Positions 1-64,000 of a DNA stretch of 64,000 nt are shown in pieces. Position 1 is the first letter of the stretch. Each line of letters opens with the position of its first letter. The notes under the pieces are model-generated. The model saw only the letters and a list, made by a program, of their open reading frames with translations. It was not told the DNA's origin and ran no database searches. The position numbers were made by a program, and so were the translations under genes. The stretch is from positions 25,443-89,442 of the forward strand of contig JAUNGM010000019.1 in assembly GCA_030524545.1 (NCBI GenBank), given 5' to 3'. Source of the DNA: Eubacteriales bacterium (GTDB taxonomy: Bacteria; Bacillota; Clostridia; Lachnospirales; Lachnospiraceae).

Positions 1-446
1 TGATCGCCAGGATGAAGCTGATTCCTGTACACAAGCTGATTAAGGATAAGAGCCTTCTGATGATCGATGACTCGATCGTGCGCGGTACCCAGCTTCGTGA
101 GACAACGGAATTTTTGTATCATAACGGTGCAAAAGAGGTTCATATCCGCCCGGCATGTCCGCCGCTTCTTTATGGCTGTAAATATCTGAATTTCTCCAGA
201 TCTAAATCGGAAATGGATCTGATTACAAGACGAGTGATCGCCAAAAGAGAAGGAGAGAATGTAGATGATAAGGTGCTTGCAGACTATGCAAACCCTGATT
301 CTGCAAATTATAAGGAAATGCTGGAGGAAATCCGCAAAGAGCTGAACTTTACGACTTTGAAATATCATCGTCTTGATGATCTGACTGCATCCATCGGTAT
401 TGAGCCGTGCAAGCTCTGCACCTACTGCTGGAGCGGTAAAGAGTAA
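1..446 (+). CDS. purF: amidophosphoribosyltransferase, 3' end (partial)
   Basis: This is the C-terminal part of PurF, which makes 5-phosphoribosylamine from PRPP and glutamine in the first step of purine synthesis. The gene runs in from the left edge; the reading frame is open from base 3. The PRPP-binding motif is clear (IDDSIVRGTQLRETT, bases 61-111), and the end CKLCTYCWSGKE is what Clostridia PurF proteins carry (family knowledge). No N-terminal glutaminase domain is visible because it lies upstream of the window. It is chromosomal, outside the mobile element, and gives the host context. Confidence 0.93.
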   Translation, partial: IARMKLIPVHKLIKDKSLLMIDDSIVRGTQLRETTEFLYHNGAKEVHIRPACPPLLYGCKYLNFSRSKSEMDLITRRVIAKREGENVDDKVLADYANPDSANYKEMLEEIRKELNFTTLKYHRLDDLTASIGIEPCKLCTYCWSGKE

Positions 447-525
447 CAGCTTTTGTGCTCGCTGAAATGCCGGAAAAGAGGGGATATCGGATAGCAGAGG
501 TGCTTTTTGAACAGAGGTGATGCAT

Positions 526-1458
526 TTGAATAGAAAGAAAAACATACTGATAAAGATGCTTGTTGTTCTGATCGTTATCTTCCTGATGATGGGGATTGCG
601 GCTTTGCTGCTTGCAGGTTACCGGAAAAGAGAGCAGAAGGAGAAACAGAAGCAGGAAGCAATTGAGAAGCTGGAACGTGTTCCTACGGTGACACCTACCC
701 CTGCTGTAACAGTGACACCTACGCCTGTGCCGACTGCAACACCGACGCCTACCCCGGTTCCTACCATCGTCCCGGCCTTTCTTCCGGATGACTATGTGGG
801 TACCTGGTATGCCACAAACGATATTGTGACGATGAACATTTACGCATTGACTGAGAAATCTGTTTCCTTTTCGTTTGCCCAGGCCAACCGCAATGGGACA
901 GTGGTCTGTGAGGCAGATGTAACGGCAGAGGTAGCAGGGAATGCAGCGCAGCTTTCCTTTACAGATTCCCATGGAAACAAGGCAGGCGGAAGTATGACCT
1001 TTTCCCCGGAAGGGCTTTATGTAAAGATTACCACAACAGAACGGGCGGAGGGTGTTTCCGTATGCCCGAATGTGAACTGTGTCATGAGCAGGGAAAGAAA
1101 TTTTGAGTATGAAGAAACTGCGCCAACGCCAACGCCGGCTCCGTCAGAGGTATCCGAGTCTTTGGAGAGAGATTATTTCTTTCCGGAGAGCAACAGCCGC
1201 TGTCTGACGGACGAAGAGATTTCCAAATATTCGTCCGCGGAATTGGAGCTTGCAAAAAATGAGATCTATGCCCGTCATGGAAGGCAGTTTGTGACATCCT
1301 ATATTGCAGAGTATTTTAACAGCAAATCCTGGTATCAGGGAACGATTGCACCGGAAACCTTTGATGCACAGCAGGATTCCATCTTTAATGAATATGAAGT
1401 TGCCAACATTGGTAAGATCGCCCAGTGGGAAGAAAAAAAGCGCAGTGAAGGCAATTAA
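526..1458 (+). CDS. membrane-anchored YARHG-domain protein
   Basis: A 310-residue extracytoplasmic protein of unknown role. It has a basic N terminus, one hydrophobic segment (about residues 8-28), a Thr/Pro-rich linker (about residues 50-85) that probably spans the wall, a beta-rich middle part, and a C-terminal YARHG domain (KNEIYARHGRQF). YARHG is found in surface proteins of Firmicutes and its ligand is not known. GTG at 517 and ATG at 520 overlap the ribosome site AGAGGTGA (513-520), so TTG at 526, five bases further on, is the better start. No lipobox cysteine is visible, so anchoring is probably by the transmembrane helix. Confidence 0.8.
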   Translation: MNRKKNILIKMLVVLIVIFLMMGIAALLLAGYRKREQKEKQKQEAIEKLERVPTVTPTPAVTVTPTPVPTATPTPTPVPTIVPAFLPDDYVGTWYATNDIVTMNIYALTEKSVSFSFAQANRNGTVVCEADVTAEVAGNAAQLSFTDSHGNKAGGSMTFSPEGLYVKITTTERAEGVSVCPNVNCVMSRERNFEYEETAPTPTPAPSEVSESLERDYFFPESNSRCLTDEEISKYSSAELELAKNEIYARHGRQFVTSYIAEYFNSKSWYQGTIAPETFDAQQDSIFNEYEVANIGKIAQWEEKKRSEGN

Positions 1459-1462
1459 AAAG

Positions 1463-1485
1463 GGGGCTGCATTTTGCAGCCCCTA
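1463..1485. terminator. bidirectional terminator between convergent genes
   Basis: Perfect 8-bp stem GGGGCTGC/GCAGCCCC (1463-1470 and 1476-1483) with a 5-base loop. On the minus strand it is followed by TTTTT, so it ends the XRE gene well; on the plus strand the T tract is weaker. The stop codon of the minus-strand gene touches the stem. Confidence 0.85.
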
Positions 1486-1698
1486 TTTCAGTACCTCTTT
1501 TCTATCCGTACGTCCGACAAGATAGTCAATGCTGATGTCATAATAATCCGCCAGACGGATGAGCATTTCAATGGGGATTCCTCTGGAGCCTGTTTCGTAA
1601 TGAGAGTAAGATCTCTGGGTAATGTGAAGAATCTCACTGATTTCTCTTTGAGAGAGGTCGGAATCTACGCGCAGATCCTGAATTCTTTGATATTTCAT
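1483..1698 (-). CDS. small XRE-family HTH regulator
   Basis: A 71-residue DNA-binding protein that is almost entirely a Cro/C1 helix-turn-helix (LSQREISEILHITQRSYSHYE), with the family's typical tail IDYLVGRTD. The start at 1698 is set by a perfect AGGAGG (complement of 1705-1710) six bases upstream; a longer reading to 1722 would put the ribosome site inside the gene. It is convergent with the YARHG gene and divergent from comM, so it could regulate itself or the comM promoter. The target is unknown. Confidence 0.88.
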   Translation of the reverse strand: MKYQRIQDLRVDSDLSQREISEILHITQRSYSHYETGSRGIPIEMLIRLADYYDISIDYLVGRTDRKEVLK

Positions 1699-1750
1699 AA
1701 AAAATCCTCCTATTTTTTTCAAAAAGTATAGGTCAGAACGAAATGCACTA

Positions 1751-1779
1751 TTGAAAATTGGAGCAAAATGGACTATACT
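1751..1779 (+). promoter_or_regulatory. sigma-A type promoter upstream of comM
   Basis: TTGAAA (1751-1756), 17-bp spacer, TATACT (1774-1779). This is a close match to the vegetative consensus, about 150 bases ahead of the comM start. Reading is from sequence only. Confidence 0.65.
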
Positions 1780-1933
1780 GAAAAGGGAGGCTTTTTGTTA
1801 AAAAAGAGTGAATATTTTCTCGTTTTACCCATTTCTATTTTCTTTTTTTCTTGAATTTTCCTAATGAACATTAAAATCATAAGCTGAAATGCCGGATTTT
1901 CGGGGGAGGGCATTTTTGCAGAAAGGAGCAGAA

Positions 1934-2629
1934 ATGTTTGCCAGTGTTTTAACAGCGACCATTTTGGGGATTGAGGTATGCCCCATCCAGGTGGAAGCAG
2001 ATGTGAGTGACGGGCTTCCTTCTTTTACTATGGTAGGTTTTCCGTCTGCCCAGGTGAAAGAGGCACAGGATCGGGTAAGGACTGCGCTTCGGAATAATGG
2101 AATCTCTCTTCCGCCCAAAAGAATTACCGTAAATCTTGCCCCGGCAGATATCAAGAAGGAGGGCGCCGGTTTTGACATGCCGGTGGCTGCCGCGCTGCTT
2201 GCGGCAGCCGGCATGATTGATCCGAAGCTTTTACAGGGAGTGATGATGGCAGGGGAGATCAGCCTGAATGGAGAAATCCATTCTATGTCAGGGATTCTGC
2301 CCATGGTGATCAAAGCCAGGGAGGAAGGATGCCGGTTTTGCATGGTTCCTTTCGGGAATCTGAGGGAAGGAAGGCTTGTGAAGGATATTCCGGTGATCGG
2401 TGTGAAAAACCTTACGGAAATGATGGAATATCTGAAACATCCGGAAGCTTTTCAGGATGCTCCGGAGGTGAAGGAAAGGCCGTTGGAGCAGGAAATCGTG
2501 GATTTCGGAGATATCTGCGGTCAGGAGAGCGTGCGCAGGGCGGTGGAAATCGCGGTAAGCGGATTCCATAATATTCTGCTTATCGGCCCTCCGGGTGCGG
2601 GAGCCTGTGTTAAAATAAGACTAAGTTAG
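1934..2629 (+). pseudogene. comM: ComM/YifB-type Mg-chelatase-like AAA ATPase, truncated by element insertion
   Basis: Codons from 1934 to 2602 encode the N-terminal S5/Lon-protease-like domain and the beginning of the AAA domain of ComM (YifB), a helicase-like ATPase that in other bacteria promotes branch migration during natural transformation. The frame reaches GPPGAG, the start of the Walker A motif, and then should continue with Lys-Ser/Thr; instead it runs into foreign DNA and stops after eight unrelated residues. Only about 231 of the usual ~510 residues remain. The start at 1934 follows AAAGGAG (1922-1928); the frame is open further upstream but without a ribosome site. The remaining half should lie beyond the far end of the element. 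Confidence 0.9.
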
Positions 2630-2676
2630 CAGAGACCTTATAAATAAAGGGTTTGCGCTGATTTGGTCTTATTTTA
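2611..2676. repeat. 11-bp perfect inverted repeat at element left end
   Basis: TAAAATAAGAC (2611-2621) is repeated inverted as GTCTTATTTTA (2666-2676), 44 bases apart and only 8 bases from the junction with comM. Such arms next to a junction are typical of recombinase-binding sites at attachment ends, although a hairpin role is also possible. A short palindrome ACCATAAATGGT follows at 2681-2692. Confidence 0.6.
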
Positions 2677-2769
2677 TTATACCATAAATGGTGCAAGATT
2701 TATAGCCTGGGAATAGATTTTGTGTGGAATAGGACCGGCGCAGACGTTTGATGATAGGAACTCTGGCCA

Positions 2770-2916
2770 CTTAGTCCAACCCAACCACTACTTATCATTT
2801 CTTGCTGGCTTTCTTTGTCTGCAAAGGTCTATCGGACCGGCGGTATACTGTAAAAATATAATATTGAGGACTAAGTTGGTTAGTTTCTGCTGGCTGGCTT
2901 AGTCCTCTTTTGTTTT
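2770..2916. repeat. CTTAGTCC/GGACTAAG repeats and terminator-like hairpin, gene-free left end
   Basis: The roughly 300 gene-free bases after the junction hold the octamer ACTAAGTT-type box in both directions: GACTAAGTTAG at 2620, CTTAGTCCAACC at 2770, GACTAAGTTGG at 2870 and CTTAGTCC at 2898. The last two form a 10-bp perfect stem GAGGACTAAG/CTTAGTCCTC (2866-2875, 2898-2907) with a 22-base loop followed by TTTTGTTTT, like a terminator that would stop host transcription entering the element. GGACCGGCG also occurs twice (2732, 2834). No gene is seen here. Confidence 0.55.
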
Positions 2917-2929
2917 GGAGGATGAAACG

Positions 2930-3073
2930 ATGATTAAAGCGATAATTATTGGTGCATTGTGTTTGTTTCTGCTTTTCCTGTATTGCCTTATTGTAGCAGC
3001 AAAAAGGGCTGATGAAGACATAGAGGAGATGTTTTACGCGGATGAAGCGCGTAATCAGAGGAAAGGCAGGTAA
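2930..3073 (+). CDS. small single-pass membrane protein
   Basis: A 47-residue protein with an N-terminal hydrophobic segment of about 20 residues (after MIKA) and a charged, acidic-then-basic tail ending RNQRKGR. It has a good ribosome site TTGGAGG (2916-2922) and ends six bases before the replication-protein gene, so the two are probably cotranscribed. No function can be assigned from sequence. Confidence 0.6.
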   Translation: MIKAIIIGALCLFLLFLYCLIVAAKRADEDIEEMFYADEARNQRKGR

Positions 3074-3078
3074 CTATT

Positions 3079-4203
3079 ATGGATGGAGGTATATACAGTA
3101 CAGGAAATGCGATTGTGGATGAAAATGCGAAACTGAACATTTCCGGGAATGTGATTCCTCAAATGTGGTATCGCACGATAGTAAGGGAAAGTGGAAAGCC
3201 AAACCTTACAGCAATTATTATTTTGGCTGATATCGTGTATTGGTATAAGCCTACGGAGCTACGGGATGAAAGTTCCGGCCAGGTGATTGCTGTGAAAAAG
3301 AAGTTTAAGGCGGATTTACTGCAAAGAAGCTATCAGCAGATCAGTGAACAGTTTGGAATATCAAAAAAGGAAGCTACCAATGCAATTATCTTTTTGGAGA
3401 AATTGGGTGTGGTAAAACGGGTATTCCGTACAGTGAATATCAATGGTCTGGTAGTTAATAACGTCCTGTATCTCGAATTGATTGTACAGAAACTTCGGCA
3501 ACTCACATATCCACAGGATGGTCATAACTGCCCTCTCTCTTTTGAAAGGGAGAGGGGAGACACTAAAAGGGAAGATATATCCCCGAGAGAAGGTACTGGG
3601 GGAGAGATCAGAACTTGTGAAATGGGTGCTGTCCCTTTGAAAAGTGAGAGGGTATCCCCTTTTGAAGAGACACCTGCCACTTTAGAAGATATGGAAGTCC
3701 CACTTTTGGAAAATACGGCTCACTTTTTTGAAGGTGGAACAAATACAGAGATTACCCAAGAGACTACAACAGAGACTAGCCCTGAGATTACAACAGAGAT
3801 TAACGTCAAAGAGTATACCAATCCTATCATATCCTATCAGGCAGCGGAAAAGCTGTTCAAGCTACAGATTGATTATGATGCGATATGGATGGACAGGCCA
3901 TATGACAGAAAACTGTTAAATGAGATCGTTGCGATTGCTGTTGACGTTCTTACTTCCAAGGCCAGGACAGTCCGGATTAACCGTGAGGATAAACCGACAC
4001 CGGTGGTACAGGGAATCTATAAGAAGATTGAAAAATCTGCTGTGGAATTTGTCATGGACTCTATACAGAATTGTGGAAGTAAGGCTAATAACATACGGGC
4101 AGTAATTATGACATCCCTTTACAATGCAGTAATGACAACCACAAGCTATTTTACGAATTTATATGCTTATCATTCCGCAAATCCCCAAAGCATAAGGGGG
4201 TGA
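3079..4203 (+). CDS. replication-initiator-like protein with DUF6017 C-terminal domain
   Basis: A 374-residue protein. The N-terminal third has a helix-turn-helix pattern (YQQISEQFGISKKEATNAI) and the C-terminal ~115 residues match what I know as DUF6017, a domain that follows RepA_N/DnaD-like initiators in plasmids and Tn916/Tn1549-type elements (NIRAVIMTSLYNAVMTTTSY). The middle (about residues 150-250) is low complexity and Glu/Thr rich. It is placed at the left end before ParM/ParR, like a plasmid replication region. Role as an initiator is inferred from domain and context; a purely regulatory role is possible. Confidence 0.65.
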   Translation: MDGGIYSTGNAIVDENAKLNISGNVIPQMWYRTIVRESGKPNLTAIIILADIVYWYKPTELRDESSGQVIAVKKKFKADLLQRSYQQISEQFGISKKEATNAIIFLEKLGVVKRVFRTVNINGLVVNNVLYLELIVQKLRQLTYPQDGHNCPLSFERERGDTKREDISPREGTGGEIRTCEMGAVPLKSERVSPFEETPATLEDMEVPLLENTAHFFEGGTNTEITQETTTETSPEITTEINVKEYTNPIISYQAAEKLFKLQIDYDAIWMDRPYDRKLLNEIVAIAVDVLTSKARTVRINREDKPTPVVQGIYKKIEKSAVEFVMDSIQNCGSKANNIRAVIMTSLYNAVMTTTSYFTNLYAYHSANPQSIRG

Positions 4204-4218
4204 CCGGGAGTTACAAAA

Positions 4219-4404
4219 TTGAGGGAATTGCGGGTTGCACATGGATTTACCCAGTTAGAGCTTGCTGAGAAATTGGGAATAAGCCTGCGGACATATCAAA
4301 GAATTGAATATGGACAGCAAAAGCCTAATGTACATGTGGTAATCAGGCTGCAGAAATTATTTCAAAAAGACATAGATATATTGATTAAGGAGATTGGTGA
4401 ATGA
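4219..4404 (+). CDS. XRE-family HTH regulator
   Basis: A 61-residue helix-turn-helix protein (GFTQLELAEKLGISLRTYQR, then IEYGQQKPN). It begins with TTG at 4219, with GGGAG at 4206-4210 as a ribosome site. Its stop overlaps the next start as ATGA (4401-4404), so the downstream gene is translationally coupled to it. Probably a repressor or activator of the element's left operon (inference). Confidence 0.85.
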   Translation: MRELRVAHGFTQLELAEKLGISLRTYQRIEYGQQKPNVHVVIRLQKLFQKDIDILIKEIGE

Positions 4405-4937
4405 GGAAAGAATCATACCAAATAAAGCGTCCGGAACATTTAGTGATTGGCGATCCGTGGTATTTTGAAACGGTAGATTCACAAAAACTCAAGAGTCTGG
4501 TAATCGATGTGATTCCACAGAAAGAGTTTGTTGCGGCACTGACCATTGAGGAGACCGAGTACGATGAATGTATGACAAATATTATTTTTGCACTTGAAGA
4601 GGAACTGGACACATATCTGAAAGGGTATATGTATGCAGGGCAGAAAGAGCAAGTTAAAAAGCTTCCGGTTGATACGGCAGAATATCTCATACAGGTGGAT
4701 GGCCGTGCTGCCAATATCCATACACATGAGGATGGATATTGGGGACAGCAATTGACATTGTATAGTGAAGAGAAAGGTCAGAAACATCCGGATGCCTATA
4801 TAATAACCATAAGCACACCGGACGATATGAGTTTTGAAGAGGTTAAAGGGACAATGGGAACCCTCTTTGAAAGTATGAAATTGATTCCCCAAAAAGAGAA
4901 AACAGAAGAGAAAAGTATGAGTGAACCAAAACGCTAA
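4401..4937 (+). CDS. conserved ICE protein of unknown function
   Basis: A 178-residue soluble protein coupled to the XRE gene by an ATGA overlap. The N terminus holds the segment RPEHLVIGDPWYFE and the C terminus is a short basic, disordered tail. No catalytic motif or membrane segment is seen. The position between a regulator and parM suggests a role in element maintenance, but this is only context. Confidence 0.6.
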   Translation: MRKESYQIKRPEHLVIGDPWYFETVDSQKLKSLVIDVIPQKEFVAALTIEETEYDECMTNIIFALEEELDTYLKGYMYAGQKEQVKKLPVDTAEYLIQVDGRAANIHTHEDGYWGQQLTLYSEEKGQKHPDAYIITISTPDDMSFEEVKGTMGTLFESMKLIPQKEKTEEKSMSEPKR

Positions 4938-4970
4938 AATTATAGTATGAAAGAATCCAGGAGGTAGGAT

Positions 4971-5903
4971 ATGTTAGATAACATTGAAATTATTGGAATT
5001 GACCACGGAAACAGAAACATGAAAACTGCAAGTACAGTATTTTCAGCAGCAGTACAGCCAATCCAGACGAAACCGGACAGTCTGGAGAATATTCTGGAAT
5101 ACCAGAACCGGTTCTACTATGTGGGAGGGCAGGTCCCGGTAATAGAGCGAGTGGACAAAACGGTAAATGAGGATTATTACCTGCTTACCCTTGCTGCGCT
5201 GGCAAAAGAACTGAAGCACAGGAAAATGGCCAGTGCAAAAGTGAGGATTGGCGCAGCACTTCCGCCCCGGAGATTCCAGCAGCAGAAAGAGGGATTCAAA
5301 AAGTACCTGTTTAAGACAAAAGAACTTCATTTCCGGTTTGAAGGAATCCATTACCATGTAACCCTTGAAAATATATATGTGTTTATGCAGGGGCATGTTG
5401 TTATCCATACGCTTCTGGATGAAGCTTCGGGATTCTGCCTGCTGGTTGATATTGGGGGCGGTACGGTAGACCTGGTAGGGTTTGTGGATGGTATGCCGGA
5501 TGGGAACTATGCAATATCGGATAAAGCCACATTATATTGTATTAACAGGGTAAATGAGGAAATGGTAGCACGGCTTGGCACCAGTGTTCCCCAGTATTTC
5601 ATAGAGTCGTTTATGAGAAATGGGGATTATGACTGCCCGGATAAGTACAGGGCGGAGATCACAAGGTGCCTGAAAGAGTATTCTTCTGATATTTACGATA
5701 TTATCCGGGCCAATCATTACAACCTCGACCTTACGAATATGGTCTTCATGGGCGGTGGGGCTTCCATTATCCAGAACTTCGGGGACAATAAAAACCGGAA
5801 AGTACAGTTTGTGACAGATGTATGTGCGAACGCTAAAGGATGTGAGGCTGCGGTAAGAAGCATTTTAAGGGCAAAGCAGATGCGGAAAGAGAAAAGTGCA
5901 TGA
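4971..5903 (+). CDS. parM: ParM/StbA-like actin-family segregation ATPase
   Basis: A 310-residue actin-like protein. Phosphate-1 loop IGIDHGNRNMKT (residues 8-19), phosphate-2 loop VDIGGGTVDLVG (about 158-169) and adenosine motif MGGGAS (about 260) are all in place, which is the Alp/ParM arrangement. ParM filaments push replicated plasmid copies apart. A likely adaptor gene follows 16 bases later. Ribosome site AGGAGG lies at 4960-4965. On an ICE this would stabilise the circular form in the cell after excision or transfer (inference). Confidence 0.88.
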   Translation: MLDNIEIIGIDHGNRNMKTASTVFSAAVQPIQTKPDSLENILEYQNRFYYVGGQVPVIERVDKTVNEDYYLLTLAALAKELKHRKMASAKVRIGAALPPRRFQQQKEGFKKYLFKTKELHFRFEGIHYHVTLENIYVFMQGHVVIHTLLDEASGFCLLVDIGGGTVDLVGFVDGMPDGNYAISDKATLYCINRVNEEMVARLGTSVPQYFIESFMRNGDYDCPDKYRAEITRCLKEYSSDIYDIIRANHYNLDLTNMVFMGGGASIIQNFGDNKNRKVQFVTDVCANAKGCEAAVRSILRAKQMRKEKSA

Positions 5904-5919
5904 CAGGGAGTAAAAAGAT

Positions 5920-6348
5920 ATGGACAATGAAAGAAAATATACGACTTCCCTGCGGTTGTACAAAGAGCGTCCGGTCCATGCACAGGCATACCGGTGCCTG
6001 AAAAACTACAACAGAGATATCTTTAAGACGAAAGATGATTTTATTGCAGAAGCGATCATACATTTTAGCAGATATCTGAAACAGGAAGAGGAAGAAAAAC
6101 AGACAGAGGAATTAAACCGGTATCTGGAACGCCAGAACGGGCCTCTGCTGGAATTGATAACAAAAGCGGTATCCCAAGTGCAGAGAGAGCAGATGTCTGA
6201 GATAATAAAAGACGCGGTAAGGGAAGCGGTACAGGGGATGCTTGCCGCTCCCATAACCGGGGATATTCCAACGAAAGAAACAGAAGAGGCTGATTATTCA
6301 GAAAAGGATATACAGTTCGCCCAGTTTTATGATTTAGAGGACGATTAA
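5920..6348 (+). CDS. ParR-like DNA-binding adaptor
   Basis: A 142-residue protein directly after parM. The N-terminal ~55 residues fit a ribbon-helix-helix type fold (YTTSLRLYKERPVHAQAYRC), followed by a helical Glu/Gln-rich region and an acidic C terminus (FYDLEDD), the layout expected for ParR, which binds parC DNA and contacts ParM. The match is by size, order and pattern, not by a recognised signature, so it stays a candidate. Confidence 0.65.
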   Translation: MDNERKYTTSLRLYKERPVHAQAYRCLKNYNRDIFKTKDDFIAEAIIHFSRYLKQEEEEKQTEELNRYLERQNGPLLELITKAVSQVQREQMSEIIKDAVREAVQGMLAAPITGDIPTKETEEADYSEKDIQFAQFYDLEDD

Positions 6349-6361
6349 GGAGGAAGCGGAT

Positions 6362-6514
6362 ATGGCAGTTTTACAGAGAATTTTATCTTTTATTTGGGGC
6401 ATTTTACTGGCAGTTGGAAAACTGCTGTGTTTGACGGTAAGGTTGGTAATGAGTTTGTTCCTGCTGGTATTACAGTTGGTTTTGGTAATCTTCCATGCGG
6501 GGAGCAGCACATAA
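6362..6514 (+). CDS. very hydrophobic small membrane protein
   Basis: A 50-residue protein made almost wholly of hydrophobic residues with a few Arg/Lys, enough for two short or one long membrane helix; it starts MAVLQRILSF. Ribosome site AGGAGGAAG (6350-6358) precedes the ATG. It ends the parMR transcription unit. No function is known to me. Confidence 0.6.
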   Translation: MAVLQRILSFIWGILLAVGKLLCLTVRLVMSLFLLVLQLVLVIFHAGSST

Positions 6515-6698
6515 GGAAAGGAATTTATTGTAAATGCATTGGATCAGGGACAGACCGTATCCAATGCCATGCATGAAAACTACATATGGAATCCATGATC
6601 GGAGTTTTTATGTATGGCTGCGGTTATGGGAACATGAAGCAGGCTTGTGTAAAGTCTGCTTTTTTTGCGTAAAAAATAAGAAAAGGAGCAAAAACAGA
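6515..6698. promoter_or_regulatory. leader region with hairpin and terminator before the adhesin gene
   Basis: The gene-free 184 bases contain a 9-bp perfect inverted repeat GCATTGGAT/ATCCAATGC (6536-6544, 6559-6567) and then a terminator-like hairpin (listed separately). No clear promoter with both boxes was found between the terminator and the adhesin start, so the adhesin may depend on read-through or on a promoter upstream of the terminator, i.e. attenuation (inference). Confidence 0.4.
6639..6666 (+). terminator. intrinsic terminator ahead of adhesin gene
   Basis: GCAGGCTT/AAGTCTGC stem (6639-6646, 6652-6659; one G-T pair) with a GTGTA loop and a seven-base T tract. It separates the parMR unit from the adhesin gene that starts 33 bases later. 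Confidence 0.75.
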
Positions 6699-9600
6699 AT
6701 GAGAAATAAGAAGAAACGGATTTTAGCAGGTGCTTTGGCATTCTTAATCGGATGCTCCACATTGTTCAATTCTTCATTGGCTACGTTTGCCGCAGAGGAG
6801 CCGGAAACACAGGCGGCGGAAACAGAGAGTGAGACTTCCCTTGAAACGGAACTGTCTGAGGATGAAATCGTGACCGCTGAGGATATTACCATCCAGGCGG
6901 GAGAAAAATTTGATATTGAGAGCGATTTTACCGGGCTTACCATTTCTCCGGAAAAGGTAAAAGTAACCTTTAAAGAGGCTTCCGGTACAGAAAAACAGGC
7001 GTTTGACTATAATAAGGCGGATACCTACACAGCCGTATATTATGTCGAACCATATAGCGGAAGACAGGCTTATGAAGTCACACGGAAAATTGTCGTAACG
7101 GACAAGGAGCCGGAGACGAATGGACATTCCAATCAGGAGCAGAAGCAGGAAAGCGAAGAATCCGATGATGACGGGGAGGGGGATTCGCAGGAAGAAAGTG
7201 AAACCGCCCTGTCCGATCTGACACCGGAGCAGGTGCTTGAAAAAGGGGAAGCCCTCGTAAAAAAAATCATGGCTTATGAAGATCTGAATGTTACATTGAC
7301 AGGGGCTGATCTGGAACTTTTCCGTATGTACCAGTCCCTGTTATCTGCCGGTGCAGGCCGGCCGGGTATGTTCCGGGCGGCAAGAGCAGCCGCATCAAAG
7401 CTGGTAGTAAGAAACGCAAAGAACCAGACAGGAAAATGGGATATTCCCCTTCTGGATTATATTTATTCCAGCAAAACCGGAAACCAGGTACACAATTATG
7501 TGAAATATATTGATGATGATGAGGCGAACGGCTGGAGACTTGCTTACTGCCTGCAGATCAGTTCGCATTTCATTGATGAGACACAGTATATTGGAAAAGA
7601 ATGGGAAGCAAACGGTATGTATTCCGAGATCGCTTATGCGATTGCAAACGGAAGTAAAGTATATGGCGATTGCTGCAATTCTGCATATTCTACAGGAAAC
7701 TGGATTAAGGACTATTATGTGACTCAGACCGTTATTTACTGTATTTTATCTGATTACGGTTATGACGGCCATCCGATCAGTTCTTTGAGCGCAGTAAGCG
7801 GCTATCAGGACGTTTATGACTGTGTTCAGAAAATGTATAAGGATGTAAAAAAGAATGGAGCCGGAAATCAGGATGGATATGGAGATACCCCATCCTTTGA
7901 AATTGTTGCCCCGTCTTCTACAGCAATGACATTAAGCAGCGACGGCAAGTATTACCAGACCGGATGGTATAAAGTACAGGTGGAGGGAGAACTGAGTTCT
8001 AAATCCATTAATCTGGAAGGCGCGCCGGATGGGGCGGAGATTGTATATAAAGATTCTTCCAACCTGAAAAGCAGCTTCTATGTCCGTATTCCGGTAGAAA
8101 AGGCACATAGTATCGGAAAAGAACAGGTTACATTCAAGGTAAAGGCAACAGCTAAATTTGCAAGGCCGTTTATTTATATGTATGAAGCCCTGATTGCGGA
8201 TGCACAGAATGTTACATTCCTGGAAAAGAAGACAACAAATGGGCCGAAAGACAGTGAAGCAAGCGTAACCTTGAAACTGGATAAATCCAAAGTGCAGGTC
8301 ATTAAAAAAGACGATGCTACGAAGGTAAACCTTGCGGGAGCCGTTTTTGGTATTTATTCCGATAAAGCGTGTACGGACCTGATTACTCAAATGCCTGCAA
8401 CTGATGCAAATGGTGCGTCCGAAGTAGAATTTGTGAAAACACAGGATACGGTATATCTGAAAGAAATTTCTGTGCCGCAGGGTTATAAACTGAATACCGC
8501 GTCTTTCAATGTGGCGTTGGTTCCGGGAAAAACAACGTCCGTAGCGGTTACTAACCAGGAGCAGAAAGGAAAGATCACTGTCCGCAAAAATGGCGAAGTC
8601 CTTACCGGCGTGACAGGAGAGGCAGGGAACCTGAGTTTTGTCTATGAAAATTCCGTTTATGCAGGGGCAAAATATACGGTATATGCGGCAGAAGATATTT
8701 ACAGCCAGGACAAGACAACAAAGGTCCATAATGCAGGGGATGTGGTTGCACAGTTGGAAACCGGTGCGGATGGAAGCACCACAACGGCGGAACTGTATCT
8801 CGGAAAATATAAAGTTGTAGAAGAGGAAGCACCAAAGAATCTGGTAATCGGGAAAACAGAGGAAGAGCGTACACAGACCGTAACACTGGCTTATGCAGGA
8901 CAGACGGTAGAGCTGGCAACAGGAGAAGTTTCATATACCAACGACAGGCCGGATGTTACCGTAAAAGTTGTGAAAAAATCTGCGAACGATGATGCAGCTT
9001 TGGAAGGTGCTGTATTTGGCCTGTATGCGGAAAGCGATATTACAGCCCATAATGGAAATGTTATCGTAGGAAAAGGAACGCTGATCGAGCAGGCCAGTTC
9101 GGATGCGGATGGCAATGCAGTATTCCATTCCGATATCCCGTTAGGATTCAAATATAGTGTGAAAGAGAGCCAGGCTCCGGATAAATATTATAAATCGGAT
9201 GCTGTTTATACTTTCACATATGAATATAAGAATGACAGCACATATACTTATACCTTCGAGCATGAATTTAAGAATGAGGAAGTACGTGGAGAAATCCGTG
9301 TGAAGAAGATCGACAACGACTCTCTGGATTTTATTGCACAGGGAGATGCCAAAATGGTAGGGGCCAGATATGGGCTGTATGCTGCAGAGGATATCCAGCA
9401 CCCGAACAAGAAGAGCGGAACTGTTCATAAAACCGGAGAGCTGGTTGCACAGGGACAGATTTCAAGCGAGGGTACTTTGGATTTTACCAACCTTTATCTT
9501 GGAAACTACATTGTCAAAGAAATTGAGCCGGCGGAAGGCTATCTTCTGGATGAAACGGAATACCCGGTTTCTGTTGCCTATGAAGGGCAGGAAGTAAAAA

Positions 9601-12600
9601 TTGTCCATAGGGACATAACTGTAAGGGAAACAGTGAAGAAACAGGCGTTCCAGTTAATCAAAATTTCTGAGGATGGGGAGCAGACGGAAACGGACCTTGT
9701 AGAAGGGGCTGGATTTAAGGTATTCCTGATCAGCAGCCTTTCCGGTGTAAAAGAAGGGACGCTGAAACCTGCAAATGGAAGCACATTTACATCCAATGAT
9801 TTTATCGGATACGATTATAGTAAGGAAGAAACGGCTTCCTACTATGTAAACGGAGAAAAAGTAAATGTACCGGAATTGTTCACAGACAATACCGGATACT
9901 TGAAGAGCCCGGAAATCCCTTATGGGGACTATGTAGTATTTGAATCTACAGTACCGGAAAATCTGAAGAATGTAAATCCGTTTATCGTCCACATTACGGA
10001 GGACAGCCGTGAACCACAGGTATGGCGTGTGTTTGATGACCGTCCGTTACAGTTCTATTTTAAGATCGTGAAGAAAGATGCACAGACACAGGAAACCGTC
10101 CTGAATAACAGTGCTTCCTATAAGATTTACGATGTGGCAGCGGAAAAATATGTGGAAATGATCGTTCGGTATCCAAATAAAGAAACGGTTTCCGTGTTCC
10201 AGACAAATGAAGAGGGGTACCTGGTTACGCCGGAGCAGTTGAAATGCGGCACATATCGCATTGAAGAGGTACAGGCGCCGGATTCTTATGTAATTGTGGG
10301 AAAAGAAAATTCTCTGGTTGCAGATGGCGTAAATGTACCGCTCAATGAAGTGGCAGCAGGAGGTAAATATCAGGAAGCCGGAAAAGCTGCAACCACAATT
10401 ACGGTAGATTCCAATACGGTCCACCAGGTAGAGGAAGAAACCGGAAAATTCATTGTAGTCATTGAACAGTACAATGATGAAGCTGTTGGAAGCCTTGTTA
10501 TCAATAAACAGGCTGAAAAACTGAAAGATGCCGAAAAGGTAGAAGACAAGATTGTTAATAAAATGAAAAATGGCGTGGCAGCACTTGTAAATACGGTTTC
10601 AGGACTTTTTACTGGTGAAGATGCTATGGAAAAAACATCCGGATATGAATTTTCTTATGAAATGGGAAGCGTTGAAGGGGCGGAATTTGCCGTATATGCA
10701 AAGGAAACCATCTATACACCAGACGGACAGGTGGATGCAGAAGGAAACAGGATTGTGAAATACAATAAGAATGACCTGGTAGCGGCACTTGTTACGGATG
10801 CAGAGGGCAAAGCGGTTGTGAATAACCTCCCGATTGGGAAGTATGTTATTGAAGAGAAAAATGCAGGCGTGAACAATGTCCTTGATACTGTGGCAAGAGA
10901 ATTTGAGATTAAATACAACGGACAGGAAATTGCGGTTGATTATGTCACAATGGACTGGGAAAATGCAAGGCAGCATATCACGATTGAGGTACTGAAAAAG
11001 GATGCGGTTACGGAAAAAGCTCTGGATGGTGTGGTTTTTGGACTCTATGCAGAGGAAGACATCAAAAATGCAGCCGGTAAAGTGGTAGTAGAGAAAGACG
11101 CGCTGATCGAAACAGGAACAACGGACAGTGAAGGAAAATTGAAATTCCAGGCAGATTTGCCGCATGGCAAATTCTATGTGAAAGAGCTGGAGAAAAAACC
11201 GGGATACCTGGACAATGAAGAAATTTACCATTTTGATGCGGGCTATACGGATTCATCAAAGGAAGTAATTGAACTTTCTTGTGAAATCCTGAACCAGCCT
11301 ACTATCACAGAGTTTACAAAAACAGACCTTACCGGAGGACAGGAGATTGAGGGAGCAAAACTTCAAATCCTGAAGGATGGGGAAGTGATTGAAGAATGGG
11401 TATCAGAGAAAGAACCTCATACCGTATACGCATTGGAACCGGGAGAGTACATTCTGCATGAAGAACAGGCCCCAACGGATAAAGGCTATGTCCGTGCGGA
11501 GGATGTTGTTTTTGTTGTGGAAGAAACCGGGGAAGTACAGAAAGTAGAAATGCAGGACGACCATACAAAAGTATCCATTTCCAAAACCGATATTACAGAC
11601 GGAAAAGAGATTGAGGGAGCGAAGCTTCAGATCATTGACAAAGAGGGAAATGTAGTCGAAGAATGGATTTCCGGGGAAGAACATCTGATTGAATATATCC
11701 CGGTGGGGGAATACACCCTTCACGAAGAGCAGGCCCCGACAGATAAGGGATATGTCCGCGCAGAGGATGTAACCTTTGTTGTGGAAGAGACCGGAGAAAT
11801 CCAGAAGGTGGAAATGCAGGATGACCATACGAAAGTATCCATTTCTAAGACCGATATTACGGATAGAAAAGAGGTTGAGGGAGCGAAGCTCCAGATCATT
11901 GACAAAGAAGGAAATGTGATCGAGGAATGGGTTTCCGGGGAAGAACATCTGATTGAGTACATTCCGGTAGGGGAATACACTCTTCACGAAGAGCAGGCTC
12001 CGACAGATAAGGGATATGTCCGCGCAGAGGATGTAACCTTTGTCGTGGAAGAAACCGGAGAAATCCAGAAGGTGGAAATGCAGGACGACCATACGAAGGT
12101 ATCTGTTTCTAAGACTGATATTACAGATGGGGAAGAAATCCAGGGCGCAAAATTGCAGATCATCGACAAGGATGGAAAAGTGGTCGAAGAATGGACTACA
12201 GGAGAAGAACATTTGATTGAATATATCCCGGTAGGGGAATACACCCTTCACGAAGAAGCAGCCATTGATGGTTATGTAGTAGCCAGCGATGTGGAATTTA
12301 CTGTTCTTGAGACAGGGGAAATTCAGAAAGTGGAAATGAAAGATGAACGCGCAATGGGTGTTCTGAAAATCCAGAAGACGGATGCTGAAACGAAGAATCC
12401 ATTGGAAGGTGTTGAATTTACCCTGTTTGAAAAAGAATCCGGAAAAGAGGTTGCAAAACTTGTGACGGATAAAGACGGAAAAGCGGAATCCGAAAAACTC
12501 CCGATTGGTGTGTATGAGAATGGCAAGATGAAAGAGAAAATGGTTTATGTCCTGAAAGAGACAAAAGTTCTGGAAGGGTATGAGAAACCAGAGGAAGAAT

Positions 12601-12830
12601 GGGAAGTTGTCTTTGAGTATAAAGATGATAAGACACCGGTAATCGAAGTTCTGAAAGAAATCCAGAATAAAAAACCGGCAGCTCCCGGAACACCTGCCGA
12701 TGCGCCAAAAACAGGGGATGACACAAACTGGATGCTGCCGCTTTTGGGAGTCCTTGCAGGCGGTATCTGCGTAGTCTATGCGGTTTCCCGTAAGAGAAAA
12801 CTGAAAAAGAATACTGCAAAGAAAGCGTAA
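6699..12830 (+). CDS. giant Cna-B-repeat surface adhesin/pilin-like protein, sortase substrate
   Basis: A 2043-residue secreted protein. It has a signal peptide (basic start MRNKKKR, hydrophobic core, cleavage probably near ATFAAEEP), an acidic linker, and a region around residues 255-460 that resembles a thioester domain, with Cys284 (AYCLQ) and Gln343 (VTQTVIYC) as possible bond partners. About a dozen Cna-B/SpaA-like domains follow, seen from repeated starts such as VKKD/ VFGLYAEED and ends such as IEE/KEIEPAEGY; these usually carry Lys-Asn isopeptide bonds. Four are 86-88-residue near-copies. The C terminus is DAPKTGDD, a hydrophobic helix and a basic tail, a sortase signal. ATG at 6699 follows AAAAGGAG. 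Likely host or cell adhesion during mating (inference). Confidence 0.9.
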   Translation: MRNKKKRILAGALAFLIGCSTLFNSSLATFAAEEPETQAAETESETSLETELSEDEIVTAEDITIQAGEKFDIESDFTGLTISPEKVKVTFKEASGTEKQAFDYNKADTYTAVYYVEPYSGRQAYEVTRKIVVTDKEPETNGHSNQEQKQESEESDDDGEGDSQEESETALSDLTPEQVLEKGEALVKKIMAYEDLNVTLTGADLELFRMYQSLLSAGAGRPGMFRAARAAASKLVVRNAKNQTGKWDIPLLDYIYSSKTGNQVHNYVKYIDDDEANGWRLAYCLQISSHFIDETQYIGKEWEANGMYSEIAYAIANGSKVYGDCCNSAYSTGNWIKDYYVTQTVIYCILSDYGYDGHPISSLSAVSGYQDVYDCVQKMYKDVKKNGAGNQDGYGDTPSFEIVAPSSTAMTLSSDGKYYQTGWYKVQVEGELSSKSINLEGAPDGAEIVYKDSSNLKSSFYVRIPVEKAHSIGKEQVTFKVKATAKFARPFIYMYEALIADAQNVTFLEKKTTNGPKDSEASVTLKLDKSKVQVIKKDDATKVNLAGAVFGIYSDKACTDLITQMPATDANGASEVEFVKTQDTVYLKEISVPQGYKLNTASFNVALVPGKTTSVAVTNQEQKGKITVRKNGEVLTGVTGEAGNLSFVYENSVYAGAKYTVYAAEDIYSQDKTTKVHNAGDVVAQLETGADGSTTTAELYLGKYKVVEEEAPKNLVIGKTEEERTQTVTLAYAGQTVELATGEVSYTNDRPDVTVKVVKKSANDDAALEGAVFGLYAESDITAHNGNVIVGKGTLIEQASSDADGNAVFHSDIPLGFKYSVKESQAPDKYYKSDAVYTFTYEYKNDSTYTYTFEHEFKNEEVRGEIRVKKIDNDSLDFIAQGDAKMVGARYGLYAAEDIQHPNKKSGTVHKTGELVAQGQISSEGTLDFTNLYLGNYIVKEIEPAEGYLLDETEYPVSVAYEGQEVKIVHRDITVRETVKKQAFQLIKISEDGEQTETDLVEGAGFKVFLISSLSGVKEGTLKPANGSTFTSNDFIGYDYSKEETASYYVNGEKVNVPELFTDNTGYLKSPEIPYGDYVVFESTVPENLKNVNPFIVHITEDSREPQVWRVFDDRPLQFYFKIVKKDAQTQETVLNNSASYKIYDVAAEKYVEMIVRYPNKETVSVFQTNEEGYLVTPEQLKCGTYRIEEVQAPDSYVIVGKENSLVADGVNVPLNEVAAGGKYQEAGKAATTITVDSNTVHQVEEETGKFIVVIEQYNDEAVGSLVINKQAEKLKDAEKVEDKIVNKMKNGVAALVNTVSGLFTGEDAMEKTSGYEFSYEMGSVEGAEFAVYAKETIYTPDGQVDAEGNRIVKYNKNDLVAALVTDAEGKAVVNNLPIGKYVIEEKNAGVNNVLDTVAREFEIKYNGQEIAVDYVTMDWENARQHITIEVLKKDAVTEKALDGVVFGLYAEEDIKNAAGKVVVEKDALIETGTTDSEGKLKFQADLPHGKFYVKELEKKPGYLDNEEIYHFDAGYTDSSKEVIELSCEILNQPTITEFTKTDLTGGQEIEGAKLQILKDGEVIEEWVSEKEPHTVYALEPGEYILHEEQAPTDKGYVRAEDVVFVVEETGEVQKVEMQDDHTKVSISKTDITDGKEIEGAKLQIIDKEGNVVEEWISGEEHLIEYIPVGEYTLHEEQAPTDKGYVRAEDVTFVVEETGEIQKVEMQDDHTKVSISKTDITDRKEVEGAKLQIIDKEGNVIEEWVSGEEHLIEYIPVGEYTLHEEQAPTDKGYVRAEDVTFVVEETGEIQKVEMQDDHTKVSVSKTDITDGEEIQGAKLQIIDKDGKVVEEWTTGEEHLIEYIPVGEYTLHEEAAIDGYVVASDVEFTVLETGEIQKVEMKDERAMGVLKIQKTDAETKNPLEGVEFTLFEKESGKEVAKLVTDKDGKAESEKLPIGVYENGKMKEKMVYVLKETKVLEGYEKPEEEWEVVFEYKDDKTPVIEVLKEIQNKKPAAPGTPADAPKTGDDTNWMLPLLGVLAGGICVVYAVSRKRKLKKNTAKKA
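11301..12350 (+). repeat. four tandem ~264-bp coding repeats in the adhesin
   Basis: Units begin at 11301, 11565, 11829 and 12093; the first three are 264 bp (88 codons), the last about 258 bp. Units 2 and 3 are almost identical in both protein and DNA. Each encodes one Cna-B domain with core YIPVGEYTLHEEQAPTDKGY. Such repeats are prone to slip, so domain number may vary between strains. Confidence 0.92.
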
Positions 12831-13147
12831 AGAAACAAATAAGAAAGAGTTGGGGAGGGGCTGCTTTTGGCGGTCCCTTTTTGACTAAGGGAAATATCAA
12901 AAGGCAGCTTTAGGGCTGCCTTTTTCAAGAGAGAGGGCAGCCTGTAATAAAGCGGAGTGGTGTAAAAGAACATATCTGGATGCTTTGCCAGAAGAACACA
13001 GGGCGGTACTGTGCTCCGCAATTCAGGAAAAGGTGGTGGTTGTCTTAATGGTTACATTGTATTGATGAAACGGAAGCTATGAAAAGATATGCGAAAAGGA
13101 GGGCAAACAGGATGTTTAAGGATGGCAATGCAAGAGAGAGGTAGGGC
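12831..13147. terminator. two successive terminators and gene-free spacer after the adhesin
   Basis: First hairpin GGGGCTGC/GCGGTCCC (12857-12864, 12870-12877) with T5; second hairpin GGCAGC/GCTGCC (12903-12908, 12915-12920) with flanking AAAA and T5. They insulate the highly expressed type of surface gene from the next operon. In the remaining ~220 bases only very short open frames without convincing ribosome sites are seen (for example 21 codons ending at 13143). Confidence 0.8.
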
Positions 13148-13690
13148 ATGAACCGGGAGAAACATATTATTTGGAGTGACCTAAATCTGGATTTTGATGA
13201 TTGGAAAGAAGAGCTGGCGGCAGATTTTCCGGAAAAATCGGAAGAAGAGCTGGTTGGTCTTATGTATGAAATTAATGGGGAATATCTGGAAGATGAGAGA
13301 TTGAACCTGGATATCCAGTTACCGACTCCAATTCTGGTATGTGCAGATTTAGGAAGATGGGATGGCAGGGCAACCGGTTATAAAATGATCGAGAGTGGGA
13401 ATATTCGGGATTGCCTGCAAAGTACCTGCGATTATAATGAATGGTTTATTGACAAAATGGGCGATTTACGCTGTACGGCAGTCCACCATGACGGGGTAAA
13501 CCACTACCTGTATCGGGCAATCAAAGAAAATGTAAAAGATTCACAGGTGGAGAAACTGCAAAATAAATTATATGATGGCACATTTACACGTGCGGACATT
13601 ACCAGAATAACACGGAGGCTTGGGGATGAGATTGCCATGGTATATGGTTTCAGCATACCGCGCATGAACCAGCGGGCCATGAGCAGGTAA
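13148..13690 (+). CDS. conserved ICE/prophage protein of unknown function
   Basis: A 180-residue soluble acidic protein. I recognise the family as one widespread in Firmicutes conjugative elements (HIIWSDLNLDFDDWKEEL at the N terminus, SGNIRDCL and HHDGVNHYLYR in the middle, RRLGDEIAMVYGF at the end) but no function is established. No signal peptide or membrane segment. It opens the accessory operon that runs to the methyltransferase at 23318. Confidence 0.65.
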   Translation: MNREKHIIWSDLNLDFDDWKEELAADFPEKSEEELVGLMYEINGEYLEDERLNLDIQLPTPILVCADLGRWDGRATGYKMIESGNIRDCLQSTCDYNEWFIDKMGDLRCTAVHHDGVNHYLYRAIKENVKDSQVEKLQNKLYDGTFTRADITRITRRLGDEIAMVYGFSIPRMNQRAMSR

Positions 13691-13752
13691 CCAGAAACGG
13701 CCTGTTCTGCACAGGGGATTTTGGGAAACCCTTAAAAACGGTAGGAGGGTAT

Positions 13753-14214
13753 ATGGACTTAGTAAACCGGATTACGGTAAAAAAAGACGGGGTATATTTA
13801 TCGTCACGGGATAGCGAAGAAAAACAGCAATATCGTTCCCATATCAGCGAAAGCCTTACGAAAGTATTTATGGAAGGCGGGCAGCGGGCATTAGACCAGA
13901 AGATTTTTGAAATGCTGGATTGTATGGAGATTGAGACAAGGGGAAACCATGCAAGCGTCCGCAGGTATGAAGATACATTCAGCAGCCCGGAGGGACAGGA
14001 GATTTTGGATGATTGCAGGGTTAAGCGGGAGGCATGTTTTGACCAATTAAGTGAAGAAACGAAGAGACAGCGCAACTTAGGACGTGTAACACCGGAATTG
14101 GAAAAATATTATGCAGAACTTGATAAATTCCACCAGATTACGTACCGGCAGCTTTCTGAAATATGCCCGGCTGTCAAGCAAAAAGAGAGAGGGGAAAAAC
14201 TAAGGGGAACATAG
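13753..14214 (+). CDS. unknown protein, paralog 1 of a tandem pair
   Basis: A 153-residue helical, charged protein that starts NRITVKKDGVYLSS. It is clearly related to the next gene: both share INRITVKKDGVYLS, GGQ-LD-KIFE-L and RQL-E-CP at similar positions, so they arose by tandem duplication. Ribosome site TAGGAGGG lies just upstream of 13753. Function unknown. Confidence 0.6.
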   Translation: MDLVNRITVKKDGVYLSSRDSEEKQQYRSHISESLTKVFMEGGQRALDQKIFEMLDCMEIETRGNHASVRRYEDTFSSPEGQEILDDCRVKREACFDQLSEETKRQRNLGRVTPELEKYYAELDKFHQITYRQLSEICPAVKQKERGEKLRGT

Positions 14215-14237
14215 CGGGAAGAAAGGAATAGCTGTTT

Positions 14238-14702
14238 ATGGGATTTGAATTAATCAACCGTATTACGGTAAAAAAAGATGGTGTTTATCTGTCAACACAC
14301 AGCAGCAATGATTCATCACCGTATTATTCACACCGGATAGGCTTTCTGTCGGATGCTTATGCAGAAGGCGGCCAAAAAGAGTTGGATAAGAAAATTTTTG
14401 AGCTGCTTTATACCAATGCACAGTTAAGGGGGAAGCATGAGAGTATTCTGCGCTATCAGGAAGTTTGGGATGGGAGCGAAGGCTTGGAAATCCGGAATGA
14501 CTGCCGGGATAAGATCGAGGAAAGATATTTGGAACTGGACAGCGAAGACCGGAGGAATCTTTATATTGATAACAGCAGCCAGGGTATCCAGGCTTTTTTG
14601 AAATACAAACAGGAAATGCAGGAGGTCATGTTCCGTCAGTTGGCAGAATTGTGTCCGCCAGCCAGGGAAAAGAAAATAGACAGGATGCAGAAAAGAAAAT
14701 AA
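14238..14702 (+). CDS. unknown protein, paralog 2 of a tandem pair
   Basis: A 154-residue protein homologous along its length to the product at 13753-14214 but strongly diverged (short shared blocks only), so the duplication is old or selection differs. It ends in a very basic tail (KKIDRMQKRK). No catalytic motif seen. Ribosome site is GAAAGGAA about 10 bases before the start. Confidence 0.6.
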   Translation: MGFELINRITVKKDGVYLSTHSSNDSSPYYSHRIGFLSDAYAEGGQKELDKKIFELLYTNAQLRGKHESILRYQEVWDGSEGLEIRNDCRDKIEERYLELDSEDRRNLYIDNSSQGIQAFLKYKQEMQEVMFRQLAELCPPAREKKIDRMQKRK

Positions 14703-14756
14703 TAGAACAAGAAAGGGGCTGCGGATACAGCCTCTTTTTCAAAGGCAGGTGAGAAA

Positions 14757-15068
14757 ATGGATACCGAGAAAAAAGAAATACGCTTCATAGACAGCAGGTA
14801 CCGGGAGCTGTTCCGGATTCAGGACGGTGATTCCATAGAGATTTCCTATCCAAATGGAGATAAGGTGGAGCGTAAATGTACCTTTTTGGATGAATACCAT
14901 ACCAGGGTTGGGATGATGGTATTCCATATTTGTGAATTTGCAGAGCGCATGGAAGGAATCGGGGCTACCTACAAACCGGTAAAGGAACATGTTTTAAAAA
15001 GCCCGGAACAGGCTCAGCCTGATAGAGACCGGGCTGTACCGGACGGACCACATGGGAGGGGACGGTAG
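14757..15068 (+). CDS. small ICE protein, LPD28-like
   Basis: A 103-residue protein with the pattern IRFIDSRYRELFRIQDGDSI, YHTRVGMMVFHICEFAERME. This resembles the domain I know as large polyvalent protein-associated domain 28, common as a stand-alone gene in Clostridia elements; the assignment is from memory of the pattern. The last 25 residues are low complexity. Ribosome site AGGTG just upstream of 14757. Confidence 0.55.
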   Translation: MDTEKKEIRFIDSRYRELFRIQDGDSIEISYPNGDKVERKCTFLDEYHTRVGMMVFHICEFAERMEGIGATYKPVKEHVLKSPEQAQPDRDRAVPDGPHGRGR

Positions 15069-15071
15069 GAT

Positions 15072-15158
15072 ATGAGTACGGAACATAGAAAAATGGTCAC
15101 GTCAGGGACAAACCGCATGGAGACAGCAGTAGTGAGGAGGCGGTTATTTGAGTATTGA
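15072..15158 (+). CDS. possible 28-residue peptide
   Basis: ATG at 15072, four bases after the preceding stop and with GTAGGA upstream, opens a 28-codon frame that is rich in Arg and overlaps the next gene's TTG start. It could be a leader peptide coupling translation into the next gene, or chance. Confidence 0.25.
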   Translation: MSTEHRKMVTSGTNRMETAVVRRRLFEY

Positions 15159-15726
15159 GCAGATTACTACAGAAGACCTTCGCAAGATGAAGGGAAAAGA
15201 CGGACTGATCCTGCAGGGATGCGGCGGCGATCTACGGGAATGGCAGAGAGGGATCAATAAAATGCTGACAGAAGCGGGGATTCTGCTTGAGGGGACAAAC
15301 TTTGACCATATTTTTACGTTTGAGCATGATGGAGTGACCTGTCTGCTCTTTCCTTTTGAAGAGGAAGTGAAACTGTCTATAGGGCGTTTGGCGGTATGGA
15401 GGATTCAGACCCATGATACCTTTTACGGGAAATGGCTGTCTGATTTTGTACCAAACTACCTGGGCGGTTTTACAAAGGAGCAGGCACCGGAAAAACCGGA
15501 CTGTGCCCTGATCGGCCGGAATGGGAATATTTTTAACTTGCTGGGGATTGCTTCCCGTACCCTGCGTGAACATGGACAGGGAGATCAGGCAGAAGAAATG
15601 AAGAAACGGATTCTTGGCTCCGGCAGTTATGAAGAAGCGCTGAATATCATGGGCGAGTATGTCAATATAACAGATTCCCGGACAGAGAAAGACCATTCGC
15701 AGCCCTCTCACCGGAGCAGGAGGTAA
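15148..15726 (+). CDS. conserved ICE protein of unknown function
   Basis: A 192-residue protein starting with TTG at 15148 behind GAGGAGG (15134-15140). The C-terminal half carries a block that recurs in conjugative elements of this group (LIGRNGNIFNLLGIASRTL, then SYEEALNIMGEYVNI). No known catalytic residues; soluble. Function unknown. Confidence 0.6.
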   Translation: MSIEQITTEDLRKMKGKDGLILQGCGGDLREWQRGINKMLTEAGILLEGTNFDHIFTFEHDGVTCLLFPFEEEVKLSIGRLAVWRIQTHDTFYGKWLSDFVPNYLGGFTKEQAPEKPDCALIGRNGNIFNLLGIASRTLREHGQGDQAEEMKKRILGSGSYEEALNIMGEYVNITDSRTEKDHSQPSHRSRR

Positions 15727-15790
15727 CATATGGGGCCATTGTGCAGGGAATGAGTAGAAAATAGATGAAACACGATAGGAGGCCACTGTA

Positions 15791-16465
15791 GTGAAGACAG
15801 AAGAAAGGGAAGTTGCAGATTTAAGAACTTACGAACAGATCAGGAAGGAAACGGAAATCCCAAAAGATGCGGAAAAAATGGTGCGGCAGCTTTTGTACGT
15901 TGACTTGTTTCCATATGATACGGTCAAAGAAATCCTGAAAGCCAGTGAAAATGTCTCCGATGTTTCTGTGCTTGCAAGTGCAGTAACAAGAGGGAAATCC
16001 GTTAAATTTATGAAAGGTTATTTGGTACATGGGGAACCGCACCTCTCACTGAGCTATCTTGATGCACTGGATAACAGGGTGCCTAAGACGATCGTTGACA
16101 AAATGAGGGAGTGCGGGTTTACAGCGGCGGAAGTCTTGCGTATTTCTGAAGCATACCGGAGCGGCATAAAAAGAAATGAGCTGATGCTGTGTATCCAAAA
16201 GGGCATGGATGCAGACCAGATCGGGGTTATCATCAGGCACCTAAAACAAAAAGGGGGATATGAAAAGGCAAGAGTGATTGCCAGGCCGGAACTGGACAGC
16301 TACCAGATGAGTACGATGGAACGGCTATTTATGCGTGGGCTTACGCCACGGGAGGCAGAGACATTTATCGACCCCACATTAAACTGTAGGGAGCTGCTGC
16401 GCCGTGGGATGAAAATTCTGGAACAGAAGAGAGCGGGTGACGGAACTGAAAGTGGGGATTATTGA
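15791..16465 (+). CDS. helical repeat protein of ICE type
   Basis: A 224-residue protein starting with GTG at 15791. Its second half is made of ~35-40-residue helical units of the kind LCIQKGMDADQIGVIIRHL and YQMSTMERLFMRGLTPREAE, which are related to units in the proteins at 31723 and at the C terminus of the coupling protein. The gene overlaps the radical SAM gene by 29 bases, so the two are likely translated together. Role unknown. Confidence 0.55.
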   Translation: MKTEEREVADLRTYEQIRKETEIPKDAEKMVRQLLYVDLFPYDTVKEILKASENVSDVSVLASAVTRGKSVKFMKGYLVHGEPHLSLSYLDALDNRVPKTIVDKMRECGFTAAEVLRISEAYRSGIKRNELMLCIQKGMDADQIGVIIRHLKQKGGYEKARVIARPELDSYQMSTMERLFMRGLTPREAETFIDPTLNCRELLRRGMKILEQKRAGDGTESGDY

Positions 16466-17552
16466 TGCGGACCTGTTGTACCGCTCCCGGCACCTTTTTC
16501 CCAATCTGGCCTGTATGAAGCTCTCCGGTTTCCATAAGGAAAGGGGAGATGAGACAGAGCTTGTGACAGATTATGGGAAGACAGGGGGATATGACAAAAT
16601 ATACTTATCGAAAGTATTTACGGACACGTATGTGCCGGGGGAAATACTGGAAATGGAAAATCTGACATATGGGGGTACCGGCTTTTATTATGATAACGCT
16701 CCTCCGCTGCCGGAAGAAATAGAACACCATATGCCTGATTACGGATTGTATCAGAAATATGTGGAGAAGAATATGCAGCCGGGAAAAAGCAGGGCCTATA
16801 AATTCTATACGGATTACTCCATTGGCTTTTTATCAAGGGGATGCTTTCGGAGATGCGCGTTTTGCGTGAACCGGAACAGCCTGAAATCCGAAGCGGCCAG
16901 CCCCTTAGAGGAATTTATGGATAGGGACAGAAAGAAACTTTGTTTTCTTGATGATAATTTTCTGGCCTGCTGTGGCTGGGAACCGATCTTAGATAAGGTC
17001 CTGGAATCCGGGAAACGTTTTCAGTTCCGGCAGGGGCTTGATCTGAGGATTATGCAGAAGCGGCAGATGGAAAAACTGTTTTCAGGGAAATTAGATGGCA
17101 ACGTCATTTTTGCGTTTGATGATATCCGGGACAGGGACATTATAGTAAGAAAACTGGAACTGTTTTATGAAACCGTACCCACTTACCATAAGGAATTAAA
17201 GATGTATGTGCTATGTGGTTTTGACAGAAGCGGCCAGTGGAAACCGGATTTTTGGGTGCAGGATATCCGCGATACTTTGGAACGTGTGCGGATACTCATG
17301 CGGTATGGCTGCCTTGCCTATATCATGCGCTACGAAAAATGCTGGAAATCCCCTTACAAGGGAATGTATATCACGATAAGCCGGTGGTGTAACCAGCCGG
17401 CACAATATGCAAAGAAGAGCCTGCGGCAATTTTGCATGGAGCAGGGGGAGCAGTATGCAAGCAACCGTTATCTGACAGAGTTTGAAAAAGCATATCCTGA
17501 ATTATCTGAGTATTTTGATATGAAGTATGGGGAGGAACTGGGGCGTTTTTAG
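16437..17552 (+). CDS. radical SAM protein
   Basis: A 371-residue protein with the [4Fe-4S]/SAM motif C136-x3-C140-x2-C143 (RGCFRRCAFCVN) and a following glycine-free beta strand (FLDDNFLAC). The ~125 residues ahead of it look like the Rossmann-type N-terminal domain of cobalamin-associated radical SAM proteins (VGIIDADLLYRS at the start), but no DxHxxG B12 motif is seen. Substrate unknown; relatives are scattered in phages and conjugative elements. GTG at 16437 overlaps the upstream gene. Confidence 0.82.
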   Translation: MTELKVGIIDADLLYRSRHLFPNLACMKLSGFHKERGDETELVTDYGKTGGYDKIYLSKVFTDTYVPGEILEMENLTYGGTGFYYDNAPPLPEEIEHHMPDYGLYQKYVEKNMQPGKSRAYKFYTDYSIGFLSRGCFRRCAFCVNRNSLKSEAASPLEEFMDRDRKKLCFLDDNFLACCGWEPILDKVLESGKRFQFRQGLDLRIMQKRQMEKLFSGKLDGNVIFAFDDIRDRDIIVRKLELFYETVPTYHKELKMYVLCGFDRSGQWKPDFWVQDIRDTLERVRILMRYGCLAYIMRYEKCWKSPYKGMYITISRWCNQPAQYAKKSLRQFCMEQGEQYASNRYLTEFEKAYPELSEYFDMKYGEELGRF

Positions 17553-17615
17553 CCAGTACATCACAATAACAAGAGAGAAAAGAACGGACAGGATATTTTA
17601 GGAGAGGAGGTTCCT

Positions 17616-18725
17616 ATGGGCAGATTCACGGATGAAGAACTGAGGATTGCAAAATCAGTAGACCTCGTAGATCTGGCAGGCAATGTGGGTATTCCCCTGA
17701 AACGGGTGGGAAATTATTTCAGTATAGACGGTATGGATTCCACAATGATTTTTGACAGGGCAACATGGTGCCGGTTCAGCCGGGGAGTAGGAGGCAGTAC
17801 GATTGATTTCCTGATGTATTTCAAAGATATGGAATATAAGGAGGCGGTTTCTTATCTTTTGGATTATGCAGGATACGTCAAACTGGATGCCCCAATCCCT
17901 CCATCTGTGGAAAAGGGAAAATGGAAGGCACCGGAGAATAAGCGAAAAGAGAAAGAAAAAGTACCTTTCATCCTGCCGGAAAGGTCAAAGAACTGCAAGG
18001 GCCTGTATGCCTACCTGATGAAGCGCAGGAAACTATCACAGGGTATTGTCAGCTATTGGTTAAAGAAAGATTTGATGTATGAAAGCAATCCCTACCATAA
18101 TATCGTATTCCTTGGGAAAGATGCGAAAGGCGAAGTCAAATTTGCAAGCCAGAGGGGAATCCGGGATATGTATGGGAAACCATTCAAAGGGGACGTTCCG
18201 GGAAATGACAAACGGTATGGGGTAAATATTATAAATCCGGATAGTGAAGAAATTAATGTATTTGAAGCGGCGATTGATGCCATGTCGGATATGGATTTCA
18301 GGCAGGACTATGAAACCAGTATCCTTGCACTTGGAATGGTATCAGATGGGCCGCTTCAAACAATTTTAGAGGAACATAAGCATATCAAGTGCATGAACCT
18401 ATGTCTGGATAATGACGTGCCGGGAAGATTGGCGGCAAAAAAGCTGGCAAGGAAATATGTACTGGATGGATATGAAGTGTTTTTGCGGCTGCCGCCTTTG
18501 GGAAAGGATTACAATTTCTTCCTGCAATGTGAACGGGAAAACCGTGAGCTTTATAAGCGGTTGGACCATTCAGGCAGGAAACGTATAAGCACTCTGAGGG
18601 AGCCTGAACGTGCGGAGAGAACAAAAAGCAATACGTTTCCGCTAGAGGGCCGGGATTCCGGGGAAATACCGGCATTTACAGACAGGAGGTATGCGGCATC
18701 AAAAAGGGCTGCATCAGCAAGATAA
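17616..18725 (+). CDS. DUF3991/toprim-type primase-like protein
   Basis: A 369-residue protein with a DnaG-like layout: an N-terminal region shaped like the CHC2 primase zinc domain but lacking its Cys ligands (residues 1-90, WCRFSRGVGGSTIDFLMYF), a DUF3991-like middle, and a C-terminal toprim-like fold with the acidic FEAAIDAMS and CLDNDVPG motifs (about 205-275). Such proteins are common in conjugative elements and may prime complementary-strand synthesis after transfer. Excellent ribosome site AGGAGAGGAGG (17601-17611). Confidence 0.75.
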   Translation: MGRFTDEELRIAKSVDLVDLAGNVGIPLKRVGNYFSIDGMDSTMIFDRATWCRFSRGVGGSTIDFLMYFKDMEYKEAVSYLLDYAGYVKLDAPIPPSVEKGKWKAPENKRKEKEKVPFILPERSKNCKGLYAYLMKRRKLSQGIVSYWLKKDLMYESNPYHNIVFLGKDAKGEVKFASQRGIRDMYGKPFKGDVPGNDKRYGVNIINPDSEEINVFEAAIDAMSDMDFRQDYETSILALGMVSDGPLQTILEEHKHIKCMNLCLDNDVPGRLAAKKLARKYVLDGYEVFLRLPPLGKDYNFFLQCERENRELYKRLDHSGRKRISTLREPERAERTKSNTFPLEGRDSGEIPAFTDRRYAASKRAASAR

Positions 18726-18743
18726 ATATGGAGGACCGAGGCA

Positions 18744-18983
18744 ATGGAAAATATATCTTTACAACAATATTACAGACAGCAGATGGAAGAAAAGCAGAGG
18801 GAGGACGAATATTCCTGCCTGTTGGAAGATACGGCCAGAAATGTCCGGCAGTTAAAATTGCAGGGAAAGAGCAGGCTTGCTTATTTGAAAAGCGTTTACC
18901 GGGAGAACAGGCGGAGTATCTGCCGGTATGCAGCGGAGCAGAACTTCCTTTCGGCGGTCCTCTCGGATGTAAGGAAAAAATGA
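18744..18983 (+). CDS. small helical basic protein
   Basis: A 79-residue Gln/Arg-rich helical protein (MENISLQQYYRQQMEEKQ). ATG at 18744 is preceded by GGAGG (18730-18734); a second frame covering the same bases begins before this site and has no ribosome site, so it was rejected. Function unknown. Confidence 0.55.
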   Translation: MENISLQQYYRQQMEEKQREDEYSCLLEDTARNVRQLKLQGKSRLAYLKSVYRENRRSICRYAAEQNFLSAVLSDVRKK

Positions 18984-18987
18984 AGGC

Positions 18988-19461
18988 ATGAAAGAAGAGA
19001 AAAAAATGACGCAGGCGGGGCTGGAGATCAGGCCGGTCACGCTGCGCCAGGCAAAAGAGTTTGTAGCACAGAATCACCGCCATCATTTACCGCCACAGGG
19101 ACATAAATTCTCAATCGGCCTGTATGCAGGGGATCGGATGGTTGGCTGTGCGATATGCGGCAGGCCGGTAAGCAGATATTTGGACAATAACGAAACCTGC
19201 GAGATTACCCGGCTGTGTACAGATGGGACGGAAAATGCCTGTTCCATGCTTTATGGCGCCTGCTGTCGTATTGCAAGGGAGATGGGATATAAAAAGATGA
19301 TTACCTATACTCTGGCCAGTGAAAATGGTGCGAGCCTGAGGGCGGGCGGTTTCCAATGTGAAGGTATTGCCGGCGGGGAAATGTGGACAGGGACCAGGAA
19401 AAAGGACAATGGCGTTCCAAAAGAGAAAAAATATCGTTGGTCCCGGATTTTAAGAAAATAG
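18988..19461 (+). CDS. XF1762-family protein
   Basis: A 157-residue protein of the XF1762 family, recognised from RPVTLRQAKEFVAQNHRHH, GHKFSIGLY, ICEITRLCTDGTENACSMLYGA-type block and GYKKMITYTLASENGASLRAGG. The fold is like a GNAT acyltransferase, but its substrate is not established. It is typical of phages and mobile elements. A second ATG at 19006 is also a possible start. Confidence 0.82.
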   Translation: MKEEKKMTQAGLEIRPVTLRQAKEFVAQNHRHHLPPQGHKFSIGLYAGDRMVGCAICGRPVSRYLDNNETCEITRLCTDGTENACSMLYGACCRIAREMGYKKMITYTLASENGASLRAGGFQCEGIAGGEMWTGTRKKDNGVPKEKKYRWSRILRK

Positions 19462-19470
19462 GAGGGGTAT

Positions 19471-20415
19471 ATGGATTTTAACCAGTTTAGAAAAGAGTTG
19501 GAAGAAAAAATGATAGAGAAAACAAAAGATATGCCCGGGTCAATACAATTTCAAATGGTGCAGAAAAATGGCGGGCCAAAGCATGGGATTATATTTACGC
19601 CGGAGGGCAGCTCCGTAGGAATGACCATGTATGCAGAAGATGGTTTTAAGCATTATCAGGAAGGGAATTCCATTGATAAAATTGCAGAAGATATGGCGGC
19701 ATCTATGGCAGCCCATTCAAATGATTTATCAGAGTGGAGCAATGTAGAGGAATTATTTGTCCCGGAGAATATTTTCCCGGTATTAGTGCCGGCAAAAGGG
19801 AATGAGGGGCTGCTGGAAGAAATCCCGCATATCCCGTTTGAAAACCTGCAGGTCATATTTAAGTTTGACCTTCAAAGTTTTGTGGGGGGGGGTACAGCGA
19901 ATGTAACAAATCATTACATGAAAAAGCAGGGTTGGGATGAGCAGAAATTAATGGAAATTGCAATGACTAACCCTATTTATAGGAACCAGATTAAAATTAC
20001 GCCGATGGAACATCTCTTATTCGGCCCGCCGGATGGGGCAGCTATGGATGACCTGAGCAATATAAGAGAATATGAGGCCCCGATGGTCATCGTTTCAAAT
20101 GCTGCCAGGTCTTACGGGGCTTCCGCTATCCTGGACCAGGAGGCCATGGGGAGGATATCCGATGCCTTCCAGGAAGATTTCTATATCCTTCCGTCCAGCG
20201 TCCATGAATGCATTGCTGTACCAAAGAGCGAGCAGCCTTTGGAGGAATTGCAGGCTATGGTACAGGAAGTGAACCGGATGGCAGTAGCGCCGGAAGCTTG
20301 GCTGTCTGATGATGTGTACCAGTTTGACAGTTCTGCCAGAAAGATCACAATGGCGGGCATAGAACGTGACCGGGATGAAAGGCAGGCACAGAGACAGGAT
20401 GGGCCTAAACGATAA
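19471..20415 (+). CDS. DUF5688 family protein 1
   Basis: A 314-residue protein matching the DUF5688 pattern: N-terminal FNQFRKELEEK, middle EEIPHIPFENLQVIFK, and C-terminal YILPSSVHECIAVPKSEQ and LSDDVYQFDSSARKITMA. DUF5688 proteins are encoded almost only in Firmicutes conjugative elements and have no known role. Ribosome site AGGAGGG precedes the start. One base run of nine G lies inside (19886-19894 region), where length errors could occur, but the frame stays intact. Confidence 0.8.
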   Translation: MDFNQFRKELEEKMIEKTKDMPGSIQFQMVQKNGGPKHGIIFTPEGSSVGMTMYAEDGFKHYQEGNSIDKIAEDMAASMAAHSNDLSEWSNVEELFVPENIFPVLVPAKGNEGLLEEIPHIPFENLQVIFKFDLQSFVGGGTANVTNHYMKKQGWDEQKLMEIAMTNPIYRNQIKITPMEHLLFGPPDGAAMDDLSNIREYEAPMVIVSNAARSYGASAILDQEAMGRISDAFQEDFYILPSSVHECIAVPKSEQPLEELQAMVQEVNRMAVAPEAWLSDDVYQFDSSARKITMAGIERDRDERQAQRQDGPKR

Positions 20416-20490
20416 TGGCCCTGCGGCAAAAAAGGATTTCCGGCATCTGTGACATCGTGCAGCGGTTATGGGAAAGGAGCAGGAAAGAGT

Positions 20491-21468
20491 ATGGAATGGA
20501 CAGGATGGCTGACAGATTATTACCATAGGCATACAGAAGAATATTTTAGGAACGCCCTGAAAGAGAATGGACTGCCGGGGGATATGATTACTGAAAAAAC
20601 AATAATAGGAGAGATGGAATATACCCAGTACCGGTATGTATGTGGAGAAGAAGGGATTTTGACAGGGGGAATCTGTTTTGAGGACCTGAAGAAACTCTGT
20701 GAGTCCACGGAGGAGGATGTGGAGCCGGAAGAACTTGTCAATGTATTATGCGGGGCATGGGTGGATGAGTACCATTTTATGGAAGAGAACAGGGAAAGGC
20801 TGTTCCAAAAGGATATTGCCAAATACCTGTTTCCTGTACTGATGAACACGAAGCTAAATGAAAATCTGCTTCACGAGATGCCGCATGTGAAGAAAGGGGA
20901 ATATTCAGTAGCGCTTCGTTTAGGGATTCCAGTAGAGGGAGAGAAAGGAATGACCATCCATGTATCCAATAAAATGCTGGAGTCATGGGGAATCGGGCTG
21001 GATGAAGCAATGGAGATGGCGGTCCATAACCAATGGTTTGTGGAACAGTGTACTGTTATCAGTGATTCAGAACTGGTCCAGAAGATGAACCAACAGGCGG
21101 TAAAGGAGTTTGGTGGGATTTTCCAGTTCGTTGAGCCGGAGGAAGAGACGGGATTTATGATTTATGGCAGATATGTTCCCTGTGCTGCCATTTTATTAAA
21201 TGAAGAATTTGCAGAGGAAATACATAAGAAAATGGGCGGGGATTTTTTAGTGGCTTTTTTTGGAACGGGAGAAGTACAGATATGCCGGGACGAAGGGAAT
21301 ATTGAAGACCTGCAGATCGACCTTGAGGTAAAGAATGAGCTTTATGGATTTTCATGGAATATGGTTTCAGACCAGATATTCCGCTATACAAAAGAGAGAG
21401 GGCTTGAGCCGGCCTCTGGCATGGAAAAGGAAAAACAGCGCGTTGGGGAACCAGCACTTAAAAGGTAA
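20491..21468 (+). CDS. DUF5688-like protein 2
   Basis: A 325-residue paralog of the preceding gene, more diverged: it keeps NENLLHEMPHVKKGEYSVAL, a block like ITNHMLE, and the end pattern LQIDLEVKNELYGFSWNMVSDQ. ATG at 20491 follows AAAGGAG (20473-20479); the frame upstream is open but has no ribosome site. Role unknown. Confidence 0.68.
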   Translation: MEWTGWLTDYYHRHTEEYFRNALKENGLPGDMITEKTIIGEMEYTQYRYVCGEEGILTGGICFEDLKKLCESTEEDVEPEELVNVLCGAWVDEYHFMEENRERLFQKDIAKYLFPVLMNTKLNENLLHEMPHVKKGEYSVALRLGIPVEGEKGMTIHVSNKMLESWGIGLDEAMEMAVHNQWFVEQCTVISDSELVQKMNQQAVKEFGGIFQFVEPEEETGFMIYGRYVPCAAILLNEEFAEEIHKKMGGDFLVAFFGTGEVQICRDEGNIEDLQIDLEVKNELYGFSWNMVSDQIFRYTKERGLEPASGMEKEKQRVGEPALKR

Positions 21469-21800
21469 AGAGAAGTGCCAAAACCTGTGAAGCCTGCTTT
21501 CCGGCGTTGAAACGCCTGGAAAGGCGGATGTGAAACGGTATTGTGGTTTTGCAGGAAAGGGGGTGGTATATACCAACAGTATTGTAAGAAAAACACAGGT
21601 TATATTCATATGTGTACGGGAGGTGGTTTCGATCTTTAAATAATGTGGACTGGCTGAAAATATTTCATTGTAGCTATGGATTCCGGAAGTTTTTTGCATT
21701 GGAAAATAAAAAAATGAAGCGAATCTATAAAAAAGAATAGGAGGAAATTAAGTGAGTAATCCTAGGTAAAATGTGTAGCTACACCTCATGAAAATGGGGA
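21469..21800. promoter_or_regulatory. gene-free region with strong hairpin and a 5-codon leader frame
   Basis: A hairpin CTTTCCGGCGT (21497-21507), loop TGAA, ACGCC-T-GGAAAG (21512-21523) has an 11-bp stem with one bulge and no T tract. A palindrome GGTATATACC lies near 21567. At 21738-21769 a very good ribosome site TAGGAGG is followed after seven bases by GTG and stops after five codons. This looks like a start signal that has lost its gene or a leader peptide for the methyltransferase downstream. Confidence 0.5.
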
Positions 21801-23318
21801 ATGAAATATAGTTTGGTGAATTTTTGTGAATTTGATAAGTATGCAATAAAGAGTTACTGTGCGATCCATGGCACAGATGAAACGTTGAATCTGGGAGATA
21901 TTACAAAGGTCGATGAGACCACAATTCCCCCATTTAACATGATCTGCGGCGGTTCGCCCTGCCAGGATTTTTCTACCGCCGGCGTTCGTAAAGGGGCCGT
22001 TTGGACCTGTAAGAAATGTGGGCATCAATACAATCCGCTGCAGGTGCATTACAAAAAGCGTGACCGGTGTGAAGTATGCGGTTCCGGCGATATTGACAAA
22101 ACACGTTCTTCCCTGTTGGCAGAGTGGCTGCGGATTATCCGTGGGACAAAACCGACCTTTGGGATTTATGAAAATGTGAAGAATATCGTGGGAAAACAGT
22201 TTAAGGCTACCTTTGACCTGTTTGAAGCAGAGCTTCACGAATATGGATATAATACCTACTGGGCTGTGCTGAACGCAAAACGGTATGGTATTCCGCAAAG
22301 CCGGGAACGGGTTTATCTTATCCTGATCCGCAAAGAGGCTGACAATGGGAAATTCCGTTTCCCGGAGCCATTGGACACGTATGTGTGCATGAATGACATC
22401 CTGGAAGACGAGGTGGACGAGAAATATTATCTGCGTCAGGAGAAAGTAAAAAAACTGATCGAGGATATGGAGGGGCGTAAGGCGCTCCTTTTTGAACCGG
22501 ATGAAGAAGCTTTGAAAAAATGGAGAGGAAACTGTATCCGGAAAGTGGGACAGTTGAATGAACCAGGAGGGTTTGAACAGACCGGGCGTGTTTATTCTAC
22601 GGAAGGATGCTGCCCTGCGCTGATGGCAAATTCAGGCGGTTCCCATCAGCCGAAGATCATTCAGGTTGGAAGAACACACAAAGGGCAATCAGGTGTTGTC
22701 TATTCCCCTATGGGAATCTGCGGCACTGAAACAACGGGCAATACAGCCATGATCGTTGAAAAATCAATGGAAGCCATCCGGGGGAGATACCAGGAGGATG
22801 GAACAAAAAAACAGGAAATAAGCAGGGATTTTTTACAGAGCAGCCATACACTTATTTCTGTTCCAAAGGACAATATTGTTTTAGTACGGCAAAGCTCTAA
22901 GAAGGGCTATGAGGAATGTAAACACATGGGACTTGCAAACCTTTCTTATCCCAAAACATTGAAATGTGGGCGGGTGATGGAACACGGGGATGTAAGCCCG
23001 ACAATCACAACGATTTCCGGGGTATGCCGGTTGGAATCATTGATCAGAATCCGGCGTCTGACACCTTTGGAATCGTTCCGGCTTATGGGGTTTTCTGATG
23101 AGGATTTCCGGAGGGCAAAAGAGGCGGGAGTCAGTGAGAGCCAGTTATACAAACAGGCAGGAAATTCGATTGTCGTGGATGTCCTGTTTTACATTTTTTT
23201 AGAATTGTATCAGGCTATGCCCTACCTGTTTGATGACGTAAGACTGTCATCGTTTTTCAGCGGGATTGGCGCTTTTGAAAAAGCATTGCAGCAGTTGGAA
23301 AAATACGTGAATCAATAG
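21801..23318 (+). CDS. DNA cytosine-5 methyltransferase, circularly permuted
   Basis: A 505-residue C5-methyltransferase that would protect the element's DNA or block restriction in recipients. Motif IV with the catalytic Cys54 (GGSPCQDFS), motif VI ENV (124-126), motif VIII region GIPQSRERVYLI and the motif X-like AGNSIVVDV are in normal order. Motif I, usually the first ~20 residues, is absent at the N terminus and stands at the C terminus instead (FFSGIGAFEKALQQLE, residues 485-500). A zinc-ribbon insert (C70, C73, C90, C93) follows motif IV. The in-frame TGA 12 bases before 21801 shows the missing part is not simply upstream. The start has a poor ribosome site. Confidence 0.85.
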   Translation: MKYSLVNFCEFDKYAIKSYCAIHGTDETLNLGDITKVDETTIPPFNMICGGSPCQDFSTAGVRKGAVWTCKKCGHQYNPLQVHYKKRDRCEVCGSGDIDKTRSSLLAEWLRIIRGTKPTFGIYENVKNIVGKQFKATFDLFEAELHEYGYNTYWAVLNAKRYGIPQSRERVYLILIRKEADNGKFRFPEPLDTYVCMNDILEDEVDEKYYLRQEKVKKLIEDMEGRKALLFEPDEEALKKWRGNCIRKVGQLNEPGGFEQTGRVYSTEGCCPALMANSGGSHQPKIIQVGRTHKGQSGVVYSPMGICGTETTGNTAMIVEKSMEAIRGRYQEDGTKKQEISRDFLQSSHTLISVPKDNIVLVRQSSKKGYEECKHMGLANLSYPKTLKCGRVMEHGDVSPTITTISGVCRLESLIRIRRLTPLESFRLMGFSDEDFRRAKEAGVSESQLYKQAGNSIVVDVLFYIFLELYQAMPYLFDDVRLSSFFSGIGAFEKALQQLEKYVNQ

Positions 23319-23403
23319 AGAGATGAACCGGAATCTTGAAATGTGATGCAGTCCGGTGGGATTCACCTTAATACAATCGGTTGGAGAAGAAAAGAGAGAG
23401 GGA

Positions 23404-23428
23404 AGTAGCTGTTTTAGCTGCTTTTTTT
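23404..23428 (+). terminator. terminator of the accessory operon
   Basis: AGTAGCT/AGCTGCT stem (23404-23410, 23416-23422) with GTTTT loop and seven T. It lies 85 bases after the methyltransferase stop. Confidence 0.75.
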
Positions 23429-23446
23429 ATTTGCATAAAGAGAAAA

Positions 23447-23526
23447 GGCTGGTAACAGGCACCTCCTGTTATCAGCCAGTTACAGGCAGGACAATTCTTT
23501 TTGCGGCATAGGCAAAAAGGGATTGT
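23447..23526. repeat. two long hairpins in the gene-free region 23319-23632
   Basis: Hairpin A: GGCTGGTAACAGG/CCTGTTATCAGCC (23447-23459, 23465-23477), 13 pairs with one wobble, loop CACCT. Hairpin B: ACAATTCTTTTTGC/GCAAAAAGGGATTGT (23491-23504, 23512-23526), about 13 pairs with a small internal loop. Neither ends in a T tract, so they are not ordinary terminators; they sit between a terminator and a promoter. A ribosome site AAAGGAGG followed by ATGATGTGA (two codons) stands at 23531-23550. Confidence 0.6.
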
Positions 23527-23564
23527 ACAGAAAGGAGGCTTATGATGTGACCGTATATGGAATG

Positions 23565-23593
23565 TTGCCCGTATCAAACTTTAAAAGTATAAT
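23565..23593 (+). promoter_or_regulatory. promoter for the 23633 gene
   Basis: TTGCCC (23565-23570), 17-bp spacer, perfect TATAAT (23588-23593); expected start of transcription near 23600, 33 bases before the next gene. Confidence 0.65.
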
Positions 23594-23632
23594 GATTCCG
23601 TAAAGGGATTTTTAGGAAAGGCGGGATTACCA

Positions 23633-24049
23633 ATGAAAAGCGAGGATTTGCAGAAAATGGCATATCTGTATTTGTGCGGCGAAAAGGACAGGGAGCTGCT
23701 TTGGGGGAAAAGGGAAATGAAGTATTACGATTTCCGCAGGCTGTTATTTCTGATTAACCATATCAAGTTTTGGGATTACGGTGCTTCTTTTTGGAACCGG
23801 TTTAGCGGGAAGTTCTTAAAAAACATAAAAGCACTGGAAACGGTCTACGATGAAGAAAGTGAAAGAGGCGTGTTTTACCAGGATATCGAGTTTAGCCTTT
23901 TGGAAGAGGACAACTGGATTGAGGATTTTATCAGGAATGCCCCGGAGGATGTCCAGGAATGGCTCAAAGTGTATGTGAGGAATCTGGACCCGGAACGGGA
24001 AGAGCTGGTGGATATGCTCAAATGTGGAATGGAATTGGAAAATGCCTGA
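23633..24049 (+). CDS. unknown acidic protein
   Basis: A 138-residue soluble protein rich in aromatic and acidic residues (YYDFRRLLFLINHIKFWDY; ends GMELENA). It has its own promoter and is followed directly by the iteron-like boxes, the first of which overlaps its stop codon. A protein encoded next to an origin could act at it, but nothing in the sequence shows DNA binding. Confidence 0.55.
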   Translation: MKSEDLQKMAYLYLCGEKDRELLWGKREMKYYDFRRLLFLINHIKFWDYGASFWNRFSGKFLKNIKALETVYDEESERGVFYQDIEFSLLEEDNWIEDFIRNAPEDVQEWLKVYVRNLDPEREELVDMLKCGMELENA

Positions 24050-24293
24050 TAGCAGAAATGACCGTTTGGCAGCAAGCATGGAAAAACACAGAAGCAAAGT
24101 GATAGCAGGTGTGGAAAACTGATACCAGTTTTTCCATTTCCGGCATGAAAAACTGCTATCGGGAGAAAGAAATTGATAGCAGAATTTTATAACCAGCGGC
24201 AGGAACAGATAGCAGATGCGTGATTTTGCTATCTGTTTTCTATTTATACTAAGCAGGTACTGCTATCATATGTGTGCTACTGCTATCAGTAGC
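24048..24293. repeat. GATAGCAG box array (iteron-like)
   Basis: The octamer GATAGCAG occurs exactly at 24048, 24101, 24175 and 24208, and as its complement CTGCTATC at 24153, 24260 and 24280; near-copies are GATACCAG at 24121 and TTGCTATC at 24226. Nine boxes in 246 bases is far above chance for an 8-mer. Some pairs make hairpins: AGATAGCA/TGCTATCT (24207, 24227) and GCTACTG/CAGTAGC (24276-24293). This is how binding sites for a replication initiator or relaxosome protein are usually arranged. Confidence 0.75.
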
Positions 24294-24304
24294 CTACAGG
24301 GGTT

Positions 24305-24422
24305 TTAGGGGATGCTCCCCTAACAAGATGGATTTTGTACGGCAAAATCCGTATCTTGCAGAGGACTGGCAAGCCAGTCCGGACAGGATTTTCCGTGTCT
24401 GACAGCAGAAAACGGAATCTGC
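24305..24422. other. hairpin cluster, candidate oriT or replication origin
   Basis: Directly after the boxes come four hairpins: TTAGGGGA/TCCCCTAA (24305-24323, 3-base loop); CAAGATGGATTTTG paired with CAAAATCC-GT-ATCTTG (24324-24358, TACGG loop, GT bulge); GGACTGG/CCAGTCC (24363-24380); and GCAGA/TCTGC (24405-24422), with a weaker GATT..CCGT/ACGGAATC pairing across the last. The region 24050-24512 has no gene and is the longest one in the element. Hairpins that end in a short single-stranded stretch are typical of nic regions. It lies 5.9 kb before the relaxase gene. Confidence 0.6.
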
Positions 24423-24512
24423 AGGCAGAGTACCAGGAATCCTGCGGCTTATGTTCCGCGAGCTGTACAGTGAGGACAGAAAGAAATTTAAGGAAGCAAG
24501 GAGGGAAAGACG

Positions 24513-25610
24513 ATAGATGCAAATAAAGAGATAACAAACCATTCTGTAAAATCGGCAGGAACTACACCGATAGCGGCTTTCTACCAGACATGTACCAGTT
24601 ATCTGGAAAGGAAAGTGACCGGCGGATATCGGTTCTGTATTACGCTGACGCATCCCATAGAGGGGAAAAAACCGGAAATCCTTACGATAGTGGAGACCGG
24701 AGAAAGAAAAATGCTGTATTTCCGTCAGGGCATGGGCACCGTATTTTCCATGGAAACGGACAGGGAGCAGCTATGCATGGATGTGTTTGTATACCTGCAG
24801 AATGGTTTTGAGATCCAGTATATGTCAGAGGAATGCTGCGCCCGTCTGTGGGAGGAGATCATGGGAGGATTCACAAAAAAATACCGGGAGCTGCAGGCAG
24901 GGGAGCAGTTGTTTTTAACCTATTGTTCAGACTATGGGTATTCCCTGAAATTCCTGCAGGAAAGTGTAGACGGGCAGGTGCCGGATGCCATGCAGAAATG
25001 GGCAGGAAGGCATGAGATAGGGACCAGGCCGGAAAGCACGCCCCAGATACCGGAATGGATGGGACTGGGAACAGGCTTTACGGATGGGGTATACCCGGAT
25101 GACCTGCCGGAAGCAGAAACAAGGCCGGTGGCAAAGTTTATCCGTGAGTGCCATGTACAGTTGTATGTAAGACGTTGGGAGGAATTTGAATATATTTTCG
25201 TCATGGCAAAGCAGGGGGGAGACGGGAAGGTGGATGTACAGGCGGCCATCAGTGACGGGGAGGAACTTGCATTTTTTAAAAAAGGAAGGCCGCCAGAAAA
25301 CATTCCGCAACAAGGCGTGCCGCTCAGCTTCTTTTTCCTGAGATACCTGAAAGCCGGTTACCATATCGTATATATGTCCGCTGCGGCGCATGGTACGGTA
25401 TGGAAGGAACTGGCAAAGGGGAGGTCGGAATATCTGCGTCCATACGGGGTACAGATACAGGACTATGCAGGATACTGCAGGAAGCATGGGATCACAAAAA
25501 ACCGCCTTTCAAGGAAACTTGGGAAGGAAGTAACCGATTTTATGGGAATGTACAGTCTGGAAGGCGGGAAGAATGAAAGAATGACGATTCCTTTACAGCA
25601 GCCGTGTTAG
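24513..25610 (+). CDS. duplicated-domain ICE protein, apparent ATA start
   Basis: A 365-residue protein (331 from the first standard start, GTG 24615). The frame is open from 24492 and a strong ribosome site AAGGAGGG (24498-24505) is followed after seven bases by ATA (24513), with a natural-looking N terminus after it (DANKEITNHSVKSAGTTPIA). The protein holds two related halves: QLCMDVFVYLQNGFEIQYMS and PLSFFFLRYLKAGYHIVYMS align, each followed by a Trp-Glu-Glu/Lys-Glu-Leu block. The end has GYCRKHGITKNRLSRKLGK. Function unknown; it is the first gene after the origin-like DNA. Confidence 0.6.
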   Translation: MDANKEITNHSVKSAGTTPIAAFYQTCTSYLERKVTGGYRFCITLTHPIEGKKPEILTIVETGERKMLYFRQGMGTVFSMETDREQLCMDVFVYLQNGFEIQYMSEECCARLWEEIMGGFTKKYRELQAGEQLFLTYCSDYGYSLKFLQESVDGQVPDAMQKWAGRHEIGTRPESTPQIPEWMGLGTGFTDGVYPDDLPEAETRPVAKFIRECHVQLYVRRWEEFEYIFVMAKQGGDGKVDVQAAISDGEELAFFKKGRPPENIPQQGVPLSFFFLRYLKAGYHIVYMSAAAHGTVWKELAKGRSEYLRPYGVQIQDYAGYCRKHGITKNRLSRKLGKEVTDFMGMYSLEGGKNERMTIPLQQPC

Positions 25611-25620
25611 TTCGGATGGG

Positions 25621-25680
25621 ATGAAAGCAGGCTATTGCCAGGAGCATGGGATAACGTGTGGTCTGCTGACGGGGAAATGA
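25621..25680 (+). pseudogene. remnant repeating the end of the upstream gene
   Basis: A 19-codon frame whose start AGYCQEHGITCGLLTGK copies AGYCRKHGITKNRLSRKLGK from the preceding gene's C terminus. It is probably the scar of a partial duplication. Its stop overlaps the next small frame (ATGA). Confidence 0.35.
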
Positions 25681-25763
25681 GTATGGATGATTTTATGGAC
25701 AGATGGCCGCAGCAGATAGAAAAAAAGCTGCCGGAGGTATTTGGAAACCCAGGGAGAGGCTGA
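25677..25763 (+). CDS. possible 28-residue peptide
   Basis: A short acidic peptide (MSMDDFMDRWPQQIEKKLPE) whose ATG overlaps the stop of the upstream remnant. It could be translated by coupling, but no independent ribosome site is convincing. Confidence 0.25.
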   Translation: MSMDDFMDRWPQQIEKKLPEVFGNPGRG

Positions 25764-25782
25764 TAAGGAGATGGAAAATACT

Positions 25783-26352
25783 ATGGTTTATGAGCAGGCA
25801 AAGGTAAATGAACTTGCAAAGAAGATCAAAGCATTTATGAGGGAAAACCATATGGTATCCGGTTATTTGGAACGTGTCCAGGGTGACCTGGCAGCAGGTA
25901 TGCCTATCCCGGATATAGAAACAGCGGTAGATAATGGCAGGCTACGGTTCATGTTGGATTGTTACCTGTGCCATATGGTTTCTAAAATGCAGGAATCTGA
26001 ACAGAAAAAGTACGGAAGGAAACTGATAGATGAGCTTGAGAAAATAGAAATTGTCCCAAAGAAAAAGACAGGAACGGGGATGAAACAGGTCGTTTGGGAG
26101 GTTGCAGAGCTGCTAAAAGAACTGGACGGCTTTAAATATGCGGAATATATGGAGGTAGGGGATATGGAGACGGATACTGTGCGCCGCATTTATACAGATC
26201 TGATGGTCCCGGAAAAACGTCTGGCACTGTCCAATTACCTCCAATCCTTTTCCGGTACGGTGCAGGGAGAGAGAATCAGTGAGGTGGTGGCTTTTTTGCA
26301 GGAAGCAGGAAAAGCACGTGAAGCGGAAAAAAACGTAAGAAAAGGCAGATAA
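25783..26352 (+). CDS. unknown helical protein
   Basis: A 189-residue helical, charged protein. ATG at 25783 or ATG at 25771 are possible; the ribosome site AAGGAG ends at 25770 and is too close for the latter. It includes KKKTGTGMKQVVWEVAELL and ends in a basic tail. It lies just ahead of the Ku-ligase pair, with 160 bases between them. No recognised domain. Confidence 0.55.
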   Translation: MVYEQAKVNELAKKIKAFMRENHMVSGYLERVQGDLAAGMPIPDIETAVDNGRLRFMLDCYLCHMVSKMQESEQKKYGRKLIDELEKIEIVPKKKTGTGMKQVVWEVAELLKELDGFKYAEYMEVGDMETDTVRRIYTDLMVPEKRLALSNYLQSFSGTVQGERISEVVAFLQEAGKAREAEKNVRKGR

Positions 26353-26511
26353 TTTCTGTGGATCATGCAATCGCGGCAGTAAAGGGTCCGGTTTGTGCGG
26401 ACAGCATGTTAAAAACACAAAAATAAAGATTGCCAGAAACAATTTTACTCCGCAAAAAGGTGTATTTTTTCACAATCTACAGATACTAACCGAAAAAAAG
26501 AGGTGGCAGGA

Positions 26512-27305
26512 ATGGCAGTAGCACACAAAGGCAGTATCTCTATGTCGCTGGTATTGATCCCGGTAGGGCTTCATAAGACAACCGTGGATAATGATATCCA
26601 CTTTAACCAGCTCGACAAGGAAAGCGGTGCGCGGATAAAATACAAAAAATACTGTTCGCACTGCGGCAGGGAAGTGACCGCCCAGGATATCGTGAAAGGA
26701 TATGAGTATGAGAAGGGAAAATATGTTACCATGACGGAAGAGGAACTGGACCGGTTGAAAACAAATAAGGACCGGACAATCCATATCGTACAGTGTTCTA
26801 AAATGAGCGAGATCAATATGATCTATTACGAAAAGGATTATTATGCAGTACCGGAAAAGGGGCAGAAAAAGCGTTTGAGCTGTTGCGCCAGACGCTGCTT
26901 TCCATGAAAATGGTCGGGATTGCGAAAACTGTCATCGGGCAGACCGAGAAAACGATTGTCCTGTACCCTTTGAAAGACGGGCTGATCGCTAAAACCCTGT
27001 ACTACTATGATGAGATTGCGGAGATTCCCCGGAAGGTCCCCAAAATGCAGCTTGATAAGAAAGAACTGGATATGGCAAAAATGCTCATACAGACGATGGC
27101 AAAACCTTTTGTTGCGGAAGAGTTCCATGATGAGTACCAGGAACGGCTGCGGAACGCGATCATGCAGAAGATCAAGGGAAATGATGTCCTTATGGTTGAG
27201 CAGGGGGCGGCAAATAACGTGATCGACCTCATGGAAGCGTTAAAAGGAAGCCTTGAGCTGATGAACCGGGAAGAACCTGTGAAGCGGGAAGGAAAAATAT
27301 CGTGA
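26512..27305 (+). pseudogene. ku: Ku-like DNA end-binding protein, frameshifted
   Basis: Bacterial Ku binds double-strand ends and recruits ligase in non-homologous end joining. The first part (from MAVAHKGSISMSLVLIPVGL) and the second part (from about 26863, AEKAFELLRQ when read in the right frame, then IGKTV/YPLKDGLIAKTLYYYDEI) are both clear Ku, together about 264 residues as expected. They are in different frames: the run GGGG at 26859-26862 is one G short. Read as it stands, the first frame ends at 26907 after a nonsense tail, and the second has only internal ATG 26883. It could be a true mutation, a phase-variable tract or a sequencing error. It overlaps the ligase start (GTGA). Confidence 0.88.
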
Positions 27306-28237
27306 ACCTGTTTGAAGCAAGGCGTGCGGAGGCGATGCTGATCAAAGAGATGTGTCCTGCATTTGATTCGCCGGATTGGATTTATGAATTAAAACTGGAC
27401 GGGTTCCGGTGCCTTGCCTACCTTTGTAAAGGGGAGACTGACCTGCGTAATAAACGCAATGTAAGGGTTTTGGGGAAGTTTCCGGAACTCCGTAATATTT
27501 GGAACTATGTTTCAGACCGGTGTATCCTGGATGGGGAAGTGGTCGTGATGAAAAATGGCGTACCGGATTTTTATGAATTACAACGCCGGACGCTCTTGAC
27601 AGACCCGTTTAAGATCAGGCTTGCATCGGAACGGTTCCCGGCATCCTTTGTGGCTTATGACTGCTTATACTGCCGGGAAGAGGAGCTGCTTGATATGCCC
27701 CTTATGAAAAGAAAGGAAAAACTGTCTGCTCTATTTTCCAGGGAGACACCCGGTTTTGCTTTTTCAAGATTTATTGAAGAAAAAGGAAAGTCCCTGTACC
27801 GGCTGTGTGAAGAACAGAAACTGGAGGGTGTTGTTGCAAAAAGGAAAAACAGCATTTACCGTATGGGTGCGAGGACAAAGGACTGGGTAAAAATAAAACG
27901 GATGGCAGATGATGATTTTATCATCGCAGGGTATATCCCCAAAGGGGCAAACCACTTTAGCCTGATCCTGGCTAAATACAGGATGGAAACTCTGGTATAT
28001 AAAGGGAGTATAAGCAGCGGTGTAACAAAGGAAACCATCTCCTATCTACTTCCGGCAGAGAATACCGTGCTTTCACTGGTACCTGCGGCGGAAAACCGGG
28101 GAATCATATGGGTAAAGCCGGAAAAGGTGTGCCGGGTGGAATATATGCCAAATACCAAAAATGCCCTCCGTCAGCCGGTATTCCGTGGGTACAGGGATGA
28201 TGTGATGCCGTGGGAAGTAAGGGATGTAACTGAATAA
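27302..28237 (+). CDS. ATP-dependent DNA ligase (LigD-type ligase domain)
   Basis: A 311-residue ligase with only the adenylation and OB domains. Motif I is YELKLDGFR with Lys31 as the AMP acceptor; other signs are ILDGEVVV (motif III region), GVVAKRK (motif IV) and DWVKIKR (motif V). The GTG start at 27302 overlaps the Ku stop, so the two are one translation unit as in bacterial end-joining operons. No polymerase or nuclease domain of LigD is present. Probably seals ends of incoming or excised element DNA (inference). Confidence 0.9.
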   Translation: MNLFEARRAEAMLIKEMCPAFDSPDWIYELKLDGFRCLAYLCKGETDLRNKRNVRVLGKFPELRNIWNYVSDRCILDGEVVVMKNGVPDFYELQRRTLLTDPFKIRLASERFPASFVAYDCLYCREEELLDMPLMKRKEKLSALFSRETPGFAFSRFIEEKGKSLYRLCEEQKLEGVVAKRKNSIYRMGARTKDWVKIKRMADDDFIIAGYIPKGANHFSLILAKYRMETLVYKGSISSGVTKETISYLLPAENTVLSLVPAAENRGIIWVKPEKVCRVEYMPNTKNALRQPVFRGYRDDVMPWEVRDVTE

Positions 28238-28264
28238 ATCGATAACAACCGAAAGGTGGGAATT

Positions 28265-29437
28265 TTGCAGAAATGCCGGGTTCCTGCCTTTTCATTTTGG
28301 GAGGATGACAGATTGAGATATGAAGAGAAAGATTTTGAACAGTTAAAAAAGAAAACGGGGGAATTCCTGGAAAATGGGGCGTTGGGAAACATCCGGCCCT
28401 ATTGGGAGATGCGCTGGCCCTACAGCCAGAAACCGGAAAATTACTTAAATGGGCTTGCAAAAGCTGATGTAAGGAAAGGATTGATCTCTTTCCTGTATAA
28501 CATGTCCCATGGGAGAGGGATGGAAAAGACCAGGGCTGCGGAGCAGATCATCGGGGAACTGTGGGAATATGGCAGGCCGGATAAAGCGCAGGACCGTGAT
28601 ATGCTGCAATCCTTGGTATGGGACACCTGTATGCTGTTAAAAAACACATGCTATTGGGATTGGGAAGAAATGCGGGAGATCGGAGAGTCCGATACGGATA
28701 TTGTCCGTAAGATGTATGGCAAGCTGCGTACTCTGGAAGGCCGGGAACAGCAGTCGGATATCTTTGCCGGATATCTGGAAACATATGATCTTCCTGTAAA
28801 AACACAGGCTGAAATGGAACAACTGGAAACCCGGCTGCTGAATTACCCATCCCCGGACAGGGAGGAAGACCGGTCCATAAAAAACAGTTATCAGTTACGG
28901 GATTGTGTGCAGTGGATTCAGGAATTATCAGCCGCATGGTTTACCCTGCCTTCAAAAGCATACCGGAACCTTAACCGGACGGGAGTATGGAGGGATTATG
29001 TAGTACCCCAAATTCCCAGGTATCAAACGATGTCCTGCTATGAAGTGGTTTCCGATATCATAAGCCATGTAAAGGGGCTTGGGGATGTTTATGGGGAACT
29101 TATGAAAACCATGGGAAGGGAACATATAGAGCCGCAGGAAATACCCAGCCGGTATGACTGGCAGTATTTAAGGGATGCGGAGCCGGCCTGCATAGAAGCG
29201 TTGGCAACCCAAAAGGGGCTATATTTTGGGGAAGCCCTTGGCACATTTTATGAGAGCCGGTTTGCCATGATGCTTGAGCAGGGCAGGGAACGGTATGCTT
29301 GGACACGGGCGGAGGCATTTGCGGAATATCTGGAACATTCAGAACCGGAACTGTTTATGGAATATGAATGCGGCTGCCAGACAAAAATCCAGAATCTGGG
29401 AATAAGAGAAACGGATAACCGCAGAAGTGCGAGGTAG
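28265..29437 (+). CDS. unknown ICE protein
   Basis: A 390-residue soluble protein, mostly helical. TTG at 28265 has AAAGGTGGG four bases upstream; GTG at 28256 lies in that site, so TTG is preferred. The C-terminal ~120 residues hold DAEPACIEALATQKGLYFGE and FMEYECGCQTKIQNLG. Nothing resembles a known catalytic site. Its position between the ligase and the mobilisation genes suggests a relaxosome or processing role, without proof. Confidence 0.55.
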   Translation: MQKCRVPAFSFWEDDRLRYEEKDFEQLKKKTGEFLENGALGNIRPYWEMRWPYSQKPENYLNGLAKADVRKGLISFLYNMSHGRGMEKTRAAEQIIGELWEYGRPDKAQDRDMLQSLVWDTCMLLKNTCYWDWEEMREIGESDTDIVRKMYGKLRTLEGREQQSDIFAGYLETYDLPVKTQAEMEQLETRLLNYPSPDREEDRSIKNSYQLRDCVQWIQELSAAWFTLPSKAYRNLNRTGVWRDYVVPQIPRYQTMSCYEVVSDIISHVKGLGDVYGELMKTMGREHIEPQEIPSRYDWQYLRDAEPACIEALATQKGLYFGEALGTFYESRFAMMLEQGRERYAWTRAEAFAEYLEHSEPELFMEYECGCQTKIQNLGIRETDNRRSAR

Positions 29438-29440
29438 GAA

Positions 29441-29881
29441 ATGAAAGAGCGTTTAGAAAAACCGGAACATTTGACCGCATGGCTTAATGAGGAACGCATC
29501 CCTTTCCAGCTTTCATTAAAAGAGGCTGAAATCATCCTTGGATATTTGGAAGGTTCTGCCTACAGCCTGGAGACAGAGGATGGAATACTCTTTCTTTGTG
29601 ATGATGTGGAGGAAAACAGGGAAGAAACAGAGATTGACGATGTTGTGCAAAAGGTTTGCGAAACCAATTATGAGCTGATCGAGGAAACTGCGGCCAAAAT
29701 AATGGAAGCAGAGATAAGTGCGGACACCAGGCAGGAGGAAGACAGCCTTGCAAGGCTGATGGAAGATGAAAAAGCGCTGGCTTTGGTATTTTTGCAGACC
29801 AGATTCCAGAAAGGGCTGGAGCAGGCATTACGGCAGGCGGCAGAGAAGAAGAAAACGCCTGCTGACAGGGCAAGGCGGTAG
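29441..29881 (+). CDS. unknown acidic protein
   Basis: A 146-residue Glu-rich helical protein (LKEAEIILGYLEGSAYSLET), starting three bases after the preceding stop, with GTAGG as a weak ribosome site. It is acidic in the middle and basic at the end (EKKKTPADRARR). Function unknown. Confidence 0.55.
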   Translation: MKERLEKPEHLTAWLNEERIPFQLSLKEAEIILGYLEGSAYSLETEDGILFLCDDVEENREETEIDDVVQKVCETNYELIEETAAKIMEAEISADTRQEEDSLARLMEDEKALALVFLQTRFQKGLEQALRQAAEKKKTPADRARR

Positions 29882-29910
29882 GAAGGGGTGGTATTACGAA
29901 AAAAGAAACG

Positions 29911-30219
29911 ATGAAATGCAGGAAGGAGATCCGGCTGTCCAGTGAAGAACTGGAAGAATTGCAGAAACAGGCTGCAGAAATGGGGGTAACGGATTCCCAG
30001 TTCCTGCGGATGCTGATCACAAACCGCCCCAGGGATTACCCGGCAATCCGGCAGGAATTGCAGCGGTTAAATAATGAGATCAACCATATAGGGGTAAACA
30101 TCAACCAGATTACCCATAACAACAACAGCCGGCTGTATTCCGAAACGGATAAGCACCGGCTGTATGTGCTTATGAAGCGGTTGAAAGACCTGATGCAGCA
30201 GGTAATTGAGAGATTGTAA
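29911..30219 (+). CDS. mobC: MobC-like relaxosome accessory protein
   Basis: A 102-residue protein with an N-terminal ribbon-helix-helix pattern (EIRLSSEELEELQKQAAEMG) and the typical MobC block NEINHIGVNINQITHNNN. MobC helps the relaxase bind and open oriT. ATG at 29911 has no good ribosome site; an in-frame ATT at 29893 would give six extra residues behind GGAAGG, so the true start is uncertain. The relaxase gene follows after nine bases. Confidence 0.82.
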   Translation: MKCRKEIRLSSEELEELQKQAAEMGVTDSQFLRMLITNRPRDYPAIRQELQRLNNEINHIGVNINQITHNNNSRLYSETDKHRLYVLMKRLKDLMQQVIERL

Positions 30220-30228
30220 GGGGAACAT

Positions 30229-31635
30229 ATGGCAATCAGTAAGGTCCTGCACATGAAGCAGGCAAAATCCGGGTACATGGCGAAACACCTTGCCAACGGC
30301 CTCAAATATATCATGGACCCGGATAAAACAGAAGGCGGAAAGTATGTGAGCGGGAATAACTGCGTCCCGGAAAATGCACTGGAACAGATGCTGGATACGA
30401 AACGCCACTTTGGAAAACTGGATAAAAGGCAGGGGTACCATTTTATCATCTCTTTTGAGGAGGAAGAGGTAACGGAGGATACCGCTTTTGAGCTTATCGG
30501 TAAATTTGTGAAAGAATACCTGGGGCCGGATTTTGAAGCAGTATATGCAATCCATAATGATACGGACCACATCCATGGGCACATTATCTTCAATTCCGTG
30601 AGGTGTACAAACGGTTACAAATATGATTATCCGAAAGGGGAATGGGAATACCGCATACAGCCCCTTGTGAACCGGCTTTGTGAAGAATATGGGCTGTCTA
30701 CACTGGATATGGAGGAAGTACGGGAGAAAAGAAAACGGAAAGACATACCAAAAGGGCAGGAAGCGGAAAAAAGGGTTTCCATGAGGAACCAGCGGATAAA
30801 GAAGGATGTAGACCGGGCAGTGGAGGATGCGGATACCTATGAAGAATTTCTGGAACTTCTAAAATGCATGGGATATGAATTATCAGGGAAGAAGCACCTG
30901 GCAGTCCGGGAGAACGGGGCGGTAAGAAGCAGACGTTTGGATTTACTGGGAGAAGAGTATATGGAAGAAATGCTCCGGTGCAGGATTGAAAAGCCGCCCA
31001 TACCGGCACAGCAGGAAGACCCCAGGGAAACCGGGCTTATTTATATTTTTATCCCTTACAGGAACCGCCATCTGACGCGGCACCAAAAGGAGTGCTTCAT
31101 ACGGAAGTACCGCGCGGGGAAAATCCATACGGACCAGAAACCATGGGAATACCGGAGCAGCCTTCAGACCCTGCGCCGGCTGCAGGAAGAATATATTTTT
31201 TGGGAAAAACATGGCATCCGTTCAAAGGCGGACCTTTACACAGCGGAAGATAAAGCGGCAGGACAGATCAAAGCTGTCCGGGAAAAGAAGAAAGAGCTGG
31301 AAGAAAAAAAGAAATCCTATGATGCAGTATTACACCTTCTGGAAGAACTGGAGCCTTTGGAAATCGAGGCAGACCTTTATAAAGAGGGGTATCCGGAATT
31401 TCTGGAAGAGTACCAGAAGTATGAGGCTGTCTGCAAAAAACTGGAGAAACTGGGGTATTCTCTGGCAGACGCAAGAAAGGCAGAAGCGTATTTCAGGGAA
31501 GGGTTCCGGGAATTGAAGGAGCAGAGGGGGCAGGCAATGCGGGAAAAACGGATTGCGGGCCGTCTGCTTTCTAAAGTCTATCAGAAGGAAAGAGGGAAGG
31601 AGGCGAGGGATGAAATGCAGGAAAGAGGCTTATAA
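30229..31635 (+). CDS. MobA/VirD2-family relaxase
   Basis: A 468-residue relaxase that would nick oriT, bind the 5' end through a tyrosine and lead the strand into the recipient. The metal-binding motif is HNDTDHIHGHIIFN (His109, His114/116/118), and Tyr16 or Tyr28 in the N terminus is the probable nucleophile (HMKQAKSGYMAKHL). The first ~180 residues are the catalytic domain; the rest is helical and highly charged (coiled coil near 340-370, KKKELEEKKK) and probably binds DNA or the coupling protein. Preceded by AGGGGAA. Confidence 0.9.
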   Translation: MAISKVLHMKQAKSGYMAKHLANGLKYIMDPDKTEGGKYVSGNNCVPENALEQMLDTKRHFGKLDKRQGYHFIISFEEEEVTEDTAFELIGKFVKEYLGPDFEAVYAIHNDTDHIHGHIIFNSVRCTNGYKYDYPKGEWEYRIQPLVNRLCEEYGLSTLDMEEVREKRKRKDIPKGQEAEKRVSMRNQRIKKDVDRAVEDADTYEEFLELLKCMGYELSGKKHLAVRENGAVRSRRLDLLGEEYMEEMLRCRIEKPPIPAQQEDPRETGLIYIFIPYRNRHLTRHQKECFIRKYRAGKIHTDQKPWEYRSSLQTLRRLQEEYIFWEKHGIRSKADLYTAEDKAAGQIKAVREKKKELEEKKKSYDAVLHLLEELEPLEIEADLYKEGYPEFLEEYQKYEAVCKKLEKLGYSLADARKAEAYFREGFRELKEQRGQAMREKRIAGRLLSKVYQKERGKEARDEMQERGL

Positions 31636-31722
31636 ACAGTCAGCGTGCAGGCTGCCAAAAACGGGCAGCGTTTCAAAATTGAATGGCCGCTGGACTGAAA
31701 AAGTCCAGGGAAAGGAGACAGA

Positions 31723-32724
31723 ATGACCATTGAAGAACAGCGGTATTTGGATGAATGTAAGAAGGTGCTGAACAGGGAGCAGTTGGATGCGGTTACCATG
31801 GCAATGGATTACGGGCTGCAGATACAGGAGATCCGGAAGGTAGTACAGAGTAACCAAAGCGCGCCATGTATGCATGAGATCGTTTTAGGGATGATGGAGG
31901 GAATCAAGACCGATGTGTTGGATTTCCTGTGTGAGAACGATTTTAACCAGTACCAGATAAAAGAAATCCGTGAGGGGATCGCGGGAGGGCTGACCTTTGA
32001 GCAGGTAAAATCCTATGCTACAAAGGAAATGTCCGCAAACCGTATGAAAAAAATGCGCCAGCAGTTGGAAAATACCATGCAGGAAAAGAATGGACAGTCA
32101 GATGACAGTGTAAGGGAGTACATGAAAGGGCTTATGGAGATCATGGAAACCTCGATACAGCAGTTTAGGGAAAGCAACGAGAGGTTTGATGCGCTGTCCT
32201 CTCTTGTAAAGGAGCATGTAGTAGATGAAAAGAACCGTGAAATCCAGGAGCTATATGAGAACCTGAAATATAAGGATAAGAGCATCCAGGAACTGCAGCG
32301 AAAACTGGCGGACCGTGATAAGACCATTGCGGATTTAAAATCAGCGATAGCAGAGGGCAGGCGGGAAACAGAACCGCAGAAGGTAACGGAGGAAAGGATA
32401 CCGGAAAAAGTGCCGACAGTTCCTGACGGGGAAACAAAAAGAGGGGAACTGCTGTTTGAACCTGTTATGAAAGAACCGCAGGCAGAAAAGAAGAGGATGC
32501 TTGGATGGTTCCTGCGTGATAAAAAGGTTCCCCAGGATGTTTTTGGGAAGATCATGGAGGCAGACCTGTCTACGGAACAATTAGAGGAAGTGCGCCAGTG
32601 CATAGAGTGCGGGCTGACAGACAGGGAGATCGCGAGGGTAATAGAGAATACGCCTGCTCCGGAGCGTATGAGGAAAATGCGTGAAATACTGATGCTTATG
32701 AAGAAGAGAAAGGGAGGTGCCTGA
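31723..32724 (+). CDS. helical repeat/coiled-coil ICE protein
   Basis: A 333-residue protein with three copies of a ~42-residue helical unit: LNREQLDAVTMAMDYGL.., FNQYQIKEIREGIAGGL.. and LSTEQLEEVRQCIECGL.., each ending in an RM-KMR type helix. A coiled coil of about 70 residues joins units 2 and 3. The same unit ends the coupling protein (36340-36490), which suggests a shared binding partner or mutual contact. In the 88 bases before it lie two hairpins, GCTGCC/GGCAGC and CTGGACT/AGTCCAG. Ribosome site AAAGGAG. Confidence 0.6.
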   Translation: MTIEEQRYLDECKKVLNREQLDAVTMAMDYGLQIQEIRKVVQSNQSAPCMHEIVLGMMEGIKTDVLDFLCENDFNQYQIKEIREGIAGGLTFEQVKSYATKEMSANRMKKMRQQLENTMQEKNGQSDDSVREYMKGLMEIMETSIQQFRESNERFDALSSLVKEHVVDEKNREIQELYENLKYKDKSIQELQRKLADRDKTIADLKSAIAEGRRETEPQKVTEERIPEKVPTVPDGETKRGELLFEPVMKEPQAEKKRMLGWFLRDKKVPQDVFGKIMEADLSTEQLEEVRQCIECGLTDREIARVIENTPAPERMRKMREILMLMKKRKGGA

Positions 32725-32725
32725 T

Positions 32726-33163
32726 ATGTTTTCGATTGAACATGTTGTCCGGATTTTCCCTTTATTGGAGGAAGCAGAGAAAGAACGCCCCCTCTTCACG
32801 CAGGCAGAAAAGCAGATGCTTTACAGGATTGCATTCCATAAAGAATCCTTTGATGAAGTACAGAGGCTCATGGTGCAGGCATCGGCCCCGCAATTAAAAG
32901 CGGAAGAGAGGAAACAGTTACTGGAATATCATGTTGGTAAGCTGCCAGAGCCGCCAAACAGCGCCGCAGCCCAGATTGAAAACTATATTTTCCATACACA
33001 GCTTATGATTTATGAAAAAGAAAAGGCCAACCGTATACTGGAGGATATCTTAAAGAGGAGCGGTTTAAATAAAGAGCTGGATGCCATGATCGCAGAGGCA
33101 AGGAATAGGCCCTTTAAGCCCCCAAAAGAAAAACCGGCGGTACAGAATGGGAAGGCCATATAA
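32726..33163 (+). CDS. unknown helical protein
   Basis: A 145-residue helical protein. ATG at 32726 stands one base after the upstream stop, eight bases after AGGGAGG, which decides the start over the GTG at 32717. Basic C terminus (PPKEKPAVQNGKAI). No recognised domain; part of the transfer operon. Confidence 0.55.
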   Translation: MFSIEHVVRIFPLLEEAEKERPLFTQAEKQMLYRIAFHKESFDEVQRLMVQASAPQLKAEERKQLLEYHVGKLPEPPNSAAAQIENYIFHTQLMIYEKEKANRILEDILKRSGLNKELDAMIAEARNRPFKPPKEKPAVQNGKAI

Positions 33164-33178
33164 GGAAGGGGGGATTGC

Positions 33179-34357
33179 ATGAGTGAGATTCAGGATGCGG
33201 CACAGATTATCCGTGTTTCTTTTGAAGGCGCTGAGATTATTATGAAACTGGGAAAGGCAAATCTGGATTTTTTGAAGGGCGTCTGTGCCGTATTCAAGAA
33301 TTTGCTGGACCAGGAGAAGCTTTCGGGAAAAACGTCTGTCAAGCAGCTCTTGAAATCCGGCGGAGACCTGCAGGTGTTCAAATTCCGGACAGAGGATATG
33401 GCTACAGTCAAAAAAATGGCGGACAAATACGGGATTCTGTATTCTATCTTACCGGACCTTAATAAATCGGACGGGATGAGTGAGATTCTGTTCCATAGCC
33501 AGGCAGCGCCCCGTATTCAGGCCATCATGGAGCAGATACAAAACTCCAAAATAGAGTCCATGGATGATTATTTTGCAAATGCGGAGCCGGAAGAACTGGA
33601 GAAGGCGGTCCAGGAAGCGGAAAAAAAGCCCGTAATGCCAAAGGAAAATGAATACCGGGTGGCGGCGGAGGAGTTTATAAAAAATCCGGGCGCAAAAGTG
33701 AGTGATGTCCGGTCACGGTTAAACATGACTTGGCTGGAAATATGGCCCATTGTAAAACATATGGAAAGCAATAATCTGGCCGAGCTTGGCAAAGACGGGA
33801 CACTTACCATGAAGATGGATCCTGCCCAGTTCCGGGAATTGATCAATTCCGAACAATGGAAGTCGTGGTTCGGGAAGGAAGAGGCGGACAGCAGGAGGGG
33901 AGCCGGCAGGAGCCCTTCGGATGATAAGATGGAAGAACTCAAGAGGATTCAGAAGATGTCCCGGGAGAACCCAAAAGTAAACGGGATCACGATTGACAGA
34001 AAAATGGTAACAGAAGAAACGGAGAAAAACATCAAGACCAGGATTCCTTATAAACGGGATGAATACATCTGGCTGAGAAAATCAGAGATTTCCTGGATTA
34101 ATGGGAATAAGACGATCTATGCCAGCCTTGAAAAAGAGAAAAATTATATGGTACTGGACAGGGAAAACAAGCCTGTCCGGACGGTATCCGGGCAGACATT
34201 GTATGAACAGAGCTATGACCCGGTAAACAGGGAACATATAAGGCGGCAGCAGGAACAGAAGCAGAGAAGGCAGCAGCAGAAGCAGCGGGAATACAAACGC
34301 ACACAGAAAGCGTTGGAGGATACGAGAAAAGCACTGAGCGGAAGGAAGGGGCGGTAA
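33179..34357 (+). CDS. PcfB-like (DUF3801) conjugation protein
   Basis: A 392-residue protein. The first ~150 residues follow the PcfB/DUF3801 pattern (VKQLLKSGGDLQVFKFRTED, KYGILYSILPD), a family always found next to the coupling protein in Gram-positive transfer operons; PcfB of pCF10 is a relaxosome-adaptor. The rest is a helical DNA-binding-like section (MTWLEIWPIVKHMESNNLAEL) and a Gln/Arg-rich tail of about 40 residues. Good ribosome site AAGGGGGG at 33164-33172. Confidence 0.75.
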   Translation: MSEIQDAAQIIRVSFEGAEIIMKLGKANLDFLKGVCAVFKNLLDQEKLSGKTSVKQLLKSGGDLQVFKFRTEDMATVKKMADKYGILYSILPDLNKSDGMSEILFHSQAAPRIQAIMEQIQNSKIESMDDYFANAEPEELEKAVQEAEKKPVMPKENEYRVAAEEFIKNPGAKVSDVRSRLNMTWLEIWPIVKHMESNNLAELGKDGTLTMKMDPAQFRELINSEQWKSWFGKEEADSRRGAGRSPSDDKMEELKRIQKMSRENPKVNGITIDRKMVTEETEKNIKTRIPYKRDEYIWLRKSEISWINGNKTIYASLEKEKNYMVLDRENKPVRTVSGQTLYEQSYDPVNREHIRRQQEQKQRRQQQKQREYKRTQKALEDTRKALSGRKGR

Positions 34358-34395
34358 CCACAATCCAGAACAATAAAAAGAAGACACCATTATGG

Positions 34396-36501
34396 ATGCT
34401 CCTGGCCGGGGGCATTTTTGCGGCTTATGCAGGTTATCTTTTAAATGCGTGTTATAAGCCAGGCATGGATATTAATTATCTGATGGAACGGCTGAATACG
34501 GTCATGGGGAAGCCGTTTGCAAATTATTGGAATGGGACTTCCATAAAGGGGATTGTCGGGGCTGTCTTTGTTTATCTGATCGCAATGCTTATGTACATGA
34601 CGAGCCAGAAAAAATATATGCCGGGGAAAGAATTTGGTACGGCAGTATTTGCAAACCCTGTGCAGGTTTCCAAAAAGTTCGCAGATAAGGATGAAGGGAA
34701 GAACCGGATTCTGTCACAGAACCTACGGATGTCCATGAACACACGGATGACGCGGCTGAATTTGAATTTTTTAGTTATCGGCGGCAGCGGCGCGGGAAAA
34801 ACTTTGTTCATGGTCAAACCGAACCTTATGGCAATGACCTCATCCTTTATCATAACGGACCCAAAAGGAGAGATCGCCAGATGCTGTTCCGGTTTTTTGA
34901 CTGCACATGGATACCGTGTACGGATTTTGAACCTGGTGGAAATGGAACGCTCCAATGGCTATAACCCATTCCGGTATATCCGTTCGGAAACGGATATCGT
35001 AAAACTGATCACGAACCTGATCGCAAATACGACACCGAAAAATTCTTCCAGTAACGACCCGTTTTGGGAAAAGGCAGAGTCCCTCTACCTTCAGGCCATT
35101 TTTCTTTATGTGTGGATGGAATGCCCGCCGAAAGAACGGAATTTCCGCATGGTGCTGAAACTTCTCAACGAAGCAGAAGTACATGCGGACGGCTCCCCGT
35201 CTGACCTGGACCGGAGGTTTCGGCGGCTGGAAAGGAAAAAGGGCAGCTCCCATCCTGCAATCATCCAGTACAATAAAGTCGTGCGCGGTGCGGGCGATAC
35301 CGTAAGGAGTATCATTATCAGTGCCAATGCAAGGCTTGGTATTCTGGAAAATCCGCAGATCCTGCGTGTCCTGGACAGCGATGAGATGGACATTCCGGAG
35401 ATTGGAACCGGCGTAGACGGGGACAAAAACAAGAAAACAGCCCTGTTCTGCGTAATCCCAGATTCTGATAAAAGCTATAACTTCCTTGTGGGTATGCTTT
35501 ATTCCCAGATATTCCAGGAGCTGTATTACCAGGCGGATTTTAACTATAATGGAAGGCTGCCGATCCATGTAACCTTTATGCTGGATGAATTTGCCAACGT
35601 CGCACTACCCGATGATTTCTGTTCCCTTCTGAGTACGATGAGGTCAAGAGAAATTTCCTGTATCATCATCATCCAAAATCTTGCGCAGATCAAGGCACTG
35701 TTTAAAGATACCTGGGAAACAATCCCGGGTAATTGCGACACGCTTATTTATCTTGGAGGCAACGAACAGTCTACGCATAAATATGTCAGTGAGAGCCTCG
35801 GAAAAGGTACGATAGATAAAAGGAGCAGCGGTGAAACAAAGGGCAAAAATGGGAGCAGCTCACGTAATTATGATGTCCTTGGCCGGGAATTGCTGACCCC
35901 GGATGAGACACGGAAACTGAACAATGACCAGTGTATTGTCCTTATCCGAGGATGTGATCCTATCATAGACCGGAAATTCAATACCTTTAAACATCCTTTG
36001 TTTAAGGAAACCGAGGATGGAGGCGCACCGCCTTATATCCATGATGTCAGCATGGCGCAGAGGCAGGAAAATGTAAAATTTTTGAGCGAGGAATCCCTGA
36101 AATACTATGAAAAGAAGAAACAGAACGGGGAACCGGTACACATTCTGGAACTCTCCGCGGATGAATTATTTGCCGCAAATCCAATCCCTGAGAAGATCTT
36201 CACGGACCAGGAACTGGAAGAAAACAGGAAAGAAGCCGGAGAATCTATAAAGGAGGTGAGGAAAAAAAGCCGGAACATCCCTGAGAAAGCAAAGCCGGAA
36301 TCCAATCAGGCGGATGAAGAGGCCCTGTTTAAACTTTTGGCGGCGAATCCATACAGTGATGAGCAGCTAGAGGAGATACGGATAGCCATTGGCAGCGGCA
36401 TTGCCTATAAAGATATCATACGGATCGCGGATATCGGTAATACGGCAGAGCGGATGAAGCAACTCCGTCTGGAATTTACAAAAGATACAGCCAATCCATA
36501 A
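34396..36501 (+). CDS. VirD4/TraG-type coupling ATPase
   Basis: A 701-residue membrane-bound ATPase that hands the relaxase-DNA complex to the channel. Two N-terminal membrane helices (about residues 2-20 and 48-68), Walker A GGSGAGKT (129-136), Walker B FMLDEFANVALP (about 394-405). The last ~50 residues (YSDEQLEEIRIAIGSGIAYK) match the repeat unit of the 31723 protein. ATG 34396 has no ribosome site; the frame is open back to the preceding stop and includes NNKKKTPLW, so translation may begin upstream at a non-ATG codon. Confidence 0.9.
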   Translation: MLLAGGIFAAYAGYLLNACYKPGMDINYLMERLNTVMGKPFANYWNGTSIKGIVGAVFVYLIAMLMYMTSQKKYMPGKEFGTAVFANPVQVSKKFADKDEGKNRILSQNLRMSMNTRMTRLNLNFLVIGGSGAGKTLFMVKPNLMAMTSSFIITDPKGEIARCCSGFLTAHGYRVRILNLVEMERSNGYNPFRYIRSETDIVKLITNLIANTTPKNSSSNDPFWEKAESLYLQAIFLYVWMECPPKERNFRMVLKLLNEAEVHADGSPSDLDRRFRRLERKKGSSHPAIIQYNKVVRGAGDTVRSIIISANARLGILENPQILRVLDSDEMDIPEIGTGVDGDKNKKTALFCVIPDSDKSYNFLVGMLYSQIFQELYYQADFNYNGRLPIHVTFMLDEFANVALPDDFCSLLSTMRSREISCIIIIQNLAQIKALFKDTWETIPGNCDTLIYLGGNEQSTHKYVSESLGKGTIDKRSSGETKGKNGSSSRNYDVLGRELLTPDETRKLNNDQCIVLIRGCDPIIDRKFNTFKHPLFKETEDGGAPPYIHDVSMAQRQENVKFLSEESLKYYEKKKQNGEPVHILELSADELFAANPIPEKIFTDQELEENRKEAGESIKEVRKKSRNIPEKAKPESNQADEEALFKLLAANPYSDEQLEEIRIAIGSGIAYKDIIRIADIGNTAERMKQLRLEFTKDTANP

Positions 36502-36504
36502 AAG

Positions 36505-36574
36505 AAGGCAGATTTATGAAAACCCATAGTTTTTGCATGGCGCAGGGTGGGTTTTCATAAGCCTGCCTTTTTGC
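36505..36574 (+). terminator. long hairpin terminator between coupling protein and Maff2 gene
   Basis: AAGGCAG (36505-36511) pairs with CTGCCTT (36563-36569) and TTTATGAAAACCCA with TGGGTTTTCATAA further inside, a stem of about 20 pairs followed by TTTTT. It may limit read-through so that the channel genes are expressed at another level. Confidence 0.75.
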
Positions 36575-36613
36575 GTATGCACCAGAATGAGATAGAAAAG
36601 GAGAATGGATTTT

Positions 36614-36943
36614 ATGAAAAGATTATTTGGAACAGCAAAAGAAACCGTTAAAAAAGTAGTGGTGCAGGCATCTGCAGGGGCCGTTGCAGCATCCTTGTTT
36701 TTTACCCAGCCGGTCATGGCTTCTGTTGATTCCGTAACACAGCCGCTTGCAAACCTCAAAACATTGGTAATCAGTATCATTGGGGCTGTGGGCGTTATCA
36801 TCCTTGCAAAAAACGTGATGGAGTTTGCACAGGCATATCAGCAGCAGGACAGTTCCTCGATGAACAGTGCCATTAAGGGTATTGTTGCCGGCCTGATCAT
36901 GGCAGGTATTTCCTCTGTACTTGCATTTCTTGGCATCAGCTAA
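36614..36943 (+). CDS. Maff2 family membrane protein (VirB2-like)
   Basis: A 109-residue protein of the Maff2 family, which occupies the pilin/VirB2-like place in CTn-type transfer operons. It has a signal-like first helix (ASAGAVAASLFFTQPVMA), then two more membrane helices (LVISIIGAVGVIILA and IKGIVAGLIMAGISSVLAFLG). ATG 36614 is spaced ten bases from GGAG; ATG 36605 would be one base from it and is less likely. Confidence 0.82.
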   Translation: MKRLFGTAKETVKKVVVQASAGAVAASLFFTQPVMASVDSVTQPLANLKTLVISIIGAVGVIILAKNVMEFAQAYQQQDSSSMNSAIKGIVAGLIMAGISSVLAFLGIS

Positions 36944-36975
36944 TCCAGTTTATGTACAGTCACTAAGAAACAAAA

Positions 36976-37010
36976 AACAGGGCCGGGAAACAGCGTTTTC
37001 CTGGCCTGTT
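36976..37010. repeat. hairpin between Maff2 and VirB6-like genes
   Basis: AACAGGGCCGGGAAA pairs with GTTTTCCTGGCCTGTT with small mismatches. No T tract follows, so it may be an mRNA-stabilising or processing hairpin for the highly needed Maff2 message. Confidence 0.5.
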
Positions 37011-37036
37011 GCCTGGAAGAAAAGAGGTGAAGAGGA

Positions 37037-37873
37037 ATGTTTAAACTGGGGGAAGCAATACTTGCGCTTCTGGAAATTGTGTTCGGTTTCTGGAACTCGC
37101 AGGTATCCTTAGTGTTTGAACTTTTGGGGCAGTCCCCTACGGGATTTAAGGGCGGCGGCCCATGGGGGATCGTAGAGAGCGTGGAACCCGTGTTTGTAGG
37201 TATCGGTTCGGCCCTTGTCGTATTGTTCTTTGTAATAGGCTTCTGCTCGGAATCCATTGACATCAGGGAGGAAATGCGGTTTGAGGTTATTTTAAGGATG
37301 CTGATCCGTGTAGCAGTATCACAATGGATGGTATCGTACAATGTCACCATTATGAAAGCACTGTTTACGTCCTGCGGAAATCTGGTCGGGCTTTTGGGGA
37401 CAAACCAGACGGTAGATTTGACCATAGACCCGGCACAGGCAGAGGTCATAGAAGATTTGGGATTTGGCACAAGCATTGTATTTTTGATCCTGGCGGTATT
37501 TTTATCTTTAATCGTCATTATCTGTGGCTTTTTCCTTTTGTATAACGTATATTTCCGCTTTTTGAAGATCATGGTCATTGTGCCGTTTGGGGCAATCGCA
37601 AGCAGTACGCTGGCTGGCAACCGTGGCATCAGCAATACGTTTACTGCCTATATGAAATATTTTATCAGTGTTGTATTTGAGGCTGTAACAATGGCATTGG
37701 CAATCCTGCTGTGCAATAAGTTTATCAGCTCCGGGCTGCCTGCATTTACAGGGGATTATGCGGACTGGGCAAAGACATTGATCTATTTGGGGGAAATGAC
37801 GTTTACCGTGGCACTCACTGTTGGAACGGTAAAGGGCGCACAGAACCTGACGTCCCGTGCAATGGGCCTGTAG
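37037..37873 (+). CDS. VirB6/TrbL-like channel membrane protein
   Basis: A 278-residue polytopic membrane protein with about six hydrophobic segments, among them ALVVLFFVIGF, IVFLILAVFLSLIVIICGFF and VVFEAVTMALAILLC. It follows the Maff2 gene and precedes PrgI and VirB4, the place of the VirB6-like inner channel subunit in Tn1549-like elements. Ribosome site GAGGTGAAGAGGA. Family assignment is by topology and order. Confidence 0.75.
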   Translation: MFKLGEAILALLEIVFGFWNSQVSLVFELLGQSPTGFKGGGPWGIVESVEPVFVGIGSALVVLFFVIGFCSESIDIREEMRFEVILRMLIRVAVSQWMVSYNVTIMKALFTSCGNLVGLLGTNQTVDLTIDPAQAEVIEDLGFGTSIVFLILAVFLSLIVIICGFFLLYNVYFRFLKIMVIVPFGAIASSTLAGNRGISNTFTAYMKYFISVVFEAVTMALAILLCNKFISSGLPAFTGDYADWAKTLIYLGEMTFTVALTVGTVKGAQNLTSRAMGL

Positions 37874-37894
37874 GATGGAAAGGAAGGATGCCGG

Positions 37895-38527
37895 ATGGAA
37901 AAATTGAGGAATGTTTATTTTTATATTGATACAAAAGCATATGTGGCAAATGCGGCCCTGAAAGCAGACCCGGAGGTGGTAGAACGGTTTTACCAGGAGT
38001 CGAGGGAGGCATTATGGGATATTGGTTTCGGAACAGGGAAAGACTGGGCACAAAAAGGAAATGAGATGCTGTTCATCGGTGTTATGGCGATAAGCGGAAA
38101 CATCCGTGCGGAAACCATTCCGGAATTGGAACAGACACTAAAAAACAGGCGGTCTTTCCAGTATACGAGATATAACGATTATGGAAACTCGTTTGTTCTT
38201 ACAAAAGAAGAGGAAGAAGATTATTTCCAGTTGCTTTTAGAAGATTACGAAAGTGCAGTTGTTGAAAATTTCCGGCTGCGTTATGAAACGTGGGAAAAAG
38301 CATGGATGGACAGCCCGGCTGCCAGGCTGCCGGGTGATATCGTCCTATGCCGGGGGTATGACGTGGAATATCTTTTTCTGAAAAGATTCCCGGAGATTGC
38401 AGCCGGTATGGTGGATAAAGGAATGCTGCTGCAAAAGCAGGATGGGAAACAGGTACTTTATTCTTTGCCGGAGCTTCAAAAATGCCGTTCCGTACCAAGT
38501 ACGGGAGGAAAAGGAAGATGCAGGTAA
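37895..38527 (+). CDS. unknown acidic protein
   Basis: A 210-residue soluble protein (starts MEKLRNVYFYIDTKAYVANA), without membrane segments though it lies among channel genes. It overlaps the start of the methyltransferase gene by ten bases, so the two are co-translated. Function unknown. Confidence 0.55.
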   Translation: MEKLRNVYFYIDTKAYVANAALKADPEVVERFYQESREALWDIGFGTGKDWAQKGNEMLFIGVMAISGNIRAETIPELEQTLKNRRSFQYTRYNDYGNSFVLTKEEEEDYFQLLLEDYESAVVENFRLRYETWEKAWMDSPAARLPGDIVLCRGYDVEYLFLKRFPEIAAGMVDKGMLLQKQDGKQVLYSLPELQKCRSVPSTGGKGRCR

Positions 38528-39483
38528 AAGAAAGGGAGAAGGGTATCCAACTTACGCTTTTTGAATATTTCCGGGATGCAGAGTGCTTTACGCTTGCAGA
38601 AGCGATGGAATGTGTAAAGCAGGTAAAAGAGGTCAAGGAACCAAGCATACGGGCACGCATCTATGAAGGGATTGACCGTGGTGTTTTTGAACGGGTTGCG
38701 AAAGGCGTCTATACCGTTACCAGAAAGAATGAGCGGCAGGAAGAGGTTACCTGTATGCTGGTACAGGGAAACGGAAGGGATTTAAGCTTTCTGGAAGATA
38801 ACAGTGTGGATGCCATTATTACTGACCATGCGTATGACTTGAAAAAAAGCCTGAAAGGTGGAAACAGGGATTTTGCCAGATATGACTGTTTCCAGTATAC
38901 GCAGGAAGATTTTGATGAAAAATTCCGGGTTCTGAAGAAAGGGCATTTCCTTGTGGAATTTCTGCCGGAGGAGAACGGGGATAATTATGAATACCTGTAC
39001 CGGGTAAAGCAACTGGCAAAGGAAGCCGGGCTGGAATACTATGCAAAGGTTGCCTGGAAGAAAGGGAACTTTGTAGCCAATACCGGGAGAAAGTCAAAAA
39101 ACACAGAAGAGATTGCATTTTTCACGAAGGGGAAAGCGAGGAACCTGCGTCCGGATGCCAAAAAGGACAGGGCAGAGCCGGGCATTTCCCATTATATGTC
39201 CGGGGCCAAAGGAATGCTGCCAACGGTATTCGATGTGGAGCCGCCATCAAAAGGGAACCGGATGCATCAGGCTGAAAAGCCTGTGAAACTGTTGGAGCAG
39301 ATCATGGAATTTATCACGGAAGAAAAGGAATGGGTACTGGACCAGTTCGCCGGTTCTTTTTCCCTTGGGGAAGCGGCTCTGGAGACTGGGAGGAATGCAA
39401 TCTGTATTGAGATCAGCGAAGAATATTTTGAGGCAGGAAAGGAACGGCTGCAGAAGGTTCAGGAGAGGAACCGGAACAGGTAA
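38518..39483 (+). CDS. DNA N6-adenine/N4-cytosine methyltransferase, beta type, altered motif IV
   Basis: A 321-residue methyltransferase with motif IV ahead of motif I, as in the beta class. Motif I is LDQFAGSFSLGEAALETG with the SAM-binding acid in AICIEIS (about 272-298). Motif IV should read (D/N/S)PP(Y/F) but here is DHAY (IITDHAYDL, about residues 102-110). The N-terminal ~75 residues form a winged-helix-like part and contain IQLTLFEYF, which fits a sliding-clamp-binding motif. ATG 38518 follows GGGAGG. Activity is uncertain because of the motif IV change. Confidence 0.78.
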   Translation: MQVKEREKGIQLTLFEYFRDAECFTLAEAMECVKQVKEVKEPSIRARIYEGIDRGVFERVAKGVYTVTRKNERQEEVTCMLVQGNGRDLSFLEDNSVDAIITDHAYDLKKSLKGGNRDFARYDCFQYTQEDFDEKFRVLKKGHFLVEFLPEENGDNYEYLYRVKQLAKEAGLEYYAKVAWKKGNFVANTGRKSKNTEEIAFFTKGKARNLRPDAKKDRAEPGISHYMSGAKGMLPTVFDVEPPSKGNRMHQAEKPVKLLEQIMEFITEEKEWVLDQFAGSFSLGEAALETGRNAICIEISEEYFEAGKERLQKVQERNRNR

Positions 39484-39501
39484 ACAGGAGGTGTTAAAAC
39501 G

Positions 39502-40350
39502 ATGCAGGAAATGAATGGGACGGAACACAGAGAACTGGAGTATGAATACGAGAGTTGGGGAGAAAAACAATATGCAAAGGTATGGATACAGATAGGCGCT
39601 TATGAATCGGACGGGAACATCTGTGTAGAATTTTACAGTGAAGATAATGGGGGAATGGTACCGGTTATCAGAGCTACGGAAGATTTTGCGACACCATTAA
39701 AGAAGAACCAGGCATTCTTACATGATAGAATGGCAAATGAGATAGACCTTGCTTTTCTCAAAAAGTATGGACTGGGGGAATTAACAGGAGAAGTAGGACG
39801 ATGCGGAATCCGTACCTGTCCGGTGTTTGAGTTTAATGAAAAAGTATTAAAGGAACTTGACCCGGAAGGATACCGCAGGTTTGAAGAAATCCATAGCAGG
39901 GAAAACAGGGAACCCGTCCAGGAAATGCCGGATAGTGTCAAGACATTGGATTATCATTGGGAGTTTGGGGATGATACGATATGCCTTTACGTTGCTTCAT
40001 ATGCATATGAGGGCGGATTAGCTGTCCAGATGTACAGCCGGGAGGATGATAACGAAGAATGGGATACTTTTGCTGACCTTACCGTAAACCTCAGCGGATA
40101 TTGCCTGGAACCGGACGAAGCGTTCATAAGCGGTGACTGCAGCAAGGACAAAGTGAATCTTATTAAAGATTATGGTTTAGGCGAAGTGATAGGAAAGGGT
40201 CGGTCCGGTTATGGCCAATACAGTTTAGTAAAGTTCAATCTGGAGAAGCTTGCTGAGTACGATCTGGTAGGCGTGTCCAAATACTGCAGGGAAAATGGGA
40301 TAGAGCTGGAAGAAAAACAGGCAAAAAAGCAAATGGAACCGAAGCGGTAA
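39502..40350 (+). CDS. two-domain DUF4313-like protein
   Basis: A 282-residue protein made of two related halves of about 125 residues. Each holds a beta-rich start (YAKVWIQIGAYESDGNI; TICLYVASYAYEGGLAV) and ends in YGLGE-..-G-..-F-F/L-E (KYGLGELTGEVGRCG; DYGLGEVIGKGRSGYG). The second half fits the DUF4313 pattern common in conjugative elements. No function known. Ribosome site AGGAGGTG. Confidence 0.6.
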   Translation: MQEMNGTEHRELEYEYESWGEKQYAKVWIQIGAYESDGNICVEFYSEDNGGMVPVIRATEDFATPLKKNQAFLHDRMANEIDLAFLKKYGLGELTGEVGRCGIRTCPVFEFNEKVLKELDPEGYRRFEEIHSRENREPVQEMPDSVKTLDYHWEFGDDTICLYVASYAYEGGLAVQMYSREDDNEEWDTFADLTVNLSGYCLEPDEAFISGDCSKDKVNLIKDYGLGEVIGKGRSGYGQYSLVKFNLEKLAEYDLVGVSKYCRENGIELEEKQAKKQMEPKR

Positions 40351-40423
40351 CAGCACGGACAGGTTCCAAAAATGCAGCAGAAAAACAGAATCCAAATAAA
40401 TGGCAGGCATGGAGGTGGTATGC

Positions 40424-40921
40424 ATGGATATTGATCTGAGTGAAGACTTACAGTATTACAAGGAAAGCTTCGTTTTGGGGCTTACGGTAAAACAGGCAAT
40501 TTTCAGTTTCCTTGCCCTTGGCGTGGGAACGGGGGTTGTGCTCTTGTTATATAAGAAAATCGGTATCACGTTAAGCTGTTATGTGGCAACGCCGTTTGTA
40601 GTGCCTCTGGCACTTACCGGTTTTTATAATTATCATGGTCTGACTTTCTGGCAGTTTGCGTCAAGGCTGCTTTATTATAGTTTCTTTAACCGTCCATTGG
40701 TTTACCGTTCCACGGAGTCCGTGGAAGGATTAAAGCAGTTATTTCTGGAAGAGAAACAGGAACAGAAATTAAGACAGGAAAAGGCCGAGAAAGAAGAAAA
40801 AAAGAAAAAGAAGGAGGATGTGCATATGGTAAGAAGAAAAGCAATCCGTATCGTGGTTGCGGTTATCGGACTGTTTGCTGCAGGAGCAGCGGCAGCAGCA
40901 TGGTATAAGTATAACCACTAA
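40424..40921 (+). CDS. PrgI family (VirB3-like) membrane protein
   Basis: A 165-residue protein with the PrgI arrangement: short N terminus (DIDLSEDLQYYKESFVLGL), two close membrane helices (about 28-70), then a charged coiled tail. It is directly upstream of VirB4, as VirB3/PrgI is in Gram-positive transfer operons. Start 40424 is set by GGAGGTGG. Inside the frame, AAGGAGG followed by ATG at about 40826 could also make a separate 31-residue membrane peptide (VRRKAIRIVVAVIGLFAAG). Confidence 0.8.
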   Translation: MDIDLSEDLQYYKESFVLGLTVKQAIFSFLALGVGTGVVLLLYKKIGITLSCYVATPFVVPLALTGFYNYHGLTFWQFASRLLYYSFFNRPLVYRSTESVEGLKQLFLEEKQEQKLRQEKAEKEEKKKKKEDVHMVRRKAIRIVVAVIGLFAAGAAAAAWYKYNH

Positions 40922-41077
40922 TAACGTATCAGGGGAAGCCTGAGGGAAAAGGGCAGGCATATCCTGCCGCCCCTTTTGGGGAGGATGGAGAACTTTTGGA
41001 ATCAGTTAGCAATGGCGGACGGTGTTGCTGCGTGTTTTCCAAAGCTCCCCGTCTGCCTGAAAGGAGGAAATAGTACA

Positions 41078-43465
41078 TTGTCAATTTTTTCTGACAGATT
41101 TGAACAATTAAAAAAGGCAGACAAGCCGGTAAAAACACCAAAGTACCTGCAGCAGATCATGGGCTTTACCAGAATTTCAAGGGATGGGATTTTTGAAGTG
41201 GAGAAAGGGAAGTATTCCAAAACTTACCGTTTCCTGGACATCAATTATGTTACTGCAGGTACGGAAGAGCAGGTGCATATTCTGGAAAAATACTGCAAAG
41301 CGGTCAATGCGATTGATATCTGCTTTAAGATTACGATCAACAACCGCAATAAGAATATGCAGGAATTTCGGGAAAATGTACTGTTTAAGCATAAGAACGA
41401 TGGATTTGACTGGATTCGGGATGCGTATAACAGCATCACGGAAAGCCGTATCGTAGAGGGAAAACAGGGAATTGAACAGGAACGTTATCTGACCGCCTGC
41501 GTGGAGAGGAAAAATTATGAGCAGGCAAAAGCCTTCTTTTCAACCTTTGAAGCTACGTTAAAACAGAATTTTGCAGAATTAGGCTCCGTAATAGAGCCGC
41601 TGGATGCCGGGGAGCGCCTCCGTATCCTCTTTAACTTTTACCGGATGGGGGATGAAGAACAGTTCCACTTTGATTTCAGGGAAAGCCTGAAGCGGGGCGG
41701 CGACGTAAAAAATGGAATCTCCGGGGGATACATGAAGTTTTATCCGGGATATTTTGAAACAGACCGCAAGAAATGCCGCGCTATGTTTATCAAAAAATAT
41801 CCGGCGTCACTTCCTGATACTTTCATCAATGAAGTGACAAACCTTCCGGTACACAGTATCACAACGATTGATATTGTGCCGGTGCCGAAAGACCTGACCA
41901 ACCGGATTCTCCAGAAAAAATATCTTGGCATTGAGAATGATATTTTAAAACAGCAGCGGGTACGTAATAAGAACAACGATTTTTCTTCGGATATTTCTTA
42001 TGTGAAAAAGGTACAGAAAGAAAAAATAGAGGGTGTCATGGATGATGTCCGGGAAAATGACCAGAACCTGTTTTATGTCGGCGTAAATCTGGTAATCATG
42101 GCAGATACAAAGGAAGAGCTGGAAAGGATCACGGAAACCCTGCGGAATATGGGAAACGGACGGATGTGCCAGATCGAACCCCATTATTACCAGCAGTTGG
42201 AGGCTTTGAACACGGTACTCCCGGTAGGCGGAAGGCAGGTGTCCACGCTGCGTACCATGCTGACGAGGGATATAGCGGCGTTGCTGCCATTTAATGTGCA
42301 GGAGCTGAATGAAAAGGGAATCTGTTACGGTGTCAACCAGGTATCCCATAACCTCTGCCTTGCCAACCGGAAAAACCTTGCCAACGGAAACGGGATGGTG
42401 TTCGGCATACCCGGAAGCGGAAAATCCTATTTCAGTAAGTCGGAGATGCTTCAGGTATTTTTGGGGACTTCGGACGATATTATCGTGATCGACCCCACTT
42501 TAGAATATTTTGACATTGCTAATGCACTTGGGAATAACGCAGCGATCATCAACTTATCGACTTACACAAAGAACTATATCAACCCTCTGGAAATGGATGT
42601 ATGGTCATTGGATTTAAATGATTCCCAGGGGCATATCCGTGATAAAGGCGAATTTATGCTTGGCCTGTGTGAACAGTGCTATGGGGATAATCTGAACAGC
42701 CGGCATAAGTCCATCATTGACCGTTGTGTACGGAAACTCTATATCGACATTGCAAAGAGCCGGGAAAAGCATATTCCGACCATGAGTGAATTTTATGAGC
42801 TGCTTATGGAGCAGCCGGAGCCGGAGGCGAAAGATATCGCGCTGGCTTTGGAGCTGTTCGTAAACGGCTCTTTAAATATCTTTAACAACCATACAAACGT
42901 GAATGTGCAGGCAAGGTTTGTCGTGTATGGAACCCGTGATTTGGGAAAAGAACTGGGAGCGATCTCTACCCTTGTCATGCTGGAGAATATTAGTGCAAGG
43001 ATTGCGGAAAATGCAAAGATCGGACGTGCGACCTGGCTGTATATTGATGAGTTTCATACCGTCCTTGACAAAGAGTACAGTGCGAAGTATCTGTATACCC
43101 TTTGGAAAAAGGTAAGGAAGCTTGGCGGCCTGTGCACCGGGATTACGCAGAATATCGTTGACATGCTTCAAAATTATACGGCGGTCACAATGCTTGGAAA
43201 CAGTGAGTTTATCGCATTGCTGAAGCAGGCAAACGTAGACAGCCAGGAGCTTTCCAGGGTAGCAGGAATCCCGGAAGCGCAGCTTAAATTTGTAAATAAC
43301 TCCCCGTCCGGTACCGGTATCATCAAGCACGGGAATGTATGTATCCCATTTGATAACAGGATGAGCAAGGAAGAAAACCCGATCTACGCGCTGTTCAACA
43401 CCAATATGCATGAAAAAGCAAAACAGGAGAGGGAATCGCTGCCTGACTTGCCGCAAGCATTTTGA
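41078..43465 (+). CDS. VirB4-type conjugation ATPase
   Basis: A 795-residue ATPase that powers the transfer channel from the cytoplasmic side. Walker A is FGIPGSGKS (about residues 442-450), Walker B LYIDEFHTVL (about 653-662), with the conserved IVIDPTLEY and ITQNI. The N-terminal ~400 residues are the usual VirB4 domain without membrane helices. TTG at 41078 is seven bases after AAGGAGG (41061-41067); the frame is open to 40976 but no ribosome site supports a longer protein. Confidence 0.93.
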   Translation: MSIFSDRFEQLKKADKPVKTPKYLQQIMGFTRISRDGIFEVEKGKYSKTYRFLDINYVTAGTEEQVHILEKYCKAVNAIDICFKITINNRNKNMQEFRENVLFKHKNDGFDWIRDAYNSITESRIVEGKQGIEQERYLTACVERKNYEQAKAFFSTFEATLKQNFAELGSVIEPLDAGERLRILFNFYRMGDEEQFHFDFRESLKRGGDVKNGISGGYMKFYPGYFETDRKKCRAMFIKKYPASLPDTFINEVTNLPVHSITTIDIVPVPKDLTNRILQKKYLGIENDILKQQRVRNKNNDFSSDISYVKKVQKEKIEGVMDDVRENDQNLFYVGVNLVIMADTKEELERITETLRNMGNGRMCQIEPHYYQQLEALNTVLPVGGRQVSTLRTMLTRDIAALLPFNVQELNEKGICYGVNQVSHNLCLANRKNLANGNGMVFGIPGSGKSYFSKSEMLQVFLGTSDDIIVIDPTLEYFDIANALGNNAAIINLSTYTKNYINPLEMDVWSLDLNDSQGHIRDKGEFMLGLCEQCYGDNLNSRHKSIIDRCVRKLYIDIAKSREKHIPTMSEFYELLMEQPEPEAKDIALALELFVNGSLNIFNNHTNVNVQARFVVYGTRDLGKELGAISTLVMLENISARIAENAKIGRATWLYIDEFHTVLDKEYSAKYLYTLWKKVRKLGGLCTGITQNIVDMLQNYTAVTMLGNSEFIALLKQANVDSQELSRVAGIPEAQLKFVNNSPSGTGIIKHGNVCIPFDNRMSKEENPIYALFNTNMHEKAKQERESLPDLPQAF

Positions 43466-43547
43466 TAATTCATCCGGGTTTTGAGGCATATTGCTTTTTT
43501 ATGTGTAATTGCGTATGATAGTCGTATCAAAAGAGGAGATTTTGCAT

Positions 43548-43847
43548 ATGTCAATGAAAAACCACAGGGTTGTAGACGGAAAGCTGCTTCAAATGGATAA
43601 GCGTTTTTCGGATTTAAAGGAAAAACAGAAAGCACGGATAGCAGAATGGTTTTATGCTGCATACCGGGAATACTGCCTGCAGGCGGGACATCTGCCGGAT
43701 AAAGAGGCCGATAAAAGGATTTTGGATTCTGTTTCGGGGCAGATTGCGGATGCGGGGATTTGGATTCCGTATAGGGAACTGGTATCTTATTACCAGCGGA
43801 GGAAGAATAAACTTAAAAAACGGCTGGAAAAGGAAACAGATACATGA
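43548..43847 (+). CDS. small basic unknown protein
   Basis: A 99-residue basic helical protein (MSMKNHRVVDGKLLQMDKRF; ends KNKLKKRLEKETDT). ATG 43548 follows AAGAGGAG (43531-43538). It ends the VirB4 transcription unit, with a terminator next. May bind nucleic acid by charge, not otherwise supported. Confidence 0.5.
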   Translation: MSMKNHRVVDGKLLQMDKRFSDLKEKQKARIAEWFYAAYREYCLQAGHLPDKEADKRILDSVSGQIADAGIWIPYRELVSYYQRRKNKLKKRLEKETDT

Positions 43848-43864
43848 TGGCGGGATAAGGGAAA

Positions 43865-43899
43865 GAATGTCAGGGCTGCGGTGTTTGGCATTCTTTTTT
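43865..43899 (+). terminator. intrinsic terminator
   Basis: GAATGTCA/TGGCATTC stem (43865-43872, 43886-43893; one wobble) with 13-base loop and six T. Confidence 0.75.
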
Positions 43900-43934
43900 A
43901 TTTGCTTTAAAAAGAGATGGAAGGAGTGGTATAT

Positions 43935-44723
43935 TTGGAATCAACTTTGGCTGTTTCATTGGGCGAACAGGAACATTTAAAAGAATTTTTTGACAGTATG
44001 AGGGCGGCGGGAAAGAAGGGACAGGCAGAGGATATTGAGAACCTGCTTTCCTGCATTGAAAGTATGCAGGGGGACCTTACCGATGCGCTTGATGAAGTGA
44101 AATATCTTCGGGAACAGATAAAGACCATGCAGGATAAGACGATGCAGGCAAAGCTCCAGAAAGCACAGGAGGAGATGCAGGAGTATATCCATATGGCACG
44201 CAAGGAAATGGGAAAGGTAAAGCAGGAAGTATCCGAACAGATCAGGAACGCCGTATATACCTGTAAAAAGAAAGGAATCCAGGCACTTGGCAGTATGCTG
44301 GATGCGGCACATATCTATGAAGGGCTAAGCCGTGTAGAGCTGCATCTGAACAAATCTGTGGCAGCAATAGAGCAGAGGATTGAAAAGGCAGACCGTATAG
44401 CAGACGAACTCCATGGAATCAAGGGGCATATGAAGAACATTGGGAATGTGGCAGTTGGGAAACCTGCCGGGGAACTGGCCGAGCGTGACAGTTCCCAAGG
44501 TATGATGTCCAAAATTGAGAAGAGCATGGAATTTTGTAAACGGCTGATTGCCGGTATGAGCCAGAAAATGCTCCGGGCGAAAGCGCATATCCTGCATTTT
44601 AGGCGGGCTGCGGAGAGCAAAGGGGAAGAAAAGGTTGCTTCCGTACAGGAAATCATGAAAGAACTGAGGGAAGCATCGGCAATGTCCTTTACTGTCCAGC
44701 CGCGTGTCCTGGAGCAAAGATAG
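43935..44723 (+). CDS. DUF6674-like helical ICE protein
   Basis: A 262-residue mostly coiled-coil protein (LTDALDEVKYLREQIKTMQD; ARKEMGKVKQEVSEQIRNAV) that I recognise as like DUF6674 proteins of Clostridia conjugative elements. TTG 43935 follows AAGGAG (43921-43926) by eight bases. No catalytic signs; a structural or scaffold role is only a guess. Confidence 0.6.
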   Translation: MESTLAVSLGEQEHLKEFFDSMRAAGKKGQAEDIENLLSCIESMQGDLTDALDEVKYLREQIKTMQDKTMQAKLQKAQEEMQEYIHMARKEMGKVKQEVSEQIRNAVYTCKKKGIQALGSMLDAAHIYEGLSRVELHLNKSVAAIEQRIEKADRIADELHGIKGHMKNIGNVAVGKPAGELAERDSSQGMMSKIEKSMEFCKRLIAGMSQKMLRAKAHILHFRRAAESKGEEKVASVQEIMKELREASAMSFTVQPRVLEQR

Positions 44724-44736
44724 CGGGGGAGAACAT

Positions 44737-44856
44737 ATGGGAGATGAAAAAGAACGTACCATGACATTTTCCCAGTTATTATTGCTGCTGACGGTTTTGC
44801 CGGAGGGCATTATGCTGGAGATCACATGGGAGGATGGGGATGGAGAAGGAACATAA
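44737..44856 (+). CDS. 39-residue acidic peptide
   Basis: ATG 44737 behind GGGGGAG opens a 39-codon frame (FSQLLLLLTVLPEGIMLEI, then acidic WEDGDGEGT). Its end overlaps the start of radC by 17 bases, so it may couple translation into radC. The presence of a good ribosome site favours a real gene. Confidence 0.45.
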   Translation: MGDEKERTMTFSQLLLLLTVLPEGIMLEITWEDGDGEGT

Positions 44857-45352
44857 ACTGAAAGTAGTCAGTATCCGTCTGGTTGACGATCCGCCGCTGT
44901 TCAGTAAAAAGCCGCTCCTTACTTCTGCGGATGCGGTTGAGGTAATTGGGGAGGAATTGCAGAAATATGACCGGGAACTGTTTTGTATCCTGAATCTGCG
45001 GACGAATGGACAGGTCATTAATATGAATATTGTAAGTACAGGGACTTTAAATGCGGCGTTGGTCCATCCCCGTGAAGTGTTCAAATCAGCAATCCTTTCC
45101 AATGCAAGTGATATTATTCTTATCCATAACCATCCATCTGGAAATTGTGCGCCCAGTTCATTGGACGTACAGATCACGGAGAATCTGAGAAAATGCGGGG
45201 AACTGTTGGGTATCCCGGTCAAGGACCATATCATTATCGGCAGCGGGAAAGCATATTACAGCTTTTTGGAAAACGGCCTTTTGAAACAGACGGGCAAAAG
45301 TACCGGTATGAATATAGCGGCAGAAAAGGGAATGAATGGGCAGACGCGGTAA
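44840..45352 (+). CDS. radC: RadC-like JAB/MPN domain protein
   Basis: A 170-residue protein of the RadC family. The JAB metal motif is complete (HNHPSG, Asp in PSSLDVQIT, preceded by the conserved Glu region FKSAIL). Bacterial RadC was linked to repair, but its biochemistry is unsettled and mobile-element copies often go with anti-restriction sets. ATG 44840 is six bases after GGGAGG; ATG 44834 touches that site. Confidence 0.88.
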   Translation: MEKEHKLKVVSIRLVDDPPLFSKKPLLTSADAVEVIGEELQKYDRELFCILNLRTNGQVINMNIVSTGTLNAALVHPREVFKSAILSNASDIILIHNHPSGNCAPSSLDVQITENLRKCGELLGIPVKDHIIIGSGKAYYSFLENGLLKQTGKSTGMNIAAEKGMNGQTR

Positions 45353-45399
45353 AAAACTGGGAAATGGGAAAGGGTGCAGGAACCTTATGGAGAACCAAA

Positions 45400-45428
45400 T
45401 TGACGGAACCGCCATTTATGGGTATAAT
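45400..45428 (+). promoter_or_regulatory. strong vegetative promoter
   Basis: TTGACG (45400-45405), exact 17-bp spacer, TATAAT (45423-45428). It is the best promoter in the window and drives the 45541 gene with a ~105-base leader. Confidence 0.82.
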
Positions 45429-45540
45429 TGAGAAAAAAGATTTTGACAATAAGGATGAAGACTTTTACAGTTCCGATGTCCGTTCGTGTGAGTAAACAGG
45501 GTTTTGTAAAATAGCAGAAAAAGTACACTTAGGGGGAAAT

Positions 45541-46065
45541 ATGGAAAGAAACATAAGTGTTGTGAAGGATGTTAATGGAAATCAGATTGTGGTAATAAAT
45601 GATATACAGTTTAAAGGCAGACAGAATATCAACTGGGATGAAGTCGAGCAGTATTTAAAGCAGTATGTCGGAGAATTTGTAGAAATTGCGGAGAGTAAAG
45701 AAATCATATATATAGGCAAAGATTTGCCTGATGAATATGCGGGTTCTAAGTATACGGCGAAGTTGAAGGGTGCTCTTGCGAAGGCAAAAGCGAATGCTGC
45801 ACAAGGGATTCCTGAAATGATTGAAATAGCCGAAAACAAAAGGTTCCGGGAAAATCTGGCAAAAAAGCATAACAGAAATGCCCGTTTTGGATGGTATCGC
45901 TATGATTCCCGTTTTGCACTTCCAATTTATGATGACTTAGGAGAGGTTTTACGTTATAATGTATTTCACGCGGAGCTTGTTATAAGACATGCGGAAGATA
46001 ATAAATTATATCTATACGACATAATAAACATAAAAAAAGAAACGAGTACCCCGCCTAAGCTATAA
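45541..46065 (+). CDS. independently transcribed unknown protein
   Basis: A 174-residue soluble protein (RFRENLAKKHNRNARFGWYR, then YDSRFALPIYDD and LYLYDIINIKKE). I know the family as a common, uncharacterised protein of Clostridia accessory DNA. Unlike its neighbours it has its own promoter and terminator, AT-rich codons and a clear ribosome site (TTAGGGGG). It looks like inserted cargo. No nuclease or toxin motif can be proved from sequence. Confidence 0.65.
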   Translation: MERNISVVKDVNGNQIVVINDIQFKGRQNINWDEVEQYLKQYVGEFVEIAESKEIIYIGKDLPDEYAGSKYTAKLKGALAKAKANAAQGIPEMIEIAENKRFRENLAKKHNRNARFGWYRYDSRFALPIYDDLGEVLRYNVFHAELVIRHAEDNKLYLYDIINIKKETSTPPKL

Positions 46066-46143
46066 AGCTGTACGGTTAAAAACTCATTTCTTGTTTTTAA
46101 TTATATGATAGAAAACAAAAAAAGTCAAGAGAAATATATACGA

Positions 46144-46176
46144 AGCATTATCGCTGTGTACGGTAGTGCTTTTTTT
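46144..46176 (+). terminator. intrinsic terminator of the 45541 gene
   Basis: AGCATTATCG/CGGTAGTGCT stem (46144-46153, 46161-46170; two wobbles), 7-base loop, T6-T7 tract. Confidence 0.78.
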
Positions 46177-46204
46177 ATTGCAAAAATGGAAAGGAGGAAG
46201 ATGT

Positions 46205-47545
46205 GTGGAAACTGGTAAGATGGGCAAGGATGCCGCCAATGGCATACAGGTTACTTTTTTTGTGGCAGAGTGCATGGAATTTCTGCGGTATGGGGAATAC
46301 GTGGAAGAAATTGCTTCTGCAAAAGAAGCACTGGAATATTACGAAAAGATTCCGGGGGACCGGTTAAATGCCGGGAAAGGAATCGGTGTCCACGTACATG
46401 ACCCCGAAGAGGCCGACTTTATGCCGGAATTTCAACTGCTTACCGGGAAAAGGATGGATATAGATATCCTGCAGATGATGTATGGATTTGAAAAATATCC
46501 CCAGGTCTTAGAAGCAGCAAGGGAGCTTATCGCCTTAAAACCGGAGATCACGGTCATTGACAGCCAGCGGCTTTTAGCGGAACCGGAGGTTACGATAGGG
46601 GCAGTGGAAATGGCTGAGAAGATTAATGAGTTCCAAAGAAAGCTGGACCCGGATTATTATTCCCATTTTTATCCGGACGGTGCGGCACATGTAAAAAAGA
46701 TAGCTATGCAGATATTGGCGGATAAAGGGAAGAACGAGTATTTGTCCTGGCTGTCATCCGGGAACTTTGGACAATTCCCGGAAATAAGGGAGGAAGCAGC
46801 AGAAATCCATAACCTGTTAGAAAAAGCGCAGATCCAGTGGCCGGAAACCTTGTCCCCATTTGTTTATATCGATTATAGTGAAGACGTAGAGCTGGAGGAG
46901 GGGGATGTCCTGCCGATAGAAGAGGCGGACCCTTTATTTAGAAGCCTGGATCAGAATCAGGTCATGGATAGGACGGGATATAACAAAACGCAGTTTGAGG
47001 TCTGGTACCAGATGAATGGGGAATGTTCTTCTTATGAGGGCAGGCAGGACTTTGGTGATGGGGAAGGAAGCCTTTTGGACCATATTGAGGCATTTCAGCG
47101 ATATTATCTGGAGACAGAGGATGGTGCGAGGATGTTAGAGTACATGGGGAAAGAACGGGCGCAGCGAATGATAGAAGGTGCGGAATACGTCAGGGATACA
47201 TTCCTTCCATTCCTGAAATATTACTGCAACCTGTATGAAATCGAGAAAGCACTGAAGGAAGAGCAGGAAAACAATAAGAAAGTTCCGGTTATAACAGACC
47301 GGCAGGAAGCACGTATGGAATACCATAGGGATATGTTCCGGTTCATCGAAGAGAGCCGCCGTGCGCTTTCCCAGGGAGGCGAACTCCCCAAAATGCCGGA
47401 TATCAAAGATTATGAAGAAACAAAGGAAAAGAAATCATACCGGGAACATGTTATGAAAGAGATTGAAGAGGAGGCAAAAGGCTATAACATGACCGTGGAA
47501 GAATACGCAAAGAACGGCTATGAGCCAAAGGAAAAAAAGAGATAG
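46205..47545 (+). CDS. large polyvalent-type ICE protein of unknown function
   Basis: A 446-residue protein starting with GTG 46205, six bases after AAAGGAGG. The first ~100 residues hold VTFFVAECMEFLRYGEYVEE and a block IGVHVHDPEE that recur in accessory proteins of this kind of element. A central region is helical, and the last ~90 residues (SYREHVMKEIEEEAKGYNMT) are charged. No catalytic motif. Function unknown. Confidence 0.55.
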   Translation: METGKMGKDAANGIQVTFFVAECMEFLRYGEYVEEIASAKEALEYYEKIPGDRLNAGKGIGVHVHDPEEADFMPEFQLLTGKRMDIDILQMMYGFEKYPQVLEAARELIALKPEITVIDSQRLLAEPEVTIGAVEMAEKINEFQRKLDPDYYSHFYPDGAAHVKKIAMQILADKGKNEYLSWLSSGNFGQFPEIREEAAEIHNLLEKAQIQWPETLSPFVYIDYSEDVELEEGDVLPIEEADPLFRSLDQNQVMDRTGYNKTQFEVWYQMNGECSSYEGRQDFGDGEGSLLDHIEAFQRYYLETEDGARMLEYMGKERAQRMIEGAEYVRDTFLPFLKYYCNLYEIEKALKEEQENNKKVPVITDRQEARMEYHRDMFRFIEESRRALSQGGELPKMPDIKDYEETKEKKSYREHVMKEIEEEAKGYNMTVEEYAKNGYEPKEKKR

Positions 47546-47553
47546 CAAAATAG

Positions 47554-47602
47554 AAAGGAGGTGGAGTTCCGGCCGGGTAAAAGATATCTTCACTCCTTTT
47601 TT
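47554..47602 (+). terminator. hairpin masking a ribosome site, terminator-like
   Basis: AAAGGAGGTG (47554-47563) pairs with CACTCCTTT (47591-47599) with one bulged G, and six T follow (47597-47602). The left arm is a perfect Shine-Dalgarno sequence, so the same hairpin could hide a ribosome site and stop transcription ahead of the PP-loop gene. Confidence 0.5.
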
Positions 47603-47604
47603 GA

Positions 47605-48498
47605 TTGGATTTAGAAAAAATAGCGATTGAACGGATTCAGGCAGCCAGTGCGATGGCGATGAATCATTATGGCAGCCCTTTGCTGATTACAGACAGCGGG
47701 GGAAAAGACAGTGCGGTATGCAGGGAGCTTGTGAGGCGGTCCGGCGTACCCCATGAGATTATTCACAATCTGACAACAGCGGATGCGCCCCAAACGATCT
47801 ATTATATCCGGGAGCGTTTCCGTCTTGCAGATGAAGCAGGTATCCGCTGTTCCATCCAGTATCCTTATTACAAAGGAAAAAGAGTTACGATGTGGAGCCT
47901 GATACCCCAAAAGAAAATACCGCCGACCCGACTGGCACGTTATTGCTGCGAGGTTTTAAAGGAAGGGAGCGGTGTTGGGCGGTTTATCACTACCGGCGTA
48001 AGATGGGCAGAGAGCAAGAAAAGAAAAGAGGGAAGAGGCATCTATGAGGCGTTTGCCAGAAATAAAGACAAAAAGATCATATTGAACAATGATAACGATG
48101 ACCGGAGGCAGTTGTTTGAATCCTGCCAGATGAAGAGCAAGCATATCTGTAACCCGATCATTGACTGGAGTGACAGGGATGTTTGGGACTATATCCATGC
48201 AGAGCGGATTCCAATCAACCCGTTATATGAGATGGGGTTCTTCCGGGTGGGATGTGTAGGCTGCCCTATGGCCGGCAAACAGCGGTACCGGGAATTTTCC
48301 ATTTTTCCCACGTATGAACGGGCTTATAAAAGAGCATTTGAGAAGATGCTTCTGGTAAGAAAACTGGAAGGAAAAGACGATACAACCGGGGGATGGGTTG
48401 ACGCAGAGAGCGTGTTCCGGTGGTGGATGGAGGATGATACCATGCCGGGACAGTATGAATTAATGTTCGATGAAGAGAGCAATGAGTTGTACTATTAG
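47605..48498 (+). CDS. PAPS-reductase-family PP-loop protein
   Basis: A 297-residue protein of the phosphoadenosine phosphosulfate reductase family, the group that includes CysH and DndC. The ATP pyrophosphatase loop is SGGKDS (residues 31-36); later come RYCCEVLKEG, DWSDRDVWDYI and a CxxC pair in RVGCVGCPM. Mobile-element copies may act in DNA or RNA thio-modification or defence, but no dnd partner genes are nearby. TTG 47605 lacks a close ribosome site and follows an in-frame TGA directly, so the start is uncertain. Confidence 0.8.
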   Translation: MDLEKIAIERIQAASAMAMNHYGSPLLITDSGGKDSAVCRELVRRSGVPHEIIHNLTTADAPQTIYYIRERFRLADEAGIRCSIQYPYYKGKRVTMWSLIPQKKIPPTRLARYCCEVLKEGSGVGRFITTGVRWAESKKRKEGRGIYEAFARNKDKKIILNNDNDDRRQLFESCQMKSKHICNPIIDWSDRDVWDYIHAERIPINPLYEMGFFRVGCVGCPMAGKQRYREFSIFPTYERAYKRAFEKMLLVRKLEGKDDTTGGWVDAESVFRWWMEDDTMPGQYELMFDEESNELYY

Positions 48499-48525
48499 CG
48501 GTGCTTCAGATTGGAGGTGATAGGC

Positions 48526-49062
48526 ATCAAAGAAAGATACAGGGGAAAATACCGGATTTCCTATGGATTACAGTATGATGCGTGGGAGCTGGCGGTGCAG
48601 CTTCCGGACTGGGAAGAATATGGGACAAAAGAGGAAGCCGATAAAAAAAGTGAAAACAGGATGGTATCTGCATTGCTGGCTGCGGATGCCATTTTTTTGT
48701 TATATGAGGGTACCGTGCAGAAAATCCTGCCGGAACAGCAGGAGCGTTACCAGTTTTCCTATTTATGTGAGGAAGCCTATGAACGTCTTGGACCGCCTTT
48801 ATCTCCGGAGGATATTGACAAGCTGATTGAAAAAGGAAGGCTGGAAGAAGTGATATTCAGCCCCCGGTATATGTTGACCGAGGATGATTATGTCGAGTTC
48901 CATGGGGATTTATCAGAAGTTTACAAAGAATTGGAAAAACGCAGAAAACCCAGGTACCGGCTGCCGGAGCATTTGGCAGGCAGGGAAACAGTTTTGGGGT
49001 ACCTGTTTGAAAGTATCTGGTACCAGACAGAGCTTCTTGGGGAGGTAGTCCATGGATCTTAA
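48526..49062 (+). CDS. unknown protein, apparent ATC start
   Basis: A 178-residue soluble acidic protein (KERYRGKYRISYGLQYDAWE). GGAGGTGAT (48513-48521) is a perfect nine-base match to the 3' end of 16S rRNA; the first in-frame codon at normal distance is ATC 48526. TTG 48511 and GTG 48517 lie before or inside the site, and the next ATG is far inside the protein. Translation from ATC is therefore possible. The gene overlaps the next by 11 bases. Function unknown. Confidence 0.55.
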   Translation: MKERYRGKYRISYGLQYDAWELAVQLPDWEEYGTKEEADKKSENRMVSALLAADAIFLLYEGTVQKILPEQQERYQFSYLCEEAYERLGPPLSPEDIDKLIEKGRLEEVIFSPRYMLTEDDYVEFHGDLSEVYKELEKRRKPRYRLPEHLAGRETVLGYLFESIWYQTELLGEVVHGS

Positions 49063-51277
49063 AATTAAAAAAGAGAAAACCCCGGAAGTGAAATTCAAAA
49101 AAGAAATGGAGATTGCTGTACATAAGAAAAACCTGGTATCCCCTCAGAATGAAAACCGGACTTCCTTCCACATAAAAGACAGCGCTGATTTTTTGGGAAA
49201 GAAGAAAACGGCGGATGGCAAAGATTTCGCAGGGAATGCATTAAAAGAGAAAAGTATCCGGGATGGAAAAACAGTGCAGCCAGCCGGCCGCAGCATGGAA
49301 AGGGAGAAGCAGGGAGCCTCTGCCCGAAGCAGTACAGAAAGGGCCAGGGATAACGGAAACAGAAGCATGGCCGTAAACGGAAAAACTGAACAGGACAAAA
49401 TGAGGCGGACAGCAAAGGACACAGCATCCAGAAATCATGTGCAGTATGGAAACAACAGGCAGGGCGGGGAGCAATCCCTGCTGTCAAAGGATGCGGGAAA
49501 TACACCTGGGGGCCTGCCGCCGCAGGCCGTATACCAGGCAGGGATTTTGACGAACGCACAGGCAAAAGAGAAATTCAGGCAGAATAAAAAAATCAGGGCA
49601 CTTTCTGATACTCCGAAGATAAAGACGAAGAAAACAGAGATGATGATAAAAGGCGTAAGGCGGGGCGGCAAAGCGGTACTTACCCAGTTAGATGGAGGAG
49701 AAGAGGTAAATGAAGCATTCCATGCCATAGATACCGCCAGACGTCCGCTGGACAGTGCTGCAGAAAAACGGAAGTATGCAAAAGCAGAGGAAAAGCTAAA
49801 GATTAAGCAGGCTGACCAGAAAATCAGCAGTAAACAGTTTCAGAAAGAATTGAAGAGTAAGAAAAAGGAGATCGCGCATAAGCAGACACAACAGGCGATC
49901 CGGCAAAGAAAGCTGCAGTATGTGATCAATAAACTGACCGGTTCAGGGGAGAATGACAGTATTGTACAAGTGGCAAAGGACATTGTGCGGGTAAAAGCTG
50001 AGTTTGTGATGCTCAAAGTGGTAAAATTCATCGGTGCGCTTCTCGCCCCCTTATTTGGAATCCTTTTCATGGCTGCGTTTCCGGTAGTGCTGATCGTGAT
50101 GCTGTTATATTGTTCTCCATTAGGGGCATTTATGGAAAACCCCTCTAAGGAGACACCCTCCATTCAGGAGGTCCTGGGCGGTTATTATATGGAATTTAAC
50201 CAGGGCGTGTCTGCAAATGCCGGGGAAAACGGGGCCGTTACCTATCTGCATGAAAAGGATGGGAATTATGTGAGCAATTACATGGATACCCTGATGGTCT
50301 ATATGGTTCAGTATGGAACCGGCGATCTTGGAGTTGTCATGGACGAAGAACATAAACGATATTTAAAGGAAATCTTTGATGAAATGAACAGTTTTGAGGA
50401 TACCACCGTGACTACAACGATCCAGGCAGGACAGTCTTTGGGAAATGTAGTGACAAGTGCCTACTGTTCCTGCCCGATCTGCTGCGGCGTATGGTCAGGC
50501 GGGCCCACTGCGTCCGGTGCCATGCCGACTGCAAACCATACGCTTGCGGTAGATGCCGCCAATCCGTTTGTCCCTATGGGGACTAAAATCATTATGAATG
50601 GAACGGAATATGTGGTAGAAGATACTGGGAATTTTGACCAGTATGGAGTACAGTTTGATATTTATTTTGATGACCATACGACCGCAAGCAACTGGGGACA
50701 TCAGACAATGGAGGCTTTTCTGGCAGACGGGGATGAAAATACGATCTCCGTAACGAGAAGGGGAAGTTATGTGAAGAACATGAATTATGAGGATTATATC
50801 GCACTTGGCAAGCTGACAGAGGAACAGGAAGAGCTTTTGCGCGAAGCAATGAGTGAAGAGTTCCGAAGTGAGATCCCGTCCTTCGGCGTAGGAAGTGACG
50901 TTGCGAACCTTGCACTTACGAAAGTAGGATGCCAGTACAGCCAGGACCGCAGATATGAGGAGGGCTTCTATGACTGCAGCTCTCTGGTACAGCGGTGTTA
51001 TGCGGAGTTTGGCATTAATCTTCCTGCCATTGCATCCACACAGGGACAATATATTGTAGAGCATGGACTGGAAGTGACAGAGGACATGCTGGAGCCGGGA
51101 GACCTCATTTTTTATTCTTATGAGCAAAACGGGGAGTTCCGTAATATTTCCCATGTGGCAATTTATATCGGAAACGGAAGAATCGTTCATGCGGCGAATA
51201 CGGCAAGGGGCGTGGTAAACGACCCATTCAACCCGTCAAATATCGGCTTATATGGTAGACCAAGTTTAGGGAAGTAA
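49052..51277 (+). CDS. cell-wall hydrolase of the conjugation machine: 3D + NlpC/P60
   Basis: A 741-residue VirB1-like protein that would open the cell wall for the mating channel. Residues 1-300 are basic and disordered and stay inside; one membrane helix follows (about 325-352, GALLAPLFGILFMAAFPVVL); outside lie a 3D-type domain (SAYCSCPICCGVWSGGPTAS, then the Asp-containing TLAVDAANPF) and a C-terminal NlpC/P60 peptidase with Cys in YDCSSLVQ and His in ISHVAIYIGNG. Start ATG 49052 follows GGGGAGG. In related elements a lysozyme domain often takes the place of 3D. Confidence 0.87.
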   Translation: MDLKIKKEKTPEVKFKKEMEIAVHKKNLVSPQNENRTSFHIKDSADFLGKKKTADGKDFAGNALKEKSIRDGKTVQPAGRSMEREKQGASARSSTERARDNGNRSMAVNGKTEQDKMRRTAKDTASRNHVQYGNNRQGGEQSLLSKDAGNTPGGLPPQAVYQAGILTNAQAKEKFRQNKKIRALSDTPKIKTKKTEMMIKGVRRGGKAVLTQLDGGEEVNEAFHAIDTARRPLDSAAEKRKYAKAEEKLKIKQADQKISSKQFQKELKSKKKEIAHKQTQQAIRQRKLQYVINKLTGSGENDSIVQVAKDIVRVKAEFVMLKVVKFIGALLAPLFGILFMAAFPVVLIVMLLYCSPLGAFMENPSKETPSIQEVLGGYYMEFNQGVSANAGENGAVTYLHEKDGNYVSNYMDTLMVYMVQYGTGDLGVVMDEEHKRYLKEIFDEMNSFEDTTVTTTIQAGQSLGNVVTSAYCSCPICCGVWSGGPTASGAMPTANHTLAVDAANPFVPMGTKIIMNGTEYVVEDTGNFDQYGVQFDIYFDDHTTASNWGHQTMEAFLADGDENTISVTRRGSYVKNMNYEDYIALGKLTEEQEELLREAMSEEFRSEIPSFGVGSDVANLALTKVGCQYSQDRRYEEGFYDCSSLVQRCYAEFGINLPAIASTQGQYIVEHGLEVTEDMLEPGDLIFYSYEQNGEFRNISHVAIYIGNGRIVHAANTARGVVNDPFNPSNIGLYGRPSLGK

Positions 51278-51286
51278 AGGAGGCAT

Positions 51287-51484
51287 ATGGAAAAAGAATA
51301 TGACGTTACGATAAGGGAAATCCTGCAGCGCACGGTAAGGCAGAAAGCATCCAGCAGGGAGGAAGCGCTGGAAATCGTGGAAGCAAAATACCGGGCAGAA
51401 GAGATCGTCCTTGCAGCAGAGGATTTTTTTGACCATGAGTTTGGGTGCCGGGAGGTCCCTATCACTAAGGAACAAAAAAGGTAG
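51287..51484 (+). CDS. DpnD/PcfM family protein
   Basis: A 65-residue protein with the DpnD/PcfM pattern (YDVTIREILQRTVRQKASS then EEALEIVEAKYR). The family is present in many conjugative plasmids, role unknown. Ribosome site AAAGGAGG at 51277-51284. Confidence 0.78.
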   Translation: MEKEYDVTIREILQRTVRQKASSREEALEIVEAKYRAEEIVLAAEDFFDHEFGCREVPITKEQKR

Positions 51485-51493
51485 GGTGAAACC

Positions 51494-52090
51494 ATGGGAA
51501 GAAAATCAGGAGATATGGACTATGCAATGGAACTAAAGGCTGATTACCAAAAATGGTTTACAATCTGGAAGCAGGGATGGAGTGACCCGAATTATCCGGA
51601 CGGGACAGGGCTTAATGGAGCCAGAGGGCGTATTATGAGGGAAAAAAAGGAACTGGAAAAGACTGACGGGGAATTGCCGGAGGAATACCACTGGCTTCTT
51701 CCCCCGGAGGTCCCGGAAGATTTTATGGCACGGACAAAAGAGCTCTGGTATGGCGGAATCCGAAGCTACCTGCGGTATCTGGCGGATGAGGATTACCAGT
51801 ATCTGTGCCAGGTCAAGGATTCCCTTTCGAGGGAAATCATAAAACACAGCAGTATTGAAAATGTGATCGGTTATGTGCAGGGAGTAAAATATGCGCTGGA
51901 GCATAAAGATTTTCTGACGCTGCGAAGGCATGAAAATCCGGAACGATATCTGGAAAGCTTTCAACAGTGCAGGGAGCGTATTGGGGAAATGCTCCTGAGG
52001 GAAAAGAAAGAAGCATTAGCGGATGAAAAAGGCGGGCAGCTTAATTTATTCCAGATGGGAATGTCACAGAAGAATGGCGTGCATAGATAG
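51494..52090 (+). CDS. unknown protein with C-terminal clamp-binding-like motif
   Basis: A 198-residue helical protein ([40 protein letters not shown]). It ends with [14 protein letters not shown] is close to the consensus QL[SD]LF by which proteins dock on the DNA polymerase sliding clamp. Placed between DpnD/PcfM and the helicase gene. No enzymatic motif. Confidence 0.6.
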
Positions 52091-52104
52091 GAAGGAGGGG
52101 ATGC

Positions 52105-55100
52105 ATGGAACATATAACAAAAGTAAAGGATTTATATGAGCAGACGGTCTCGATGATCTCCCAGTCGGAGGAATCATGGAAAGATTTTCTGGAATGTATG
52201 GGGCGGCTGTACCAGTTGGATTTTTTAAATACCTGCATGGTATATGCACAGAGGCCGGATGCCACGGTTCTGGCAGGGTTTGAACAATGGATGGAGCTTA
52301 ATCTTCCGGTTATGAGAGGCAGTAAAGGAATTGCAGTCTTCCCGTCAAAACTGTTTGGGGAGAATGTTACCCATGTATTTGATGTGTCAGATACAAAAGG
52401 GAAAGGCGTGCGCCCCTGGAATTGGACAGTAAACGGAACTAACCGCCGGAAACTGGCCAAGATGCTTTTCCCGGAAATCTATGAGAAAGAAAAAAAGTTC
52501 AAAAATTCCTTAAACACCTTTACAAGAACGTATGTTTGGGTTATGATAAAAGGGGAGGATGGAATAAGCAAAACGCTGGAAAGGCTGAAAACACTTACCA
52601 GAGCGGAAGCATCTGCGGAGGAAATGGAGATTACCCAGTTTATCGTAAACAGCACACTTTATGCAGTGGAGAGCCGGTGCGGGTTTACAGACAGGGAATT
52701 GGATTTTTCTCTTATCAGCCAGTACAGGAATGAGGAAATCCTGTACCGTGCAGGGCGTTTGATCTCCCATTTATCAGGAAAAGTTTTATTTGAAATATCA
52801 AAAACCATGAAAAACATCGATTTGGAGAGGAGTGAATATTATGGCAGGGATTACAGGAATCCAGTACAGGGAAGTGGACGGCCTGCAGTTTCCCGTATTG
52901 GAGGGAACCATGAGCGAGGAGAAGGTAATGGCAGCCCTGAACAAATACGGAAGGATGGCGGCCAGGGATTTACAGGAGAACGATCCGGACCGGTACGAGA
53001 TGATGCTGCTGTCGGGAATGCTTCTTCCGAAAATGCAGGAAGTACAGGAACAGGCGGAGACACTGCACGACCAGCTCTCGGAGAATCTGGTCAAAGCATG
53101 GATGGCACAGGACAACGTGAGTCCATACGATACCATGAAGATGACAAGCCTGAGGACACAGGCGGATATGGAAGCCGAGGAGGAAGTGATCAGGGAAATC
53201 ATCCATCAGATGAGATAACAGAAACACAGCAGCCGGATAAAGAGATACCGGATGAACCAAAACAGGAAGAGGGAACCGCTGAGGCGGTTCCTTTTGCGTT
53301 ATCGGATATCCAGCCGGGGGAAGTTACCGAAGAGATAAAACGTACCGTCCTTCTTGAAATGACGGAGGAAGGGCAGAAACAGGCCGTTTATCTGTTTTTT
53401 GCCAATAACCCGGATATAGGGGAACGGGGGGAATACCTGCATGAGATCTATGGGGATGACGAAGTACGGAAAGAATCAAAAGACGCCTTTTTGTCTTATG
53501 AAGGAGGGCGTGCCGGATTCTACCTGCTTTGGTCCGGGGATGATTCCCTGTATGAAGGGTACTGGTACTGGGAGGATGTATGCAAAAGCATAGAAAATCT
53601 GATCGGGGAAAGGAACTATCTTCCGTTGGAATCCCTTTCAGATCTGGCTATGGATGATGGGGAAGCCGTGGAGGAAGCAGAAAATGCCCCCGAGTTCGTG
53701 GATGAAGAGCCAGACCCATTAGAACTTCTGAAAGAGAGAATCCTGGATATCGGGGCGCAGTTTTATGCACAGAAGATCAGCACGGATATCTTAAAGCAAA
53801 TGCTCTGCCGGATTTACAGTACCAACCAGCCGGGGAAAGAAAAAGCAGCATTTCTTAAAAACATGCTGACACAGCATGGGGAAATGCCGCAATCCTACCA
53901 TACGGTACATCTGGATAACGAAAACTATGAGTTCCTTGTTTCTGAAGAGGGTGTGCGTATTTCGCTGATGGATGATCCGGGCGGGGAATTTACCAACATC
54001 CAATTTGACTGGGAGGAATTTGGGGATATTACCGCCCATTTGGTAGAGGAAGACCGCATATCATACAGCGAGGACCTGGAAACGGTCAAACAACAGCAGA
54101 AAATGTTCCAGATGCTTTCCTGGTTTGTCAGCCTCCGTGGGGAGTATGCTGCGATATTGGAAAAAGAGGAACAGGAATTTCCGTCCGGAGAGCTGCAGCA
54201 GATGGTGGAGCGAGGAGCCTTTGAAGTGCCGCCGGATCCTTACCATGACAGCGTAAGAAAAGGGGCAGCACGGGAATTGGTGGAAAGGTCCATGGCGGTT
54301 GTGCCGTATCAGGCACTGGTCTATGATTTCTTTGGGCTGGATGTTACGCAGCGGGCAAAAACGGAATTTATCCAATGTCTTCTGACAGAAGTGAACCCGT
54401 GCCGGGAACTGGCACTTCCGGCGGGGGATGTTCCCGTAAACCTGCGGCTGGAAGATAATCTTATCAGGCTCTCTTATATGGACCAGGAAGGGTACCAGTA
54501 TGAACAGCTTTTATCCTATATGGAGATCGCCGGGGAAATCCAGGAGGCAATAGACAGGGATTCCTTTCTTACACCGGAAGAATATGAACTGGGAAAGATG
54601 GACGGATATGCTTTCTGCGGGGAAGCGGCAATAGAGCTGTTCCGGGAATTTTCCAACAAGGTCTGTGAGGAACCCCCGGCACGTACCGGGGAAAGCAAGC
54701 CGGAGACAGAAGTTACCCGGGAACCGGCAGCGGAAGCTACTGCAGGGGAGACAACCGAAAAAGAACCAGTGTTGGAAGAACCTGCGCCAACAGAAGAATT
54801 TTCCGGGGAACCGGCAGACTTTTATTATAAAGAAGGCTGGAAACTGCCGGAAGGCGGAAGCAAAACCAGATACCAGTGCAATGTAGCGGCAATCCGTACT
54901 TTACGGATGCTCGAGCAGGAAGGCAGGCCGGCTACTGCAAAGGAACAGGAGCTATTGGCAGGGTATGTCGGATGGGGAGGGCTTGCAAACGCATTTAATG
55001 CCAGAAATGCCGCGTGGAAGAAGGAATACAGGGAATTAAAGGAACTTCTTAATGAGAAAGAATATGAACAGGCAAGGCAGAGTGTGACCACTTCTTTCTA

Positions 55101-57894
55101 TACACCGCCAGAGATCATACGGGGGATTTACCATGGATTGAAACAGTTTGGTTTTCAAAACGGAAAGATACTGGAGCCTGCAGTGGGTATCGGAAACTTC
55201 TGGCATGGCCTGCCGGAAGAGATGCGGGAGTCGCAGCTTTACGGGGTAGAAGTGGATTCCATCAGCGGCAGGATTGCCGGATACCTGCATCCGTCAGCAA
55301 ACATCCAGATCAAGGGATTTGAAGAAACGGAATTTAGCGATAACAGCTTTGACGTGGTTGTAGGAAATGTCCCTTTTGGGGATTTCAAAGTATATGACCC
55401 GCGCTATAAGAAGCAAAAACTGAAGATCCATGACTACTTTATTACAAAGAGCCTGGACCTTTTAAGACCGGGAGGAATCCTGGCGGTCATTACCAGTAAG
55501 GGAACACTGGATAAAAATGATAATTCCCTGAGGAAGAGCCTGGCAGAGCAGGCGCAGCTTTTAGGGGCGATCCGGCTTCCGGGGAAATCCTTCAGCAAAG
55601 ATGCCAATACAGATGTGACCAGTGATATCCTGTTTTTACGGAAAAAACCGGAGCGGACGGCAGAGGAAACCATCTGGACATTTACCGGGCTTACGGAGGA
55701 TGATGTGCCGGTCAATGAGTATTTCCTGGAACATCCGGAAATGATGCTCGGCAGGATGGTATTTGATGAAAAAGTATTTGGGAAAGGCTCCAGGTATACT
55801 GCATTGGTAAACGAGGACCCGGATTTTAACCTTTCGGAACGGCTGTTATGTGCGGTGGAAGAACTGCCGAAAAATGTTTACCAGACCGGGGAACTGGCAG
55901 CGGAAAAGGAAGAAAGGGACAGGATTGACGCAGACCCGGACGTACCCAATTTTACATTTACGGTACATCAGGATGAGGTATATTACCGGGAAGGAAGCTA
56001 TATGTACCGGTACCAGGGCAAGGAGAGCATGAAGAGGCGTATCCGTGGTATGCATAAAATCCGCCTTCTGGTGCGTGAGGTTATGGAGATGCAGGCCAGG
56101 AATTGTACTGACGTAGAGCTGCAGGAAGCACAAACACACTTAAACAAACTGTATGATGCTTTTGTAAAGACGCATGGGCATTTTTCAGACCGTGCGAATA
56201 AGTCCGCTTTCCGGCAGGATAATGATTATCCGCTGTTATCTTCCCTTGAAGTGATGGATGAGGATAAAAATGTCCATAAGGCAGATATGTTCTATAAGCG
56301 CACAATCCGGCCGAGGGATATCATCACGCAGGTAGAAAATGCCTATGAAGCCTTACAGATCAGCTTATCGGAATACAATGAGGTCAACATCCCATATATG
56401 CTGTCCCTATATGCGGGAAGCCGTAAAGAAATGATAGAGGAACTGTCCGGAAGGATATATTTAAACCCTATGAAGGCAGACCCGCAGAATCCAAATGTGG
56501 GATGGGAAACGGCGGAGGAATATTTAAGCGGGGATGTACGCCAGAAGTTGAAAACTGCCCGTATTTACGCCCAAACGGACCCCGTGTATGCAGAAAATGT
56601 GGAAGCGCTGGAAAAAGTGCAGCCAAAGGACCTGACAGCACCGGAAATTTCCGTAAAACTGGGTACGACCTGGATTGACACGGAGGATTATGAAAAATTC
56701 CTGTACGAAGTCCTGCAGACGCCGGAAAACTGCCAGAGGGGGAAAGTACCGTTAAGGATGGCCGTGACCGTGGAGCGGATGGATATGGATATGTCCTACC
56801 ATATTGAAAATAAAGGCATGGTATCGAATACCATCCTTGCACAGCAGACTTTTGGAACCAAGAGGATTGATGCCTATACGCTTGCAGAAGAAATCATGAA
56901 TGGCCGTGTGATTCTGGTGCGTGACCGCATAGAGGAAGGGGATAAAGTACGTTATGAGGTAAACAGGCGGGAGACAATGATTGCCAGGGATAAGGCGGAA
57001 CAACTGAAAGAGGAATTCCGGAACTGGATTTTCAAGGATTCTGAACGAAGGAAAAAATATGTAGATTATTATAACCAGACCTTTAACTGCATCAGGCTTC
57101 GGGAATATGACGGTTCCTATCTGAAGCTTCCTGGCCTGAGCCCTTTGATTGAGCTTCGTCCCTATCAGAAAAATGCGGTGGCAAGAATCTTATCATCGGG
57201 AGGGAATACCCTGCTTGCACATGCGGTTGGGGCAGGAAAGAGCATAGAAATGATCTGTGCCTGTATGGAAATGCGCCGGCTGGGGCTTGCAACCAAGCCC
57301 ATGATCACGGTGCCAAACCACCTGACGTACCAGATGGGAGCCGAGTTTATACGGACTTATCCCAATGCCAATATCCTGATTGCAAAAAAAGAGGATTTCC
57401 AGAAAGAAAACAGGAGGCGCCTGATTGCCCGGATAGCAACAGGGGATTATGACTGTGTGATCGTGGGGCATACCCAGTTCCAAAGGATTCCCATTTCAGA
57501 GGAACGCCAGAAAGAAATGATGGAAAAACAGGTGGAGCAGTTAATGATTGCCATTGATATGGCAAAGCGGGAGGAAGGCAAAAACTGGTCCGTAAAACAA
57601 ATGGAAACCAAAAAAAAGCAGCTTTTAGATAAGATTAAGCGCATGAACAATGAGGAAATCAAAGACCATGTGGTATGCTTTGAGGAACTTGGTGTCAATG
57701 CGCTTTTTGTAGACGAAGCGCATAATTTTAAAAATCTCGATATTTTTACAAAGATGAACAATATTGCAGGCATTAATGCCAATGGTTCCCAGAGGGCTAT
57801 GGACATGCGCCAGAAGGCACAATATATCAATGAGATCAACCACGGTACCGGCGTTGTCCTTGCAACCGGGACCCCGATATCCAATTCTATGTCA
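52105..57894 (+). CDS. SNF2 helicase / N6-methyltransferase giant protein, exon 1
   Basis: Exon 1 encodes residues 1-1930 of a 2503-residue protein. N-terminal ~235 residues resemble ArdC/LPD-type DNA-binding domains ([20 protein letters not shown]), followed by a Gly/Ser-rich linker (about 245-380) and several LPD-like segments. A methyltransferase part has [12 protein letters not shown] (motif I) and [10 protein letters not shown] (NPPF-like, about 1088). The helicase has [11 protein letters not shown] (Walker A), VDEAHNF (DEAH) and [11 protein letters not shown] just before the intron. Such proteins are a hallmark of Tn1549-like elements and are thought to protect or process incoming DNA. 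Exon 1 ends at the complete codon TCA; without splicing it stops four codons later at 57906. Confidence 0.88.
52841..53218 (+). CDS. TnpV-like protein, nested in another frame of the helicase gene
   Basis: A 125-residue protein read in a frame different from the helicase gene but on the same strand. ATG 52841 has a strong ribosome site GGAGAGGAG (52824-52832). It looks like the TnpV transposon-encoded family: [14 protein letters not shown] near the start, [12 protein letters not shown], then helical and charged to IREIIHQMR. Over the same bases the helicase frame encodes only a Gly/Ser/Asp-rich linker, so the two frames can coexist. Role unknown. Confidence 0.65.
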
Positions 57895-58481
57895 GTGCGC
57901 CCGTAAGGGGCTGTAATAATCTTACCTTGAGCAAGTAATAGGGCAAGGTATCAAAGCGGGATAATCCGCACCCTATCGTCACCCGACTTATCCAAAAAGG
58001 GAAACCTGACGGGGAGTGTAGCATGTCGGAGGGCACGAAACACGGAAACTTCCAAAGTGTTTGCGTGGTAGTGGCGAAAAGTTATGAATAAGGAAGAAAG
58101 CTAAACTGCCTGAATGACAGCCGGAGATTGGGCAAAATGTTGCTCCATGCGTAAGGAAGTTATACCCGCATGTACTCTGGTGGATATGAGTCTGCCATGC
58201 GTATTCACAAGATACCCAGAGTAAATCAGCCATAGGATAATGGAAAACGGCGAACGTCACATCCGAAATCATAACAGGCTTATGTTATTACAGTTCTAAA
58301 CGGGGATTGCCTAAGGTAAAATGCCGAAAAACGGCTATGAGTGCTATGAGAAAAGTGACTCTGAATATTTACTATGGCAACAGAGTCTCCGTAGTAGTCC
58401 GAGGACGGGAAAGCTGTCCACATGGCGAAGGGAGACAGTCTTTCTTCAATACAAACAATAAGGAAAGGTGCGTGAGGCATT

Positions 58482-60296
58482 ATGAGAAGTCCCGAAAATG
58501 TATTGAAAAGTTTAAGTGAAAAAGCAAAAAACAAAGAATACAGATACGAGAGATTATATCGTAACCTGTACAATCCAGAGTTCTATCTGCTTGCATACCA
58601 GAATATTGCGACCTCTCAGGGGAGCATGACGGCAGGAGCAGACGGACTCACTCTTGACGGTATGAGCCTGGAACGTATTGAAAAGCTCATTGAGAAACTG
58701 AGAAACCACTCATACCAGCCGAACCCTGTTAGGCGTGTTTATATTGCGAAGAAAAACAGCAGTAAAAAGCGCCCACTGGGGATTCCGTCAACGGATGATA
58801 AACTGTTACAGGAAGTTGTCCGTATGATACTTGAAGCGATTTATGAGCCGATATTCTCCGATAATTCACATGGTTTCAGACCGAAAAGAAGCTGCCATAC
58901 AGCGTTAAAAGAAATCGTAACGCTGTTTACTGGCGCAAAGTGGATAATAGAGGGAGATATTAAGGCTTGCTTTGACAGCTTCGACCACCATATCACAATA
59001 CAGCTTTTGAAAAAGCGTATAAAAGATGAAGCGTTCATATCACTGATGTGGAAATTTCTAAGGGCAGGATATATGGAACAGTGGACATACCATGAAACGT
59101 ACTCCGGCAGTCCGCAAGGCTCCGGTGTCAGTCCGATACTTGCCAACATCTATCTGAATGAACTTGATGAGTTCATGGCAAAGATGAAAATCAGTTTTGA
59201 CAAAGGCGATACAAGAAGCCGTAAAGTCCACAAAGACCATGATAAGGCACGTTGGGCTTATAGGAAAGCGCAGAAAAATCTGGAAATGGAGCGCACAGAA
59301 GCAAACTTGGCAGCATTTAAAGAAGCAAGGAAAGTGATGTTGTCCACTCCGCATTTAGACGAAATGGACGAAAATTACAAAAGGCTTCAATATAACCGTT
59401 ACGCCGATGATTTCTTGATTTCAGTAACAGGTTCAAAGCAGGATGCCGAAAATATCAAAGAGCAGGTGAGAATATTTCTGAAAGACAAGCTGAATCTCAC
59501 AATGTCGGAGGAGAAAACTCACGTTACCCATTCTTCTGAAAAAGTGCGGTATCTTGGATACGACATAAGAATATCAAGAAGTCAGGATACGAAGCGGACG
59601 AAAAAGGGCCTGCAACGGGTGTGGTATGGAAAAGTGCAGTTATATGTGCCGAAAGAAAAATGGATTGCGAAACTGCACGAATACGGTGCGTTTAAAATCA
59701 AAAAAGACGAAAACGGCAAAGAGATTTGGAAGCCGCTCCACAGAGGGGCGCTCATGCCATTAGATGATGTGGCAATCATCAGTAAATATAATTCTGAAAT
59801 CAGAGGATTGTACAATTATTACAGGTTAGCAATCAATGTATGCAATCTGGGGAAATTCCATTCTATCATGCGTGGAAGCTGTCTAAAGACGTTGGCGGCA
59901 AAATATAATTCTTCTGTTATGAAGATGTATAAGAAATACCGTAGCGTAAAGGGTGACTTTGGCGCAGACTACAAAACTAAGAGCGGAACAAAGCGGTGTG
60001 AGTTTTACAATGAAGGATTTAGGCGTAATAACAATATCGCACCTGAATTTGTAGACATTATGCCGAAGTACAGAGGGCAGATAAAACCGAATAGTCTTGC
60101 AGGACGTTTAAAAAGCGGACAATGCGAGAGGTGCGGAGCAAGCCCCGTGAAAGTGTATATGCACCATGTAAAACGCTTAAAAAATTTGAACGCTGATAAT
60201 GAATTTGACGAACTGATGTTACAGAAAAGGCGGAAGTCATTGGCTCTCTGCCCGAAATGCTACGAAGAAGCAAAAACAAAATCACTTAAACTATGA
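58482..60296 (+). CDS. ltrA: group II intron reverse transcriptase/maturase
   Basis: A 604-residue intron-encoded protein. Reverse-transcriptase blocks run from KKRPLGIPSTDDKLLQEVVR and GFRPKRSCHTAL to YADD in NRYADDFLISVTG (catalytic aspartates) and EKTHVTHSSEKVRYLGYDIR; a maturase X domain follows. The C terminus is an HNH-type endonuclease: CERCG, MHHVKRLKNL and CPKCYEE. It promotes splicing and mobility. ATG 58482 follows GGAAAGGTG and GAGG. Its stop is eight bases before domain V. Codons are more AT-rich than in the host gene. Confidence 0.95.
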   Translation: MRSPENVLKSLSEKAKNKEYRYERLYRNLYNPEFYLLAYQNIATSQGSMTAGADGLTLDGMSLERIEKLIEKLRNHSYQPNPVRRVYIAKKNSSKKRPLGIPSTDDKLLQEVVRMILEAIYEPIFSDNSHGFRPKRSCHTALKEIVTLFTGAKWIIEGDIKACFDSFDHHITIQLLKKRIKDEAFISLMWKFLRAGYMEQWTYHETYSGSPQGSGVSPILANIYLNELDEFMAKMKISFDKGDTRSRKVHKDHDKARWAYRKAQKNLEMERTEANLAAFKEARKVMLSTPHLDEMDENYKRLQYNRYADDFLISVTGSKQDAENIKEQVRIFLKDKLNLTMSEEKTHVTHSSEKVRYLGYDIRISRSQDTKRTKKGLQRVWYGKVQLYVPKEKWIAKLHEYGAFKIKKDENGKEIWKPLHRGALMPLDDVAIISKYNSEIRGLYNYYRLAINVCNLGKFHSIMRGSCLKTLAAKYNSSVMKMYKKYRSVKGDFGADYKTKSGTKRCEFYNEGFRRNNNIAPEFVDIMPKYRGQIKPNSLAGRLKSGQCERCGASPVKVYMHHVKRLKNLNADNEFDELMLQKRRKSLALCPKCYEEAKTKSLKL

Positions 60297-60304
60297 AAGA
60301 TGGC

Positions 60305-60338
60305 GAGCCGTGTACATCGAGAGGTGTAAGCACGGTTC
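60305..60338 (+). ncRNA. group II intron domain V
   Basis: 34 nt that fold as GAGCCGTG/CACGGTTC outside and TACATC/GGTGTA inside, with a GAGA tetraloop and an AG bulge. The AGC triad near the 5' side is the catalytic metal-binding site. Domain VI with its branch-point adenosine follows to about 60395. Confidence 0.88.
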
Positions 60339-60400
60339 TGGAGGGGGTTACGCCAAGACCGCTGATGAAAGGAAGTATGGCGTGGCGTTTCCTACCTTAT

Positions 60401-62122
60401 GAGCTTTATGTAATGCAGGTATTCCTGCAGGAAATGCGCCTGAAAATGAAGGGCATTTATAATTTTGATGCCTGGGCTTCCAATTTTGGGGAGGTAACGA
60501 CTGCGCTGGAACTGGCACCGGAAGGGACCGGATACCGGATGCGGACCCGGTTCAATAAGTTTGTAAACCTTCCGGAACTGATGATGATGTTCCGGGAAGT
60601 GGCGGATATCATCCTGCCGGAAATGCTGGACATACCAAAACCAAAGCTGAAAGGCGGAAAGTACATCATTGTGGAATCGGAGGCTTCGGATTATGTGCTG
60701 GCACGCATGGAAGAAATGGTAAGCCGCGCGGAAGCAATCCACAACGGCATGGTCAATCCACGGGAGGATAACATGCTGAAGATTACCGGGGAAGCGAGGC
60801 TTTTGGGGACAGACGCAAGGCTTTTGGATTTGAATGCCCCGGTGGATGAAGATTCCAAGCTAAATAAGGCAGTAAGGAATATCTATAAAGAATATGTGGA
60901 TTCCATGGAGGACAAGGGAACGCAGATCGTGTTTTCCGATATTGGGACACCGGGAAATGGGAAGAAATTTACTGTATATGATTATATTAAGCAGGAACTG
61001 GTATTAAAGGGAGTGCCGGAGGAAGAAATCTGCTTCATACATGATGCGAAAACAGATGAGCAGAGGGATAAACTGTTTTCTGACCTGCGTAGCGGAAGGA
61101 AACGGATCATCCTTGGAAGCACGGATAAACTGGGAACCGGAACCAATATACAGGACCGTATTGTTGCTCTTCACCATATCGATTGTCCGTGGAAACCTTC
61201 TGCCATAGAACAGCGTGAGGGCAGGGGACTCAGGCATGGAAATAGAAATGAGGAGGTGAGTGTTTACCGTTATGTGACGAAAAATTCCTTTGATGCATAC
61301 CTTTGGGGAATCGTAGAAACGAAGCAGCGGTTTATTTCCCAAATCATGACGAGCAGGGAGCTGGCAAGGGACTGTGAAGACGTGGATGAAACGGTATTGA
61401 ACTTTGCGGAGATCAAGGCGGTAGCTTCCGGCAACCCTTTGATCATGGAAAAAATGGAGGTAGATAATGAGGTAACAAGGCTGCGTGTTTTAAAATCTGC
61501 TTATGAAGGAAAGCGGTATATCCTGCAGGATGCGTTTACTTTCCAATACCCGCAGAAGATTGCAGCAAGAAAGAAGAAACTGGAAATATTGGAAGAAGAT
61601 ATCCGGGTGCGGGATGCGGAAATGGAGAAAAACCCTTTGTTTGAAATCGTGCTGAGAGAAAGGAAATTTACAGAACAAAAGGAGGCCGGAGAATTTCTCC
61701 GGGCAATCATAGAACACACCATTCTGTACGAAGAACTTGCCATTGGTACTTATAAAGGGTTTGAATTAGCGATTGAGAAAAATTCGGATGGTGCAATTCT
61801 TTATGTGAAAGGGGGACAGACATATGAAGTGGAAATGAAAAAGAGCGATTCCGGAAACATGATACGCCTGGAAAATACCATCAATGGACTGGATGCCAAA
61901 GCCGAGGATATCCGCCAGAAGATTGCTGGTTATCAAGTGGAAATGGAAAACGCGAAAATTGAATATGAAAAAGAATTTCAGTACGAAGATCTGCTGAAAG
62001 AAAAATTAAGGCGGCAGACGGAGATCAATACCCAGTTAGAGATCAAAGAAGAAAATGAGGTCATTGAAAATGTACCGGAAGAAACAGTGGAGGCTCCGCA
62101 GATGGCGGCCGCCGCAAGATAA
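60401..62122 (+). CDS. SNF2 helicase / N6-methyltransferase giant protein, exon 2
   Basis: Exon 2 encodes residues 1931-2503, in frame with exon 1 once the intron is removed. It begins ELYVMQVFLQEM and holds the second RecA-like lobe: FSDIGTPGNGKKFTVYDYI, LGSTDKLGTGTNIQDR (motif V) and IEQREGRGLRHGNRNEEV (motif VI). The last ~200 residues are helical. The open frame runs on upstream into intron sequence (to 60293), but that part is intron domain V/VI and not protein. Confidence 0.88.
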   Translation, partial: ELYVMQVFLQEMRLKMKGIYNFDAWASNFGEVTTALELAPEGTGYRMRTRFNKFVNLPELMMMFREVADIILPEMLDIPKPKLKGGKYIIVESEASDYVLARMEEMVSRAEAIHNGMVNPREDNMLKITGEARLLGTDARLLDLNAPVDEDSKLNKAVRNIYKEYVDSMEDKGTQIVFSDIGTPGNGKKFTVYDYIKQELVLKGVPEEEICFIHDAKTDEQRDKLFSDLRSGRKRIILGSTDKLGTGTNIQDRIVALHHIDCPWKPSAIEQREGRGLRHGNRNEEVSVYRYVTKNSFDAYLWGIVETKQRFISQIMTSRELARDCEDVDETVLNFAEIKAVASGNPLIMEKMEVDNEVTRLRVLKSAYEGKRYILQDAFTFQYPQKIAARKKKLEILEEDIRVRDAEMEKNPLFEIVLRERKFTEQKEAGEFLRAIIEHTILYEELAIGTYKGFELAIEKNSDGAILYVKGGQTYEVEMKKSDSGNMIRLENTINGLDAKAEDIRQKIAGYQVEMENAKIEYEKEFQYEDLLKEKLRRQTEINTQLEIKEENEVIENVPEETVEAPQMAAAAR

Positions 62123-62126
62123 TGTG

Positions 62127-62151
62127 GATGCTGGAAAAGGCATCTTTTTTT
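62127..62151 (+). terminator. terminator after helicase gene
   Basis: GATGC/GCATC (62127-62131, 62140-62144) with an 8-base loop and seven T. Short stem, so moderate strength. Confidence 0.65.
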
Positions 62152-62181
62152 ATTAATTGAAGATCGGAAAGGAGATTATTT

Positions 62182-62772
62182 ATGGATTATAGTATCAGAG
62201 TATATAAAGTGGAAAAAGAGGATAGCAGACTGAGAGGGTTTGTGAGTATTACGTTTGACGGGGAATTTTGCGTAAAGAGCATTGCACTGAAGCAGTCTGC
62301 AAAAGGAAACCTTTATCTGGAGATGCCAAAATACAAGGATTATGGAACCGAGGAGTATCTTCCATTCTTTGCATTTAAGGATGCGGAATTTAGAAAAGCG
62401 GTTACGGAGCAGGTTATTGAGGCTTACGGCCAGATTGAAGAAAAATATATTGACCGTGAGGAAACGTGGAAAGATGAGGAATTCTTTTATGATTTAAGTG
62501 TTACCCCAAACCGGGGAAATGATACATTCAAAGCGGAGGCTGCCATGAAAATCCAGGATGTATTTGTAGTACAGCAGATGCATGTGATCCAGGGATGGAA
62601 TGGCAAAACCTTTGTGGGAATGCCGCAGATCAGTCAGAAGGGGGAAAGGGTGGATATCGCCCACCCGGTAACGGGAGATTTTAAGCATGAGCTGGAGTCT
62701 GCTGTTATGGAAGAATATCACAAAAAACTGGAATTCCAGCAGCAAAACCAGCAGCGCAAAGCAGCAAGATAA
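62182..62772 (+). CDS. SpoVG-like protein with two related halves
   Basis: A 196-residue protein. Both halves resemble SpoVG, an RNA/DNA-binding regulator of cell division and sporulation: the first has LRGFVSITFDGEFCVKSIAL and NLYLEMPKYKD, the second IQDVFVVQQMHVIQGWNGKT, FVGMPQ and DIAHPVTGDFKHELESAVME. The family is normally about 85-100 residues, so this is a tandem duplication. It may tune host gene expression or bind the transferred strand (inference). Ribosome site AAAGGAGA. Confidence 0.75.
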   Translation: MDYSIRVYKVEKEDSRLRGFVSITFDGEFCVKSIALKQSAKGNLYLEMPKYKDYGTEEYLPFFAFKDAEFRKAVTEQVIEAYGQIEEKYIDREETWKDEEFFYDLSVTPNRGNDTFKAEAAMKIQDVFVVQQMHVIQGWNGKTFVGMPQISQKGERVDIAHPVTGDFKHELESAVMEEYHKKLEFQQQNQQRKAAR

Positions 62773-62872
62773 AATTATCTGATGGTAAATTTGAAAGTAG
62801 TCTCAAAAAGTGTAGCATTTTCTGTGAAACGGTGGTAAGATAAAAACAGTATATTTGATTGGAGGACAAACA

Positions 62873-63094
62873 ATGGCTGGAAGGCGTAAAAAACAGGAAA
62901 ATCTTACACTGGAACAACAGTTGGAGGCTGTAACAAACGAGATTGCAGAATGTGAGGCGCATCTTAAAGAATTAAAAGAAAAGAAAAAAACTTTAAACAG
63001 TCAGATAGAAGAAAAACTGAAAGAGGAACTTTACAGGAAAGTTATGAAATCCGGGAAGAACCTTGATGATGTTCTTGCTGCGCTGTCCGAGTAA
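62873..63094 (+). CDS. small coiled-coil protein (DUF4315-like)
   Basis: A 73-residue highly charged protein with a coiled coil (QLEAVTNEIAECEAHLKELK) and a C-terminal helix SGKNLDDVLAAL. The pattern resembles DUF4315 small proteins of conjugative elements, though weakly. ATG 62873 follows TTGGAGGA (62859-62866). Confidence 0.6.
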   Translation: MAGRRKKQENLTLEQQLEAVTNEIAECEAHLKELKEKKKTLNSQIEEKLKEELYRKVMKSGKNLDDVLAALSE

Positions 63095-63120
63095 AGATAG
63101 AAGATGATATGTAAAATGGT

Positions 63121-63165
63121 AAAACCGCTATGGGGATAGTAATTTCTCATAGCGGTTTTTTTCTG
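63121..63165 (+). terminator. strong intrinsic terminator
   Basis: AAAACCGCTATG/CATAGCGGTTTT (63121-63132, 63148-63159), 12 perfect pairs, with a T tract. It lies inside the open frame before the next gene, which shows that the next gene starts after it. Confidence 0.88.
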
Positions 63166-63198
63166 GAAAGAGTAAGCAGGTCGGAGAATATAAAGGAA

Positions 63199-63531
63199 AT
63201 GAAAATAGGAGAATTGGATGAATTTTTGGAACTGGAAGAACCGGTAAGCGGGTATTTCCTTTTGGAGCAGGATGAAGAGCACCGGGAATTGTTGGAAGAA
63301 AATTATCTTTATATTCCATCTTTGGGCTTGGATATCCATGTGGGAATTTCGGAAAGCTGGAATGAAGATTCGGAAGGATTTGAAGCGGATTTTGATTATT
63401 ACCACTTCCGGCATTCGGATACCAAAGAAAGTATTTATACGGAGCAGGGAAGCTCATTAATTACCTGCATCCATAATTATACAGGACTTTCCTGGGATGA
63501 AATTGAAAATATGGATTGTGAATATAGATAA
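63199..63531 (+). CDS. unknown acidic protein
   Basis: A 110-residue very acidic soluble protein (MKIGELDEFLELEEPVSGYF; HNYTGLSWDEIENMDCEYR). A longer start at 63130 would lie in the terminator stem and was rejected. Acidic small proteins in elements can act as DNA mimics, but nothing here proves it. Confidence 0.55.
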   Translation: MKIGELDEFLELEEPVSGYFLLEQDEEHRELLEENYLYIPSLGLDIHVGISESWNEDSEGFEADFDYYHFRHSDTKESIYTEQGSSLITCIHNYTGLSWDEIENMDCEYR

Positions 63532-63560
63532 TAAGAAGTGAAATAAAGGAAGATGTGGTG

Positions 63561-63583
63561 GCTGTCATGGGACAGCTTTTTTT
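63561..63583 (+). terminator. intrinsic terminator
   Basis: GCTGTC/GACAGC (63561-63566, 63571-63576), ATGG loop, seven T. Confidence 0.8.
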
Positions 63584-63662
63584 AATGCCTAAAATGAGAA
63601 GACTTTATTGAAATAGTGAAAATGGCAGATAGGAATGTCAAAATAGTTGGGAGGGATATAAC

Positions 63663-64000
63663 GTGAAAAAGGACAGGTTGTGGTCTTTGTTTTTATTTGC
63701 TGCTGTGATTTTTATGATTGTTTGTGGATGTCGGCTCATCCAGATTGTACTTCGTTATCAGGAAGCGGACAGACTGTATGATGATATTGAAAAAGAAGTG
63801 TTTGAGCCTGATATTCCGGCTGAGGATGGTAAAAATCAGAAGGATGAAAATGACACAGGGGTAAAGCCGACAGTGGATTTTCACAAACTGATCAGTATAA
63901 ATGAGGATGTTGTGGGCTGGATATCCATACCCGAGTTGGATTTGAAATATCCGATCACGCAGGGAGAGGATAACGAGTATTACCTTCATCATGCATATAA
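63663..64000 (+). CDS. srtB: class B sortase, N-terminal part (runs off the window)
   Basis: The first 112 codons of a sortase. GTG 63663 follows GGGAGG. A membrane anchor (about residues 7-27) is followed by a linker and then the sortase B pattern FHKLISINEDVVGWISIPEL, YPITQGEDNEYYLHHAY. The catalytic His, Cys and Arg lie beyond the window. It is the likely partner of the PKTG adhesin at 6699-12830 carried by the same element. Confidence 0.87.
   Translation, partial: MKKDRLWSLFLFAAVIFMIVCGCRLIQIVLRYQEADRLYDDIEKEVFEPDIPAEDGKNQKDENDTGVKPTVDFHKLISINEDVVGWISIPELDLKYPITQGEDNEYYLHHAY

Follow-up and report, generated by a model that had tools for sequence, protein, structure and literature searches.

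A polymerase-less Ku-ligase pair, probably acquired by its carrier ICE and probably inactive there, in a Lachnospiraceae bacterium

Ku-ligase pairs carry out template-free joining of broken DNA ends. How did such a pair come to lie on an ICE, and whom does it serve? We addressed these questions for a window of 64,000 nucleotides (the whole stretch of DNA analysed, G000:C10:25443-89442) from the 4.34 Mb genome, in 76 contigs, of a Eubacteriales bacterium of the Lachnospiraceae (G000). Our analysis led to a reading that we consider likely: a horizontally moving cassette of Ku and a ligase-only protein, polymerase-less and serving host cells, was acquired by the ICE and is probably inactive in this copy. 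The features needed for the argument are as follows.

1889..2629, + strand, 5' part of comM, cut by the element (PF01078 positions 1-36)
25741..26352, + strand, left neighbour of the pair and insertion border, family unknown, paralogue of gene 28256
26503..26907, + strand, N-terminal part of Ku with an early stop (PF02735 positions 2-114, E 2.2e-29)
26883..27305, + strand, C-terminal part of Ku in another phase (PF02735 positions 124-190, E 4.4e-07)
27302..28237, + strand, ligase-only LigD-type ATP-dependent DNA ligase, 311 aa (PF01068, 1.5e-30; PF04679, 2.5e-10)
28256..29437, + strand, right neighbour and other insertion border, paralogue of gene 25741
29911..30219, + strand, MobC/NikA-like mobilisation protein (PF21983, PF05713)
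30229..31635, + strand, MobA/VirD2-type relaxase, MOBP-type (PF03432, E 2.6e-35)
34396..36501, + strand, coupling protein of VirD4/TraG type (PF02534, E 2.2e-59)
40976..43465, + strand, VirB4-like ATPase (PF19044, E 6e-10)

The ligase frame is open and begins with GTG. Its best NCBIfam match was TIGR02779, the NHEJ ligase family (E 3.3e-62; 210.4 bits, under the curated cut-off of 227.75), and its residues 21-306 aligned with 1vs0, the mycobacterial LigD ligase domain (E 4e-23). K-x-D-G, LDGE, DCLY, EGVVAKR and WVK-x-K, which we take to be the catalytic motifs, were all retained in this alignment, as expected for a LigD-type ATP-dependent ligase, and Pfam detected no polymerase or phosphoesterase domain in the protein. 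Genome-wide profile searches of G000 found no further Ku and no further PF01068 match, and the LigD polymerase domain (TIGR02778) was not detected in this genome, which thus combines Ku and a LIG-only protein in the absence of that domain. TIGR02778 was found in 4 of 26 genomes, over the cut-off in G087, G333 and G407, all with a full LigD, and weakly in G194; it occurred in none of the 21 genomes, G000 included, that had a stand-alone ligase without full LigD. The GTGA overlap of the Ku stop and the ligase start, reported in the initial annotation, was found at 27302-27305. The Ku stop lay within 4 bases of the ligase start in 27 of 28 measured loci (the exception being L072, +64); GTGA-like coupling is thus a trait of the family. 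PADLOC gave no defence match for the first half of Ku, the ligase or the flanking paralogues.

Both families of the annotated pair were present where it had placed them; however, Ku is split over two phases, and the pair therefore consists of one broken and one intact gene. The first part, which probably begins with the ATG at 26512, covered positions 3-118 of the 259 in TIGR02772 (score 143.5, below the cut-off of 150). For the second part, 26883 is simply the first start codon listed, with no start claimed there; a genome-wide profile search assigned this part to profile positions 113-190. At the junction the window sequence was one base shorter than that of six intact relatives, two of them near-identical, all of which were single-frame there. 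An intact Ku-family protein is thus missing from the window copy and present in L009, L010 and others. The Ku of L009 matched solved Ku structures (9vnq, E 2e-42), and the junction falls at about residue 116-120 in this 264-residue protein, so that each window part would be without a piece of the ring. No second copy of the window Ku was found in viral contigs, searched with an exact stretch of 30 bases. Compared with L009, dN/dS was 0.015/1.97 for the first half of Ku, 0.10/2.19 for the second half and 0.20/2.26 for the ligase; dS is near saturation, and hence only the direction, dN below dS, is informative. This low dN suggests that the break is either recent or an artefact. Unless the break is an assembly error, the split Ku is probably inactive here; the cassette as a whole has probably lost its activity or supplies no more than a free ligase.

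The identification of the carrier as an ICE was borne out. It encodes a relaxase, a coupling protein and a VirB4-like ATPase, as well as an NlpC/P60 enzyme near the pair and the transfer genes, and it is integrated into a chromosomal gene, comM, which it interrupts. The 5' part of comM ends at about position 2600 of the window, and the rest of the gene opens another contig (G000:C20:1-569; PF01078 positions 33-205); the contig of the window stops inside the element, one end of which lies beyond C10. Among the 30 window proteins scanned with Pfam, none was identified as an integrase. The comM junctions showed no direct repeat of 10 or more bases; short inverted ends of 8 bases were spotted there by eye, and this combination may hint at an unusual integration enzyme. 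Within 52105-62122 the element also contains a group II intron, with its own reverse transcriptase at 58482-60400, that interrupts a gene for a very large helicase/methylase; in a sister element this gene is a single frame of 2500 aa. At 6534-12830 the element encodes a surface protein of 2098 aa that includes 13 stretches of SpaA domain.

This sister element, G409:C16, bears on the origin of the pair. It is syntenic with most of the window (identity of 67% for the relaxase, 83% for the coupling protein and 90% for the VirB4-like ATPase), but there genes 25741 and 28256 have homologues that adjoin, separated by a gap of about 60 bp, with neither Ku nor ligase. We examined 11 related elements in 14 loci (G409, G109, G015, G173, G362 twice, G330, G407, G190, G239 and G290), ten of which were chosen by relaxase similarity and one, that of G015, by gene 28256. 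Neither Ku nor ligase was found in any of the 11 within the stretches fetched, which cover the elements in part. G362 and G190 do contain the pair, on contigs other than that of the related element. Taken together, the empty site in G409 and the count of 0/11 indicate that the pair is acquired cargo. At the DNA level, the window resembles the nearest contig with a pair in a single block only (26500-28218, 75% identical), implying that the unit moved consisted of the two genes and little else. We favour a gain of the pair by the ICE between two of its own paralogous genes; a loss from the sisters is less favoured given 0/11.

The paralogy of the two border genes is based on a match of gene 28256 to the site of gene 25741 (E 1.2e-4, 27%); gene 28256 also had a DUF3791 match slightly below its cut-off. 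Members of this family were observed in tandem near mobilisation genes, with three consecutive matches in G015:C28:43875-47827. The pair had been described as lying between an origin-like region and the mobilisation genes. The MobC/NikA and relaxase genes are indeed downstream, with two genes (28256 and 29441) between the ligase and the MobC/NikA gene; the origin-like region was not recovered. In a search for repeats of 14 nt or more spaced within 400 nt, the region 23300-26520 had a single imperfect direct pair of 29 nt (at 25467 and 25627, 79% alike) and no inverted repeats, and 29400-30240 had no repeats, so that origin-like repeats adjoining the pair were rejected. GC skew did not change sign over 24500-31399. 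No promoter-like sites were found in 26353-26502, and the region had 4, fewer than the mean of 6.7 in shuffles. SOS control was also considered and rejected as a general trait: a perfect LexA-type box preceded Ku in only 2 of 32 loci, the near-identical L009 and L010 (about 88 bases 5' of Ku), and was found nowhere in the window.

Distribution of the two genes was patchy. Within the genus, 4 of 64 genomes had the ligase, G000 among them; of the other three, G002 had two copies, the G008 copy was cut by a contig end and G029 had a fragment. In the family it occurred in 28 of 397 genomes, G000 included, and matches were either stand-alone proteins of about 310 aa (45-61% identical) or LigD-type frames of 682-840 aa (30-33%). 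Such long LigD-type proteins were present in 8 of 397 family genomes, besides a few short fragments. Ku was found in 30 of the 397, including all 28 with the ligase; the other two, G194 and G363, had no ligase match. Judged by eye, Ku and ligase trees had the same main groups. In both trees the window, represented in the Ku tree by its N-terminal part only, grouped with L009/L010 with full bootstrap support. A clade of the window and the two G002 copies, a grouping that follows taxonomy but was chosen after inspection of the tree, was rejected (p-AU 0.0001). Together with the occurrence in 4/64 genus genomes, this rejection implies that the window copy is not the inherited copy of the genus. 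The initial annotation had named as the case against it that Ku-ligase is chromosomal in relatives and present here by chance; many relatives do lie in places without a mobile hallmark, but the window copy was not inherited within the genus.

Ligase queries identified 45 places, which we classified by our own reading. Three of four Ku queries contributed to this classification, that of L009 having been translated in a wrong frame, and the Ku of L009 and L010 was judged from separate comparisons. Both genes were full and stop-free in 26, nine were remnants and two were cut by a contig end. In four places Ku was broken and the ligase full (the window, L012, L061 and L062, the last two being one element), and in four others (L014, L015, L025 and L074) a full ligase had no Ku found beside it; the reverse was seen in none. 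Selection of ORFs among the loci hid some genes (L013, L072). Metaclostridioides mangenotii had three ligase-family places (L014, L019 and L021), with no adjoining Ku found and two of them decayed.

The surroundings of these pairs were diverse. The nearest pairs, L009 and L010, are 97% alike over 7.5 kb, and the L010 contig (21.5 kb) had no match to the transfer genes of the window. A second, different ICE carries the pair in G091 and G267, which belong to two genera (L061, G091:C15; L062, G267:C57). The two copies are 99-100% identical over 11 kb, which could reflect recent transfer or contamination of one assembly. This ICE has a VirB4-like ATPase and, about 21 kb from the pair, a coupling protein 31% identical to that of the window; both assemblies have one in-frame TAG in Ku and an open ligase. 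On plasmid CP141730.1 (L055) the pair is intact, and a MobP3 relaxase and a coupling protein are encoded nearby (the PLSDB type being non-mobilizable). A SIR2-family gene, weakly ThsA-like (defence), was observed directly 3' of this pair, followed by DNA polymerase IV (L055:19195-25082). Viral record L024 has a full pair together with an endolysin and a reverse transcriptase. Weak terminase-like matches lay about 21-22 kb from the ligases without detected Ku in L014 and L025 (the distance in L014 assumes the contig numbering of its genome), phage tail genes some 22 kb from the pair of G383, and a weak coupling-protein-like match about 22 kb from that of G415.

Six loci (L011, L012, L013, L017, L020 and L022) share a common syntenic place, which adjoins an NAD-type ligase gene, named from its sequence; the pair is intact in some of them and decayed in others. 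Genes for a Y-family polymerase and for an SRAP peptidase were noted near the L011 pair (L011:12240-14534), and in 5 loci (cluster 7) related polymerase genes lay close to the pair. A recurrent neighbourhood was rejected, with no dominant partner in 145 neighbouring ORFs (from 166 candidates): top Pfam counts were 4 (AAA_21, HTH_3) and 3 (e.g., IMS polymerases), and endolysin families had 2-3 members each. On the ligase tree, our labels give at least 7 switches of mobile context, with unlabelled places scored as non-mobile without proof; a place outside mobile elements means here one with no hallmark within the stretch fetched, nothing more.

These data suggest a cassette that would spread by horizontal transfer through Lachnospiraceae-like genomes and the mobile elements in them. 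Where both genes are intact, broken DNA ends would be clamped and paired by Ku and sealed by the ligase translated with it. The host cell would thereby gain template-free repair which, with no LigD polymerase present, is presumably limited to ends that need little processing. We infer this biochemical activity from the protein families, and a benefit to the host cell, rather than to the element, from related elements without the pair and from the many copies without a mobile hallmark. Because Ku is split in G000, even the host benefit is doubtful in the source genome.

Other explanations give the window copy, or its ligase, a function. It is rather unlikely, in our view, that the break in Ku reflects an assembly error, or that -1 ribosomal slippage bypasses it at a low level; in either case the pair would be a working two-protein NHEJ system. 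The two Ku halves seem equally constrained and contain no further stop, and the codons AAA AAG are adjacent at the junction; however, all six aligned relatives are single-frame, so that a conserved shift site is absent, and AAA AAG is, as we understand it, not a full classical slippage heptamer. The proposal of the initial annotation that the pair serves the element, closing or protecting ICE DNA after entry or capturing foreign DNA at breaks, appears most unlikely. The position upstream of mobilisation genes and the related pairs on different ICE, plasmid and phage records fit this role, but the pair was absent from all 11 related elements in the stretches fetched, the nearest pairs lie outside this element, many relatives occupy places without a mobile hallmark, and Ku is out of frame here and broken in both ICE types found.

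We also consider it improbable that mobile elements retain only the ligase for use, Ku being dispensable or harmful. The four of 45 places with broken Ku and a full ligase and the four with a ligase and no Ku, against none of the reverse, agree with this idea. However, sampling with a ligase query under-represents the reverse, and the Ku search did reveal G194 and G363 without a ligase match; in addition, L012 belongs to a clade in which both genes decay, and plasmid L055 and phage record L024 retain both. A broader version, to which we give little credence, is that mobile elements of gut Clostridia repeatedly gain Ku-ligase, and that their conjugative and phage carriers are prone to inactivate or lose Ku while retaining the ligase, either because a DNA-end clamp would harm the life cycle of the carrier or because the ligase alone would serve it. 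If true, Ku loss would signal that a gene for host repair had become a gene of the element. A host-serving cassette, acquired by the ICE and probably inactive in it, thus remains our preferred reading.

The significance of this locus is that one site shows an acquisition, that a sister element with the site empty is available for comparison, and that the moved unit comprises only two coupled genes. Conjugative elements offer a concrete route for the spread of end joining, and the family supplies natural polymerase-less pairs for probing the minimal bacterial end-joining machine. Work on Sinorhizobium reportedly ties NHEJ to horizontal transfer. Related ligases occurred in 1407 plasmid records and 47 phage records; among the best 30 of the 1407 plasmid records, the top match was 41.7% identical and the other 29 were at 33.3% or less. 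Among the literature matches listed, in which subscription journals are largely outside the scope, there was no report of NHEJ genes on an ICE.

Several features of this system have precedents. According to PMC7719229, NHEJ is scattered across bacteria with many inferred gains, a composition-based scan identified no horizontally acquired chromosomal NHEJ, and NHEJ components are on plasmids in 60 genomes; the initial description of end joining as normally a chromosomal or phage trait was, on this account, too narrow. Other articles report Ku homologues in 11 phages (PMC8136500), and a role of the ligase-only proteins LigC and LigD in repair in Streptomyces is implicated in PMC5124664, which also mentions NHEJ genes in plasmids. 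The closest counterpart is the nonconventional NHEJ class that, in PMC7719229, includes Ku with LIG only: Ku, the ligase domain and a genome without a LigD polymerase domain are shared, and the window differs in being ICE-borne and in its out-of-frame Ku. Full LigD with Ku, as in Bacillus subtilis and 8/397 family genomes, involves the same Ku and ligase families, whereas the window ligase has no polymerase domain and shares about 26-33% identity with the LigD-type ligases matched. With plasmid and phage NHEJ genes the common point is end joining as mobile cargo, the carrier in this case being an ICE. The kind of system is therefore already known, and this member, its ICE carrier and the empty-site comparison appear to be new.
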